A stretch of 40,483 nucleotides of DNA from Anaerolineae bacterium (GCA_022616105.1 JAKEFL010000356.1:1-40483); one strand, 5' to 3'. Shown: positions 1-40,483, counted from the first letter of the stretch. Numbers and translations: made by a program. The notes: generated by a model not told the origin, from the sequence alone.

Positions 1-2
1 AC

Positions 3-104
3 ATCCCCACACTCATCGCAAGGCTGGATGATCTGCGTAAGCGAGGCATCCTTTCTGAAGTGGAATTCCAAAAGAAGAAAGCAGAGCTATTGGCGAAGAT
101 GTGA
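3..104 (+). CDS. SHOCT-domain protein, C-terminal end only (partial)
   Basis: The first 33 codons visible in the window read in frame to a TGA at 102-104. The peptide runs IPTLIARLDDL, then a Gly-Ile-Leu turn, then EFQKKKAELLAKM. This is the pattern of the short C-terminal SHOCT domain: a helix with spaced leucines, a G-[IL]-[LI]-[ST] turn, then an acidic/lysine-rich helix beginning E-[EF]-[FE]. SHOCT modules end many unrelated bacterial proteins and are thought to mediate oligomerisation, so the rest of the protein cannot be guessed. The 5' part lies outside the window. It is followed by a strong hairpin (121-162). Confidence 0.6.
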   Translation: MPTLIARLDDLRKRGILSEVEFQKKKAELLAKM

Positions 105-120
105 TTCAACCCCTACCCAG

Positions 121-175
121 CCTCCCCCAAATACGACGAACCCCAGTCGTATTTGGGGGAGGTGCCCTATAGGGC
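121..175. repeat. Perfect 17-bp hairpin plus adjacent 12-bp palindrome
   Basis: Bases 121-137 and 146-162 are exact reverse complements (17 bp stem, 8-base loop). A second perfect palindrome, GCCCTATAGGGC, follows at 164-175. There is no T-run after the stem, so a simple Rho-independent terminator is unlikely. The C-rich/G-rich arms (CCTCCCCCAAAT...) resemble dispersed intergenic palindromes, and a related C-rich hairpin lies inside a gene at 15772-15792. It separates the SHOCT gene from lepA and could still stabilise the upstream mRNA end. Confidence 0.75.
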
Positions 176-271
176 GGAGGGGGTAAAAACTCTGTGCTCT
201 TCGCGAAGCATCCTCGTAGAGGGCTGCGTCTTTATTATCCCCAAAAGGGGACTGTGGCTAATTATTTCGGT

Positions 272-277
272 TATACT
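272..277 (+). promoter_or_regulatory. -10-like hexamer before lepA
   Basis: TATACT at 272-277 ends 12 bases before the lepA ATG at 290. No Shine-Dalgarno motif is visible between them. A transcript starting about 7 bases downstream would have only a few leader bases. The position is in line with the other near-leaderless genes in this window, but no clear -35 box is seen. Confidence 0.35.
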
Positions 278-289
278 TTCCACGCTATT

Positions 290-2089
290 ATGACAGACCA
301 CATTCGCAATTTTTGCATCATCGCTCATGTCGATCATGGCAAATCAACGCTCGCCGACCGCCTGCTTCAACTCACTGGCGCGATCTCCGAACGCGAGATG
401 ACCGAGCAGGTGCTCGATAGTATGGACCTCGAACGCGAAAAGGGCGTGACGATCAAAGCCTCTGCGGTCCGCATGTATTACACCGCGCAGGACAATCAAA
501 AGTACGAGATCAATCTGATTGACACACCAGGTCATGTGGACTTCGGTTACGAAGTCAGCCGCGCGCTCAAGGCATGTGAAGGCGCGGTGCTTGTAGTGGA
601 TGCTACGCAAGGCATCGAAGCGCAAACGCTCGCGAATCTTTATCAGGCGCTGGATGCCGACCTTACGATCATTCCCGTTATCAACAAAATTGATCTGCCG
701 TCCGCGCACCCCGATGAAGTGGCCGAAGACGTGGGCGCTTTGTTAGGGATTGAACCCGAGAGCGTGATTCGAATCTCTGCGAAAGAGGGCATCAACGTCG
801 ATCAAATTCTGGAAGCGATTGTCACCCGCGTCTCGCCGCCCAAAGACGAAGACAATGCTCCCCTGCGCGCCCTCATCTTCGATTCACATTACGATTCATA
901 CAAAGGCGTCATCGCCTATGTGCGTGTTGTGGAAGGCTCATTCAAATCCAACGATATCCTGCGAATGTTCGCGACCAAAGTGGATATGCGTCCCGTTGAG
1001 ATTGGAATCTTCGCGCCAGGCATGAAGCCTGTTGATTCTTTGGGATCGGGAGAAGTGGGCTACATCGCGACCGGATTCAAGACTGTGCATGAGTGCCGCG
1101 TGGGAGATACGATCACGCGTGCGTCGGTTCCCGCCTCGGACCCTCTGCCTGGGTATCGTACCCCCAAGCCGATGGTCTTCGCTGGAATTTATCCCGTCGA
1201 AGCAGACGATTACACAGACCTGCGCGAAGCATTGGATAAACTGCAGCTCAACGACGCGTCATTGACCTTTCAACCTGAGACATCTCAGGCATTGGGATTC
1301 GGTTTTCGCGCCGGCTTCCTGGGTCTGTTCCATATGGAGATCATCCAGGAGCGCATCGAACGCGAATATGATTTGGATGTTTTATTCACCGCGCCCTCGG
1401 TGGAATATCAGGTCTTGATGATTGACGACGAGGTGCTGCCTGTTGATTCCCCTGCCGAACTTCCTGATGAATCAAAGATCGTCGAAATCCGTGAACCCTG
1501 GATGAACATCGAGATCATCACACCGACTGATTATTATGGTCCCATCATGGATCTGGTGACAAAGCGGCGCGGTATATTCAAACAACAGGAACACCCCGCG
1601 CCGCATCGCGTCCAACTCGATTACGAAATTCCGCTTTCAGAAATTATTATTGACTTCTTCGATGACTTGAAATCGCGCACCAAAGGATATGCTTCGCTTG
1701 ATTATCAATTCCTTGAATATCGCCCCGATGAATTGCAGAAACTGGAAATCCTCGTCAATGGCGAGCCGGTCGACGCGCTCGCGGCAATTGTCCACAAGAA
1801 GGACGCGTTCCACAAAGGTCAGCGGCTCATCACCAAGCTCAAGGAGTTGATCCCGCGTCAACTGTTCGATGTCGCCATCCAGGCCGCGGCCGGCGGACGC
1901 GTCATCTCGCGCGCGAATGTCAAAGCCACGCGTAAAGATGTGCTGGCGAAATGTTATGGCGGCGACATCACACGCAAGAAGAAACTGCTCGAAAAACAGA
2001 AGAAGGGCAAGAAACGCTTGAAAATGGTTGGGAATGTTGAAATCCCACAAGACGCGTTCATGGCTGTACTAAAATTGGAAGAGGAATAG
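290..2089 (+). CDS. lepA: Elongation factor 4 (LepA), back-translocating GTPase
   Basis: LepA is a ribosome-bound translational GTPase (EF4) that acts on stalled or mis-translocated ribosomes. The 599 residues fit the family length of about 600. Visible GTPase motifs are the P-loop AHVDHGKST near residues 11-19, DTPGHVDF (G3) and NKIDLP (G4). The C-terminal LepA-specific domain is lysine rich and contains the [20 protein letters not shown] stretch. I chose the ATG at 290, giving [20 protein letters not shown], the usual LepA N-terminus. A GTG at 194 is in frame but would add 32 residues ([10 protein letters not shown]...) that overlap the likely promoter and have no family counterpart. The next gene begins 76 bases downstream, after a palindromic repeat. 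Confidence 0.97.
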
Positions 2090-2100
2090 GTTTGCGCGTT

Positions 2101-2147
2101 ACGCAGTACGGATTACGCAACACGTATTTCGTACTGCGTAATCCGTA
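2101..2147. repeat. Palindromic repeat with two alternative pairings
   Basis: TACGGATTACGCA (2107-2119) is the exact complement of TGCGTAATCCGTA (2135-2147). ACGCAGTACG (2101-2110) is the exact complement of CGTACTGCGT (2130-2139). The two stems use overlapping bases, so only one can form at a time. A clearly related sequence, with TACGTAATCCGTAC and TACGCAATAC/GTATTGCGTA, lies inside the coding region at 13546-13593. It fills most of the gap between lepA and the next gene. It is probably a dispersed palindromic element; a role as terminator or RNA switch is possible but unproven. Confidence 0.7.
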
Positions 2148-2164
2148 GTTTTTAAGCCATCATT

Positions 2165-3172
2165 ATGAATCGTACCCCCAAAGATATTTTTCGCTGGCTG
2201 CCCGGCGCGATCATCAGCATATTATTAATTGCTGCAATCCTATATTTTGTCGATTTGCGTGCAATGGTATCTGCCATCCGTAACGCGAATTATGGCCTGC
2301 TTGCCATCGCGTTCGGGATCGGTTTTATATGGATGTGGGTACGCGCCATCGTTTGGCGGACGTTACTACGAGAGCGTGCCTCGCTCAAAGATGTGTTCTT
2401 TACGATTGGGGAGGGTTATCTCCTAAATAACTTTCTTCCGTTCCGGCTGGGTGAGATCGGACGCGCTTTTTTACTAAGTCGTAAGTCTGATATGCAATTC
2501 ATGGAGATCCTGCCAACCATCGTGATCGAGCGCGTCATGGACCTTGGATATTCTGCAATTATTTTGCTGGCGGCATTGCCATTCGTTGTTGGAGCAGAGG
2601 GAGCAGGGCAAGTCGGCATTATTGTTGGTGTGATTGTTTTTGTTGGAGTCATAATACTTTATGTGCTTGCTCGTTACAATCAATGGGCCCTGGATATATT
2701 TCATAAACTCAGCGCGCGCTGGCCTTCCCTGCAAAAATTTGGCGGAAGTTTCCTGGAGTCTTTCTTTGCCGGCTTGGGCGTGCTGACAGATGGCTGGTTG
2801 TTCCTCCGCCTCCTTTTTTGGATGACGCTCAACTGGGGAATTGCCATCTTTTCCTACTATTTGATGATTCTTGCCTTCTTCCCGGAAGCGCAACCGGTTT
2901 GGGGAATGTTCGGGCTGGGCGCGGCGGCATTCGGCGGCGCGATCCCCTCTTTACCGGGAGCAGTCGGCACCTTCGAGGGAGCGTTTGGCGGCGCGATCAC
3001 ACTGCTGACGGGTGATGAATCCACAGCACTGGCGGTCGCGCTGACGGGCCGCCTCTACAATTACATCAACAGCGGCGTGATTGGGGGTATCGGTCTCTTG
3101 CGCGAAGGTCAGACTCTTTCAGGGATCTATGAACAATTAAAGAATTTCAGAACAAAAGGTGAACAAGCATGA
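2165..3172 (+). CDS. Lysylphosphatidylglycerol synthase-type transmembrane protein (UPF0104 family)
   Basis: This is a 335-residue multi-pass membrane protein, with about eight hydrophobic segments beginning at residues 12-30. It matches the LPG_synthase_TM/UPF0104 family in two places: the FLPFRLGEIGRAFLLSR block near residue 90, and the PSLPGAVGTFEGAFGGA block near residue 265. Stand-alone members lack the MprF acyltransferase domain. They occur widely next to glycosyltransferases and are suspected lipid flippases, but most have no proven function. The stop overlaps the start of the rhomboid gene by four bases (ATGA), so the two are translationally coupled. I am confident of the family, not of the substrate. 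Confidence 0.85.
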   Translation: MNRTPKDIFRWLPGAIISILLIAAILYFVDLRAMVSAIRNANYGLLAIAFGIGFIWMWVRAIVWRTLLRERASLKDVFFTIGEGYLLNNFLPFRLGEIGRAFLLSRKSDMQFMEILPTIVIERVMDLGYSAIILLAALPFVVGAEGAGQVGIIVGVIVFVGVIILYVLARYNQWALDIFHKLSARWPSLQKFGGSFLESFFAGLGVLTDGWLFLRLLFWMTLNWGIAIFSYYLMILAFFPEAQPVWGMFGLGAAAFGGAIPSLPGAVGTFEGAFGGAITLLTGDESTALAVALTGRLYNYINSGVIGGIGLLREGQTLSGIYEQLKNFRTKGEQA

Positions 3173-3834
3173 TTCCGCTCTATGACACGATTCGCCCGCG
3201 TCGATTCCCTTTTATCAACTGGCTTCTGATCCTGGCAAATGCTGCGGTCTTCTGGTATGAATTGCAGCTTGGTGAAGCCGCGCTTCGGGATTTCATCTTC
3301 ACCTGGGGACTGATCCCTGGGGAATTAATGTCCAATTTGCAGGAGGAATGGTTGACGGTTTTCACTTCCATGTTTTTGCATGGAGGCTGGTTCCATATCA
3401 TCAGTAATATGTGGGTGCTTTATATTTTTGGTGATAACATCGAAGAGCGCCTGGGCAGCACGCGCTATCTGCTCTTCTATCTATTAAGTGGAATAGCCGC
3501 CGCTGCACTGCAGGTTTTCATCATGCAGGGCAATTCTGTTCCAATGATCGGGGCAAGTGGCGCAATCGCAGGTGTGCTGGGTGCATATCTCATATCCTTT
3601 CCCGGTTCTCGCATTGCCAGCCTTGTGCCTATCTTTTTCATCTTCACGATAGTGGAGATCCCGGCGATCATTTTTCTGGTTTTCTGGTTCATATCTCAGT
3701 TATATTCAGGGTTGTTCGCCATGCAGGGAGGCAGTTCAAGCGGAATTGCCTGGTGGGCGCATATTGGAGGATTTATTTTCGGCTTGATTATGGTATCTTT
3801 CTTTAGAAGAAGGACTGCTTATCGCAGTTACTAA
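3169..3834 (+). CDS. Rhomboid family intramembrane serine protease
   Basis: The 221 residues contain six predicted membrane helices, the basic bacterial rhomboid fold. The GASGAIAG motif near residue 128 supplies the catalytic serine. WWAHIGGFIFGL near residue 195 supplies the catalytic histidine. The HGGWFHIISNMW loop near residue 67 carries the usual conserved His and Asn. Rhomboids cleave transmembrane segments of other proteins within the bilayer; the substrate here is unknown. Translation starts inside the 3' end of the upstream membrane gene (ATGA overlap). The last two codons and the stop belong to a 29-base sequence repeated 252 bases downstream. Confidence 0.93.
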   Translation: MIPLYDTIRPRRFPFINWLLILANAAVFWYELQLGEAALRDFIFTWGLIPGELMSNLQEEWLTVFTSMFLHGGWFHIISNMWVLYIFGDNIEERLGSTRYLLFYLLSGIAAAALQVFIMQGNSVPMIGASGAIAGVLGAYLISFPGSRIASLVPIFFIFTIVEIPAIIFLVFWFISQLYSGLFAMQGGSSSGIAWWAHIGGFIFGLIMVSFFRRRTAYRSY

Positions 3835-3854
3835 GAAACAAATGTCATTGCGAG
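3826..3854 (+). repeat. 29-base direct repeat, copy A (overlaps rhomboid stop)
   Basis: AGTTACTAAGAAACAAATGT followed by CATTGCGAG matches 4078-4106 at 27 of 29 positions; both differences are C-to-T. Copy A contains the last codons and stop of the rhomboid gene, so copy B must be derived from a duplicated gene end. The spacing is exactly 252 bases. Confidence 0.85.
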
Positions 3855-3943
3855 CCCGAGCGACAGCGAGTGGCGAAGCAATCTCCTCGAAACAGGAGAT
3901 TGCTTCGGGCGTATATCTTTCCATCGTCAAGAGGCTCAACGCG

Positions 3944-3980
3944 ACACTTGCACCGAACGCAGTGCGGTGCAGTGCAGGTG
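3944..3980. repeat. CACTTGCACC/GTGCAGGTG palindromic element, copy 1
   Basis: The outer arms ACACTTGCACC and TGCAGGTG flank a core with GAACGCAGTGCGGTGC. The same arms occur at 17977-18018, 18311-18339 (inside a gene), 20703-20740 and, inverted, 25029-25073. The cores differ: this copy and 20703 share the ACGCAGTGCGGTGCA core, whereas 17977 and 25029 share GATTTGCTAAGCAAATC. Confidence 0.75.
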
Positions 3981-4077
3981 AGGTGCTAAGAGGCAAACTC
4001 AAAGCGAATCGAATCTTTGCGCCTTTGCGCCTTGGCGTTAAAGATGCGCTGTAAGGAATTTGTCCGCACGTAAGGTG

Positions 4078-4106
4078 AGTTACTAAGAAACAAATGTTAT
4101 TGTGAG
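4078..4106 (+). repeat. 29-base direct repeat, copy B
   Basis: This matches 3826-3854 with two C-to-T changes. It carries a relic of the rhomboid 3' end (AGT TAC TAA) away from any reading frame. Confidence 0.85.
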
Positions 4107-4218
4107 TGGCGCTGAGGATTGCTTCGCTGCCTGCGCTTCGTCTGCACCGCACAAACAGCGTGCGGCTCCGCTCAGCGCGAAGTGGCTCGCAATGACGAAG
4201 TAATAAACAGGAGATTAA

Positions 4219-5250
4219 ATGACTCGTCATTATTTTGTCACAGGGGGAGCAGGATTTATCGGATCGAACTATGTCCACAGGCTGATTCAGCGCGGCGAAA
4301 AAGTGACGGTCTTTGACAATTTGTCCCGTGCGGGTGCCGCGCGCAATGTCGCCTGGCTGGAGGAAACATTTGGGAAAGACGCGTTCAGGCTGATCGTCGG
4401 AGATTTGCGAGACGCTGACCTGATAAGGGAATCAGCGAAAGATGCCGATGTCATTGTCCATTTGGCGGGACAGGTGGCAGTCACGACATCCGTATTAAGC
4501 CCAAGAGATGATTTTGAATCCAATGCATTAGGCACGTTCAACGCGCTTGAAGCCGCGCGTTTATCAGAAAGAAGCCCGATCTTTATTTATGCATCCACAA
4601 ATAAAGTATATGGCGGCATGGAGGACGTGGAAATTATCGAGGAAGCGACTCGCTGGCTTTATAAGAACCTGGAGTATGGTTGTTCTGAAACTCAGCCGCT
4701 TGATTTTCATTCACCTTATGGATGCAGTAAGGGCACTGGCGATCAATATGTACGCGATTACGCGCGGATTTACGGCTTGCGCTCCGTAGTCTTTCGTCAA
4801 TCCTGCATCTATGGACCTCGTCAGTTCGGTGTGGAGGATCAGGGCTGGCTAGCATGGATGATGATCGCCGCAGTGACAGGACGGCAGATCACAGTTTATG
4901 GAGATGGCAAACAGGTGCGCGATGTATTGCATGTGAATGATCTATTGAATGCTTATGACACGGCAATTGAGAAGATCGATCGCGCGAATGGACAGGCTTA
5001 CAACATAGGCGGCGGGACGCGCAACGTGATGGCAATCTGGGCTGAGTTTGGACCCATCCTGGAGAGATTGGTGGGCAGGAAAATCGAAGTCGCGCGCGCC
5101 GATTGGCGTCCGGGCGACCAGCGCGTCTTTTATGCGGATTTTCGCAAAGCGAAACGTGAACTTGGCTGGGAGCCAAAGATCGATCTGGAGGAGGGAATGG
5201 AATTATTATTTAATTGGATCAATAAAAATAGAGAGTTGTTCCAGGCTTAA
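4219..5250 (+). CDS. NAD-dependent epimerase/dehydratase, CDP-paratose 2-epimerase-like (SDR family)
   Basis: This is an extended short-chain dehydrogenase of 343 residues. TGGAGFIGS at residues 8-16 is the NAD-binding glycine motif. The catalytic Tyr-x3-Lys is in SPYGCSKGTGDQY near residue 172. The blocks VYASTNKVYG-like (YASTNKVYG), LDFHSPYGCSKG and RQSCIYGPRQFGVEDQGWLA are, as I know the family, typical of CDP-paratose 2-epimerase (tyvelose epimerase). Such enzymes make nucleotide 3,6-dideoxy or related sugars for surface glycans. The substrate here is inferred only. A good Shine-Dalgarno AGGAG lies 4 bases before the ATG. It heads a run of envelope and glycosylation genes. Confidence 0.88.
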   Translation: MTRHYFVTGGAGFIGSNYVHRLIQRGEKVTVFDNLSRAGAARNVAWLEETFGKDAFRLIVGDLRDADLIRESAKDADVIVHLAGQVAVTTSVLSPRDDFESNALGTFNALEAARLSERSPIFIYASTNKVYGGMEDVEIIEEATRWLYKNLEYGCSETQPLDFHSPYGCSKGTGDQYVRDYARIYGLRSVVFRQSCIYGPRQFGVEDQGWLAWMMIAAVTGRQITVYGDGKQVRDVLHVNDLLNAYDTAIEKIDRANGQAYNIGGGTRNVMAIWAEFGPILERLVGRKIEVARADWRPGDQRVFYADFRKAKRELGWEPKIDLEEGMELLFNWINKNRELFQA

Positions 5251-5251
5251 A

Positions 5252-5316
5252 TTCGCTCAAGCCGCCGTCCTCGGCGGCGGGGACGCCGCCGAGAGCAGAC
5301 TTCCTAAAAGCACTTT
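5252..5316. repeat. GC-rich CTCAAGCCGCCG element, copy 1
   Basis: It begins TTCGCTCAAGCCGCCGTC, has a GGCGGCGGGGACGCCGCC palindromic centre, and ends GAGAGCAGA...AAAGCACTTT. Longer and shorter copies lie at 9594-9678 and 6891-6916. An inverted copy is inside the 1826-residue gene at 12991-13058. It fills most of the gap between the epimerase and the next gene. Confidence 0.8.
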
Positions 5317-5354
5317 GAACATAATTTCCCTTTCCATGACATGCCATAAACAGA

Positions 5355-6887
5355 ATGAACAGCCAGCTTAATCGCCGAGATTTTCTGAAACTGGCAGGCT
5401 TGCTGCCTTTAAGCCTTTCCGCGCCGCGCTTGTTGCGCACCCTTGATGCGTCACAACAGATTCAGGGAAAACAAAAGAACGTGGTCGTAATCATTTTCGA
5501 CGCGTTCTCTGCGTACGATATTTCCCTCTATGGGTTTCCCCGCGAAACGACACCGAATATCAACAGGCTGGCGAAGCGGGCCGTTGTGTATCACAATCAC
5601 TTTGCCGGGGGGAATTTCACAACTCCCGGCGCAGGATCCCTCTTGACAGGCGTGCTGCCCTGGACGCACCGGGCATTTAATCATAATCAGAGGGTTGTTG
5701 ATCCATTTGTAAAGAATAATGTCTTTAGCGCCTTCAAGGATTATTATCGCATCTCCTATACTCATAATGGGTTCGCGAATACTTTGCTAAAGCAATTTCA
5801 TGAACATATTGATGAACCCATCGCCCGGGAGGCATTTTTTCTCGAATCGCTTGATACATTTATTTCAACTCTGTTCAAAAACGATGATGACATCGCCTCC
5901 ATCAGTTGGCTGCGCAGTATGCGCGTACAAGAGAACGGAGGATATGCGTATTCCCTCTTCCTGTCACACCTCTATGAAAGCATTCAGGAAAAGAGAATCG
6001 AGGATCTCAAACAAATCTTCCCGCGCGGGATTCCCACCACCGGCGCAGATTATGGCTATCTACTGGAAACCGCCATCGACGCAGTAGCGACAAGGCTTTC
6101 CGAAATCCCCCAGCCCTTCTTCGGATACTTCCATTTTATGCCTCCTCATCATCCATATCGCACACCTCTCGAATTCTTTAACGCGTTCAAGGATGATGGT
6201 TTCAAAGATGTGGAAAAACCAGTGGACGCCCTGGTCAGGCAGGTCGTTCGGAACCTGCCGATGAAGCGCACGGAGTATGACGAGTTCATCCTTTACTGCG
6301 ACAGGGAGTTCGGCAGGTTCTATGATGAGCTGGAATCCTCCGGTCTGCTCGAAAACACCTGGCTGGTACTGACCTCCGACCACAGCGAGATGTTCGAGCG
6401 TGGATTCGCCGGACATGGGTCAAAACTTTTGTATCAGCCTGTCGTCCGAATTCCTCTTCTGATTTTTGAGCCAGGGCAGGAAACCGGAATCGACATCCAT
6501 GAATACACAAGTGCCGTTGACGTGTTACCTACTTTATCCCATGTCACCGGGCACAGCGTACCGGACTGGGGAGAGGGAGCCGTTCTCCCGCCTTATGCCA
6601 CCACCCCGCCAGACTCTGACCGAAATATTTATGTGGTGCAGGCGATTGACAACCTTCCAAATGCCCCGCTTACGGAAGCTTCTATTACTCTGACCAAGGA
6701 GCGTTACAAACTTCATTATTATTTCGGCTATCCTGAGGCACAGAATGGCGAACTTGCAAAACTTTTTGATATCCAATCTGACCCCGATGAACTGGTGGAT
6801 CTGTACTCATCGAAAAGAGGTATTGCGTTGGAATTACTCGATGAATTAAAACGCAAATTGAAAGAAGTGAATGAGCCGTATCTTTAA
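5355..6887 (+). CDS. Tat-exported alkaline-phosphatase-superfamily enzyme (sulfatase fold, Thr nucleophile position)
   Basis: A 510-residue protein with a twin-arginine signal: RRDFLK at residues 7-12, then a hydrophobic core and Ala-rich region. The mature part has the sulfatase/phosphotransferase fold: metal ligand Asp49 in IIFDAFSAYDISLYG, the nucleophile loop TTPGAGSLLTG at residues 89-99, and DH (342-343) plus His354 in TSDHSEMFERGFAGHG. True sulfatases have C/S-x-P-S-R in the loop; here the position is Thr89 and the Arg is missing. Thr is the nucleophile in LtaS- and EptA-type phosphotransferases. I therefore read it as a phosphotransferase or phosphodiesterase acting on envelope glycans or lipids rather than a sulfatase. 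Substrate unknown. GC-rich repeat copies flank the gene on both sides. Confidence 0.8.
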   Translation: MNSQLNRRDFLKLAGLLPLSLSAPRLLRTLDASQQIQGKQKNVVVIIFDAFSAYDISLYGFPRETTPNINRLAKRAVVYHNHFAGGNFTTPGAGSLLTGVLPWTHRAFNHNQRVVDPFVKNNVFSAFKDYYRISYTHNGFANTLLKQFHEHIDEPIAREAFFLESLDTFISTLFKNDDDIASISWLRSMRVQENGGYAYSLFLSHLYESIQEKRIEDLKQIFPRGIPTTGADYGYLLETAIDAVATRLSEIPQPFFGYFHFMPPHHPYRTPLEFFNAFKDDGFKDVEKPVDALVRQVVRNLPMKRTEYDEFILYCDREFGRFYDELESSGLLENTWLVLTSDHSEMFERGFAGHGSKLLYQPVVRIPLLIFEPGQETGIDIHEYTSAVDVLPTLSHVTGHSVPDWGEGAVLPPYATTPPDSDRNIYVVQAIDNLPNAPLTEASITLTKERYKLHYYFGYPEAQNGELAKLFDIQSDPDELVDLYSSKRGIALELLDELKRKLKEVNEPYL

Positions 6888-6890
6888 GGC

Positions 6891-6916
6891 TTGCTCAAGC
6901 CGCCGCCGAGAGCATA
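6891..6916. repeat. GC-rich CTCAAGCCGCCG element, short copy
   Basis: GCTCAAGCCGCCG joined directly to CCGAGAGCA, that is, both ends of the longer element at 5252-5316 with the central palindrome missing. It lies four bases after the stop of the Tat-exported enzyme. Confidence 0.65.
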
Positions 6917-6935
6917 TATTAACGCGACAGAACCA

Positions 6936-7349
6936 TTAACGACTCTTATAAAACAGCGATAAGACAAGCGCACCCATTAAACCCAAAAACATATCCATAA
7001 TCGTATCTTCAAGCCCGCGTACCATGTGTGTGCCAAAAAAGAAATCCAGCAGGTTCTCATAAAATTCCCAGAAAATGATGGTTGTGCCCGTACACGTAAA
7101 ACCCAGAATGGTTTGAATAAGGGTGGGGATATCTCCGACGATGCTTTGCGAATTTTTGATCGCGGATCTATAGAAATACGTAATCGCAACGCCGCCCAGA
7201 ATATGGAATGGAATATCCAGCGGGGGAAATAAGTCAAATAGGTCGAGAGCAAGCCCAATCAAATAGAAACCGAATACACTCAATGGCGCCCACGCTGCTT
7301 CGCGGAAAGTCAAAAGGATCCAGTTTACAAGCTGTTGTTTTTTATTCAT
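6936..7349 (-). CDS. Small four-helix membrane protein (DUF2238/YjdF-like)
   Basis: 137 residues on the minus strand with about four hydrophobic helices (near residues 15-35, 44-60, 78-98, 115-132). The motifs FHILGG, IIFWEFYENLLDFFFGT and ARGLEDTIMDMFLGLMGA-like (HMVRGLEDTIMDMFLGLMG) recall the DUF2238/YjdF group, which has conserved WE and DT-D-hydrophobic-G segments; function unknown. It is the only minus-strand gene between 1 and 38.9 kb and faces away from the GT4 gene, so bases 7350-7466 hold divergent promoters. A TAAAAT hexamer for it reads on the minus strand at 7369-7374. Confidence 0.75.
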   Translation of the reverse strand: MNKKQQLVNWILLTFREAAWAPLSVFGFYLIGLALDLFDLFPPLDIPFHILGGVAITYFYRSAIKNSQSIVGDIPTLIQTILGFTCTGTTIIFWEFYENLLDFFFGTHMVRGLEDTIMDMFLGLMGALVLSLFYKSR

Positions 7350-7405
7350 TCATCGCCTCAGTATGGTCATTTTATCAATATTCATGACTGCTGATGTCTC
7401 TCGGT

Positions 7406-7411
7406 TATAAT
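7406..7411 (+). promoter_or_regulatory. -10 hexamer for the GT4 gene
   Basis: TATAAT lies 55 bases before the ATG at 7467. Unlike most genes here this one would have a leader of about 48 bases, which contains the hairpin at 7430-7452. No convincing -35 box is seen. Confidence 0.5.
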
Positions 7412-7429
7412 TTCTCCGCCCACTTGCTT

Positions 7430-7452
7430 TGATGGGGTCTGAGACCCCATCA
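7430..7452 (+). repeat. 10-bp perfect hairpin in the GT4 5' leader
   Basis: TGATGGGGTC (7430-7439), loop TGA, GACCCCATCA (7443-7452). It ends 14 bases before the start codon and has no T-run. It could be a small dispersed palindrome or a structure that affects translation. Confidence 0.65.
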
Positions 7453-7466
7453 GAGCGGACAATAAG

Positions 7467-8621
7467 ATGAAAATCCTCACTGTTCTTACTTATTACCGTC
7501 CACATACGTCAGGTCTCACGATTTATGCTGAGCGGCTGGCGCGCGCATTTGCCAAACGCGGTCACCAAGTGACGGTGATGACCACGCAATTCGATCCATC
7601 GCTGCCGCGCGAAGAAACAATAGACGGTGTCAAAGTGACCCGCGTGCCTGTGGCAGCGCGCGTGAGCAAGGGTGTGATTGCTCCCACTATAGGACTTGTC
7701 GCTACAAAGCTAGTTGCGCAAAATGATGTTGTCCAGATGCACTTACCTCAATTCGACGCGCCGGGCGTTGCGTTGCGTGGTCGTCTCTTTGGCAAGCCAG
7801 CCGTGCTCACTTATCACTGTGACTTATTATTACCGCCAGGACTCTTCAACCGTGTCGTAAATACAGTCGTTGATTTAATGAACAATACGGCGGGGATTTT
7901 GTCGAATCACATCGTGACCTATACAAAGGATTACGCGGACAATTCCCCATATCTTTCACGTTACGCCTCAAAACTGACCCCGATCCTGCCTCCGGTCGAA
8001 TTGCCGGATCCACTCCCCGGCGCGGTCGAGGCGTTTGCAAAGGCACATTACATTAAAGAGAGGCATCCTGTCATTGGCATGGCTGCGCGCTTCGCCGCTG
8101 AAAAGGGGATCGAAGTCTTGCTGGATGCGCTTCCAATGATTCTAAAGAAATATCCGAAGGCACAGGTGTTATTCGCGGGGACGTATCAAAACGTAATGGG
8201 CGAGCAGGCTTATTCAGATCGCCTCATGCCGCGCATCCACGAATATGAAGCTGCAGGTCATTGGACTTTTTTGGGAAACCTTGAACCTGTTCAAATGGCA
8301 GCGTTCTATTCTAATCTGGATGTATTAACTGTTCCATCGTTGAACTCGACTGAGGCCTTTGGACTGGTCCAGATCGAAGCGATGATGAACAGTGTGCCAT
8401 GCGTGCCATCCGCGCTGCCGGGGGTGAGACAGCCTGTCATGATGCATGGAATGGGACGCGTCGCCAAAATTGGGGATTCGGCTGATTTAGCGGAATCAAT
8501 CCTTGAGGTCCTGAATGAACCGCAAAAATTCCGCGGAGATGTGGAATCCATTAAGAAGTCATACAATCCCGATTCGATTGCACAGGAATATGAGAAGTTA
8601 TTCAAGAGGTTGATGGGGTAA
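7467..8621 (+). CDS. Glycosyltransferase family 4 (GT-B fold)
   Basis: A 384-residue cytosolic or membrane-associated glycosyltransferase. The N-terminal acceptor domain starts MKILTVLTYYRPHTSGLTIY, typical of GT4. The C-terminal donor domain begins near residue 195 with GMAARFAAEKGIEVLLDAL. The family signature E-x7-E is in TEAFGLVQIEAMMN near residues 294-302. These enzymes transfer a sugar from a nucleotide-sugar donor with retention, typically onto a lipid-linked glycan. Neighbouring epimerase, phosphotransferase-like and methyltransferase genes support a surface glycan role. Donor and acceptor cannot be read from sequence. Confidence 0.93.
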   Translation: MKILTVLTYYRPHTSGLTIYAERLARAFAKRGHQVTVMTTQFDPSLPREETIDGVKVTRVPVAARVSKGVIAPTIGLVATKLVAQNDVVQMHLPQFDAPGVALRGRLFGKPAVLTYHCDLLLPPGLFNRVVNTVVDLMNNTAGILSNHIVTYTKDYADNSPYLSRYASKLTPILPPVELPDPLPGAVEAFAKAHYIKERHPVIGMAARFAAEKGIEVLLDALPMILKKYPKAQVLFAGTYQNVMGEQAYSDRLMPRIHEYEAAGHWTFLGNLEPVQMAAFYSNLDVLTVPSLNSTEAFGLVQIEAMMNSVPCVPSALPGVRQPVMMHGMGRVAKIGDSADLAESILEVLNEPQKFRGDVESIKKSYNPDSIAQEYEKLFKRLMG

Positions 8622-8730
8622 TGAAAGCAGGCAGGTCTGCCCTTTTCAGAGAAGATATTTCTGACTACCTTCAATCATTGCGATAAGAACTTAATTTCGG
8701 TGCGGTCAGGAAGAGCCGAAAAATGTCTGC

Positions 8731-8736
8731 TAAAAT
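8731..8736 (+). promoter_or_regulatory. -10 hexamer, leaderless start of methyltransferase gene
   Basis: TAAAAT ends 8 bases before the ATG at 8745. No Shine-Dalgarno sequence is present between the hexamer and the ATG, so the mRNA probably starts at or next to the start codon. Confidence 0.5.
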
Positions 8737-8744
8737 AGACCTTT

Positions 8745-9587
8745 ATGATGAAATCATCTCACACCGAAACACAAAGCCAGCCACTCAACATTGAAAGTGT
8801 AAAATCCAAAGATTTTTTATGGCTGAATATTCGAGATTTGCCCTACTTTCGTTCTTTACTGCGGGCAGTGGAAGCGCAGTTTTATCAGGATATCGATCTT
8901 ACAGCTCCTACACTGGATCTCGGCTGCGGGGAAGGACACTTCGCTGATCTGACCTTCGACCGAAAAATCCAGATGGGTTTGGATCCTTCGCGCGAGTCAC
9001 TCCAGGAAGCGAGAATGCGCCAAGCCTATTATCTGCTGGCTGAGGCTGATGCCGGCCGGATGCCCTACCCTGACGGATATTTCGCCAGCGTTTTTAGCAA
9101 TTCAGTGCTTGAGCATATCCCACACGTGGAGCAGGTATTAAGCGAAACAGCTCGTGTATTGAAACCGGATGCATTATTCGTGTTCTGTGTACCCAATCAC
9201 CGTTTCAATGATTTTCTCTCGATAGCCATGTTTCTGGATAAACTCCGGCTCACTGCACTCGCAAAACTCTACCGTACCTTTTTTACCTATATTTCCCGTC
9301 ATCGTCATATGGACAGCCCTGAAACCTGGAAGAGCCGCCTGGAGCAGGCCGGATTTGTAGTTGAGAAATGGTGGCACTATTTTCCGCCGAATGCTCTGGC
9401 AATGCTCGAATGGGGGCATTACTTCGGGTTGCCATCACTGATCATGCACAAGCTTACCGGTCGATGGATCCTTGTTCGCGAGTACTGGAATCTAATGCCG
9501 GTCTATCGCTGGCTACAACCATATGCAAAGGCTGTTGCCTCTGACGATGGTGTATGTACATTCTATATTGCCCGGCGAATTGGATAA
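8745..9587 (+). CDS. Class I SAM-dependent methyltransferase
   Basis: 280 residues. LDLGCGEGHFAD near residue 63 is motif I, the SAM-binding glycine loop. GLDPS is the acidic strand-2 motif. VFSNSVLEHIPHVEQVL near residue 117 fits motif IV/V of the Methyltransf_11 group. The C-terminal half contains aromatic and basic helices (WKSRLEQAGFVVEKWWHYFPP) that often bind lipid or glycan acceptors. In this context it probably methylates a sugar or glycolipid, but the acceptor is not readable. A second ATG lies one codon downstream (8748). The gene is preceded by a -10 hexamer with no ribosome binding site. Confidence 0.88.
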   Translation: MMKSSHTETQSQPLNIESVKSKDFLWLNIRDLPYFRSLLRAVEAQFYQDIDLTAPTLDLGCGEGHFADLTFDRKIQMGLDPSRESLQEARMRQAYYLLAEADAGRMPYPDGYFASVFSNSVLEHIPHVEQVLSETARVLKPDALFVFCVPNHRFNDFLSIAMFLDKLRLTALAKLYRTFFTYISRHRHMDSPETWKSRLEQAGFVVEKWWHYFPPNALAMLEWGHYFGLPSLIMHKLTGRWILVREYWNLMPVYRWLQPYAKAVASDDGVCTFYIARRIG

Positions 9588-9593
9588 GTGGAG

Positions 9594-9678
9594 TTCGCTC
9601 AAGCCGCCGTCCACCTTCGGCACCTCCGGCAAGGCGGCGGCGTCCTCGCCGCCGAGAGCAGATTTCTTAAAGCACTTT
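9594..9678. repeat. GC-rich CTCAAGCCGCCG element, copy 2 (long form)
   Basis: It starts TTCGCTCAAGCCGCCGTCC and ends GCCGCCGAGAGCAGATTT...AAAGCACTTT, as in 5252-5316. An extra ACCTTCGGCACCTCCGGC segment lies inside. It sits directly after the methyltransferase stop. Confidence 0.8.
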
Positions 9679-9738
9679 CCGATAACCACTTAATAAAGAG
9701 AACTGAGAAGCTAAAAGAGGAGTGTTCAGTAAAGAAAG

Positions 9739-11961
9739 ATGAATGACGAAATAAAAGAGACCGATCCATTGGAAGAGCCCAGTGTGCTTGATTACGTTAA
9801 ATCACTCTTTCGATTTGGCAATGGCGAAAGGATTCAGATCCCTTCTTTTGTGGAAGCTGAGCAGGAAGAATCTCAGCCCGCTCCATTCACTTTGACACAG
9901 CCTGAAATAATACCTGCTTCTGAACAAAGACTTCAATCTTTCGACAAAATTCAGGATGAGCCGTCACCCTTTACCCCTCATCCTTCCACGCCTTTCCCCT
10001 GGCGTTCCCTGTTTGCACTTTTCCTTGCGCTGCTCGGACAAAATTTCTTCGAGCCACCACAGACTTCTCTAAGCATCGGATATGCTTTTTATATCGCCAC
10101 ATTTTCCTTGCTTGGTTGGGCAATTTATCGCGGCGAATGGACTCTGGCTCCGCTTCCGCCTTCTTCCGAAGGCACAGATCCGCTCACGTATCGCCCACTT
10201 CCTTTATTCATCAGCATTGCGTTGGCATTATTGGCATTTATTATATTGGGTGACAACCTGTTCACTTTTACAAATGTTGTGGTCTGGAGTTCCGCGGTTG
10301 TATTTCTCTTATCGGCACTCTGGCTAAAAGGGAAAGATACCTGGTCTCTGCAAAAAACAATCGCATTTTTCAAACGCGATCCGTGGACGATCAATATCTC
10401 GCGTTGGACGCTGCTCCTGCTGGCTGCAACCGCGCTGGTGTTTTTCTTCCGTTTTTATCAGACCGTTGGCGTGCCACCTGAACCATTTAGCGATCATGCG
10501 GAGAAGATACTTGATGTCTATGATATTTCACAGGGGCAAACGTCTATCTTCTTCATTCGCAATACGGGTCGTGAAGGCTTCCAAATGTATTGGACTCTGC
10601 TGGTTGCCAGGATTTTTGGCACAGGTCTTTCCTTCACCAGCCTTAAACTTGGCACAGCGATTCTTGGCTTTTTGACGTTGCCCTTTGTTTATTTGCTCGG
10701 AAAAGAGATCGGCGGGGCGCGCGTGGGACTGTTCGCTTTTATATTGACCGGGATTAGCTACTGGCCCAATGTGATCAGCCGCGTGGGATTGCGCTTCCCG
10801 TTGTATCCACTCTTCGTCGCGCTCACGCTTCTTTTTCTTATCCGCGGCTTGCGGACGCGTAACCGGAACGATTTCCTCCTCTCGGGCCTTTTTTTGGGAA
10901 TCGGCTTGCACGGATACAGCGCCATGCGGATCGTCCCGTTCGTTGTGGTTGCCATATTCGTGTTGTACTGGTTTCATTCCCAATCACAGGGCGCACGCAG
11001 GGAATTACCCATCTGGTTGACGATTCTCGCACTTGTATCCATGTTTGTCTTCCTGCCGCTTTTGCGATACTGGATGGATTATCCTGCAGAATATGGATAT
11101 CGGGTTTCCACACGCATGACCGGCCTCGAGCAGTCGATCACCGAACCTATCCCGAAAATCTTCCTTTCGAACGTCTGGAACGCGCTCAAGATGTTCAACT
11201 ATGATAATGGCGAGGTCTGGGTCGCCTCTGTGACCCAGCGCCCCGCGCTGGATGTTATCTCCGGCGCGCTATTCCTGATCGGCTTGGTACTGGTCATTGT
11301 TCGCTACATACGCAACCGTCACTGGCTTGATCTGCTTTTGCTGGTTTCCATTCCACTGCTGCAATTGCCGTCCACTCTTTCGCTGGCGTTCCCAAACGAA
11401 AACCCCACGCTCAATCGCGCGGGTGCTGCGTATATACCGGCATTCATCCTCGGGGCGATGGCGCTTGATGGCCTGCTGACCAGCTTCGGGCGTGGAAGGA
11501 TGCGAAGCGTCCTCGTGTGGATAATCTCAGGAGTCCTGCTTTATGCCTCTGCTTCCCAAAGTTATGACCTGGTCTTCCGGGAATATAAAGAGTTTTTCCG
11601 CGAGGCTTCATGGAATACATCCGATATAGCCAGGGTGATCAAGGAGTTCGAACTAACTTTTGGCAGGACAGATACCATATGGGTGGTGCCGTTCCCACAT
11701 TGGGTAGATACCCGCCTGCCGGCCGTTTGGGTGGGCATTCCAGATCGCGACATGGCGATGTGGCGTGAGAACCTGCCAGACACGGTAGAATTAACAGGAC
11801 CAAAGCTATTTATGGTGAAGGCTGATGTTGAAAACCCGGACGGGAACGATCAGGAATCATTGAACGTCTTGCGAGAGCTATACCCAAATGGGCAGTTGCG
11901 AATGTTTGACTCAGACGTGCCCAGGCATGATTTCTGGATTTTTCTTGTGCCAAATCAATAA
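9739..11961 (+). CDS. GT39/PMT-like multi-pass glycosyltransferase
   Basis: 740 residues. Residues 1-85 are hydrophilic and acidic, with no signal peptide, and should be cytosolic. About twelve membrane helices follow, then a soluble C-terminal domain from about residue 620. After the first helix group an external loop carries VPPEPFSDHAEKILDVYDI, the position where GT39/ArnT-like enzymes carry the acidic catalytic motif. The block LNRAGAAYIPAFILGAMALDG is typical of this fold. Such enzymes move a sugar from a polyprenyl-phosphate donor to a protein or lipid on the outer face of the membrane. The donor is unknown. A cloverleaf-like repeat separates it from the next gene. Confidence 0.78.
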   Translation: MNDEIKETDPLEEPSVLDYVKSLFRFGNGERIQIPSFVEAEQEESQPAPFTLTQPEIIPASEQRLQSFDKIQDEPSPFTPHPSTPFPWRSLFALFLALLGQNFFEPPQTSLSIGYAFYIATFSLLGWAIYRGEWTLAPLPPSSEGTDPLTYRPLPLFISIALALLAFIILGDNLFTFTNVVVWSSAVVFLLSALWLKGKDTWSLQKTIAFFKRDPWTINISRWTLLLLAATALVFFFRFYQTVGVPPEPFSDHAEKILDVYDISQGQTSIFFIRNTGREGFQMYWTLLVARIFGTGLSFTSLKLGTAILGFLTLPFVYLLGKEIGGARVGLFAFILTGISYWPNVISRVGLRFPLYPLFVALTLLFLIRGLRTRNRNDFLLSGLFLGIGLHGYSAMRIVPFVVVAIFVLYWFHSQSQGARRELPIWLTILALVSMFVFLPLLRYWMDYPAEYGYRVSTRMTGLEQSITEPIPKIFLSNVWNALKMFNYDNGEVWVASVTQRPALDVISGALFLIGLVLVIVRYIRNRHWLDLLLLVSIPLLQLPSTLSLAFPNENPTLNRAGAAYIPAFILGAMALDGLLTSFGRGRMRSVLVWIISGVLLYASASQSYDLVFREYKEFFREASWNTSDIARVIKEFELTFGRTDTIWVVPFPHWVDTRLPAVWVGIPDRDMAMWRENLPDTVELTGPKLFMVKADVENPDGNDQESLNVLRELYPNGQLRMFDSDVPRHDFWIFLVPNQ

Positions 11962-11962
11962 C

Positions 11963-12089
11963 ACTCGGTGGTTGAGTAGTCCCGCGAGATTTTTGCGGGA
12001 CGTATCGAAACCACCTATTAGCAAAAATACTTTATGTAATATGCTGGTTTCGATATGGCGGACGAACACCGCCTACTCAACCAGCGAGT
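11963..12089. repeat. 127-base GGTTGAGTAG element with cloverleaf-like folding
   Basis: The outer arms ACTCGGTGGTTGAGTAG (11963-11979) and CTACTCAACCAGCGAGT (12073-12089) pair with one mismatch. Inside are three stems: TCCCGC/GCGGGA (11980-11985, 11995-12000), TATCGAAACCA/TGGTTTCGATA (12003-12013, 12045-12055) and GGCGG/CCGCC (12057-12061, 12069-12073). It fills the whole gap between the two GT39-type genes. A partial relative (GGTGGTTGAG...TCGAAACC) lies at 24936-24963. No coding capacity: a non-autonomous palindromic element. Confidence 0.85.
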
Positions 12090-12098
12090 AATTAATCA

Positions 12099-15000
12099 AT
12101 GAATCGAGATAAATACTTCTGGCTTTATGATGTTCTCTTCCTGCTTGTGCTTGTACTGGCAGGCTATTTGCGTTTGACAGGTGTGGATTGGGGTGAGGCA
12201 CAGCACCAGCATCCTGATGAAAATCATTTCACCAGTGTGCTCGAAAGCCTGCGCGCGCATGAATGTGATGACCCAGCCATTCCCGTGGAAGCATGCCCGC
12301 CAGAGCAAAAACGCTGGATCAGTATCGGGGACTATTTTAACTCTTCTACTTCAACGCTGAATCAATATAATCGTGGCTTCTCCTTTTATGTCTATGGCAA
12401 CCTGCCAATGACCATTACCCGCATTGCCGCGGAAGCCTTCGATCAAACAAACTTAAGAATATTCGGCCGTCAGGTCTCCGCGCTCACAGACCTGCTTGCT
12501 ATTTTGTTCCTATACCTGATCGTCTCGCACATGTATGGACGACATGTTGGACTCCTTGCATCCTTATTCTCAGCATTGACAGTGATGCAGATCCAGCAAT
12601 CCCATTTCTTTACGGTGGATTTGTTTGTTAACACGTTTGCATTTATCGCAATCTATTTTGCGGTCTTGATTTTGGAGAATAAGACAGAGAGTGGAAAGGA
12701 TGGATTGGAGGCTCCTGTCGCTGTGCCAGGGAGTGTTAGTGACTCTGGTGGGATGGGAGATAACTTGCAATCTATCGTCTCTGATACACAATTCACAAAC
12801 ATTCAATCCCCAATTTCCAGTTCTCCAATTATTAATTTCCGGTCGCTGATCTCTGATCGAGACTTCCTGTTTAGCCTTGGCTTTGGTGTCGCGTATGGTA
12901 TGGCATTGGCGTCCAAAGTCAATATATATCCATTGGCAATTCTATTACCAGCCGCGTTTGTGCTGCGCTATGTTATCAATAAAAAAGAAGCTGCTGCGTT
13001 AGGCGGCGTCCCCGCCGCCGGTACCGCTGCGCGGCATCTTCGAGACGGCGGCTTGGGCATTTCCAATTACTGGTTGATCATTCTTGCCTGTCTGATCGCT
13101 GGTGGACTGGTGTCATTCATCTCCTTCCGGATCTTCCAGCCCTATGCCTTCGATGGATTACTGCCCAGTGAACAATGGATCACGAATATTCAGGAACAAC
13201 GCGCACAAGCTACGGGCGAGGGAGACGTTCCGTGGAACTTGCAATGGGCGCGGCGCACTCATTTATATTCGTTCACGAACTTAACACTTTACGGTCTTGG
13301 GCTTCCGCTTGGCATTCTCGCCTGGGCTGGCTTTCTCTATATGGGCTGGCGCATCCTCAAAGGCGAATGGCGTCACGCTTTGCTCTGGGGATGGACGGCA
13401 ATTTATTTCCTCTGGCAGTCTCTTCAGTTCAACCCAACGATGCGCTATCAACTGCCGATCTATCCGCTGTTGGTGATGATGGCAGCCTGGGTGGTATTCC
13501 AGCCGATCCGCAATAGACAAGACTCAATTGATACGCAACACATAATACGCAATACACAATACTCCCTACGTAATCCGTACTTCGTATTGCGTACCCTCAT
13601 TACCATCATCGTCGTTGGCTTAACCGCCGCCTGGGCATTTGCCTTTCACAGCATCTATTTGCGACCCGAACCCCGTATCGCAGCTTCACGCTGGATCTAT
13701 CAGAATGTTCCTAGTCCCATTAATTTGAAGATTGAAAGAACAGATGCCCCAATATACAATCAGCCTCTATCATTTCCTGCCGGAATTTATATCCAGCCAG
13801 ATTCACCATATCAGACCACATTCACTGCCCAAAACGATGGTTTGTTAAAGGAAATTCTGCTCGCTCATGTTGCGACTGCTCCAGATCAAGCATCGTCACA
13901 GCTGTATTTGACTATATGGCAAGACCTGAACGCTCCGCAGCCTCTTGCATCAGCTTTTACAACAATGCCATTTGAGAATGAGTTGAATGGTATATCGCAA
14001 GTAGCCAATTTCGATCAATCTCCTGTTTTAACAGCGAATCAAATCTATTATCTGAAGTTGGAAACGAACGTTCCTGATGGAAGAGTGAACGTCTGTGGTC
14101 CCCTGAATATATTGATTCAGGGTGTCGATCAGGAAATGGAACAAGTCATTGATCTATCAGCACCCTGTACTGTTGGTCCTGACACTCCATATATAGCAAC
14201 GTTTATTCCACAAACTACGGGCACCCTCAATACAATTGTGCTGGAACATGTTACAAATCTAAATTCAACTGCAATGTCCAACGCCCGCACTTTAAGTCTT
14301 TTTATTTCAAAGCAGCCAAATTCAACGGTTGAGGAATCGATCGCAAGAGCTTCCCTGACCGGGAATTTTGCGGCGTCTCAGGACCCGCGTGGTGATTCAT
14401 ATACCTTAACCCTTGATCAGCCTATTGAAGTCGAACGCGATACACAATATTACCTTCAACTTGAAGTCGATTCCGGCTTGCTTTCCTTAACCGGCGCATC
14501 CATCTCAAACGAAACAGATTACGACTATGGACTCCCTTTCCGCCTGGACAGCTACGACGCATTCGGCGGTATCTATCGCGGTGACCTCAACTTGCAAGTC
14601 TATTGGGACGATAATGCGGAGAAACTCACTCGTTTTGTAACAACGCTCGACCAGACCGATACCATCTTCATCCCCACCAATCATCAATACGCGCAGATCA
14701 CGCGCGTGACGGAACGATACCCGCTTACCACACTTTACTATCGCGAGCTGATTGGCTGTCCAGAAGACAAGGATATCATCTGGTGTTATCACACCGCGAA
14801 ACCGGACCAGTTCAAAGGTCGATTAGGATTCGATCTCGTTGCCGTCTTTGAAACGTATCCAACGCTTGGTCCAATCGTCATCAATGATCAGTGGGCAGAG
14901 GAAGCCTTCACGTTCTACGATCATCCAAAAGTGTTGATCTTCAAAAAGGGTGAAGATTTCAACGTCGCGCAAGTACAGTCCATTCTCAGCACTGTGGATT

Positions 15001-17579
15001 TAACGAAGGTTGTCCGGCTCACCCCAACTCAATTCAATGATTACTCCAATCTGCTTTTACCAGCAGATAAACTCGCTCAACAGCGCGCCGGTGGAACGTG
15101 GTCTGAGTTATTCAGTTATGATTGGATACAAAATCGCTATCCTGTCTTGGGCCTGGTGATCTGGTATCTTTTTATTTTCATACTAGGGTTGGCAGTTTAT
15201 CCATTGATACGACTGGCGATGCCTGGGCTTGCAGATAAAGGTTACCCTCTCAGCCGTGCGTTGGGATTGGTCCTCTTTGGTTATCTTGCGTGGATGGCTG
15301 GTTCAGTTGGAATCCCATACACGCGCCTTTCAATCGCGGTCATCTTCAATCTCATACTCATCACTGGGCTTCTACTTGCGCGTTATCAAAGTGATGAGAT
15401 CCGTGAAGAATGGAGAAACAATCGCAAGTACTTCCTCATGGCAGAGGGACTCTTCCTTGCCTTCTTCCTGATCGATTTATTGATTCGCTTCGGCAATTCG
15501 GATATGTGGCATCCCGCCAAAGGCGGCGAGCGTCCGATGGATTTTTCCTATTTCAACGCGATCATCAAGAGCACATCCTTCCCACCTTACGATCCCTGGT
15601 TTGCAGGCGGGTACATCAATTATTACTATTATGGTTTTGTGCTGGTCGCCACACCAGTAAAACTACTGGGTATCGTTCCCACAATTGCATACAACTTCAT
15701 TTTGCCAACATTATTTGCCATAGTCGGTATTAATGCTTTCTCTATCGGGTGGAATCTTCTCGCCAGCAGTCCCCTCTCCCAGCGGGAGAGGGCGGAGGGT
15801 GAGGGAGAAACAAGTTACCCTTCACCATTTACCGCAGGAATTTCCGCCTCATTCCTTACCATCCTCCTCGGCAATCTTGGCACGATCCAGCTCCTTTATC
15901 AAAGGCTGCAACAACTCGGCGCGCTTGATCAATTTACTACTGATGCGACTATCCTTCAACGTTGGACGTGGGCCCTTCAGGGACTTCTGTTGACTCTCAA
16001 AGGCTCCTCGCTTCCAATCGGATTTGGAGACTGGTACTGGAACCCAAGCCGAGTCATCCCTCCCGGCGGAGGGAACGAGATCACCGAATTTCCGTTGTTT
16101 ACCTTCCTCTACAGCGACCTGCACGCGCATATGATTGCGATGCCGCTTGCATTGCTCGCATTGAGTTGGGCACTCGCCGTCTTAGGCGGCCGCGCCAAAT
16201 GGAAGAATCCGTTGGCGGCTGGGTTGGGATTCGCAGTCGGCGGTCTCGTGATCGGCGCGTTGTATCCCACCAATCTATCAGATATTTACACCTTCCTACC
16301 CATTGGCCTCGCAGCAGTCGGGTATACCATTTGGCGATACACAGATGGAGTTTCCACTGCAAAACGTATTGTACTTGTCATCGGAGCATTGGTTACACTG
16401 ACCATTTTATCGTTTGTTCTGTATCAACCTTATCGCGATTCATACAGTCAGGCGTATAGCGCGCTTGACCCATGGAGGGGTCCATACACACCGCTCTGGT
16501 CATATCTCACGCATTGGACAGTGTTCCTGTTTATCGTGGCTTCATGGATGGCATGGGAAACGCGCGAGTGGATGGCCTCAACTCCCGTTTCAGCGTTGCG
16601 AAAACTGAAACCTTATCAACTACTGATTGTGAGCGCTTTGGTTATATTTGTGCTAACCTTGTTTGCACTTCAATTCCAGCAGCTCGGACCAGACGTTGAA
16701 CATAGAGGAACAAGCGTTGGCTGGATCGCTTTGCCTCTGGCGGCGTGGGCGGGTGTATTGTTGCTACGTCCGAACCTGTCTGATTCAAAACGATTCGTGT
16801 TGTTCCTGATCGGCACTGCATTGCTTATTACGATTGTTGTGGATGTTGTGGTTGTGCGCGGTGACATCGGCCGCGCAAATACGATATTCAAGTTCTACTT
16901 GCAGGCATGGATGTTATTGGCAGTCAGCGCGGGTGCCGCATTCGCATGGACGCTGCCCGCGTTCTTCAAATGGCTCCCAGGCTGGCGCGTTTTCTGGCAG
17001 ACAGCTATGATCCTTCTCATTGCTGGCGCGGCGTTATTTACTGCGAGCGGCACAGCCGGCAAAATACGCGACCGTTGGATTGTTGAAGCCCCGCGTACGA
17101 TTGACTCGATCACCTTCATGAACTATGCAAATTACGATGACTTTGGTCAACGCCTGGATCTGCGCGAAGATTACCGCGCCATCCGTTGGATGCAGGACAA
17201 TGTAAAAGGCTCACCTGTAATCGTCGAAGCCAACTGCCCTGAGTATCGCTGGTGCACACGTTACACGATTTATACAGGCTTGCCTGGCGTGGTTGGCTGG
17301 AATTTCCATCAACGCCAGCAACGTGCCTTTAACTCTACCTGGGTGGAGGCTCGTGTTGCCGAGGTCGGCAATTTTTACGGCACGATTGATATTGAAGCGG
17401 CCCGCGATTTTCTCGAGCGGTATGATGTGCGCTATATCATCGTCGGTCAGTTGGAACGCGCAGCATATAAATCTGAGGATCAAGGCAATGGACTTTCAAA
17501 GTTTGAAGAATTCGATGGAACGTACTGGAACGAGGTATACCGGGATGGTAATACGGTCATCTATGAGGTAAAGTCTTGA
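12099..17579 (+). CDS. Giant GT39-like / Chlor_Arch_YYY (DUF2298) fusion membrane protein
   Basis: 1826 residues. Residues 1-540 form a GT39-like membrane domain; GVDWGEAQHQHPDENHF near residue 28 holds the acidic PDE motif. Residues about 540-845 are two tandem beta-rich modules, probably outside the cell (PYQTTFTAQNDGLLKEI and PYIATFIPQTTGTLNTI start the two copies; QIYYLKLE and TQYYLQLE end their cores). About 1010-1826 is a full YYY domain with Y1175-Y1178 and G1179 (the YYYxG motif), ending in a soluble part with IYTGLPGVVGW and RYDVRYIIVGQLERAAY. YYY proteins occur in Chloroflexi and some archaea; function unknown. Repeat-derived in-frame segments interrupt it near residues 223-256, 298-320, 478-499 and 1223-1242. 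A role in envelope glycosylation is inferred from the GT39 half. Confidence 0.85.
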   Translation: MNRDKYFWLYDVLFLLVLVLAGYLRLTGVDWGEAQHQHPDENHFTSVLESLRAHECDDPAIPVEACPPEQKRWISIGDYFNSSTSTLNQYNRGFSFYVYGNLPMTITRIAAEAFDQTNLRIFGRQVSALTDLLAILFLYLIVSHMYGRHVGLLASLFSALTVMQIQQSHFFTVDLFVNTFAFIAIYFAVLILENKTESGKDGLEAPVAVPGSVSDSGGMGDNLQSIVSDTQFTNIQSPISSSPIINFRSLISDRDFLFSLGFGVAYGMALASKVNIYPLAILLPAAFVLRYVINKKEAAALGGVPAAGTAARHLRDGGLGISNYWLIILACLIAGGLVSFISFRIFQPYAFDGLLPSEQWITNIQEQRAQATGEGDVPWNLQWARRTHLYSFTNLTLYGLGLPLGILAWAGFLYMGWRILKGEWRHALLWGWTAIYFLWQSLQFNPTMRYQLPIYPLLVMMAAWVVFQPIRNRQDSIDTQHIIRNTQYSLRNPYFVLRTLITIIVVGLTAAWAFAFHSIYLRPEPRIAASRWIYQNVPSPINLKIERTDAPIYNQPLSFPAGIYIQPDSPYQTTFTAQNDGLLKEILLAHVATAPDQASSQLYLTIWQDLNAPQPLASAFTTMPFENELNGISQVANFDQSPVLTANQIYYLKLETNVPDGRVNVCGPLNILIQGVDQEMEQVIDLSAPCTVGPDTPYIATFIPQTTGTLNTIVLEHVTNLNSTAMSNARTLSLFISKQPNSTVEESIARASLTGNFAASQDPRGDSYTLTLDQPIEVERDTQYYLQLEVDSGLLSLTGASISNETDYDYGLPFRLDSYDAFGGIYRGDLNLQVYWDDNAEKLTRFVTTLDQTDTIFIPTNHQYAQITRVTERYPLTTLYYRELIGCPEDKDIIWCYHTAKPDQFKGRLGFDLVAVFETYPTLGPIVINDQWAEEAFTFYDHPKVLIFKKGEDFNVAQVQSILSTVDLTKVVRLTPTQFNDYSNLLLPADKLAQQRAGGTWSELFSYDWIQNRYPVLGLVIWYLFIFILGLAVYPLIRLAMPGLADKGYPLSRALGLVLFGYLAWMAGSVGIPYTRLSIAVIFNLILITGLLLARYQSDEIREEWRNNRKYFLMAEGLFLAFFLIDLLIRFGNSDMWHPAKGGERPMDFSYFNAIIKSTSFPPYDPWFAGGYINYYYYGFVLVATPVKLLGIVPTIAYNFILPTLFAIVGINAFSIGWNLLASSPLSQRERAEGEGETSYPSPFTAGISASFLTILLGNLGTIQLLYQRLQQLGALDQFTTDATILQRWTWALQGLLLTLKGSSLPIGFGDWYWNPSRVIPPGGGNEITEFPLFTFLYSDLHAHMIAMPLALLALSWALAVLGGRAKWKNPLAAGLGFAVGGLVIGALYPTNLSDIYTFLPIGLAAVGYTIWRYTDGVSTAKRIVLVIGALVTLTILSFVLYQPYRDSYSQAYSALDPWRGPYTPLWSYLTHWTVFLFIVASWMAWETREWMASTPVSALRKLKPYQLLIVSALVIFVLTLFALQFQQLGPDVEHRGTSVGWIALPLAAWAGVLLLRPNLSDSKRFVLFLIGTALLITIVVDVVVVRGDIGRANTIFKFYLQAWMLLAVSAGAAFAWTLPAFFKWLPGWRVFWQTAMILLIAGAALFTASGTAGKIRDRWIVEAPRTIDSITFMNYANYDDFGQRLDLREDYRAIRWMQDNVKGSPVIVEANCPEYRWCTRYTIYTGLPGVVGWNFHQRQQRAFNSTWVEARVAEVGNFYGTIDIEAARDFLERYDVRYIIVGQLERAAYKSEDQGNGLSKFEEFDGTYWNEVYRDGNTVIYEVKS
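12991..13058 (-). repeat. GC-rich element inserted in frame in the GT39-YYY gene (inverted copy)
   Basis: The reverse complement begins GCCCAAGCCGCCGTC and contains GGCGGCGGGGACGCCGCC, matching the intergenic element at 5252-5316. It codes for residues about 298-320 (AAALGGVPAAGTAARHLRDG), a hydrophilic, Ala/Gly-rich loop between two membrane helices. The reading frame is kept. Confidence 0.75.
13531..13593 (+). repeat. TACGTAATCCGTA-type palindromic repeat inside the GT39-YYY gene
   Basis: TACGCAATAC (13546-13555) pairs exactly with GTATTGCGTA (13584-13593), and TACGTAATCCGTAC between them matches the arm of the intergenic element at 2101-2147. It codes in frame for the polar stretch TQHIIRNTQYSLRNPYFVLR just before a membrane helix. 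Confidence 0.7.
15772..15812 (+). repeat. CCCTCTCCC/GGGAGAGGG hairpin element inside the GT39-YYY gene
   Basis: CCCTCTCCC (15772-15780), loop AGC, GGGAGAGGG (15784-15792), followed by a GGAGGGTGAGGGAGA tail. This is a known widespread type of bacterial intergenic palindrome. Here it is translated in frame as SPLSQRERAEGEGE (from residue 1223), a charged loop between membrane helices of the YYY domain. Confidence 0.8.
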
Positions 17580-17935
17580 TCTTTCACATTACATCACGCA
17601 CTGAATGGGAAGAGGCACAGCAACGCGGTGACTATCGCGCCGAAAGCCTGGCAACGGAGGGATTCATCCATTGTTCGACTCCTTCGCAGGTTTTGCCTGT
17701 TGCGGAGAATTTCTATAAAGGACAAAGCGGACTCATCCTCCTCATCATCGAACCGACGCTTCTTTCCTCGACTTTGAAATGGGAGCCACCATCCGGCGGA
17801 ACTCCACCTGCGGGCGTCCCAGAAGGAGATTCATTTCCACATGTCTATGGACCAATCAATTTGAATGCCGTGATCAAAGTCCTTGACTTCGAGCCAAACA
17901 CTGATGGCATGTTCACCATTCCCGCCAACCTGTAA
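17576..17935 (+). CDS. DUF952 family protein with a Pro/Gly-rich insert
   Basis: A 119-residue soluble protein starting with TTG, which overlaps the upstream stop by four bases (TTGA). It matches DUF952: IFHITSRTEWEEAQQRGDYRAESL, the conserved EGFIHCSTPSQV block near residue 30, and FPHVYGPINLNAVIKV near residue 83. Biochemical function is unknown. Between KWE and FPH lies PPSGGTPPAGVPEGDS (about residues 66-81), longer than I would expect in the family. Its DNA is GC rich and may be another in-frame repeat. The gene is small, cytosolic and sandwiched between two giant membrane genes, so co-expression may be a matter of position only. Confidence 0.85.
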   Translation: MIFHITSRTEWEEAQQRGDYRAESLATEGFIHCSTPSQVLPVAENFYKGQSGLILLIIEPTLLSSTLKWEPPSGGTPPAGVPEGDSFPHVYGPINLNAVIKVLDFEPNTDGMFTIPANL

Positions 17936-18052
17936 CTCACAATTCGTAATTCGCAACTCGTTTCATCAAATCGTAAACACTTGCACCGCACGTGATTTGC
18001 TAAGCAAATCATGCAGGTATCTGAAATCGTAAATCTGAAATCGTAAATCGAA
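17936..18052. repeat. Composite repeat: ATCGTAAATC units around a CACTTGCACC element
   Basis: The gap holds ATTCGTAATTCGCAACTCG, then ATCGTAA, then the element 17977-18018 (ACACTTGCACC, a GATTTGCT-A-AGCAAATC palindrome at 17994-18010, ATGCAGGT), then two further ATCGTAAATC units leading to the next ATG. The same arrangement recurs in coding sequence at 18287-18345. No ribosome binding site is seen before 18053. Confidence 0.75.
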
Positions 18053-20605
18053 ATGCTTTCCTTCCTCTCCTGGTACATCCTCATCACCTTTCTCGGCTGG
18101 CTCACCTTTCCGCTTGCCTATCAACTCTTCCCCGCCTTGACCGATCGCGGTTACACTCTTTCACGCGCCTTCGGTCTGTTGGTCTGGGGATATATCTTCT
18201 GGCTGTTTGCATCACTCGGCATCGCACAAAACGATATAGGCGGGCTGCTGCTTGGGCTGGTCATCCTGGGAGGATTAAGCGCATGGTCAATCGTCAATCG
18301 TAAATCCGAAACACTTGCACCTGGCGCAAGTGCAGGTGTCGTAAATTGGCTTGACTCGAATCGCCGTCTCATTATCACCACCGAACTCCTCTTCCTCACA
18401 GCCTTCGTCCTTATGGCATTTTTCCGCGCTGCAAACCCGGAAATCGTTGGCACTGAAAAACCAATGGAATTGATGTTCATCAACGGCATCATGAACTCGC
18501 CGACATTTCCTCCGCGTGATTTGTGGCTATCAGGATATTCGATCTCGTATTATCACTTTGGTTATGTGATGACATCCATGCTTGCCCTGTTCACAGGTGT
18601 GCCAGCGACAATAGCCTTCAACCTGATGATCGCGTTGATCTTCGGCTTGAGCGCAGTCGTGGCTTATGGGATTCTATATAATCTTCTCGCTAATCCCCAA
18701 ACTCATCAGGCAACGGATCATTCTGAAGCGAAGCGGAGTGGACGCAACAAGAAGCAAATTGCCAATCTTTCCTCTTTCCTCTTTCCTCTATTTGGTCCTC
18801 TCTTCCTCCTCCTCATTTCAAACGTTGAAGGCTTTCTCGAAGTATTGCATCGCAAAGGATTCTTCTGGCAATTCAATGCAGATGGTTCGGCATCATCGCG
18901 TTTTTGGACCTGGCTCGATATGAAAGAATTGAGTGAGGTACCGGCACAGCCCCTCCAATGGATTCCCGAGCGCTTCTGGTGGTGGTGGCGCGCCTCACGC
19001 GTCATACAGGATTATGACTTGAATGGCACATTCCGGGAAACCATAGATGAGTTCCCATTTTTCTCCTATCTGCTTGGGGATCTGCATCCACATGTACTGG
19101 CGATGCCTTTCACATTGCTGGCAATTGCTGTTGCATTAAATCTCTTCCTTGGCGGCTGGCGCGGGAACATGGATCTCTTTTTCGGTCAATTACGCATTAG
19201 CAGGACAGGTTTTCTTGTCATCGCGCTGGTATTGGGCGGGCTGGCTTTTCTCAATACCTGGGATATCCTCGTCGCTGCAGCGTTGATCGTTTTCAGCTAC
19301 GGGCTGGCTCGGGTCCGTGAGGCAGGCTGGAGTTGGGAAAGAGTCGAAGATGTCCTGTTGCTGGGAATCCCCGCAGCGATCACAGCCTTTGTAATGTATC
19401 TTCCGTTCTATATCGGTTTTGATTCGCAGGCAGGTGGGCTTACACCAAACTTTATGTACCCAACGCGCGGCGCGCATCTGTGGGTGATGTGGGGTACGCT
19501 TTTTATCCCGCTCTTTGCGTTTCTCATTTATCTGTGGCGAAGTGGTACGCCTGCACATTGGCGCGCAGGGATTTTTGGGACACTCGGTATTCTGCTCACG
19601 CTCCTCGCCGTGATGTTCCTGATTGGTCTCCTTGCGTTGAGACTGAAACCCGATCTTGTTGACCCGATCTTGCAGTCACAAGGACTGGATGTCAGTGCAT
19701 TTATTACTAATAGCATGATACGAAGGTTGACATATATCGGAAGTCTGATTACGTTGATGGCTTTAATGATCCCAACTTTTTCGTTTCTGGCAAAAGCCAA
19801 TGATGATTCAGAGACAACGGACAATTCCATCGTCAATCAGCCGTCGTCAATATTCTTTGTACTTCTGCTCATCTCTCTCGGATCACTCCTCATCCTCGGT
19901 CCCGACTTTATTTACCTGCGTGATAATTTCGGATATCGCATCAACTCGGTCTTTAAGTTTTACTATCAGGCATGGATATTGTTGAGTCTCGCCTCAGCTT
20001 ACGGGATCGTTGTCCTGCTTCGACGCTTCGACAATAGGACTCATCATTCATCTTCTTTCAGGGCACGGCACGGCGGAGCGAACATCGTATTCAGTGTACT
20101 CTTCACTATTGTGCTGATCGTTGGTCTGACATACCCCGCGCTAAGCATCTTCAGCAAGACCAACAATTTCAAACCTCCGTTTGGCTACACCCTCGATGAC
20201 TTCGACCGTGTGCAACGAGAGAATCCAGAGGAAGCAGCGGCAATACAATGGCTGCGATCCGCGCCGGATGGTGTAATTGTCGAAGCTGTTGGTGGAAGCT
20301 ATTCATCACAAGGGCATGGGCGCATTTCCATTTATACAGGTCTGCCGACTGTATTGGAGTGGCCTGGGCATGAAGGTCAATGGCGCGAACAAGCCCTGCA
20401 AGGGTCGCGCCAACAGGACATCGAAACCTTGTACTCCACAACCGATTGGGTCACTGCACAGGACATAATCAATCGCTACAACATCCGTTATGTTTTTGTA
20501 GGCAATCTTGAACGAAGTTCCTATCGCGTGAGCGAAGATAAATTCAATAGTTTTCTAAAACCTGCTTTTCAGCAGGGAATTGTGACAGTTTACGAAGTGC
20601 CATAA
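18053..20605 (+). CDS. Chlor_Arch_YYY (DUF2298) membrane protein, single-domain form
   Basis: 850 residues, within the 700-900 range I recall for single-domain YYY proteins. It is co-linear with the C-terminal half of its 1826-residue neighbour: FPALTDRGYTLSRAFGLLVWGY, then EKPMELMFINGIMNSPTFPP, then ISYYHFGYV at residues 165-172 (Tyr166-Tyr167-His168-Phe169-Gly170), so the third Tyr of YYYxG is His here. Both also share YLLGDLHPHVLAMPF / YSDLHAHMIAMPL and a soluble tail with IYTGLPTVLEW and RYNIRYVFVGNLERSSY. Polar inserts interrupt it at about residues 79-99 and 214-238. Function unknown; most likely an envelope glycan component because of its neighbours. Confidence 0.88.
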   Translation: MLSFLSWYILITFLGWLTFPLAYQLFPALTDRGYTLSRAFGLLVWGYIFWLFASLGIAQNDIGGLLLGLVILGGLSAWSIVNRKSETLAPGASAGVVNWLDSNRRLIITTELLFLTAFVLMAFFRAANPEIVGTEKPMELMFINGIMNSPTFPPRDLWLSGYSISYYHFGYVMTSMLALFTGVPATIAFNLMIALIFGLSAVVAYGILYNLLANPQTHQATDHSEAKRSGRNKKQIANLSSFLFPLFGPLFLLLISNVEGFLEVLHRKGFFWQFNADGSASSRFWTWLDMKELSEVPAQPLQWIPERFWWWWRASRVIQDYDLNGTFRETIDEFPFFSYLLGDLHPHVLAMPFTLLAIAVALNLFLGGWRGNMDLFFGQLRISRTGFLVIALVLGGLAFLNTWDILVAAALIVFSYGLARVREAGWSWERVEDVLLLGIPAAITAFVMYLPFYIGFDSQAGGLTPNFMYPTRGAHLWVMWGTLFIPLFAFLIYLWRSGTPAHWRAGIFGTLGILLTLLAVMFLIGLLALRLKPDLVDPILQSQGLDVSAFITNSMIRRLTYIGSLITLMALMIPTFSFLAKANDDSETTDNSIVNQPSSIFFVLLLISLGSLLILGPDFIYLRDNFGYRINSVFKFYYQAWILLSLASAYGIVVLLRRFDNRTHHSSSFRARHGGANIVFSVLFTIVLIVGLTYPALSIFSKTNNFKPPFGYTLDDFDRVQRENPEEAAAIQWLRSAPDGVIVEAVGGSYSSQGHGRISIYTGLPTVLEWPGHEGQWREQALQGSRQQDIETLYSTTDWVTAQDIINRYNIRYVFVGNLERSSYRVSEDKFNSFLKPAFQQGIVTVYEVP
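18287..18345 (+). repeat. Composite repeat inserted in frame in the YYY gene
   Basis: TCAATCGTCAATCGTAAATC is followed by ACACTTGCACCTGGCGCAAG and TGCAGGTGT (18311-18339), then CGTAAATT. This is the same two-family composite as the intergenic copy about 300 bases upstream. It codes for SIVNRKSETLAPGASAGVV (residues about 79-97), a hydrophilic stretch absent from the paralogous domain of the neighbour. Confidence 0.8.
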
Positions 20606-20611
20606 TGTTCG

Positions 20612-20659
20612 CCACAGAGTCGCGGGGACACAGAGATAAAAATCTCTGTGACTCTCTGG
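20612..20659. repeat. CACAGAG-type hairpin
   Basis: CACAGAGAT (20629-20637) pairs with ATCTCTGTG (20642-20650), and the outer CCACAGAGTC (20612-20621) pairs with the following ACTCTCTGG with one mismatch. It starts seven bases after the YYY gene stop and may act as a transcript end, although it lacks a T-run. Related CTGTGACTCTGTGTCTCAGT sequence lies at 20842-20862. Confidence 0.7.
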
Positions 20660-20702
20660 TCTTCTCAAAGTAGCTTGACAAATAGGCCCTTTTGGAACGC
20701 GA

Positions 20703-20740
20703 ACACCTGCACTGCACCAAACGCAGTGCGGTGCATGTGT
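20703..20740. repeat. CACCTGCAC/GTGCATGTGT element
   Basis: ACACCTGCACTGCACC, then AACGCAGTGCGGTGCA, then TGTGT. The core ACGCAGTGCGGTGCA is shared with 3944-3980. Confidence 0.7.
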
Positions 20741-20870
20741 ATCACGAATGAGCGAATTTCGCGAATTTTAATAGGCTTATTCGTGCCATTCGTACATTTG
20801 CACAATTCGCGTTAAGAATTTTTCGACTTTGAGAAAGTCATGTCTGTGACTCTGTGTCTCAGTGGCAAAC
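20741..20870. repeat. ACGAAT/CGAATT repeat and CTCAGTGGCAAACC end
   Basis: 20745-20815 is built of ATCACGAATGAGCGAATTTCG and ATTCGTGCCATTCGTAC units that partly pair with each other and with CACAATTCGCG. 20838-20870 is a CTGTGACTCTGTGTCTCAG element. Together with 20612-20740 these account for nearly all of the 291-base gap; no gene is seen. Confidence 0.6.
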
Positions 20871-20884
20871 CAATCAATCGAGGG

Positions 20885-20890
20885 TAAAAT
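20885..20890 (+). promoter_or_regulatory. -10 hexamer, leaderless start of the Agl23-like gene
   Basis: TAAAAT ends exactly 6 bases before the ATG at 20897, placing the transcription start at the start codon. The preceding AGGG is too close to the hexamer to act as a ribosome binding site. Confidence 0.5.
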
Positions 20891-20896
20891 ATCTTT

Positions 20897-22651
20897 ATGA
20901 ATTCCTCCCGACTTAAAAACGAAGGCTGGCTGTATTGGCTAGCCTTTCTTCTCGCCCTGGGTTTTCGATTCATCCAACTTGGTGCAAGCCCTTTAACCGA
21001 CTCTGAAGCAAATTTGGCTCTACAAGCCCTGCATATTGCGCAGGGCAAGAGTCCGTTGCTTGATCCTCAGCCTGCATACATTCTCTTTACCAGTATTCTT
21101 TTTGCGATCATCGAAAGCACGAACTTTATGGCGCGCTTCGTCCCTGCACTGATTGGGAGTACGCTTGTCTTTGTTCCTTATTTCTTTCGTGAAAAGATCA
21201 ACGCACGTCCCGCTTTGATCCTTGCCTTCCTCTTTGCATTTGATCCCGGGCTTGTCGCGCTCTCGCGCCAGGCAGGTGGAACAATCCTTGCAGTAACGTT
21301 TCTGCTGTTTGCCTGGGGGATGTGGATCAATCGACGCGCCATCCCAACCGGAATTTTCGCAGGCTTGGCGCTTCTCTCTGGACCTTCGCTGTGGGCTGGT
21401 ATCCTCGCCCTCGCGCTCACACGGTTTTTCTTACAAGGAATGCAATCAAGGATCAACACCGATCAGTCATCAATCGAAAATCGTAAATCGGAACTCGTAA
21501 ATCAAGAATCCCCAATTACTAATTACCAATTACAACCCGCCCTCCTCTCTCTCATCCTCACCCTCCTCCTCGGCGGCACACTCTTCTTTCTCTCACCCAA
21601 TGGACTCAGCGCGTGGCTTTCGTCTCTGCCGGAATATTTGGCAGGCTGGGTCTCGCCTTCTGCGATGACACCGGGACGTATGCTGCTGGCTTTTTTTGTG
21701 TATGAGCCACTGGGACTTTTCATCGCAGCGCTTTCGATCATTCGCGGCTTTCGAACGAAAAGCGAACATATCAATCGTTTGAGTCTCTGGCTTGGTGTCT
21801 CATTACTTCTTGGGATCTTTTATCGGCAAGCCACCGGACTCGTCTGGGTTATTGTCCCATTACTCACACTCGCTGCAATGGAGCTCTCGCGCAGTATGAA
21901 CATCCGTTCTGAGGAACGTGTGGAAGTTGGCGTGGTCGTCATGGCAGTACTTATTCTTTTGATATATATCTGGTTTAACATTTCCAATATTGCTGTCAAT
22001 CCATATACCCAGATTCCTGCTGTGATGCCGTTCTTTGGTGAAGTCCAAAATCCGCGCTACATGATCCTGTATGGCGCATCAGCAATACTTATTGTGTGCA
22101 TTATGATGGTGGGGTTTGGCTGGTCGCCGCGTACTGCGAGGCTTGGTACTGCATGGTCTTTTACGATCTTTTTCAGCGTTTACAGCCTCGCCGCAGCCTG
22201 GGGCGCAAGCGGATTAAGAAACCCAACCGGCGTGGAATTATGGACCCCAGACCCAAAACCTCTCCAGGCAGATTTGCTTCTCGCCAGCGTGAACGATATC
22301 TCTGAATTCAGTCTCGGTCACGTGAACTCTCAACCTGTCACCATTATGGGAATCGATTCGCCCGCACTGGAGTGGGTCCTGCGAAACCATGCAGTGGAGG
22401 TTGTTTCAGCGCTTGACCCGCAGGTCGCGCCGCCGCTTGTCATCACGCCACCCATGGACGACCTAAGCCTGCCATCCGCTTATCGCGGGCAGGATTTCAC
22501 CTGGAGACAAACACTATTATGGGATCAAATCCGAAACCCCGATTGGTGGAGCTGGCTGGTCTATCGTCAACTGCCAAGAGAAAATGAAATGATCGTCTTA
22601 TGGGCACGCGACGATCTGTTCCCAGATGCGCGCGAAAATACTGCTCCTTGA
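20897..22651 (+). CDS. Agl23-like (TIGR03663-type) multi-pass membrane protein
   Basis: 584 residues with about twelve hydrophobic helices. The N-terminal loop LGASPLTDSEANLALQALHI near residue 32 occupies the position of the acidic GT-C motif, here D-S-E. LSRQAGGTILAVTFLLFAWG and the C-terminal soluble part (SPALEWVLRNHAVEVVSAL) fit the family called 'flippase activity-associated protein Agl23'. As I recall, that family is found nearly always in genomes with YYY proteins and often beside them, which is the case here. This is family-level inference; a generic GT39 assignment is the alternative. A polar repeat-derived insert lies at residues about 192-213. Confidence 0.65.
   Translation: MNSSRLKNEGWLYWLAFLLALGFRFIQLGASPLTDSEANLALQALHIAQGKSPLLDPQPAYILFTSILFAIIESTNFMARFVPALIGSTLVFVPYFFREKINARPALILAFLFAFDPGLVALSRQAGGTILAVTFLLFAWGMWINRRAIPTGIFAGLALLSGPSLWAGILALALTRFFLQGMQSRINTDQSSIENRKSELVNQESPITNYQLQPALLSLILTLLLGGTLFFLSPNGLSAWLSSLPEYLAGWVSPSAMTPGRMLLAFFVYEPLGLFIAALSIIRGFRTKSEHINRLSLWLGVSLLLGIFYRQATGLVWVIVPLLTLAAMELSRSMNIRSEERVEVGVVVMAVLILLIYIWFNISNIAVNPYTQIPAVMPFFGEVQNPRYMILYGASAILIVCIMMVGFGWSPRTARLGTAWSFTIFFSVYSLAAAWGASGLRNPTGVELWTPDPKPLQADLLLASVNDISEFSLGHVNSQPVTIMGIDSPALEWVLRNHAVEVVSALDPQVAPPLVITPPMDDLSLPSAYRGQDFTWRQTLLWDQIRNPDWWSWLVYRQLPRENEMIVLWARDDLFPDARENTAP
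21471..21534 (+). repeat. ATCGTAAATC/CCAATTAC repeat units inside the Agl23-like gene
   Basis: CAATCGAAAATCGTAAATCG, CTCGTAAATC and CCAATTACTAATTACCAATT follow one another in frame, coding for SSIENRKSELVNQESPITNY. The same units make up the intergenic gap at 17936-18052 and the in-frame insert at 18287-18306 (IVNRKSE). Confidence 0.7.
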
Positions 22652-22698
22652 GTGAAGCTATAGGGATGATAATCAGAGTTACCGATTTCCGTTCGTCT

Positions 22699-22762
22699 AA
22701 CCACTGAGACACGGAGACACTGAGAAAAATCAAAAACTCCGTGACTCCGTGTCTCAGTGGTT
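22699..22762. repeat. Perfect 18-bp inverted repeat CACTGAGACACGGAG
   Basis: AACCACTGAGACACGGAG (22699-22716) and CTCCGTGTCTCAGTGGTT (22745-22762) are exact reverse complements, with a 28-base loop that itself contains ACTGAG and CTCCGTGA. It lies between the Agl23-like gene and cmk. The sequence resembles the elements at 20612-20659 and 20842-20870, so the Agl23-like gene is bracketed by this family. Confidence 0.85.
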
Positions 22763-22783
22763 CAGAAAGGAGTTTGCAATCGT

Positions 22784-22789
22784 TATTAT
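22784..22789 (+). promoter_or_regulatory. -10 hexamer, leaderless start of cmk
   Basis: TATTAT ends 6 bases before the ATG at 22796. A weak -35 candidate TTCAGA (22761-22766, four of six consensus bases) has 17-base spacing and overlaps the end of the inverted repeat. Confidence 0.5.
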
Positions 22790-22795
22790 TTGCTT

Positions 22796-23500
22796 ATGAA
22801 AGAGATCTATAACACAATGCCTTCTTCCAACCGACCTTCCATGATCGCCATTGACGGGCCCGCTGCGTCAGGAAAATCCACGATCGGTTTACGACTTGCC
22901 AGCGCGCTTGGTTATCTTTTTTTTGATACGGGCCTAATGTATCGCGCCGTCACTTGGCTCGCGCTGGATCACGATATGAACCTCCACGATGAAGCCGCGA
23001 TCACTGCATTGGCGGAGAAAACACAAATTGATGTCGCGCCAGCCTCAAAGTCCGATGGGCGCGCTTGTGATGTACTTGTTGCAGGAAGGGATATTACCTG
23101 GCAAACACGCCTGCCCGAAGTGGATGCGAACGTTTCTGTCGTCTCTGCCTATCGCGGAGTTCGCGCCGCGTTGAGTTCACAACAAAGGCGCATCGGGAAA
23201 CGCGGTCAGATTGTGATGGTCGGGCGCGATATTGGAACGGTCGTGTTGCCTGATGCGGATCTAAAAATTTATCTCGATGCCAGTGCCGAGGAACGCGCAA
23301 AGAGACGATATGATGAAATCATCGCGCGCGGCGGATCAGCGGACTATCATAATATTCTTGCCAAAGTGATCGAACGTGACCGCATCGATTCGACCCGCGA
23401 TGTGGCTCCGTTAAAAGCAGCTGAAGATGCCGTTGTGCTTCACACCGATAAACTCACTGTAGATGAGGTTTTTGAACAGGTAATAGCTTTATGCAAATGA
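22796..23500 (+). CDS. cmk: Cytidylate kinase
   Basis: Phosphorylates CMP and dCMP with ATP. 234 residues, near the family norm of 220-230. AIDGPAASGKST near residues 17-28 is the P-loop and first strand; FDTGLMYRAVTW near residue 44 binds CMP; VMVGRDIGTVVLPDADLKIYL and the DRIDSTRDVAPLKAAEDAV block are Cmk signatures. I start at the ATG at 22796, placed 6 bases after a -10 hexamer; a GTG at 22757 lies inside the upstream inverted repeat and adds unrelated residues. ATGs inside (22817) could also serve. The stop overlaps the next gene, so cmk and the two acyltransferases form one operon, a common pairing of Cmk with PlsC. Confidence 0.96.
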   Translation: MKEIYNTMPSSNRPSMIAIDGPAASGKSTIGLRLASALGYLFFDTGLMYRAVTWLALDHDMNLHDEAAITALAEKTQIDVAPASKSDGRACDVLVAGRDITWQTRLPEVDANVSVVSAYRGVRAALSSQQRRIGKRGQIVMVGRDIGTVVLPDADLKIYLDASAEERAKRRYDEIIARGGSADYHNILAKVIERDRIDSTRDVAPLKAAEDAVVLHTDKLTVDEVFEQVIALCK

Positions 23501-24192
23501 GTGACACGGACGTGTATCATGTGCCATTTCAATTTCGGGTCAGCAGACCAATTTTAAAGCCAGTCTTCCGCGCCATTTTCCGTATGTTGGCAAGTGTAAA
23601 GATTGTTGGGAAGGAAAATATTCCATATGGTAAACCTTATGTCGTTGCCATAAATCATATCTCGATCTTCGACCCTCCATTTGCAGGCGCGTTCTGGCCC
23701 GAACAACTGGAAATCATTGGCGCAGCAGATGTGTTCGATAAGCCCAGTCAGGGCTGGCTGCTAAAAGCATACGGGGTAATTCCAGTGCATCGCGGTGATT
23801 ATGATCGCGTATTGCTTACTAAAATCGTTCGCATTCTGAAATCGGGCTTTCCACTTTTGATCGCACCGGAAGGTGGTCGTTCACATGTGCCTGCAATGCG
23901 CCGTGCAAAACCAGGCGTGGCTTACATCATTGAACAGACAGGTGTGCCTGTATTGCCTGTTGGGCTTGTGGGAACGACCAAAGATTTCTGGCAGCGCGCC
24001 AAACGCGGTGAAAAACCACCGCTCGAAATGCAGATCGGCAAACTCATTACCCTGCCTGAGATAACAACCAAAGGGACAGCAAGACACACAGCGCGGCAGA
24101 AAAACGCGGACCTGGTCATGTTTCATCTCGCTGGACTTCTCCCTGAGGAATATCGCGGCGTCTATGCAGAATCAGCCATCCTCCCCGCCTAA
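23491..24192 (+). CDS. 1-acyl-sn-glycerol-3-phosphate acyltransferase family (PlsC-like)
   Basis: 233 residues. INHISIFDPPF near residue 51 is the catalytic H-x4-D motif, with NH before it. APEGGRS near residue 128 is the substrate-phosphate-binding block III (EGTRS in many enzymes). GVPVLPVGLVG is block IV. It attaches acyl groups to lysophosphatidic acid or a related acceptor at the inner membrane face. The ATG at 23491 overlaps cmk by ten bases; a second ATG at 23497 gives the common ATGA coupling and may be the real start. The gene overlaps the next by 29 bases. Confidence 0.9.
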   Translation: MQMSDTDVYHVPFQFRVSRPILKPVFRAIFRMLASVKIVGKENIPYGKPYVVAINHISIFDPPFAGAFWPEQLEIIGAADVFDKPSQGWLLKAYGVIPVHRGDYDRVLLTKIVRILKSGFPLLIAPEGGRSHVPAMRRAKPGVAYIIEQTGVPVLPVGLVGTTKDFWQRAKRGEKPPLEMQIGKLITLPEITTKGTARHTARQKNADLVMFHLAGLLPEEYRGVYAESAILPA

Positions 24193-24895
24193 ACCTGTCA
24201 CCGATGTGTGGCAGCCCGACCTGGTCGCGTTGCCGCGCCTTACTTTTGCTCGCCGCGCGTTTCGGATTTTCTTTCGCGGGCTGGCAAAACTCGTCACATT
24301 CTTTACGATGCGTCCCATTGTAAGTGGACTGGAAAATTTCCCGAAGCGCGGACCTGCCTTGATCGTCATCAATCATCTTGGTGATGCGGATGTAGTTTTG
24401 GTAGGCGCTTCGATCCCGACAACCATTGATGGAATGGGAAAGATCGAATTGATCGATGAGTGGGTAGGACCTATTTTGCGCGCATACGGAGTCATCTGGG
24501 TGCATCGCGGCAGACCAGATCGCCGCGCCTTACGCGCTGCATTGGATGCGTTAGCCCAGGGACGTATGGTGGGGCTTGCACCTGAGGGGAGGCAATCTGT
24601 CACTGGCGGTCTGGAGGATGGTAATGAAGGCGCGGCTTTCCTGGCGATGAAATCTGGCGCGCCGATCGTTCCAATTGCAATGACGGGTACAGAAAATGAA
24701 AATACCTATGGTCATTTGAAAAGATGGAAGCGAGCACGCGTCACATTGACAGTGGGGAAACCGTTCCTTTTGCGGGAACAGGCTGATCGTCAGGCAATGC
24801 TGCGTGAGGGAACGCGGCAGATCATGGAATCGCTGGCAAATCTTCTTCCCGAATCCTATCGCGGGAATTACAAACCTAATTCAGAGAGTGGCTAA
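24164..24895 (+). CDS. Second PlsC-like acyltransferase
   Basis: 243 residues. INHLGDADVVLV near residue 69 has the H-x4-D motif, and APEGRQS near residue 141 replaces the EGTRS box. An N-terminal tail (MQNQPSSPPKPVTDVWQPDL) precedes the catalytic domain. It differs enough from the upstream enzyme that a different acceptor or chain position is likely. The two may make lysophosphatidate and phosphatidate in turn, or one may acylate a glycolipid, but the sequence alone cannot say. It overlaps the upstream gene by 29 bases and ends the operon. Confidence 0.9.
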   Translation: MQNQPSSPPKPVTDVWQPDLVALPRLTFARRAFRIFFRGLAKLVTFFTMRPIVSGLENFPKRGPALIVINHLGDADVVLVGASIPTTIDGMGKIELIDEWVGPILRAYGVIWVHRGRPDRRALRAALDALAQGRMVGLAPEGRQSVTGGLEDGNEGAAFLAMKSGAPIVPIAMTGTENENTYGHLKRWKRARVTLTVGKPFLLREQADRQAMLREGTRQIMESLANLLPESYRGNYKPNSESG

Positions 24896-24916
24896 TATCA
24901 ATAAAACAAACATTCC

Positions 24917-25073
24917 GTCATTGCGAGGAGGGCTGGTGGTTGAGACGCAAGCAGTCGAAACCCAGCCTGACGAAGCAATCTCCAATCCCGTAAGGGACGC
25001 TGCGCGGCTTCGCCCTAACGGGCTCGCAACACCTGCATGATTTGCTAAGCAAATCACACGCAGGTGCAAGTGT
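24917..25073. repeat. Nested repeat mosaic upstream of the sensor kinase
   Basis: From the left: GTCATTGCGAG (24917-24927); GGCTGG...CCAGCC arms enclosing a GGTGGTTGAG...TCGAAACCC fragment (24931-24967); GAAGCAATCTC (24972-24982); a near-palindrome CCCGTAAGGG/CCCTAACGGG (24987-24996, 25013-25022); and an inverted CACTTGCACC element with the GATTTGCTAAGCAAATC core (25029-25073). Fragments of four families sit inside one another, which suggests serial insertion. No gene is present. Confidence 0.75.
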
Positions 25074-25142
25074 GACGGGTTATGTCCTGGGTTTTAGGTA
25101 CTCTCCCAATTCATAGTAACTTCCTTGCGCCTGAATTAACGC

Positions 25143-25148
25143 TATAAT
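25143..25148 (+). promoter_or_regulatory. -10 hexamer, leaderless start of the sensor kinase
   Basis: A consensus TATAAT ends 8 bases before the ATG at 25157, with no ribosome binding site between. No clear -35 box at the usual distance. Confidence 0.55.
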
Positions 25149-25156
25149 CGTTGCTT

Positions 25157-28100
25157 ATGCAATTCCTGGCAACGCTGTTGACGCATCTTGCCTATTTAAA
25201 TCCCATTCCTCTTGCAGGATGGCTGGTATGGCTTGGGCTGGCAGGGCTGCTGGGGCTTGCTCTTCAAAATTGGCGGAAATATCAACCTAAATGGAATACG
25301 CGCGCCTGGGTGATATTCGCCGCGTTGATTTTTGGGACACTCATTGCAACTTTATTTTTCGGTTTGGAATTTTCGACAGGTTCTGCCCTGCCAGTACCCG
25401 GCTTGCCTGATGACCCGCCGGGCTCCACCATGATGATCTTTTCTGCGTTACCATGGACGTTGGCAGGCGGCTTGCTGGGTCCGTTTGCCGCGGCAGGGTT
25501 GGGAATGTTGAGTGGGTTGTTACGCGGGATATGGGATACACACAGTCTTTTCACAATGATTGACCTGGGTTTAATGGGAACTTTGTTCGCAGTCGCGAAC
25601 CGGCAGCGTTATCGCACATTCATCTATCGATTATTAAGACAACCTCTGATAAGCGCATTAAGCCTTACGTTATTCCATGCTTTGCTCTTTGTGTTGAGCG
25701 CGTTCTTTACTGTTTCCACCACTGCATCTGTTACTGAAAGATTGGATTACGCGTTGAGTAATCTCGGAGTGGCAAGCATTGCCTTTGGTGGAGAGATGCT
25801 GATCGCGGGTCTGGCTGCACAGGTGATCGCGTCCGTCTTTCCGTCGCGTTGGGGTGAGTTGGGTATGCTCCAGCCTTCGCCAGCAGAAAAAAGTATCGAG
25901 ACTCGTTTCATTTTCGGCACAGGCACAATCGTTTCCATTCTCCTCATTACACTTCTGGTTGGTGATTGGGTGGTTGCTGGTACAGCGGCGCGCAATCTAT
26001 TAAGAGATCGGCTTAAGAGTTCAGCAGAACTGGCATCGCAAAATGTTCCATTCTTTCTCGAGACGGGCCAAAACCTTGCTGCACAAATCGCAAACGATCC
26101 ACGCTTGCAGGATCCAAATGCTGATGTCTCCGCGATCCTCAGTGAACGTATTCAATCCATCCCATACTTCAATCAACTCGTCGTGATTGACATGCAGACT
26201 CGGAACATCATTGCAAGTTATCCAGCCGAACCCATATTTCAGATTACCAGACCAGAAGAGGATGGTTTGTCCCTGATCCAACAGGGTGTGCCGAATCAAA
26301 TTTATACAGTTCCCCCAGCTGAGGCAGGAGGCGCGGCGGGTACATCTTTTCTCGCAGCCATTCCGCAAATGGGACGTGTTGTAATCGGCCGCACTTATTT
26401 GAGCGCGAATCCATACACTCGCTCACTTGTCAATAACCTCAACAGCCTTGCTGAGGTAAATGGTGAAGGTAAGTTAATTGCGGATGGCATGATCGTTTAT
26501 CACTCCCAGGCAACACAAACATGGACTCCGTATCAGGGCGAAGGCAGTGATGCACCTGCCTTCTTTGACGAACCCGCCTCTCTTGGGACCCGACAACTGG
26601 TCTATTATCAACCGGTGGAGGGCTATCCCTGGGCAGTTGTGCTCACCATCCCCGCGCAGGCGGCACAGCAACTTGCAATTAACATTGCATTGCCAATCTC
26701 ACTGATGATCATCTTGCTCGGCATCGTCGCGTTGATCTCGATGCGTGTGAATCTACGCGCGGTAACTGGCTCATTGCAGAGCCTTGCAACAGAAGCAGGA
26801 CACATTGCAACTGGCAGGCTGGATCGCCCGCTTAATACTGAAGGTGTGGATGAACTCGGTGAACTGCGGCGCGCTTTCGAGCAAATGCGCGTTAGTTTAC
26901 AGGCCCGCCTTCAGGACCTCAACCGTCTGTTAGTTGCCAGTCAGGGTGTTGCTGCGAGTCTCACACTTGGCGATGCGCTGCGCCCTGTGCTTGAAGCAGT
27001 GATCGATAACGGCGCGAGTTCTGCGCGCGTGGTGCTCGTGCGCGATATGCTTCCCACCACCGTCGAAACGCCTCTCCGTTTTGCAGATGGAATTGAGCAG
27101 GATGTGTACATGCATCTCGATCAACAAATCCTTGCACTTACCGAAGAGCAGGAGCGATTGGTGATGGCGACTCTTTCACGGACGCGCGGCTTGATGATGG
27201 ACCCCAACCTGCCTCACCCTGAATCTTTGATCGCGATCGCGCTGCGGCATGAGAGTCGTTTTTATGGCGTTCTCTGGGCAGCCTATAACCAGCAGCGTAT
27301 CTTTTCCGAGGCAGATATCCGTTTTATCAACACACTTGCAAGCCAGGCTGCACTGGCAGTTACAAATATCCGTTTGTTCCTGACTGTTGAGGTGAGTCGG
27401 CGTCAGCTTGAAGCGATTCTTAACTCCACACCAGACCCGGTTTTGGTCACAGATGCGTCGAACCGCATGATATTGGCGAACCCGGCCGCGGGTCACGTTT
27501 TTGGCGTAACGATCCGCAGGGGCGAGAGACCCGATGTTGAGCGGACGATTCAAGTGAAGGCATTGAATGAATTGCTTCTGGCATCCACCGCAGAGCGGCG
27601 TTCAGCGGAGATCCGCATGCCCGATGGGAAAACGTATCTCGCCATGGCATCCGCGATGACGGCTGATGGCAGGACGATCGGTCGTGTGTGTATTTTGCGG
27701 GATGTGACACAACTCAAAGAGATTGATACGTTAAAGTCTGATTTCGTCGCAACGGTAAGCCATGACTTGCGTTCGCCTCTCACACTGATGCGCGGTTATG
27801 CAACCATGCTTGAGATGGCTGGCGCTCTAAATGAACAGCAAAAGAGTTATGCAAAGATGATCGTGCAGGGTGTGGATAACATGGCGAAGCTGGTCAATAA
27901 CCTGCTTGATCTAGGTCGTATTGATTTCGGTGTTGGCTTGCAGGTTGAGAGCATCCCGGTGCTTGATATTCTGGAGCGTGTGACAGGCAGCTTGCAAATG
28001 CATGCAAAGCAAAAGCATATCTCATTAGGTGTGGAAATCCCGAAAGATATGCCACATGCGATTGAAGCAGATCAATCCCTGTTGCATCAGGCGATCTATA

Positions 28101-28429
28101 ACCTTGTGGAGAATGCCCTCAAATATACACCCGACGGCGGAGAGGTCATGATTGAACTTCAAACATCCGCGTCTGCATTGACGTTTGCAGTGCAGGATAG
28201 CGGCATTGGCATTCCAAAAAGTGATCTGCCTCGTTTGTTTGAAAAGTTCTATCGCGGCACCAATCGCGAGGCACTGGCTCAACGCGGCACCGGTCTTGGG
28301 CTTGCAATTGTCAAGTCCATTGCTGAACGTCATGGGGGCAAGGTTTGGGTTGAGAGTGAACTCGGCAAAGGAAGCACTTTTCATTTGCAGGTTCCACTTG
28401 AACAGCCCAACGAACTCCAGAGTGGTTAA
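25157..28429 (+). CDS. Hybrid-sensing membrane histidine kinase (MASE-like, extracytoplasmic sensor, HAMP, GAF, PAS, HisKA, HATPase)
   Basis: 1090 residues from the ATG at 25157. Residues 1-235 hold several membrane helices; another near 255-275 is followed by an extracytoplasmic domain (about 280-505) that looks like a dCache sensor, then a helix at 505-527 and HAMP to about 590. GAF (593-741) and PAS (745-855) follow. The phosphorylated His869 is in ATVSHDLRSPLTLMRGY; the ATP site shows NLVENALKYTPDGG (N box), DSGIGIPKSDLPRLFEKFYRG and GTGLGLAIVKS. No receiver domain is fused and no regulator gene is adjacent, so it is an orphan kinase. The only regulator in the window is about 11 kb away on the other strand. 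The stimulus cannot be read. Confidence 0.92.
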   Translation: MQFLATLLTHLAYLNPIPLAGWLVWLGLAGLLGLALQNWRKYQPKWNTRAWVIFAALIFGTLIATLFFGLEFSTGSALPVPGLPDDPPGSTMMIFSALPWTLAGGLLGPFAAAGLGMLSGLLRGIWDTHSLFTMIDLGLMGTLFAVANRQRYRTFIYRLLRQPLISALSLTLFHALLFVLSAFFTVSTTASVTERLDYALSNLGVASIAFGGEMLIAGLAAQVIASVFPSRWGELGMLQPSPAEKSIETRFIFGTGTIVSILLITLLVGDWVVAGTAARNLLRDRLKSSAELASQNVPFFLETGQNLAAQIANDPRLQDPNADVSAILSERIQSIPYFNQLVVIDMQTRNIIASYPAEPIFQITRPEEDGLSLIQQGVPNQIYTVPPAEAGGAAGTSFLAAIPQMGRVVIGRTYLSANPYTRSLVNNLNSLAEVNGEGKLIADGMIVYHSQATQTWTPYQGEGSDAPAFFDEPASLGTRQLVYYQPVEGYPWAVVLTIPAQAAQQLAINIALPISLMIILLGIVALISMRVNLRAVTGSLQSLATEAGHIATGRLDRPLNTEGVDELGELRRAFEQMRVSLQARLQDLNRLLVASQGVAASLTLGDALRPVLEAVIDNGASSARVVLVRDMLPTTVETPLRFADGIEQDVYMHLDQQILALTEEQERLVMATLSRTRGLMMDPNLPHPESLIAIALRHESRFYGVLWAAYNQQRIFSEADIRFINTLASQAALAVTNIRLFLTVEVSRRQLEAILNSTPDPVLVTDASNRMILANPAAGHVFGVTIRRGERPDVERTIQVKALNELLLASTAERRSAEIRMPDGKTYLAMASAMTADGRTIGRVCILRDVTQLKEIDTLKSDFVATVSHDLRSPLTLMRGYATMLEMAGALNEQQKSYAKMIVQGVDNMAKLVNNLLDLGRIDFGVGLQVESIPVLDILERVTGSLQMHAKQKHISLGVEIPKDMPHAIEADQSLLHQAIYNLVENALKYTPDGGEVMIELQTSASALTFAVQDSGIGIPKSDLPRLFEKFYRGTNREALAQRGTGLGLAIVKSIAERHGGKVWVESELGKGSTFHLQVPLEQPNELQSG

Positions 28430-28444
28430 CGTATAAAATCGGCT

Positions 28445-28450
28445 TATAAT
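28445..28450 (+). promoter_or_regulatory. -10 hexamer of the KimA-like operon
   Basis: TATAAT lies 38 bases before the ATG at 28489. The short leader contains two small stems: CTCG/CGAG (28459-28470) and GTATC/GATAC (28472-28484). There is no room for a c-di-AMP riboswitch of the ydaO class, which would need more than 100 bases. Confidence 0.5.
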
Positions 28451-28488
28451 GTAAAACGCTCGAAAGCGAGAGTATCTTTGATACAGAT

Positions 28489-30444
28489 ATGAATGATCCT
28501 GAAGGCAATCAAGATACATCATTAATCCATCGTACCACCGGGCAGACGCCATCACGTAATATCAGTCATTTCCTGATCGGCCGCCCGCTCCCGACTGCCG
28601 ACGCGGCGCATCAGACCATTCGCAAGCGCGTCGGCCTGGCGGTCTTTGCATCCGACGCGCTCTCCTCCACTGCGTATGCCACGCAGGAGATCCTCGTCAT
28701 CCTTGCCGGCGCGGGGGCGATGGCGTTTGGTTACGTCTTCCCAATTTCGATTGTCATTGTTGGCTTGCTTGCCATCGTGGTCATCTCTTATGAGCAAATC
28801 ATCCATGCCTATCCCGATGGCGGCGGCGCATACATTGTGGCGTATGATAATCTTGGTCGCTCCCCTGCGCTCGTTGCCGCCGCGGCGTTGTTGATTGACT
28901 ATATTTTGACGGTATCCGTCTCGGTCTCTTCGGGGGTGGCGCAAATCACATCTGCGTACCCGCAATTATTTGAATATCGCGTGCTTATGGCGGTTGTTTT
29001 CGTAGCCTTTATTACGTTCATTAACTTGCGCGGGGTCAGGGAAGCGGGCGCGGCGTTTGCCATTCCAAGTTATTTTTTCATCTTGATCATGTTCCTGATG
29101 ATCGGGACCGGATTATACAGGGGGTTCAGCGGCTCGCTGGGAGCGGTGATTGATCCGCCGCATATCGAACATTTGGGCGAATCCATTTTGAGCAATGCGG
29201 CTTTTGCCTTCCTCCTGCTGCATGCTTTCTCCAGCGGCACCGCGGCGTTGACCGGCGTGGAAGCCATCTCCAACGGCATCACGGCGTTCAATGAACCGCG
29301 CAGCCGCAATGCCGGGATTACATTGATCCTGATGGCTTTCATTCTCGGTATATTGTTTATGGGCATTTCATTCCTTGCGCGCGAAATCCAGGCAGTGCCT
29401 TCGGAAGCGGAAACGGTCGTCTCACAATTGGCGCGTACGATCTTCGATGGACAAGGCATACTCTATTTATCTGTCATTGCGGGAACAACCGTCATCCTGA
29501 TCCTCGCGGCAAATACTGCCTTTGCAGGTTTCCCGCGCCTGAGCGCCATGCTCGCGCAGGACGGATTCATGCCGCGCCAATTAACCTATCGCGGCAGCCG
29601 CCTTGTGTATTCTTACGGCATTGTTTCCCTTGGTGCTGTTGCGTCCCTTCTGATCATTGTTTTTCAAGCCAGCGTCACACAGCTGATTCCGTTATATGCG
29701 ATTGGCGTATTCCTTTCCTTCACGCTTGCGCAATCGGGCATGGCGCGCCGCTGGCGGCGTTCGGGCAAAATGGATCTGAATCAACAACCCGCTGAATATC
29801 CGCATGATTTGCATTATGAAAAAGGGTGGTTCATCAAAATGGTAAGCAATGGTTTTGGCGCGATCTGCACGGGCATCGTGATGTGCGTGTTCGCCATTAC
29901 GAAATTCAGGGACGGCGCATGGATCGTATTGCTCCTCACCCCGGTATTGATCGGAATGTTTCTCTGGATCCAGCGTCATTACTCGGGGCTTGCAAGCAGT
30001 CTCTCGCTTGAGCATTATGGAGAGCCGCCGCCATATCAGGGGCGTCATCGTGTCATCGTCGCTGTCAGCAACATCCATCAGGGAACGCTTGCCGCGCTTC
30101 GTTACGCGCGCACGTTGTCGGATGACGTAACAGCAGTCCATATATTGTTGGAACCAGCCGACACAGAAAAGGTTCGCAGGAAATGGGAAACTTGGGGACG
30201 CGGCACGCGTCTCGTTATAGTGGATTCCCCCTACCGCCTCTTTCTGGAACCGTTGCTGGGCTACATCAAGGAGATTTTATCAAGCCGACAACCCAACGAG
30301 ACCATCACCATCGTGGTCCCGCATTTTGTTCCTGAGAAGCGGATCTACAATGCCCTCCACATGCAGACCGCGGAAATGCTGCGCCGCGAACTGCTTGCAA
30401 CTCCCGGCGTGGTCATCACCGAAGTGCCTTATCAAGTTGAGTAA
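28489..30444 (+). CDS. APC-superfamily permease, KimA-like potassium transporter
   Basis: 651 residues, about twelve helices plus a cytosolic C-terminal domain of about 150 residues. The sequence follows the Bacillus KimA (YdaO) pattern throughout: SHFLIGRPL at the start, VFASDALSSTAYATQEILVI, YPDGGGAYIVAYDNLG, DYILTVSVSVSSG, AFSSGTAALTGVEAISNGI and LILAANTAFAGFPRLSAMLA. KimA is a proton-coupled high-affinity potassium importer regulated by c-di-AMP in Bacillus. The C-terminal part (HRVIVAVSNIHQGTLAALRYA) resembles a universal-stress-type regulatory domain. Two TrkA/RCK genes follow within 33 and 2 bases, which supports potassium over amino acids. The older label would be 'amino acid permease'. 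Confidence 0.85.
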   Translation: MNDPEGNQDTSLIHRTTGQTPSRNISHFLIGRPLPTADAAHQTIRKRVGLAVFASDALSSTAYATQEILVILAGAGAMAFGYVFPISIVIVGLLAIVVISYEQIIHAYPDGGGAYIVAYDNLGRSPALVAAAALLIDYILTVSVSVSSGVAQITSAYPQLFEYRVLMAVVFVAFITFINLRGVREAGAAFAIPSYFFILIMFLMIGTGLYRGFSGSLGAVIDPPHIEHLGESILSNAAFAFLLLHAFSSGTAALTGVEAISNGITAFNEPRSRNAGITLILMAFILGILFMGISFLAREIQAVPSEAETVVSQLARTIFDGQGILYLSVIAGTTVILILAANTAFAGFPRLSAMLAQDGFMPRQLTYRGSRLVYSYGIVSLGAVASLLIIVFQASVTQLIPLYAIGVFLSFTLAQSGMARRWRRSGKMDLNQQPAEYPHDLHYEKGWFIKMVSNGFGAICTGIVMCVFAITKFRDGAWIVLLLTPVLIGMFLWIQRHYSGLASSLSLEHYGEPPPYQGRHRVIVAVSNIHQGTLAALRYARTLSDDVTAVHILLEPADTEKVRRKWETWGRGTRLVIVDSPYRLFLEPLLGYIKEILSSRQPNETITIVVPHFVPEKRIYNALHMQTAEMLRRELLATPGVVITEVPYQVE

Positions 30445-30476
30445 TTCTTCCTCTCAGGATCATAAGGAGCAAGGCT

Positions 30477-31139
30477 ATGAATTTTATTGTGCTTGGATGC
30501 GGCCGCGTCGGCGCGGAACTTTGTTACCGCCTTGCCAAAAGTGGCCATCAGGTTGTCGTAGTAGATAGCAACAGGCAGGCTTTCAACCGCTTGCATCCCG
30601 ATTTTCGCGGGCGCACCCTGGAAGGCGAAGGGCTGGCTGAGAGTGTACTCGAACGCGCAGGCATCCGAGAGGCAGATGGGCTGGCGGCGGTCACAAATTC
30701 GGATACCCTGAATGCAGTTGCGGCTCATATCGCGCGCACTTTCTACGATGTGCCAAATGTAGTTGCCCGAAATTACGATCCAAATCTACGTCCTATCATT
30801 GAGGCATTCGGTTTGCAGACTGTCGGCTCCACCTATTGGGGCGCGCAACGCGTGGAAGAATTGTTGATGAATCCATTTCAGAAAGTAGTCTACTCCCCTG
30901 GCAATGGGGAAGTGGAGGTCTATGAAGTGCTCATTCCAGAAGAATGGAACAACCGTACATTAGGTGAATTGCTGAATCAACTCAAAGGGTGTTACCCGGT
31001 CGCTTTATCGAGGGCAGGTCGTGCGTTCCTGCCTGAAGCAGATACAATGTTGCATGAAGGCGATTTACTTAATGTCAGCTCCACATTCGAGGGCATGGGA
31101 GCGCTGACTGCACGGCTTTCCAAAAAGGCGGAGGCATAA
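30477..31139 (+). CDS. TrkA-family (RCK) potassium-transport regulator 1
   Basis: 220 residues. GCGRVGAELCYRLAKSGHQVVVVD at the N-terminus is the Rossmann NAD/nucleotide-binding motif (G-x-G-x-x-G ... D at the second strand end). The C-terminal TrkA_C domain covers about residues 135-215 (YEVLIPEEWNNRTLGELL...LHEGDLLNVSS). RCK proteins bind NAD(H), ATP/ADP or c-di-AMP and gate a potassium transporter in the membrane. It lies 33 bases after the KimA-like gene, with AAGGAG before its ATG, and two bases before a second RCK gene. Confidence 0.9.
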   Translation: MNFIVLGCGRVGAELCYRLAKSGHQVVVVDSNRQAFNRLHPDFRGRTLEGEGLAESVLERAGIREADGLAAVTNSDTLNAVAAHIARTFYDVPNVVARNYDPNLRPIIEAFGLQTVGSTYWGAQRVEELLMNPFQKVVYSPGNGEVEVYEVLIPEEWNNRTLGELLNQLKGCYPVALSRAGRAFLPEADTMLHEGDLLNVSSTFEGMGALTARLSKKAEA

Positions 31140-31140
31140 T

Positions 31141-31842
31141 ATGTTTGTTTTGATTGCCGGTGGTGGGCGCACAGGGGCGCGTCTTGCCAATTTATTGATT
31201 AACCAAAATTATAAAGTTCGTCTCGTTGAAAATCGACGCGAATTGCTGGGTCGTTTGCATCAGGAACTTCCCACCGAAGTGATCTATGAGGGCAACCCGG
31301 TTGACCCCAGTGTTTTGACTGCTGCCGGGATCAATGATGTTCATGCTGTGGCGGCAGTGACCGCCGAAGATGCCACAAATCTGGCACTCTGCTTTCTTGC
31401 CAAGACCATATTCGATGTGCCGCGCACGATTGCGCGTGTGAACAACCCGAACAATGCCTGGCTATTCAATGAAAAATTCCATGTGGATGTGGCACTCAAC
31501 GCAGCAGATGTGTTTGCTCATCTGATCGAAGAAGAGATGTCTCTGGGCGATATGATGACTTTGTTCAAGATCCGCCGCGGGAGATACTCAGTTGTGGAAG
31601 AAAAGGTGCCGGAAGGTGCGAAAGCCATCGGGATTCAACTTAAGGATTTGGACCTGGCTGAGCATTGTGTGATCGCCGCAATTATCCGCGACGGAGTTAT
31701 GACTCTGCCGCGTGGGGACAGCACCTTGCAGGAAAATGATGAGATTATTGCAGTTGCCAGCCCGGAGGGGGCGAAAAATCTGGCTGAACTGCTGGCTGAT
31801 CCCATATATCCAGTTCGAAACGGAAAGAAGAAATTGGAGTAG
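31141..31842 (+). CDS. TrkA-family (RCK) potassium-transport regulator 2
   Basis: 233 residues with the same plan as its neighbour: IAGGGRTGARLANLLINQNYKVRLVE forms the nucleotide-binding Rossmann start, and residues about 145-220 the TrkA_C domain (KAIGIQLKDLDLAEHCVIAAIIRDG...QENDEIIAVAS). The two RCK proteins differ in sequence, so a hetero-octameric ring or separate ligands are possible. It starts only two bases after the stop of the first. The partner transporter is most likely the upstream KimA-like permease because no TrkH/KtrB gene is in the window. Confidence 0.9.
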   Translation: MFVLIAGGGRTGARLANLLINQNYKVRLVENRRELLGRLHQELPTEVIYEGNPVDPSVLTAAGINDVHAVAAVTAEDATNLALCFLAKTIFDVPRTIARVNNPNNAWLFNEKFHVDVALNAADVFAHLIEEEMSLGDMMTLFKIRRGRYSVVEEKVPEGAKAIGIQLKDLDLAEHCVIAAIIRDGVMTLPRGDSTLQENDEIIAVASPEGAKNLAELLADPIYPVRNGKKKLE

Positions 31843-31901
31843 TAGAAGCCAACGAATTGGAAACAGACAAAGGCTGAGCGTGAACCGGTTGCGAATCCAA
31901 A

Positions 31902-31931
31902 TTGACCGAATCGAAACCCCTACGGTATAAT
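31902..31931 (+). promoter_or_regulatory. Sigma-70-type promoter of the rpmH operon
   Basis: TTGACC (31902-31907) and TATAAT (31926-31931) with an 18-base spacer is the best promoter in the window. It gives a leader of about 140 bases before rpmH. The leader contains a small AATAC/GTATT stem followed by a T-run (32041-32061), which could act as an attenuator. Confidence 0.7.
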
Positions 31932-32078
31932 ATTGTGCCAGTCTGTACAAATCTGACTGCTATTACATCAAAACTGCGCAAATATCTAAACTAGAATTTT
32001 GATTGCAATTTGGCAATGAACAAGATTACGTTTAGGGATTAATACGGAAGCAGTATTTTTTGAAGTGAGGCATAAGTA

Positions 32079-32249
32079 ATGACAAAACGTACGTATCAAC
32101 CGAAGATTCGCCGCCGCGTGCGCATGCATGGTTTCCGCAAGCGCATGGCTACGGCTGATGGGCGCGCGGTTCTCAAACGCCGCCGTCTGCGCGGGCGTCA
32201 TAAACTGACGACGACTGCCAACAAGCATGTTAAGAAAGTCCGCTGGTAA
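32079..32249 (+). CDS. rpmH: 50S ribosomal protein L34
   Basis: A 56-residue, very basic protein: [20 protein letters not shown], then [20 protein letters not shown], ending VKKVRW. The KRTYQP start and the GFRxRM and GRxVLxxRRxxGRxxL blocks are diagnostic of L34. L34 typically has 44-47 residues; here a C-terminal tail of about ten residues ([12 protein letters not shown]) follows. GAGG 9-12 bases before the ATG serves as the ribosome binding site. It starts the conserved rpmH-rnpA-yidD-yidC-jag cluster. Confidence 0.97.
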
Positions 32250-32284
32250 GCGGAAACTCAATTCGAGCGTGTTCGAGAGTACGG

Positions 32285-32641
32285 GTGCAGAGAAAGTTTC
32301 GCCTGACCCGATCCGAAGACTTCAAGCGGGTGCGGCGTTCCGGTAAATCCTATGCCCACCCGCTTGTTGTGTTGATTGTCCAGACTCATGATCAGCCGCG
32401 TGCTCGTACGCGAGTTGGTGTCGCGGCGGGGCGAACAGTGGGAACAGCCGTTTATCGGAACCGGGCCAAACGACTCCTGCGCGAAGCGATGCGGACTCTC
32501 ATCCCAAACATCGCCTCAGGCCTGGACTTGATCCTGATCGCCCGCCCCGGGCTTGTATCCGCCACTTTAGAGGAAACACGCCGCGCTCTGTTCAATCTTC
32601 TACAACGCGCCCAGATTTTTATTCCCACGCATGAATCCTGA
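32285..32641 (+). CDS. rnpA: Ribonuclease P protein component
   Basis: 118 residues from a GTG start. [19 protein letters not shown] is the usual N-terminus. The RNR box [15 protein letters not shown] near residues 56-70 binds the P RNA. Together with the RNA subunit it removes the 5' leader of pre-tRNA. It lies 35 bases after rpmH and overlaps yidD by 11 bases. Confidence 0.96.
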
Positions 32642-32921
32642 ATTTCACTTGCATGATTATTCGAATGAGCCGCGTCTGCGCGATTTGCCGCGTTTGATCG
32701 GCAACTGGCCGCGCATCGCTGTGCTTTCGCTGATTCGTCTTTATCAAATGACCATCTCACGCGGCCTTCCTGAAAATACCTGCCGTTTTTATCCATCCTG
32801 TTCGCATTATGGATACCAGGCAGTTTATAAGTATGGCGCGTTCAAAGGATCTCTGATGGCTGGCTGGCGCGTGCTGAGATGCAACCCGTTCAATCCCGGT
32901 GGTTACGACCCCGTTCCATAG
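32631..32921 (+). CDS. yidD: Membrane protein insertion efficiency factor YidD
   Basis: 96 residues. [31 protein letters not shown] contains the conserved C-R-[FY]-x-P-[ST]-C-S-x-Y signature, followed by G(A)[26 protein letters not shown]. The family works with YidC in membrane protein insertion. An N-terminal extension of about 25 residues ([19 protein letters not shown]) precedes the conserved core, longer than in most members, so an internal start is possible. It overlaps rnpA. Confidence 0.95.
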
Positions 32922-32936
32922 GAGCAATACTTTTCG

Positions 32937-34103
32937 ATGAGAAGGAAACTTGTTTTTGTAAGCATTATGTTATTCGCCGCTGTCATCCTAAGCGGATGTG
33001 TGGGCGCGGTAAATTGGCCCAGCCTGGCTGCCGATGAGCAGACCGCCTACCTTGCAAATGGTCAGTTCGTTTATGCACTCAACTCAAGCGATGGCACGGA
33101 ACGCTGGCACTATCCACTGCAAGCCGATTCCAAACTGACTTTCTATTCGACACCTGTTGTAACACAAGAAGGCTTGGTCATTATCGGTAGTTCAGGCATA
33201 AACCATAGTTTGATTGCGGTTAATCCTCAAAAATTTCCTGATACCCTGCCTGCACCCGTCGGTGGAGTCCAACGGTTTTTTTGCAGCATCGGTCTGGCAA
33301 TCTGCCCACAACCGCTTGAGGTTGAAGAGTGGATTTTCTCTGAAGCGAAGGATAGTTGGGTGGCTGGACCGCTGGCTTTGGACGGCAAACTCTTCGCTCC
33401 CAATGCAGATGGCAACTTGTATGTGCTTGATCTGAAAGACGGACGTCTCTTGGAAAAAATTACGCTGGATGGCGACTCAAACCGGCCCAACCGCCTTTGG
33501 GCACAACCAACCACCGATGGCGAACGTGTCTTCGTTACATCTCTGGATCACAGTGTTTATGCCATCGACATTGAAACCCACAAAATCATTTGGCATGAAG
33601 GTCTTGGCGGCGCGATCCCAGGCGGCGTTATCCTTGCCTCTGATGGCATGTTGTATGCCGGCTCACTTTCAAAACAATTGGAAAGATTCGACCCTGCCAC
33701 CGGCGCGCATGAGCCTGTGCTGGATACCAAAGGCTGGATATGGGGAACCCCGGTTGCGGAAGGCGATAACTTGTATTTCAGCGATGTGGATGGATACTTC
33801 TACTCGTACAATACAAAAGAACAGAAACTAAATTGGGAGCCCGTACAACCGGATAGCGCGATTACAGCCAGCCCTCTGGCACAATCTGATAACGTTTTGC
33901 TTGCCACCGAATCGGGCAATGTCTATGCCGTTGATAATACAGGCAAAGTCGTCCTCTGGTATGATGAACCCAGAGAAGGCAAGGCGTACACCACCCCGGT
34001 ATCTTCAGACGGACACGTTCTTATTGCATACCTTGAATCAGATTATTTTCTCCTCGCCCTGAACGAAGAAGGTCGTCAGGCGTGGACGTTCCCCTCACAG
34101 TAG
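32937..34103 (+). CDS. PQQ-type beta-propeller lipoprotein (BamB-like)
   Basis: 388 residues. A lipoprotein signal ends in the lipobox VILSGC, with Cys21 as the lipidated residue. The mature protein is made of repeated propeller blades of the form V-Y-A-L-D/N-...-G-x-x-x-W (FVYALNSSDGTERWHY near residue 43, LYVLDLKDGR, VYAIDIETHKIIWHEG, VYAVDNTGKVVLWYD). It should lie on the outer face of the cytoplasmic membrane. BamB is a component of the outer-membrane assembly machine in diderms, but propeller lipoproteins also occur in monoderms. Its position between yidD and yidC suggests a role linked to membrane protein insertion; that is inference. Confidence 0.85.
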   Translation: MRRKLVFVSIMLFAAVILSGCVGAVNWPSLAADEQTAYLANGQFVYALNSSDGTERWHYPLQADSKLTFYSTPVVTQEGLVIIGSSGINHSLIAVNPQKFPDTLPAPVGGVQRFFCSIGLAICPQPLEVEEWIFSEAKDSWVAGPLALDGKLFAPNADGNLYVLDLKDGRLLEKITLDGDSNRPNRLWAQPTTDGERVFVTSLDHSVYAIDIETHKIIWHEGLGGAIPGGVILASDGMLYAGSLSKQLERFDPATGAHEPVLDTKGWIWGTPVAEGDNLYFSDVDGYFYSYNTKEQKLNWEPVQPDSAITASPLAQSDNVLLATESGNVYAVDNTGKVVLWYDEPREGKAYTTPVSSDGHVLIAYLESDYFLLALNEEGRQAWTFPSQ

Positions 34104-34115
34104 TAATGAGGTTTT

Positions 34116-34994
34116 ATGAAGAATACAACAAATAAAACACAAACACAGGTGAAACAACCTGAATTGCCCCAGGGCTTATCGCGTGAATCGCTGAAAACTG
34201 TGGCGGTTATTGGCATTCTGGTGCTTGCTTTTCTACGCTGGAATGATGTGATTGCAATTCTGATCAATGCGATGATATTCATCTATAGCCTGGTTGGGCA
34301 GAACTTCGGTATTGCACTGATCCTGTTCACCATATTGATTCGCGTGATCACCTGGCCGCTAAATGCCCAACAGATGAAGGGAGCGGCTGCCATGCAGGAA
34401 TTGCAGAATGACAAGGAATGGCAAGCTATTCAGAAGAAATATGCAAAAGACCGCGAGAAACTCGCGCAGGAGCAAATGCGTATCTATCGAGAGAGAGGCA
34501 TTAATCCATTTGGCTCCTGCCTGCCCACACTGGTGCAATTCCCTATCCTGTTTGCGCTCATTCCAAGCATCACGTATGCAATTGGCTCCACCCCCTTGAG
34601 CATTCTCAATCTTTCGCGAAGCGTATATTCATTCCAGGACGTGGCCGCTCTTGTGCCGCTAAACAGCAAGTTCTTATGGATGGATTTAGGCCTGCCTGAA
34701 AGGACACTATTATTCGGGCTGAGTATTCCCATCCTTGCACTGACCGTGGCACTCACCACATACATTCAGACCAAACTTACCATGCCGCCATCTGCCAACC
34801 CTAACGACCAGGCTGCAGCAACAGGAAAAATGATGAGTATTTACATGCCCATCATGCTTTATTTCTTCTCTGTCAACTATGCATCCGGGCTTTCGGTGTA
34901 CTTCGTGATCAGCAACATCCTTAGTATCATTCAATATGCCATGATGGGTAAGGTCAATTGGCGCAATCTTTTACCTGGCGGGCAGAAAAAGTAA
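34116..34994 (+). CDS. yidC: Membrane protein insertase YidC/Oxa1 family
   Basis: 292 residues with about five helices. The LFTILIRVITWPLNAQQMKG block near residue 70 contains the conserved hydrophilic-groove Arg. NPFGSCLPTLVQFPILFALI near residue 130 is the 60KD_IMP signature. There is no lipobox at the N-terminus and no large periplasmic domain, as in short Gram-positive or Oxa1-type forms. It is 12 bases from the lipoprotein gene and 15 bases from jag. Confidence 0.95.
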   Translation: MKNTTNKTQTQVKQPELPQGLSRESLKTVAVIGILVLAFLRWNDVIAILINAMIFIYSLVGQNFGIALILFTILIRVITWPLNAQQMKGAAAMQELQNDKEWQAIQKKYAKDREKLAQEQMRIYRERGINPFGSCLPTLVQFPILFALIPSITYAIGSTPLSILNLSRSVYSFQDVAALVPLNSKFLWMDLGLPERTLLFGLSIPILALTVALTTYIQTKLTMPPSANPNDQAAATGKMMSIYMPIMLYFFSVNYASGLSVYFVISNILSIIQYAMMGKVNWRNLLPGGQKK

Positions 34995-35009
34995 TATAAG
35001 GAAGAGGGT

Positions 35010-35810
35010 ATGAACGAGAAAACCACACTTGAGATCATTGCTCCTACTGTTGAAGAGGCTATCGCGCAGGGTCTTGCGCAGTTGGGTCTCACAGCAGATG
35101 CCGTAAGCGTTGAAGTGCTGGATGCGGGCAACAAAGGTTTCTTTGGATTAGGGAGGCATCAGGTGCGCGTCCGTTTGACGGTGAATCCACCGGGAGGCGC
35201 GGATGTTATTCAAACGGATTCAGTCCCCGCATCCATGCCTGGGGCGAAACCCTCCGATCACGGCTATGCCAGTCAGGGCAAGCCTGCTCCCGCTATATCA
35301 TCCACTGTCCCCAAGGATTCCGAATCCCAGCTCGAGCACGACCCGCTGCTTGAGCGTACCGAGTCGGTCATCTCCAAAATGCTTCATCTCCTCAATCTCG
35401 AAGCACAAGTCTCTGCGCATTATGGGTCAGCCGAACGCGATGGACGACGCAATATCAACGTGGATATTCGCGGCAATGACCTGGGCGTGCTGATCGGGCG
35501 CCGTTCTGAAACCCTGGGCGCATTTCAATATGTTGCGTCGCTGATTGTCGGAAAGGATACGCAACAGTTCGTGCAGCTCACCGTGGATGTGGAGGGATAT
35601 CGCGAGCGCCGCGAGAAGCAATTGATACAGATGGCAAAGCGCATGGCAGATCAGGTCGCCAAAAGCGGGCGCCGCCAGACGCTGGAACCAATGCCATCCG
35701 GTGAACGACGGATCATTCACATCGCCTTGCGTGATCACCCTGATGTAAAAACCGAAAGCACTGGTGATGATCCCTATCGCAAGGTAACGATCATTCCAAA
35801 AAACGGATGA
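35010..35810 (+). CDS. Jag/KhpB-type RNA-binding protein (Jag_N, KH, R3H)
   Basis: 266 residues. Residues 1-52 are the Jag_N domain (LEIIAPTVEEAIAQGLAQLG...NKGFFGLGRHQVRVRL). A linker rich in Pro, Ser and Ala (about 55-110) follows. The KH domain includes VDIRGNDLGVLIGRRSETLG, and the R3H domain RREKQLIQMAKRMADQV...MPSGERRIIHIALRD ends the protein. KhpB binds RNA, often with KhpA, and affects cell division and envelope synthesis. The order yidC-jag is widely conserved. A strong hairpin terminator follows. Confidence 0.94.
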   Translation: MNEKTTLEIIAPTVEEAIAQGLAQLGLTADAVSVEVLDAGNKGFFGLGRHQVRVRLTVNPPGGADVIQTDSVPASMPGAKPSDHGYASQGKPAPAISSTVPKDSESQLEHDPLLERTESVISKMLHLLNLEAQVSAHYGSAERDGRRNINVDIRGNDLGVLIGRRSETLGAFQYVASLIVGKDTQQFVQLTVDVEGYRERREKQLIQMAKRMADQVAKSGRRQTLEPMPSGERRIIHIALRDHPDVKTESTGDDPYRKVTIIPKNG

Positions 35811-35816
35811 TTTTGT

Positions 35817-35849
35817 GGGGCGGATTGTGCGAAGCAGTCCGCCCCTTTT
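35817..35849 (+). terminator. Rho-independent terminator after jag
   Basis: GGGGCGGATTG (35817-35827) pairs with CAGTCCGCCCC (35835-35845), with one G-T pair, and TTTT follows directly. It closes the rpmH-jag operon. Confidence 0.85.
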
Positions 35850-35850
35850 C

Positions 35851-35898
35851 TTTCCTCTTTCTTCTTTCATTGATCTCCGCGAAAGAAGAAAGAGGAAA
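35851..35898. repeat. 18-bp polypyrimidine/polypurine perfect hairpin
   Basis: The left arm 35851-35868 has only C and T; the right arm 35881-35898 has only A and G and is its exact complement; the loop is 12 bases. It lies between the terminator and the pfkB promoter. Confidence 0.85.
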
Positions 35899-35932
35899 AG
35901 CGTTTTAAACGGCTTCGTAAATCGTCTCACGG

Positions 35933-35938
35933 TATAAT
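35933..35938 (+). promoter_or_regulatory. -10 hexamer, leaderless start of the pfkB-parAB operon
   Basis: TATAAT ends exactly 6 bases before the ATG at 35945, with no ribosome binding site. The transcription start should fall on the A of the ATG. No good -35 box is seen. Confidence 0.6.
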
Positions 35939-35944
35939 TCATTC

Positions 35945-36796
35945 ATGCTAAATCTGGTTTCATTGGAGCCAGTGGATTATCTCGTGATGGGTCATGTCGC
36001 ACATGATCTGACTCCAACCGGTCCACGTTTGGGGGGAACAGTTGCGTACGCAGCATTGACCGCGCGCGCGCTGGGTATGCGTGTGGGTGTAGTGACCGCT
36101 GCGGGACCCGAAACCTCTCTTGAGCCTTTGAACGAAATTCCTGTTATTTCTCTTCCATCTCCACAAAGTACAACATTTGAAAATATCTATACCGAGCATG
36201 GACGTGTGCAATATCTGCGCGCGCAAGCCACGAGAATTGATTTCAATAACGTACCTAAGTCCTGGAGAAGTGCCTCGATCATTCATCTCGGTCCGATCGC
36301 CAACGAGATCAAACCGACTTCGCCAAAAGGGTTTTCGCCAAGCCTGCTGGGGATTACCCCTCAAGGCTGGATGCGTACATGGAATGCTGAAGGACGCGTT
36401 TCACCCAGTGAATGGACAGATAATGAAGCCGCACTTGCGCAGGCTGGCGCAGTTGTGATCAGCCGCGAAGATGTGGGTGGGAACGATGAAGTGATTGAAC
36501 ATATTGCGCATCAAACGAGCGTGCTGGCGGTAACTGAAGGAGCAGCAGGCGCTGTTCTATACTGGCACGGTGACCGCCGTCGCTTTCGCGCGCCCGAAGC
36601 CCAGGAGATTGATGCGACAGGTGCAGGAGATGTCTTCGCAGCAGCATTTTTCGTTCGTCTATTCACTACGCGCGACCCGTGGGAGGCAACGCGTTTCGCG
36701 ACTCTCATTGCCTCACGTTCGGTGACGCGCCTCGGCTTGGAAGGAATACCCACATCTCAAGAGATTGAAGAGTGCATGATGGAAATCCTGCACTAG
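35945..36796 (+). CDS. PfkB family carbohydrate kinase
   Basis: 283 residues of the ribokinase fold. The conserved second signature IDATGAGDVFAAAFFVRL near residue 219 provides the catalytic Asp and the anion hole GAGD. The first signature region is RLGGTVAYAALTARALG near residue 28, which is typical of the family. The sugar or nucleoside substrate cannot be told; the protein is shorter than ribokinase (about 300) and the lid appears reduced. It begins an apparent operon with DUF3592, parA and parB (spacings of 14, 16 and 26 bases). Confidence 0.88.
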   Translation: MLNLVSLEPVDYLVMGHVAHDLTPTGPRLGGTVAYAALTARALGMRVGVVTAAGPETSLEPLNEIPVISLPSPQSTTFENIYTEHGRVQYLRAQATRIDFNNVPKSWRSASIIHLGPIANEIKPTSPKGFSPSLLGITPQGWMRTWNAEGRVSPSEWTDNEAALAQAGAVVISREDVGGNDEVIEHIAHQTSVLAVTEGAAGAVLYWHGDRRRFRAPEAQEIDATGAGDVFAAAFFVRLFTTRDPWEATRFATLIASRSVTRLGLEGIPTSQEIEECMMEILH

Positions 36797-36810
36797 CTAG
36801 AGGAGAAGAA

Positions 36811-37248
36811 ATGCAAAATCAAAGCCCGTCCTTATTTCGTGTGATTTCCACTGATTATTCATCGTACCTGTCTGTTTTGTTTCCAATTGTTTTTGGGGGC
36901 TTTGCCGTATATTTCTTTTTTATTGGGAATGATGCACTACAGCTATTTTCGCTTCTTGCGATTGGTGCGATTGTTATTGGTGGGCCACTTTTGTTCCAGC
37001 GATATCGAACCATCTCATCCGTGTTTACAAATGGGACACCAACACAGGCTGTTATAACCTCCATTGGCTTCTTTCGCGGGCGGGGTCGCGTTGAATATTC
37101 TTATACCTTTCGAGGAGAGAAACACACGAGCAGCAATGCGATCAATAGAAACAGCCGCACAAGAAATCTAAGGGTTGGGCAGACAGTGAAAGTTTTTGTA
37201 GACCCCGATAACCATAAACAGGCTTTCATTCGGGAAATTTACATGTAA
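36811..37248 (+). CDS. DUF3592 domain membrane protein
   Basis: 145 residues from the ATG at 36811, chosen because AGAGGAG lies 5-10 bases upstream; an in-frame ATG at 36772 is inside pfkB and has no such site. Two membrane helices (about 20-40 and 43-62) precede a beta-rich domain: TQAVITSIGFFRGRGRVEYSYTF then HTSSNAI...LRVGQTVKVFVDPDNHKQAFI. The R-V-G-x-x-V-x-V-x-x-D-P-x-x-P/H segment is typical of DUF3592. Function unknown. It lies between pfkB and parA. Confidence 0.8.
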   Translation: MQNQSPSLFRVISTDYSSYLSVLFPIVFGGFAVYFFFIGNDALQLFSLLAIGAIVIGGPLLFQRYRTISSVFTNGTPTQAVITSIGFFRGRGRVEYSYTFRGEKHTSSNAINRNSRTRNLRVGQTVKVFVDPDNHKQAFIREIYM

Positions 37249-37264
37249 TGATGGAAGGCACTCG

Positions 37265-38035
37265 GTGACCTGCATTTATACGCTCGTCAATCAAAAGGGC
37301 GGAGTGGGAAAGACGACCACCGCCATCAATCTTGGCGCGTATCTTGCTCAATTGGGTCAGCGCGTTCTGATCGTTGACCTTGACCCGCAGGCAAACGCAA
37401 CATCCTGCCTCGGCGTGGATAAACGCGCAGTGCAGACAGGCACTTACGAAGCGCTGCTCGACGGCGACTTATCTGCTTCCTCCATCCTCTTCAATGAACG
37501 CCTTAATCTCGCGCTTCTGCCATCATCCCCATCACTGGCAGGTGCTGAAGTTGAACTGGTCGACGAAACAAGCCGCGAGTTCCGACTCAAGAATACGCTT
37601 TCATCCCTTAATGGCAAATATGATTACATCCTGATTGACTGCCCGCCTTCACTTGGACTTTTGACTGTCAACGGCCTCGTCGCCGCGCGGGATGGGGTGC
37701 TTGTTCCCGTTCAATGTGAGTATCTCGCGCTGGAAGGATTGGGACAATTAACTCAAACGATCCAGCGAGTCCAGTCTGCGCTCTTTCCGGGCTTACGCGT
37801 GCGCGGTGTTATCCTGACGATGTTCGACCCACGCACCAGACTCTCTGCAGATGTGGTAAGAGAAGTCAACAACCATTTTCCAGGGCAGGTCTTCAAGAGC
37901 ATTGTGCCGCGCAGTATCCGTTTGGCAGAGGCGCCTTCCTATGGACTTCCCATCTCTGCTTACGCGCCAGTTTCTGTAGGTGCTCAAGCCTATCAGTCAC
38001 TCGCAAAAGAATTACTTAAAGGCGACGAAAGATGA
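37265..38035 (+). CDS. parA: Chromosome partitioning ATPase ParA (Soj)
   Basis: 256 residues from a GTG start. KGGVGKTT at 11-18 is the deviant Walker A motif, with the signature lysine; LIVDLDPQANATSCLG is the A' motif; YILIDCPPSLG near residue 122 is Walker B. It lacks the N-terminal helix-turn-helix of plasmid ParA, as in chromosomal Soj. With ParB it moves and segregates the replication origin region. parB follows after 26 bases. Confidence 0.96.
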   Translation: MTCIYTLVNQKGGVGKTTTAINLGAYLAQLGQRVLIVDLDPQANATSCLGVDKRAVQTGTYEALLDGDLSASSILFNERLNLALLPSSPSLAGAEVELVDETSREFRLKNTLSSLNGKYDYILIDCPPSLGLLTVNGLVAARDGVLVPVQCEYLALEGLGQLTQTIQRVQSALFPGLRVRGVILTMFDPRTRLSADVVREVNNHFPGQVFKSIVPRSIRLAEAPSYGLPISAYAPVSVGAQAYQSLAKELLKGDER

Positions 38036-38061
38036 TTTGTTGTGAACTATAAGGAGAATAC

Positions 38062-38910
38062 ATGCCCCCACGCTCCGGCCTCGGCAAAGGATTAGATGCC
38101 CTTATCCCCCCTGGTAAAACAACATCATCGGGAGAAGGTGGCGGCGTCACACAAGTTGCCATTGACCTGATCCAGCGCAACCCGCGCCAGCCGCGCGAAA
38201 AATTTGATATAGAGGAGTTGGAGAATCTGGCCACCTCCATACGCGAGCATGGGGTTATCCAGCCAATAATTGTTTCACCCGGCAAAAACGGAATATATGT
38301 CCTCATTGCAGGTGAACGCCGTCTGCAAGCCTCGCGTAAGGCAGGATTAAGAACTGTCCCCGTAGTGATTCGTCATGCCACTGACCAGCAATTACTTGAA
38401 CTTGCATTGGTCGAAAACGTCCAGCGCGCCGATTTGAACGCGATTGAAGAAGCTGAAGCCTATCAACATCTGGAAAAGGAATTCAAACTTTCACATGAGG
38501 CGATCGCAGCACGTGTAGGGAAAAACCGTTCTACAATCACCAACACCATTCGGCTGCTTGAGGCATCCGCAGCAGTTAAACAGGCGCTGGTAAACGGACA
38601 GATCACTGGCGGTCACGCACGCGCCATGCTGAAATTATCTGCAAAAGCACAGGAGGAGTTGTTAAATAAAATCATCACTCTTGATCTGAGCGTACGCACC
38701 ACAGAAATGCTGTCAAGAAAATATTCGGGACAGAAGCCGGTGTCCAAGAAAAAGATAAGCAGAAGCGCGAATGTGAACGATCTCGAACGCCGTCTGCAAT
38801 CCAGCCTGGGAACCAGAGTCGCGCTCAAGCACGGCAAAAAAGGCGGGACAGTCACCATCTATTATTATTCCGATGAGGAATTGGATTCTTTGCTGGAAAA
38901 ATTGACATGA
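38062..38910 (+). CDS. parB: Chromosome partitioning protein ParB (Spo0J)
   Basis: 282 residues. RSGLGKGLDALIP is the ParA-interacting N-terminus. IQRNPRQPREKFDIEELENLA and IAGERRLQASRKAG (with the CTP-binding GERR box) form the N-terminal CTPase domain. VENVQRADLNAIEEAEAY and the helix-turn-helix LSHEAIAARVGKNRSTITNTIRLLEA bind parS. The C-terminal part dimerises. AAGGAG lies 5-10 bases before the ATG. I did not find a parS-like sequence in the window by eye. Confidence 0.96.
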   Translation: MPPRSGLGKGLDALIPPGKTTSSGEGGGVTQVAIDLIQRNPRQPREKFDIEELENLATSIREHGVIQPIIVSPGKNGIYVLIAGERRLQASRKAGLRTVPVVIRHATDQQLLELALVENVQRADLNAIEEAEAYQHLEKEFKLSHEAIAARVGKNRSTITNTIRLLEASAAVKQALVNGQITGGHARAMLKLSAKAQEELLNKIITLDLSVRTTEMLSRKYSGQKPVSKKKISRSANVNDLERRLQSSLGTRVALKHGKKGGTVTIYYYSDEELDSLLEKLT

Positions 38911-38939
38911 TGTCACAAGATCTGAAAATATGGAATAAT

Positions 38940-39221
38940 TCGTAATGTGCCATATTGCAAGGCCTAAAGAAGTCCTGCCACATCTTGATGACAAAAGTGG
39001 AAACCATGTATATTAGCATGAGACCGAAGATGGCATTCCATGAGGAGCGCCGAAAGATCACGGTCATTTCTCTGGCAGCAAAAAGCACTACAAGAGGGGG
39101 TAAGAAAGAGCCAAAGCCGTGCAGTTTCGGCCGCCGTCCTACCAAAGAAAGCCAACCCTAGAAGAATAAGAGCCAGAAGGTTCACAACTGCGAAGAAGAT
39201 GACTTGAATTATGGTATCTGC
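38940..39221 (-). pseudogene. Probable frameshifted remnant of a small membrane protein
   Basis: The 394-base gap between parB and the response regulator has no intact gene. Read on the minus strand, one frame from 39221 gives DTIIQVIFFAVVNLLALILL and a second hydrophobic stretch starting ARLWLFLT. It then breaks, and the +1-shifted frame continues PLVVLFAAREMTVIFRRSSW, then NAIFGLMLIYMVSTFVIKMW. The switch fits a run of five G on the plus strand (39096-39100). Joined, the two would make a small protein of 3-4 helices. No clear start codon or end is seen, so it is a decayed gene or a sequencing error. Family not recognised. Confidence 0.35.
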
Positions 39222-39304
39222 CTACTGAGGCAAAGGTGACAGGCAAAAGAAGGCAGTTCGATGCTCACATTGATCCCCACGTTAGTAAGAAAAGCCGATA
39301 TTAT

Positions 39305-40354
39305 TTATCTCAGCGCGTCTTCGATGACTTGTCGAATGGAGGCGGTGTCAAGTTCTTTTTTATCCAAAAATGCGATTGCGCCAGCAGATAATGCACGCCG
39401 CCGAAATTCACGATCAGGGTAGGCGCTGATGAGCACTATGCGAGTGAGTGGGGAAACGGTTCGCAATCGGCTTGCACATTGGATCCCATCTTCATCTTCC
39501 AAAACTACATCAATCAGTCCGAGTTGAGGTTGGGTTTTTTCGCCAAGCAGAAGTGCCTCCATAGAATTCTCCGCTTCGAAAATCGCTGAAGCCGGGTAAA
39601 TCTTGCCGATCAGGCGGCAAAGTTGCTGGCGATAACGCGCATTGTCATCTACCACCAAAACAGTTAAGTCCTGCCCGCTTTGGGAAGTTCCCGTCTCAAC
39701 CATTTCCTGTCCGCTTAAGGCGAGCAACTCAGGATGACTCAACGCATAGTTCAGCGCTTTGAGCCTGCTATCCACACCCAGCACACGGTACAAAGCCGTT
39801 AGATGGTTTTCCACTGTCTTGATGCTTAGGTCCAACGCCAATGCAATATTTCGATTATCGGTGCCTTGGGTAAGAAGCCTGAGCAATTCACGTTGTCGCC
39901 GGGTGAGCCAGGGGGTATTGGGTTGTGCAATCGGTGAGCGGCGGCTGGTGAGGATTCCAATCAGACTTCCAGAGATCCAGCGGTCTCCATTCAGGATCCT
40001 TTGTGCAGCCAGTTGAAGATCGGCGAGGGGTTGATCTTTCAGATGATAGCCATCCACTCCAGCATTAAGTAATCCCACCACATAGGTCTCATCATGATAA
40101 GCGCTGACGATCAGAATTTTCAAATTGGGATATTTAGCCTTGATCTGGTGCACTGCTGAAATTGGCTCGAACTCAGGCATACTGGCATCCAGAACGAGGA
40201 GGTCTGGGTTGACACGAACCAGCATGTCCATGAGTTCACGACCATTCCCGGCCTCGCCCGCAATTTCAAGATTCGGTAAACCTTCCAGGGCATTTCGTAA
40301 CCCGGCACGCACCACGGTGTGATCATCTGCCAGCACTACTCTTACTGATTGCAT
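39305..40354 (-). CDS. Response regulator with REC - LuxR HTH - REC architecture
   Basis: 349 residues from the ATG at 40354; a TTG at 40372 lies upstream, inside the promoter. The first receiver has acidic Asp10-Asp11, phospho-acceptor Asp56 (LLVLDASMP) and Lys106. A LuxR/NarL-type helix-turn-helix follows at about 148-205 (LTRRQRELLRLLTQGTDNRN...SIKTVENHL). A second receiver (230-349) has DD (236-237), Asp282 (LIDVVLEDEDG) and Lys332/333. NarL-type regulators normally end with the DNA-binding domain; a receiver after it is unusual. No kinase is adjacent inside the window. Confidence 0.92.
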   Translation of the reverse strand: MQSVRVVLADDHTVVRAGLRNALEGLPNLEIAGEAGNGRELMDMLVRVNPDLLVLDASMPEFEPISAVHQIKAKYPNLKILIVSAYHDETYVVGLLNAGVDGYHLKDQPLADLQLAAQRILNGDRWISGSLIGILTSRRSPIAQPNTPWLTRRQRELLRLLTQGTDNRNIALALDLSIKTVENHLTALYRVLGVDSRLKALNYALSHPELLALSGQEMVETGTSQSGQDLTVLVVDDNARYRQQLCRLIGKIYPASAIFEAENSMEALLLGEKTQPQLGLIDVVLEDEDGIQCASRLRTVSPLTRIVLISAYPDREFRRRALSAGAIAFLDKKELDTASIRQVIEDALR

Positions 40355-40360
40355 GAGGCT

Positions 40361-40366
40361 ATTATG
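40361..40366 (-). promoter_or_regulatory. -10 hexamer, leaderless start of the response regulator
   Basis: On the minus strand CATAAT ends exactly 6 bases before the ATG at 40354, with no ribosome binding site. Upstream of it (40379-40483, minus) the sequence is open in one frame for 34 codons ending in TGA, beginning with an ATG at the window edge. I cannot tell whether that is the tail of another gene. A 15-base imperfect inverted repeat lies at 40452-40481. Confidence 0.5.
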
Positions 40367-40483
40367 CCGCAAGTACCATCAACTGGCTAGTGGTGTGTTG
40401 GCTAAGTAATGCACGGAAATCCTTGCTGGATTTGGCGGAACGGAGTAGGGTTGGTCATCTGTTGAAAACAGGAGATCAACCAT

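What the first reader, a model, noticed from the sequence alone, without database searches (positions are those of the whole stretch)
9739..22651. GT39 / GT39-YYY / YYY / Agl23 block: an envelope glycosylation machine of unknown biochemistry
Four giant membrane proteins occupy nearly 13 kb. YYY (DUF2298) and Agl23-like families are known mainly by co-occurrence in Chloroflexi and archaea, with no proven reaction. Here a GT39-like domain with an acidic PDE loop, two extracellular beta modules and a YYY domain are fused in one chain, which is strong evidence that YYY acts in the same process as a polyprenyl-sugar-dependent glycosyltransferase. Nearby genes supply a sugar epimerase, a GT4, a methyltransferase and a possible phosphotransferase. 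The shared soluble tail (YTGLP, RY-R-Y-V-G-LERS/AAY) in both YYY proteins could be the acceptor-binding part.
Basis: partly seen in the sequence, partly recalled or inferred. Interest (0 to 1): 0.75.

Follow-up and report, generated by a model that had tools for sequence, protein, structure and literature searches.

The report
Ancient double sugar-transferase gene block
A conserved bacterial gene block encodes four large membrane proteins, among them the long-mysterious "YYY" proteins, which now look like enzymes that attach sugars to molecules on the outside of the cell.

Summary
The four ORFs are real and lie at the stated coordinates. A confident model of YYY (pLDDT 90.5, pTM 0.94) matches GT-C glycosyltransferases: STT3 Z 15.7, AglB 13.5, AftA 13.4 (rmsd 5.0 over 498 residues), ArnT 13.2. 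Its soluble tail matches the AglB C-terminal domain (Z 11.4, rmsd 2.8). The fusion's N-terminal half is a second GT-C domain (AglB Z 28.3) with a CBM6-like insert. In 55 distant YYY domains, including one Firmicute and one haloarchaeon, E135, E333, H345, H347, R629, N631, K635, H773 and E820 never vary where covered; D156 and D343 rarely do. The HPDE loop is 15 of 15. In two genomes the fused halves are separate neighbouring genes. YYY is not an STT3: WWDYG is absent in 96 of 96 rows. In one order of the phylum STT3 is in 41 of 60 genomes and YYY in 0 of 60. Best reading: YYY is an unassigned GT-C family of lipid-linked-sugar transferases. Donor and acceptor remain unknown; no activity is shown.

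The parts
4219..5250 (+). NAD-dependent sugar epimerase/dehydratase (upstream neighbour)
   Evidence: PF16363 185.9 bits, PF01370 178 bits
5355..6887 (+). Alkaline-phosphatase-superfamily (sulfatase-fold) protein with a twin-arginine-like start; Thr where sulfatases have Cys/Ser, so perhaps a phosphotransferase or phosphatase
   Evidence: PF00884 135.9 bits; no [CS]x[PA]x[RK] motif; RRDFLK start and TTPGAGSLLTG stretch. Export and the Thr-nucleophile reading are inference
7467..8621 (+). GT4-type glycosyltransferase
   Evidence: PF00534 97.7 bits; seen upstream in 39 of 61 loci with the flank; in many of the rest the locus may end too early
8745..9587 (+). SAM-dependent methyltransferase
   Evidence: PF08241 64.1 bits; upstream in 54 of 63 loci
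9739..11961 (+). GT39A: PMT_2-type protein, 740 aa
   Evidence: PF13231 37.5 bits over cut-off 26.1; immediately upstream of the fusion in 60 of 60 loci; D252, E255, K256, R278, E279 invariant in 47 rows and in 5 of 5 distant hits. Its structure was not predicted
12099..17579 (+). Fusion protein, 1826 aa: N-terminal GT-C domain, two beta modules, alpha/beta domain, YYY GT-C domain
12210..12221 (+). HPDE acidic loop (fusion residues 38-41), candidate catalytic acid site of the first GT-C domain
   Evidence: invariant in 58 of 58 rows and 15 of 15 distant hits covering it
13719..14510 (+). Two beta modules (fusion residues 541-804), CBM6-like, placed before the soluble alpha/beta domain
   Evidence: beta strands in the model; CBM6 2cdo Z 7.8, rmsd 2.5, 102 residues, only moderate; one module is the norm in relatives
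15111..17576 (+). YYY (DUF2298) domain of the fusion, residues 1005-1826
   Evidence: TIGR03662 482.8 bits; about 25-28% identical to the standalone YYY
17576..17935 (+).
   Evidence: PF06108 105.4 bits; ends within 700 bp upstream of YYY in 75 of 79 loci; solved relatives 2o0q, 2o0p, 2jqn
18053..20605 (+). Standalone YYY (DUF2298) GT-C protein, 850 aa
   Evidence: TIGR03662 480.6 bits; AlphaFold2 model pLDDT 90.5, pTM 0.94; GT-C matches
18455..18457 (+). E135, candidate catalytic acid just before helix 136-147, between two transmembrane helices
   Evidence: 96 of 96 rows, 49 of 49 distant domains covering it; helix limits; side of the membrane is inferred
19079..19093 (+). D343-x-H345-x-H347, candidate metal site before helix 351-365
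   Evidence: D343 47 of 49 (2 Cys), H345 49 of 49, H347 49 of 49 distant domains; helix limits
19937..19957 (+). R629-x-N631-(T/S)-x-F-K635, candidate lipid-phosphate-binding residues
   Evidence: R629, N631, K635 48 of 48 distant domains covering them; role is inference from the GT-C fold
20204..20602 (+). Soluble tail of YYY (residues 718-850), fold of the AglB C-terminal globular domain
   Evidence: 3vu0_A Z 11.4, rmsd 2.8, 112 residues; H773 48 of 48, R778 47 of 48, E820 48 of 48 distant domains
20897..22651 (+). Agl23-like membrane protein, 584 aa, below the TIGR03663 cut-off
   Evidence: 43 bits versus 126.25; within 8 kb downstream of YYY in 52 of 66 loci; its profile finds TIGR03663-type neighbours of other YYY genes weakly (22-59 bits). 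Its structure was not predicted

Best explanation
YYY is a family of GT-C (subclass A type) glycosyltransferases not yet assigned as such in the literature I could search, and the block is a set of extracytoplasmic glycosyltransferases that use lipid-linked sugars. The fusion carries two GT-C units in one chain: an HPDE-type unit with a carbohydrate-binding-like insert, and a YYY unit. The standalone YYY is an ancient paralogue that accompanies it, perhaps as a partner subunit, as in the Pmt1-Pmt2 pair. GT39A is probably a third GT-C enzyme. The Agl23-like protein probably flips or hands over the lipid-linked sugar. Most likely donor: polyprenyl-monophosphate hexose. In YYY the acid E135 (with D156 and the DxHxH site, possibly through a metal) would position and activate the acceptor, R629 and K635 would hold the lipid phosphate, and the soluble tail would help bind the acceptor. 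Acceptor: a surface protein or envelope glycan, not determined. Shown here: gene order, predicted fold, invariance of the polar site, old fusion, split homologues, co-occurrence with Agl23. Inferred: catalysis, donor type, metal, partner pairing, membrane sidedness, direction of transfer.
For: Predicted fold: YYY pLDDT 90.5, pTM 0.94; the top 41 VIA-align rows shown (Z 7.6-15.7) are GT-C enzymes, one GPI-transamidase row or two isolated OST domains (my reading of the titles), and the next, unrelated rows have Z 6.0 and below; Foldseek E 3.2e-6 to CeDPY19 and 7.7e-4 to AftA. Fusion N-part: AglB Z 28.3, STT3 27.4, Pmt4 25.7, ALG12 25.2, ArnT 23.9. Polar site invariant in distant domains; HPDE 15 of 15. 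Fused in some genomes, separate adjacent genes in G124 and G068. Fusion-type YYY domains form a 99/95-supported set of 25 rows (20 fused, 4 second-copy, 1 unfused). TIGR03663 over cut-off in 17 of 17 YYY genomes, picked for having YYY and few contigs, and in 0 of 60 genomes of a YYY-free order. PMT_2 next to YYY 6 of 117 versus at most 1 of 114 control ORFs. Cassette conservation. DUF2298 inside a polysaccharide cluster in Pseudobutyrivibrio. Precedent for a GT-C enzyme with an attached CBM: GT136 (PMC11127046, passages read).
Against: No enzymatic evidence. Profile-profile comparison gives no convincing sequence link between YYY and STT3 (probability 28%, short local match) or between YYY and the fusion N-part (2%). 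No convincing PDB chain is found by sequence for YYY, the fusion N-part, the Agl23-like protein or GT39A. A haloarchaeal plasmid YYY has no glycan-assembly genes nearby. Broad glycan-gene enrichment was not seen outside Anaerolineae in the families listed. Co-occurrence with Agl23 and avoidance of STT3 are confounded by phylogeny. In 8 of 17 genomes no separate Agl23-type ORF lies near YYY (by eye). The window's own genome (88% complete) has no TIGR03663 over cut-off.
Confidence: 0.72

Rival explanations
1. YYY is an oligosaccharyltransferase analogue: it moves a preassembled oligosaccharide en bloc from a polyprenyl-pyrophosphate carrier to surface proteins, standing in for STT3 in Chloroflexota.
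For: Highest Z values are to STT3, with AglB close behind, over 450-490 residues, and the tail matches the AglB C-terminal domain. Of 101 phylum genomes 29 have some PF02516 match and 13 pass the low Pfam cut-off, but only G082 scores above 33 bits; it has no YYY. In that order STT3 passes the cut-off in 41 of 60 genomes (one of them marginal, 24.8 bits) and YYY in 0 of 60.
Against: WWDYG motif in 0 of 96 YYY rows versus 15 of 15 true STT3 rows, which had been picked by that motif. No PF02516 hit at E <= 1. AftA, whose donor is a lipid-P-monosaccharide (recalled), aligns over more residues at lower rmsd (498 at 5.0 A versus 467 at 7.0 A). Partner genes are PMT_2 and Agl23 types, which point to polyprenyl-P-hexose. 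Haloferax volcanii and Methanosarcina acetivorans have both families (control lines). The exclusion rests on one order.
Confidence: 0.18
2. YYY has the GT-C fold but is not catalytic: a scaffold, donor-binding or flipping subunit (as PIG-U in GPI transamidase, or as proposed for Agl23) that serves the HPDE unit or GT39A.
For: GT-C fold proteins without transferase activity exist (GPI-transamidase rows appear; their inactivity is recalled). YYY is fused or adjacent to another GT-C unit and often to Agl23-type genes.
Against: A dense set of polar residues is invariant in distant domains across bacteria and an archaeon, in fused and standalone forms alike; E135 stands just before the first loop helix, as catalytic acids do in GT-C enzymes (helix limits; the comparison is recalled).
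Confidence: 0.1
3. The block modifies an envelope polysaccharide or glycolipid rather than proteins (AftA- or Gtr-like side-chain addition). This concerns the acceptor and is compatible with the leading reading.
For: AftA match; CBM-like insert; Pseudobutyrivibrio DUF2298 lies among O-antigen ligase, sugar-nucleotide epimerase, GT2 and 'glucosyltransferase domain-containing' genes; GT4, epimerase and methyltransferase next to the Anaerolineae block.
Against: The tail has the AglB C-terminal fold. The families most often seen next to YYY in other Chloroflexota do not include polysaccharide-cluster genes. Chloroflexota archaellin shows probable O-glycosylation at T66 and T145 with no enzyme named in the passages read (PMC12488501).
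Confidence: 0.35

Closest known systems
NCBIfam TIGR03662 / Pfam DUF2298 (Chlor_Arch_YYY)
   Same: Both YYY domains are members well above cut-off; long frames that hold YYY, including double-YYY ones, occur across Chloroflexota.
   Different: The family has no assigned function in the models shown; here it gets a fold, a residue signature, a fused GT-C partner with split homologues, and an accompanying gene set.
STT3 / AglB oligosaccharyltransferases (GT66)
   Same: GT-C fold, acidic first loop, AglB-like C-terminal globular domain.
   Different: No WWDYG, no PF02516 hit, extra N-terminal helices 1-91, DxHxH where the OST has an acidic motif (the latter comparison is recalled).
Arabinosyltransferases AftA (GT85) and EmbC
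   Same: Fold matches that begin at residue 20-24, so part of the extra N-terminal helices is included; AftA Foldseek E 7.7e-4, Z 13.4, rmsd 5.0 over 498 residues.
   Different: About 11% identity; no sequence-level hit in the PDB search.
Protein O-mannosyltransferases (GT39, PMT / PMT_2)
   Same: GT39A and the fusion N-part score over the PMT_2 cut-off; the HPDE loop resembles the PMT acidic dipeptide (recalled).
   Different: The fusion N-part carries beta modules and an AglB-like soluble domain and is joined to YYY; its highest Z is to AglB, with Pmt4 2.6 lower.
Agl23 (TIGR03663), Haloarcula hispanica
   Same: Diverged Agl23-like gene at the place next to YYY where over-cut-off TIGR03663 genes lie in six of 17 other genomes (by eye); E37 conserved 8 of 8.
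   Different: Below the curated cut-off (43 versus 126.25 bits); the DE pair is D-x-E here.
GT136 (ORF12 of Citrobacter youngae; GT-C plus CBM)
   Same: A GT-C enzyme with an appended carbohydrate-binding module using a polyprenyl-P sugar (PMC11127046, passages read).
   Different: A single GT-C unit in a polysaccharide locus; here two GT-C units in one chain.

Membership tests
TIGR03662 / DUF2298 (YYY) | HMM score over the curated cut-off | tested here: met
   482.8 and 480.6 bits versus 300.25; DUF2298 364.7 and 347.8 versus 27.8
TIGR03662 / DUF2298 (YYY) | YY(x)xG motif (family name motif, recalled) | tested here: met
   Y166, Y167, G170 invariant in 96 rows; 49, 49 and 48 of 50 distant domains covering them
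GT-C glycosyltransferase superfamily (YYY) | GT-C transmembrane fold | tested here: met
   Predicted model only: Z 13-16 to STT3, AglB, ALG12, AftA, ArnT; unrelated rows at 6.0 and below
GT-C glycosyltransferase superfamily (YYY) | Conserved acid in the first extracytoplasmic loop (recalled) | tested here: met
   E135 before helix 136-147, 49 of 49 distant domains; membrane side inferred
GT-C glycosyltransferase superfamily (YYY) | Transfer of sugar from a polyprenyl-(pyro)phosphate donor | not testable with these tools
   needs biochemistry
STT3 / GT66 oligosaccharyltransferase (YYY) | WWDYG acceptor motif | tested here: not met
   0 of 96 rows; 15 of 15 in STT3 rows (picked by the motif)
STT3 / GT66 oligosaccharyltransferase (YYY) | PF02516 profile match | tested here: not met
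   absent at E <= 1
STT3 / GT66 oligosaccharyltransferase (YYY) | AglB-type C-terminal globular domain | tested here: met
   3vu0_A Z 11.4, rmsd 2.8, 112 residues
GT39 / PMT_2 (GT39A) | PF13231 over cut-off | tested here: met
   37.5 versus 26.1 bits
GT39 / PMT_2 (fusion N-part) | PF13231 over cut-off | tested here: met
   27.3 versus 26.1 bits, partial (profile 25-96 of 160)
GT39 / PMT_2 (fusion N-part) | Acidic dipeptide in the first loop (recalled) | tested here: met
   HPDE 58 of 58 rows, 15 of 15 distant hits covering it
TIGR03663 / Agl23 (protein 4) | HMM score over the curated cut-off | tested here: not met
   43 versus 126.25 bits; 41.2
TIGR03663 / Agl23 (protein 4) | DE dipeptide near the N-terminus (recalled) | tested here: not met
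   D-x-E: D35 in 90% or more of 45 rows, E37 invariant; E37 8 of 8 but D35 3 of 8 in distant hits
TIGR03663 / Agl23 (protein 4) | Gene near YYY (recalled) | tested here: met
   within 8 kb downstream in 52 of 66 loci, within 1.2 kb in 50 of 66
DUF952 (17576-17935) | PF06108 over cut-off | tested here: met
   105.4 versus 23.7 bits

The most novel reading that the evidence does not exclude
YYY founds a third kind of general protein glycosyltransferase beside STT3 and the bacterial O-oligosaccharyltransferases: a metal-dependent (DxHxH) GT-C family shared by Chloroflexota, some Firmicutes and archaea. In Chloroflexota it works as a two-site assembly line in one chain, where the HPDE unit adds one sugar and the YYY unit the next (or joins the product to protein), with the CBM-like insert holding the growing acceptor, and it takes the place of STT3, which in this phylum was found in strong form only in an order without YYY.
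Probability: 0.15. Interest if true: 0.85.

Novelty: new variant of a known kind. Interest (0 to 1): 0.6.

Why it matters
YYY (TIGR03662) has a match in 144 of 201 sampled Chloroflexota genomes, 129 over the curated cut-off, and occurs in archaea, yet no paper in the searched library treats its function (DUF2298 search, two papers that only name it; Chlor_Arch_YYY / TIGR03662 / TIGR03663 / COG5427 search, none). A GT-C assignment with named residues turns it into a direct mutational test, gives Chloroflexota candidate enzymes for surface glycosylation (for example the probable O-glycans of their archaellum, PMC12488501), and shows two GT-C units fused in one chain, old enough to be widespread in the phylum.

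Tried and rejected
Sequence-level links stayed weak. hhalign probabilities: YYY versus fusion N-part 2%, fusion N-part versus Agl23-like 0.7%, fusion N-part versus GT39A 15%, STT3 versus YYY 28%, STT3 versus fusion N-part 56% (E 1.1e-4, suggestive only), STT3 versus GT39A 14%, GT39A versus Agl23-like 0.4%. PDB sequence searches of the four profiles gave 15, 2, 0 and 1 matches at E <= 1, best 0.019, none to a glycosyltransferase. An RNA element in the gap before YYY was considered and dropped: no Rfam match in the window at gathering score, and the gap proved to hold a DUF952 gene. The idea that this fusion is special to the window was rejected: long frames with YYY are common in the phylum. 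The idea that the neighbourhood is a general glycan cluster was not borne out for other Chloroflexota. A strict 'YYY replaces STT3' reading was downgraded because two archaeal control genomes carry both and because 13 of 101 phylum genomes pass the low PF02516 cut-off, though 12 of them score only 33 bits or less. The weak match of the fusion N-part to a reaction-centre O chain and to 'Protein LRC' (E 0.019-0.078) was left as chance.

Rows dropped: A1 used 62 of the 80 standalone YYY rows at hand (window plus 79 loci) and 34 of 66 fusion YYY rows; A2 58 of 60; A3 45 of 54; A4 47 of 58. Fusion ORFs of 1500 aa or less were left out of the N-part list, among them those of L043 and L060, which are split into pieces. 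The neighbour test scanned 117 of 195 candidate ORFs and 114 of 279 control ORFs: length filter and even sampling, then L152, L157-L159 and two very long ORFs dropped by hand, and L172, L177-L179 and three very long ORFs from the control, to stay under the residue limit. L147 and L167 were left out because the longest-ORF rule had picked an antisense ORF in L147. The tree left out rows under 600 aa and one badly aligned L142 row, which does count among the 55. In one search G118 is present twice (L083 and L140), L157-L159 are near kin of the window, and identities are fractions of all 850 positions, so cut rows read low. L089 and L091 rows are labelled F in the tree but are probably second copies cut by the locus end.

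Counts read by eye, not by script: Agl23-type ORF within about 5 kb of YYY in 9 of 17 genomes (6 over cut-off); 41 GT-C or GT-C-related rows at the top.

Full report
WHAT IS THERE. The window is G000:C251:1-40483, from a 4.04 Mb draft genome in 367 contigs, 88% complete; its closest relatives among fetched loci are Anaerolineales. The four ORFs are as described. By curated profiles: GT39A (9739-11961) is PMT_2; the 1826-aa fusion (12099-17579) holds a weak PMT_2 match and a full YYY domain; the 850-aa protein (18053-20605) is a full YYY; the 584-aa protein (20897-22651) is only distantly Agl23-like. A fifth gene, DUF952, lies at 17576-17935. Upstream are a sugar epimerase, an alkaline-phosphatase-superfamily protein, a GT4 and a methyltransferase; downstream are cytidylate kinase and two acyltransferases.

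CONSERVATION OF THE BLOCK. A scan of genome contigs gave 527 relatives of YYY, of which the 80 best were kept. Among these the fusion lies just upstream of YYY in 70 of 76 loci with enough sequence, GT39A just upstream of the fusion in 60 of 60, the Agl23-like gene within 8 kb downstream in 52 of 66 (within 1.2 kb in 50 of 66), and DUF952 ends within 700 bp upstream of YYY in 75 of 79. In a second group of loci the order breaks after YYY (list of misses). TIGR03662 has a match in 144 of 201 sampled Chloroflexota genomes, 129 over the cut-off; the listed open frames run from about 740 to 1050, 1280 to 1860 and 2110 to 2770 aa, which I read as single, fused and double-YYY forms (checked on the loci).

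FOLD OF YYY. The model of the standalone YYY, from an alignment of 96 sequences, is confident: pLDDT 90.5, pTM 0.94. Foldseek finds CeDPY19 (E 3.2e-6) and AftA (7.7e-4). VIA-align ranks STT3 (Z 15.7, 467 residues, rmsd 7.0), AglB 13.5, ALG12 13.5, AftA 13.4 (498 residues, rmsd 5.0), ArnT 13.2, Pmt4 12.3 and DPY19 11.6; the list falls to unrelated proteins at Z 6.0. The soluble tail alone, residues 718-850, matches the C-terminal globular domain of an archaeal AglB (Z 11.4, rmsd 2.8, 112 residues). Residues 1-91 (three helices) extend beyond most matches but are partly covered by AftA and EmbC.

FOLD OF THE FUSION'S FIRST HALF. Model pLDDT 83.7, pTM 0.79. Best match AglB (Z 28.3, 449 residues, model range 12-954), then STT3, Pmt4, ALG12 and ArnT. 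The beta modules resemble CBM6 (Z 7.8, rmsd 2.5, 102 residues), which by the tool's own warning is only moderate. The fusion is thus, as predicted, two GT-C units in one chain; the YYY half of the fusion was not folded itself but is homologous to the folded YYY (TIGR03662 482.8 bits).

ACTIVE-SITE SIGNATURE. Of 55 distant YYY domains (other Chloroflexota families, a Pseudobutyrivibrio plasmid, a Halarchaeum plasmid, some near kin; full-length rows about 18-57% identical to the window's YYY) the residues covered are: E135 49 of 49, D156 48 of 49, E333 49 of 49, D343 47 of 49 (two Cys), H345 and H347 49 of 49, R629, N631 and K635 48 of 48, H773 and E820 48 of 48, R778 47 of 48. E744 is not universal (38 E, 8 Q, 2 T). 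E135 stands just before a short helix (136-147) between two transmembrane helices, which is where GT-C enzymes carry the catalytic acid (recalled). In the fusion N-part HPDE is 15 of 15, and R449 and Y450 are 20 of 20.

FUSION LOGIC. In G124 and G068 the N-part exists as a separate frame (618 and 642 aa, stop to stop) some 260-320 bp from a standalone YYY, with Agl23 genes on the other side. In the tree 25 rows, the 20 fused and four second-copy domains plus one unfused, form a set with support 99/95, and the window's standalone YYY falls in a branch of 15 standalone rows (88/95, drawn open); the root is a midpoint, and several rows have long branches. The fused and standalone forms are therefore old paralogues kept side by side. 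An obligate pair is a guess from this.

PARTNERS AND DISTRIBUTION. TIGR03663 is over cut-off in 17 of 17 YYY genomes chosen for few contigs and in 0 of 60 of an order without YYY (four weak matches); among 14 control genomes two pass the cut-off for each family. In nine of the 17 an Agl23-type ORF is within about 5 kb of YYY, six of them over cut-off (by eye). H. hispanica Agl23 is described as a putative flippase for Dol-P-hexose, suppresses loss of yeast Rft1, and supports translocation of lipid-linked oligosaccharide in liposomes (PMC11182771, passages read). PMT_2 occurs in 6 of 117 neighbouring ORFs of distant YYY loci and in at most 1 of 114 control ORFs. Of 101 phylum genomes 29 have some STT3 (PF02516) match and 13 pass its low cut-off, but only G082 scores above 33 bits. 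In that genome's order 41 of 60 pass the cut-off (one marginally), and YYY is in 0 of the same 60. One of these STT3 proteins was tested and is AglB-like (E 2.8e-62); 15 of the 26 loci examined gave an open frame of 650-1000 aa with WWDYG. This exclusion is striking but rests on one order and is not strict in archaea.

EVIDENCE AGAINST OR MISSING. No reaction, donor or acceptor is shown. Profile comparisons between the GT-C families are not convincing, so kinship rests on fold. The Halarchaeum YYY has no glycan-assembly genes around it. The window's genome has no over-cut-off Agl23, though it is incomplete. A single papers library was searched; absence there does not exclude work elsewhere.

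MECHANISM. Committed reading: the YYY proteins are extracytoplasmic GT-C transferases, most likely using polyprenyl-P-hexose delivered with help of Agl23-type proteins. The first-loop acid E135 and the DxHxH site activate or position the acceptor, R629 and K635 hold the lipid phosphate, and the AglB-like tail lines the acceptor side. The fusion combines this with an HPDE-type GT-C unit and a carbohydrate-binding-like insert, suggesting sequential action on one acceptor. DUF952, whose Pfam clan is the ADP-ribosyltransferase-like superfamily (PMC7955679, passage read), has no place in this mechanism yet.

PAPERS SEEN. Passages: PMC11182771, PMC12488501, PMC11127046, PMC10920833, PMC7801869, PMC7955679, PMC8756737. 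Searched inside without a hit: PMC8993221. All others: search listing only.

Noticed in passing
window 17576-17935: A DUF952 gene sits between the fusion and YYY (within 700 bp upstream of YYY in 75 of 79 Anaerolineae-type loci); the Pfam clan of DUF952 is the ADP-ribosyltransferase-like superfamily (PMC7955679). Its link to glycosylation is unexplained.
   Followed up: partly
G082 and its order; e.g. L131:139-2526: One order of this bacterial phylum carries STT3 oligosaccharyltransferases (41 of 60 genomes over cut-off; AglB-like with WWDYG where looked at) and no YYY (0 of 60).
   Followed up: partly
G118:C1:1845661-1853321, G134, G166, G110 and others: Proteins of about 2100-2770 aa carry two YYY domains in tandem after the GT-C N-part; the second copy differs at W158 (F), W312 (V or I in most) and E744 (Q or T).
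   Followed up: partly
window 5355-6887: Sulfatase-fold protein without the Cys/Ser nucleophile motif (TTPGAGSLLTG instead), suggesting a phosphotransferase or phosphatase.
   Followed up: partly
window 194-2089 and A6 neighbours: lepA lies near the block here, and LepA_C appears in 3 of 117 ORFs neighbouring YYY in other Chloroflexota; possibly an old shared gene context.
   Followed up: no
window 34116-38910: yidC, jag/khpB, parA and parB in a row look like the set usually found near a replication origin (recalled).
   Followed up: no
fusion residues 541-804 (window 13719-14510); relatives L034, L039, L065, L078: The beta module seems duplicated in the window and perhaps in four relatives with an N-part of 930 aa or more; 55 of 59 relatives are shorter.
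   Followed up: partly
L138 (NZ_CP043029.1 61353-81521): A rumen Pseudobutyrivibrio plasmid carries a lone DUF2298 gene inside a surface-polysaccharide cluster, which may point to horizontal spread of YYY.
   Followed up: no
L156 (G068) and L155 (G124): The two YYY proteins with Cys in place of D343 come from genomes where the GT-C partner is unfused and Agl23-type genes follow YYY: a separate lineage with an altered proposed metal site.
   Followed up: no
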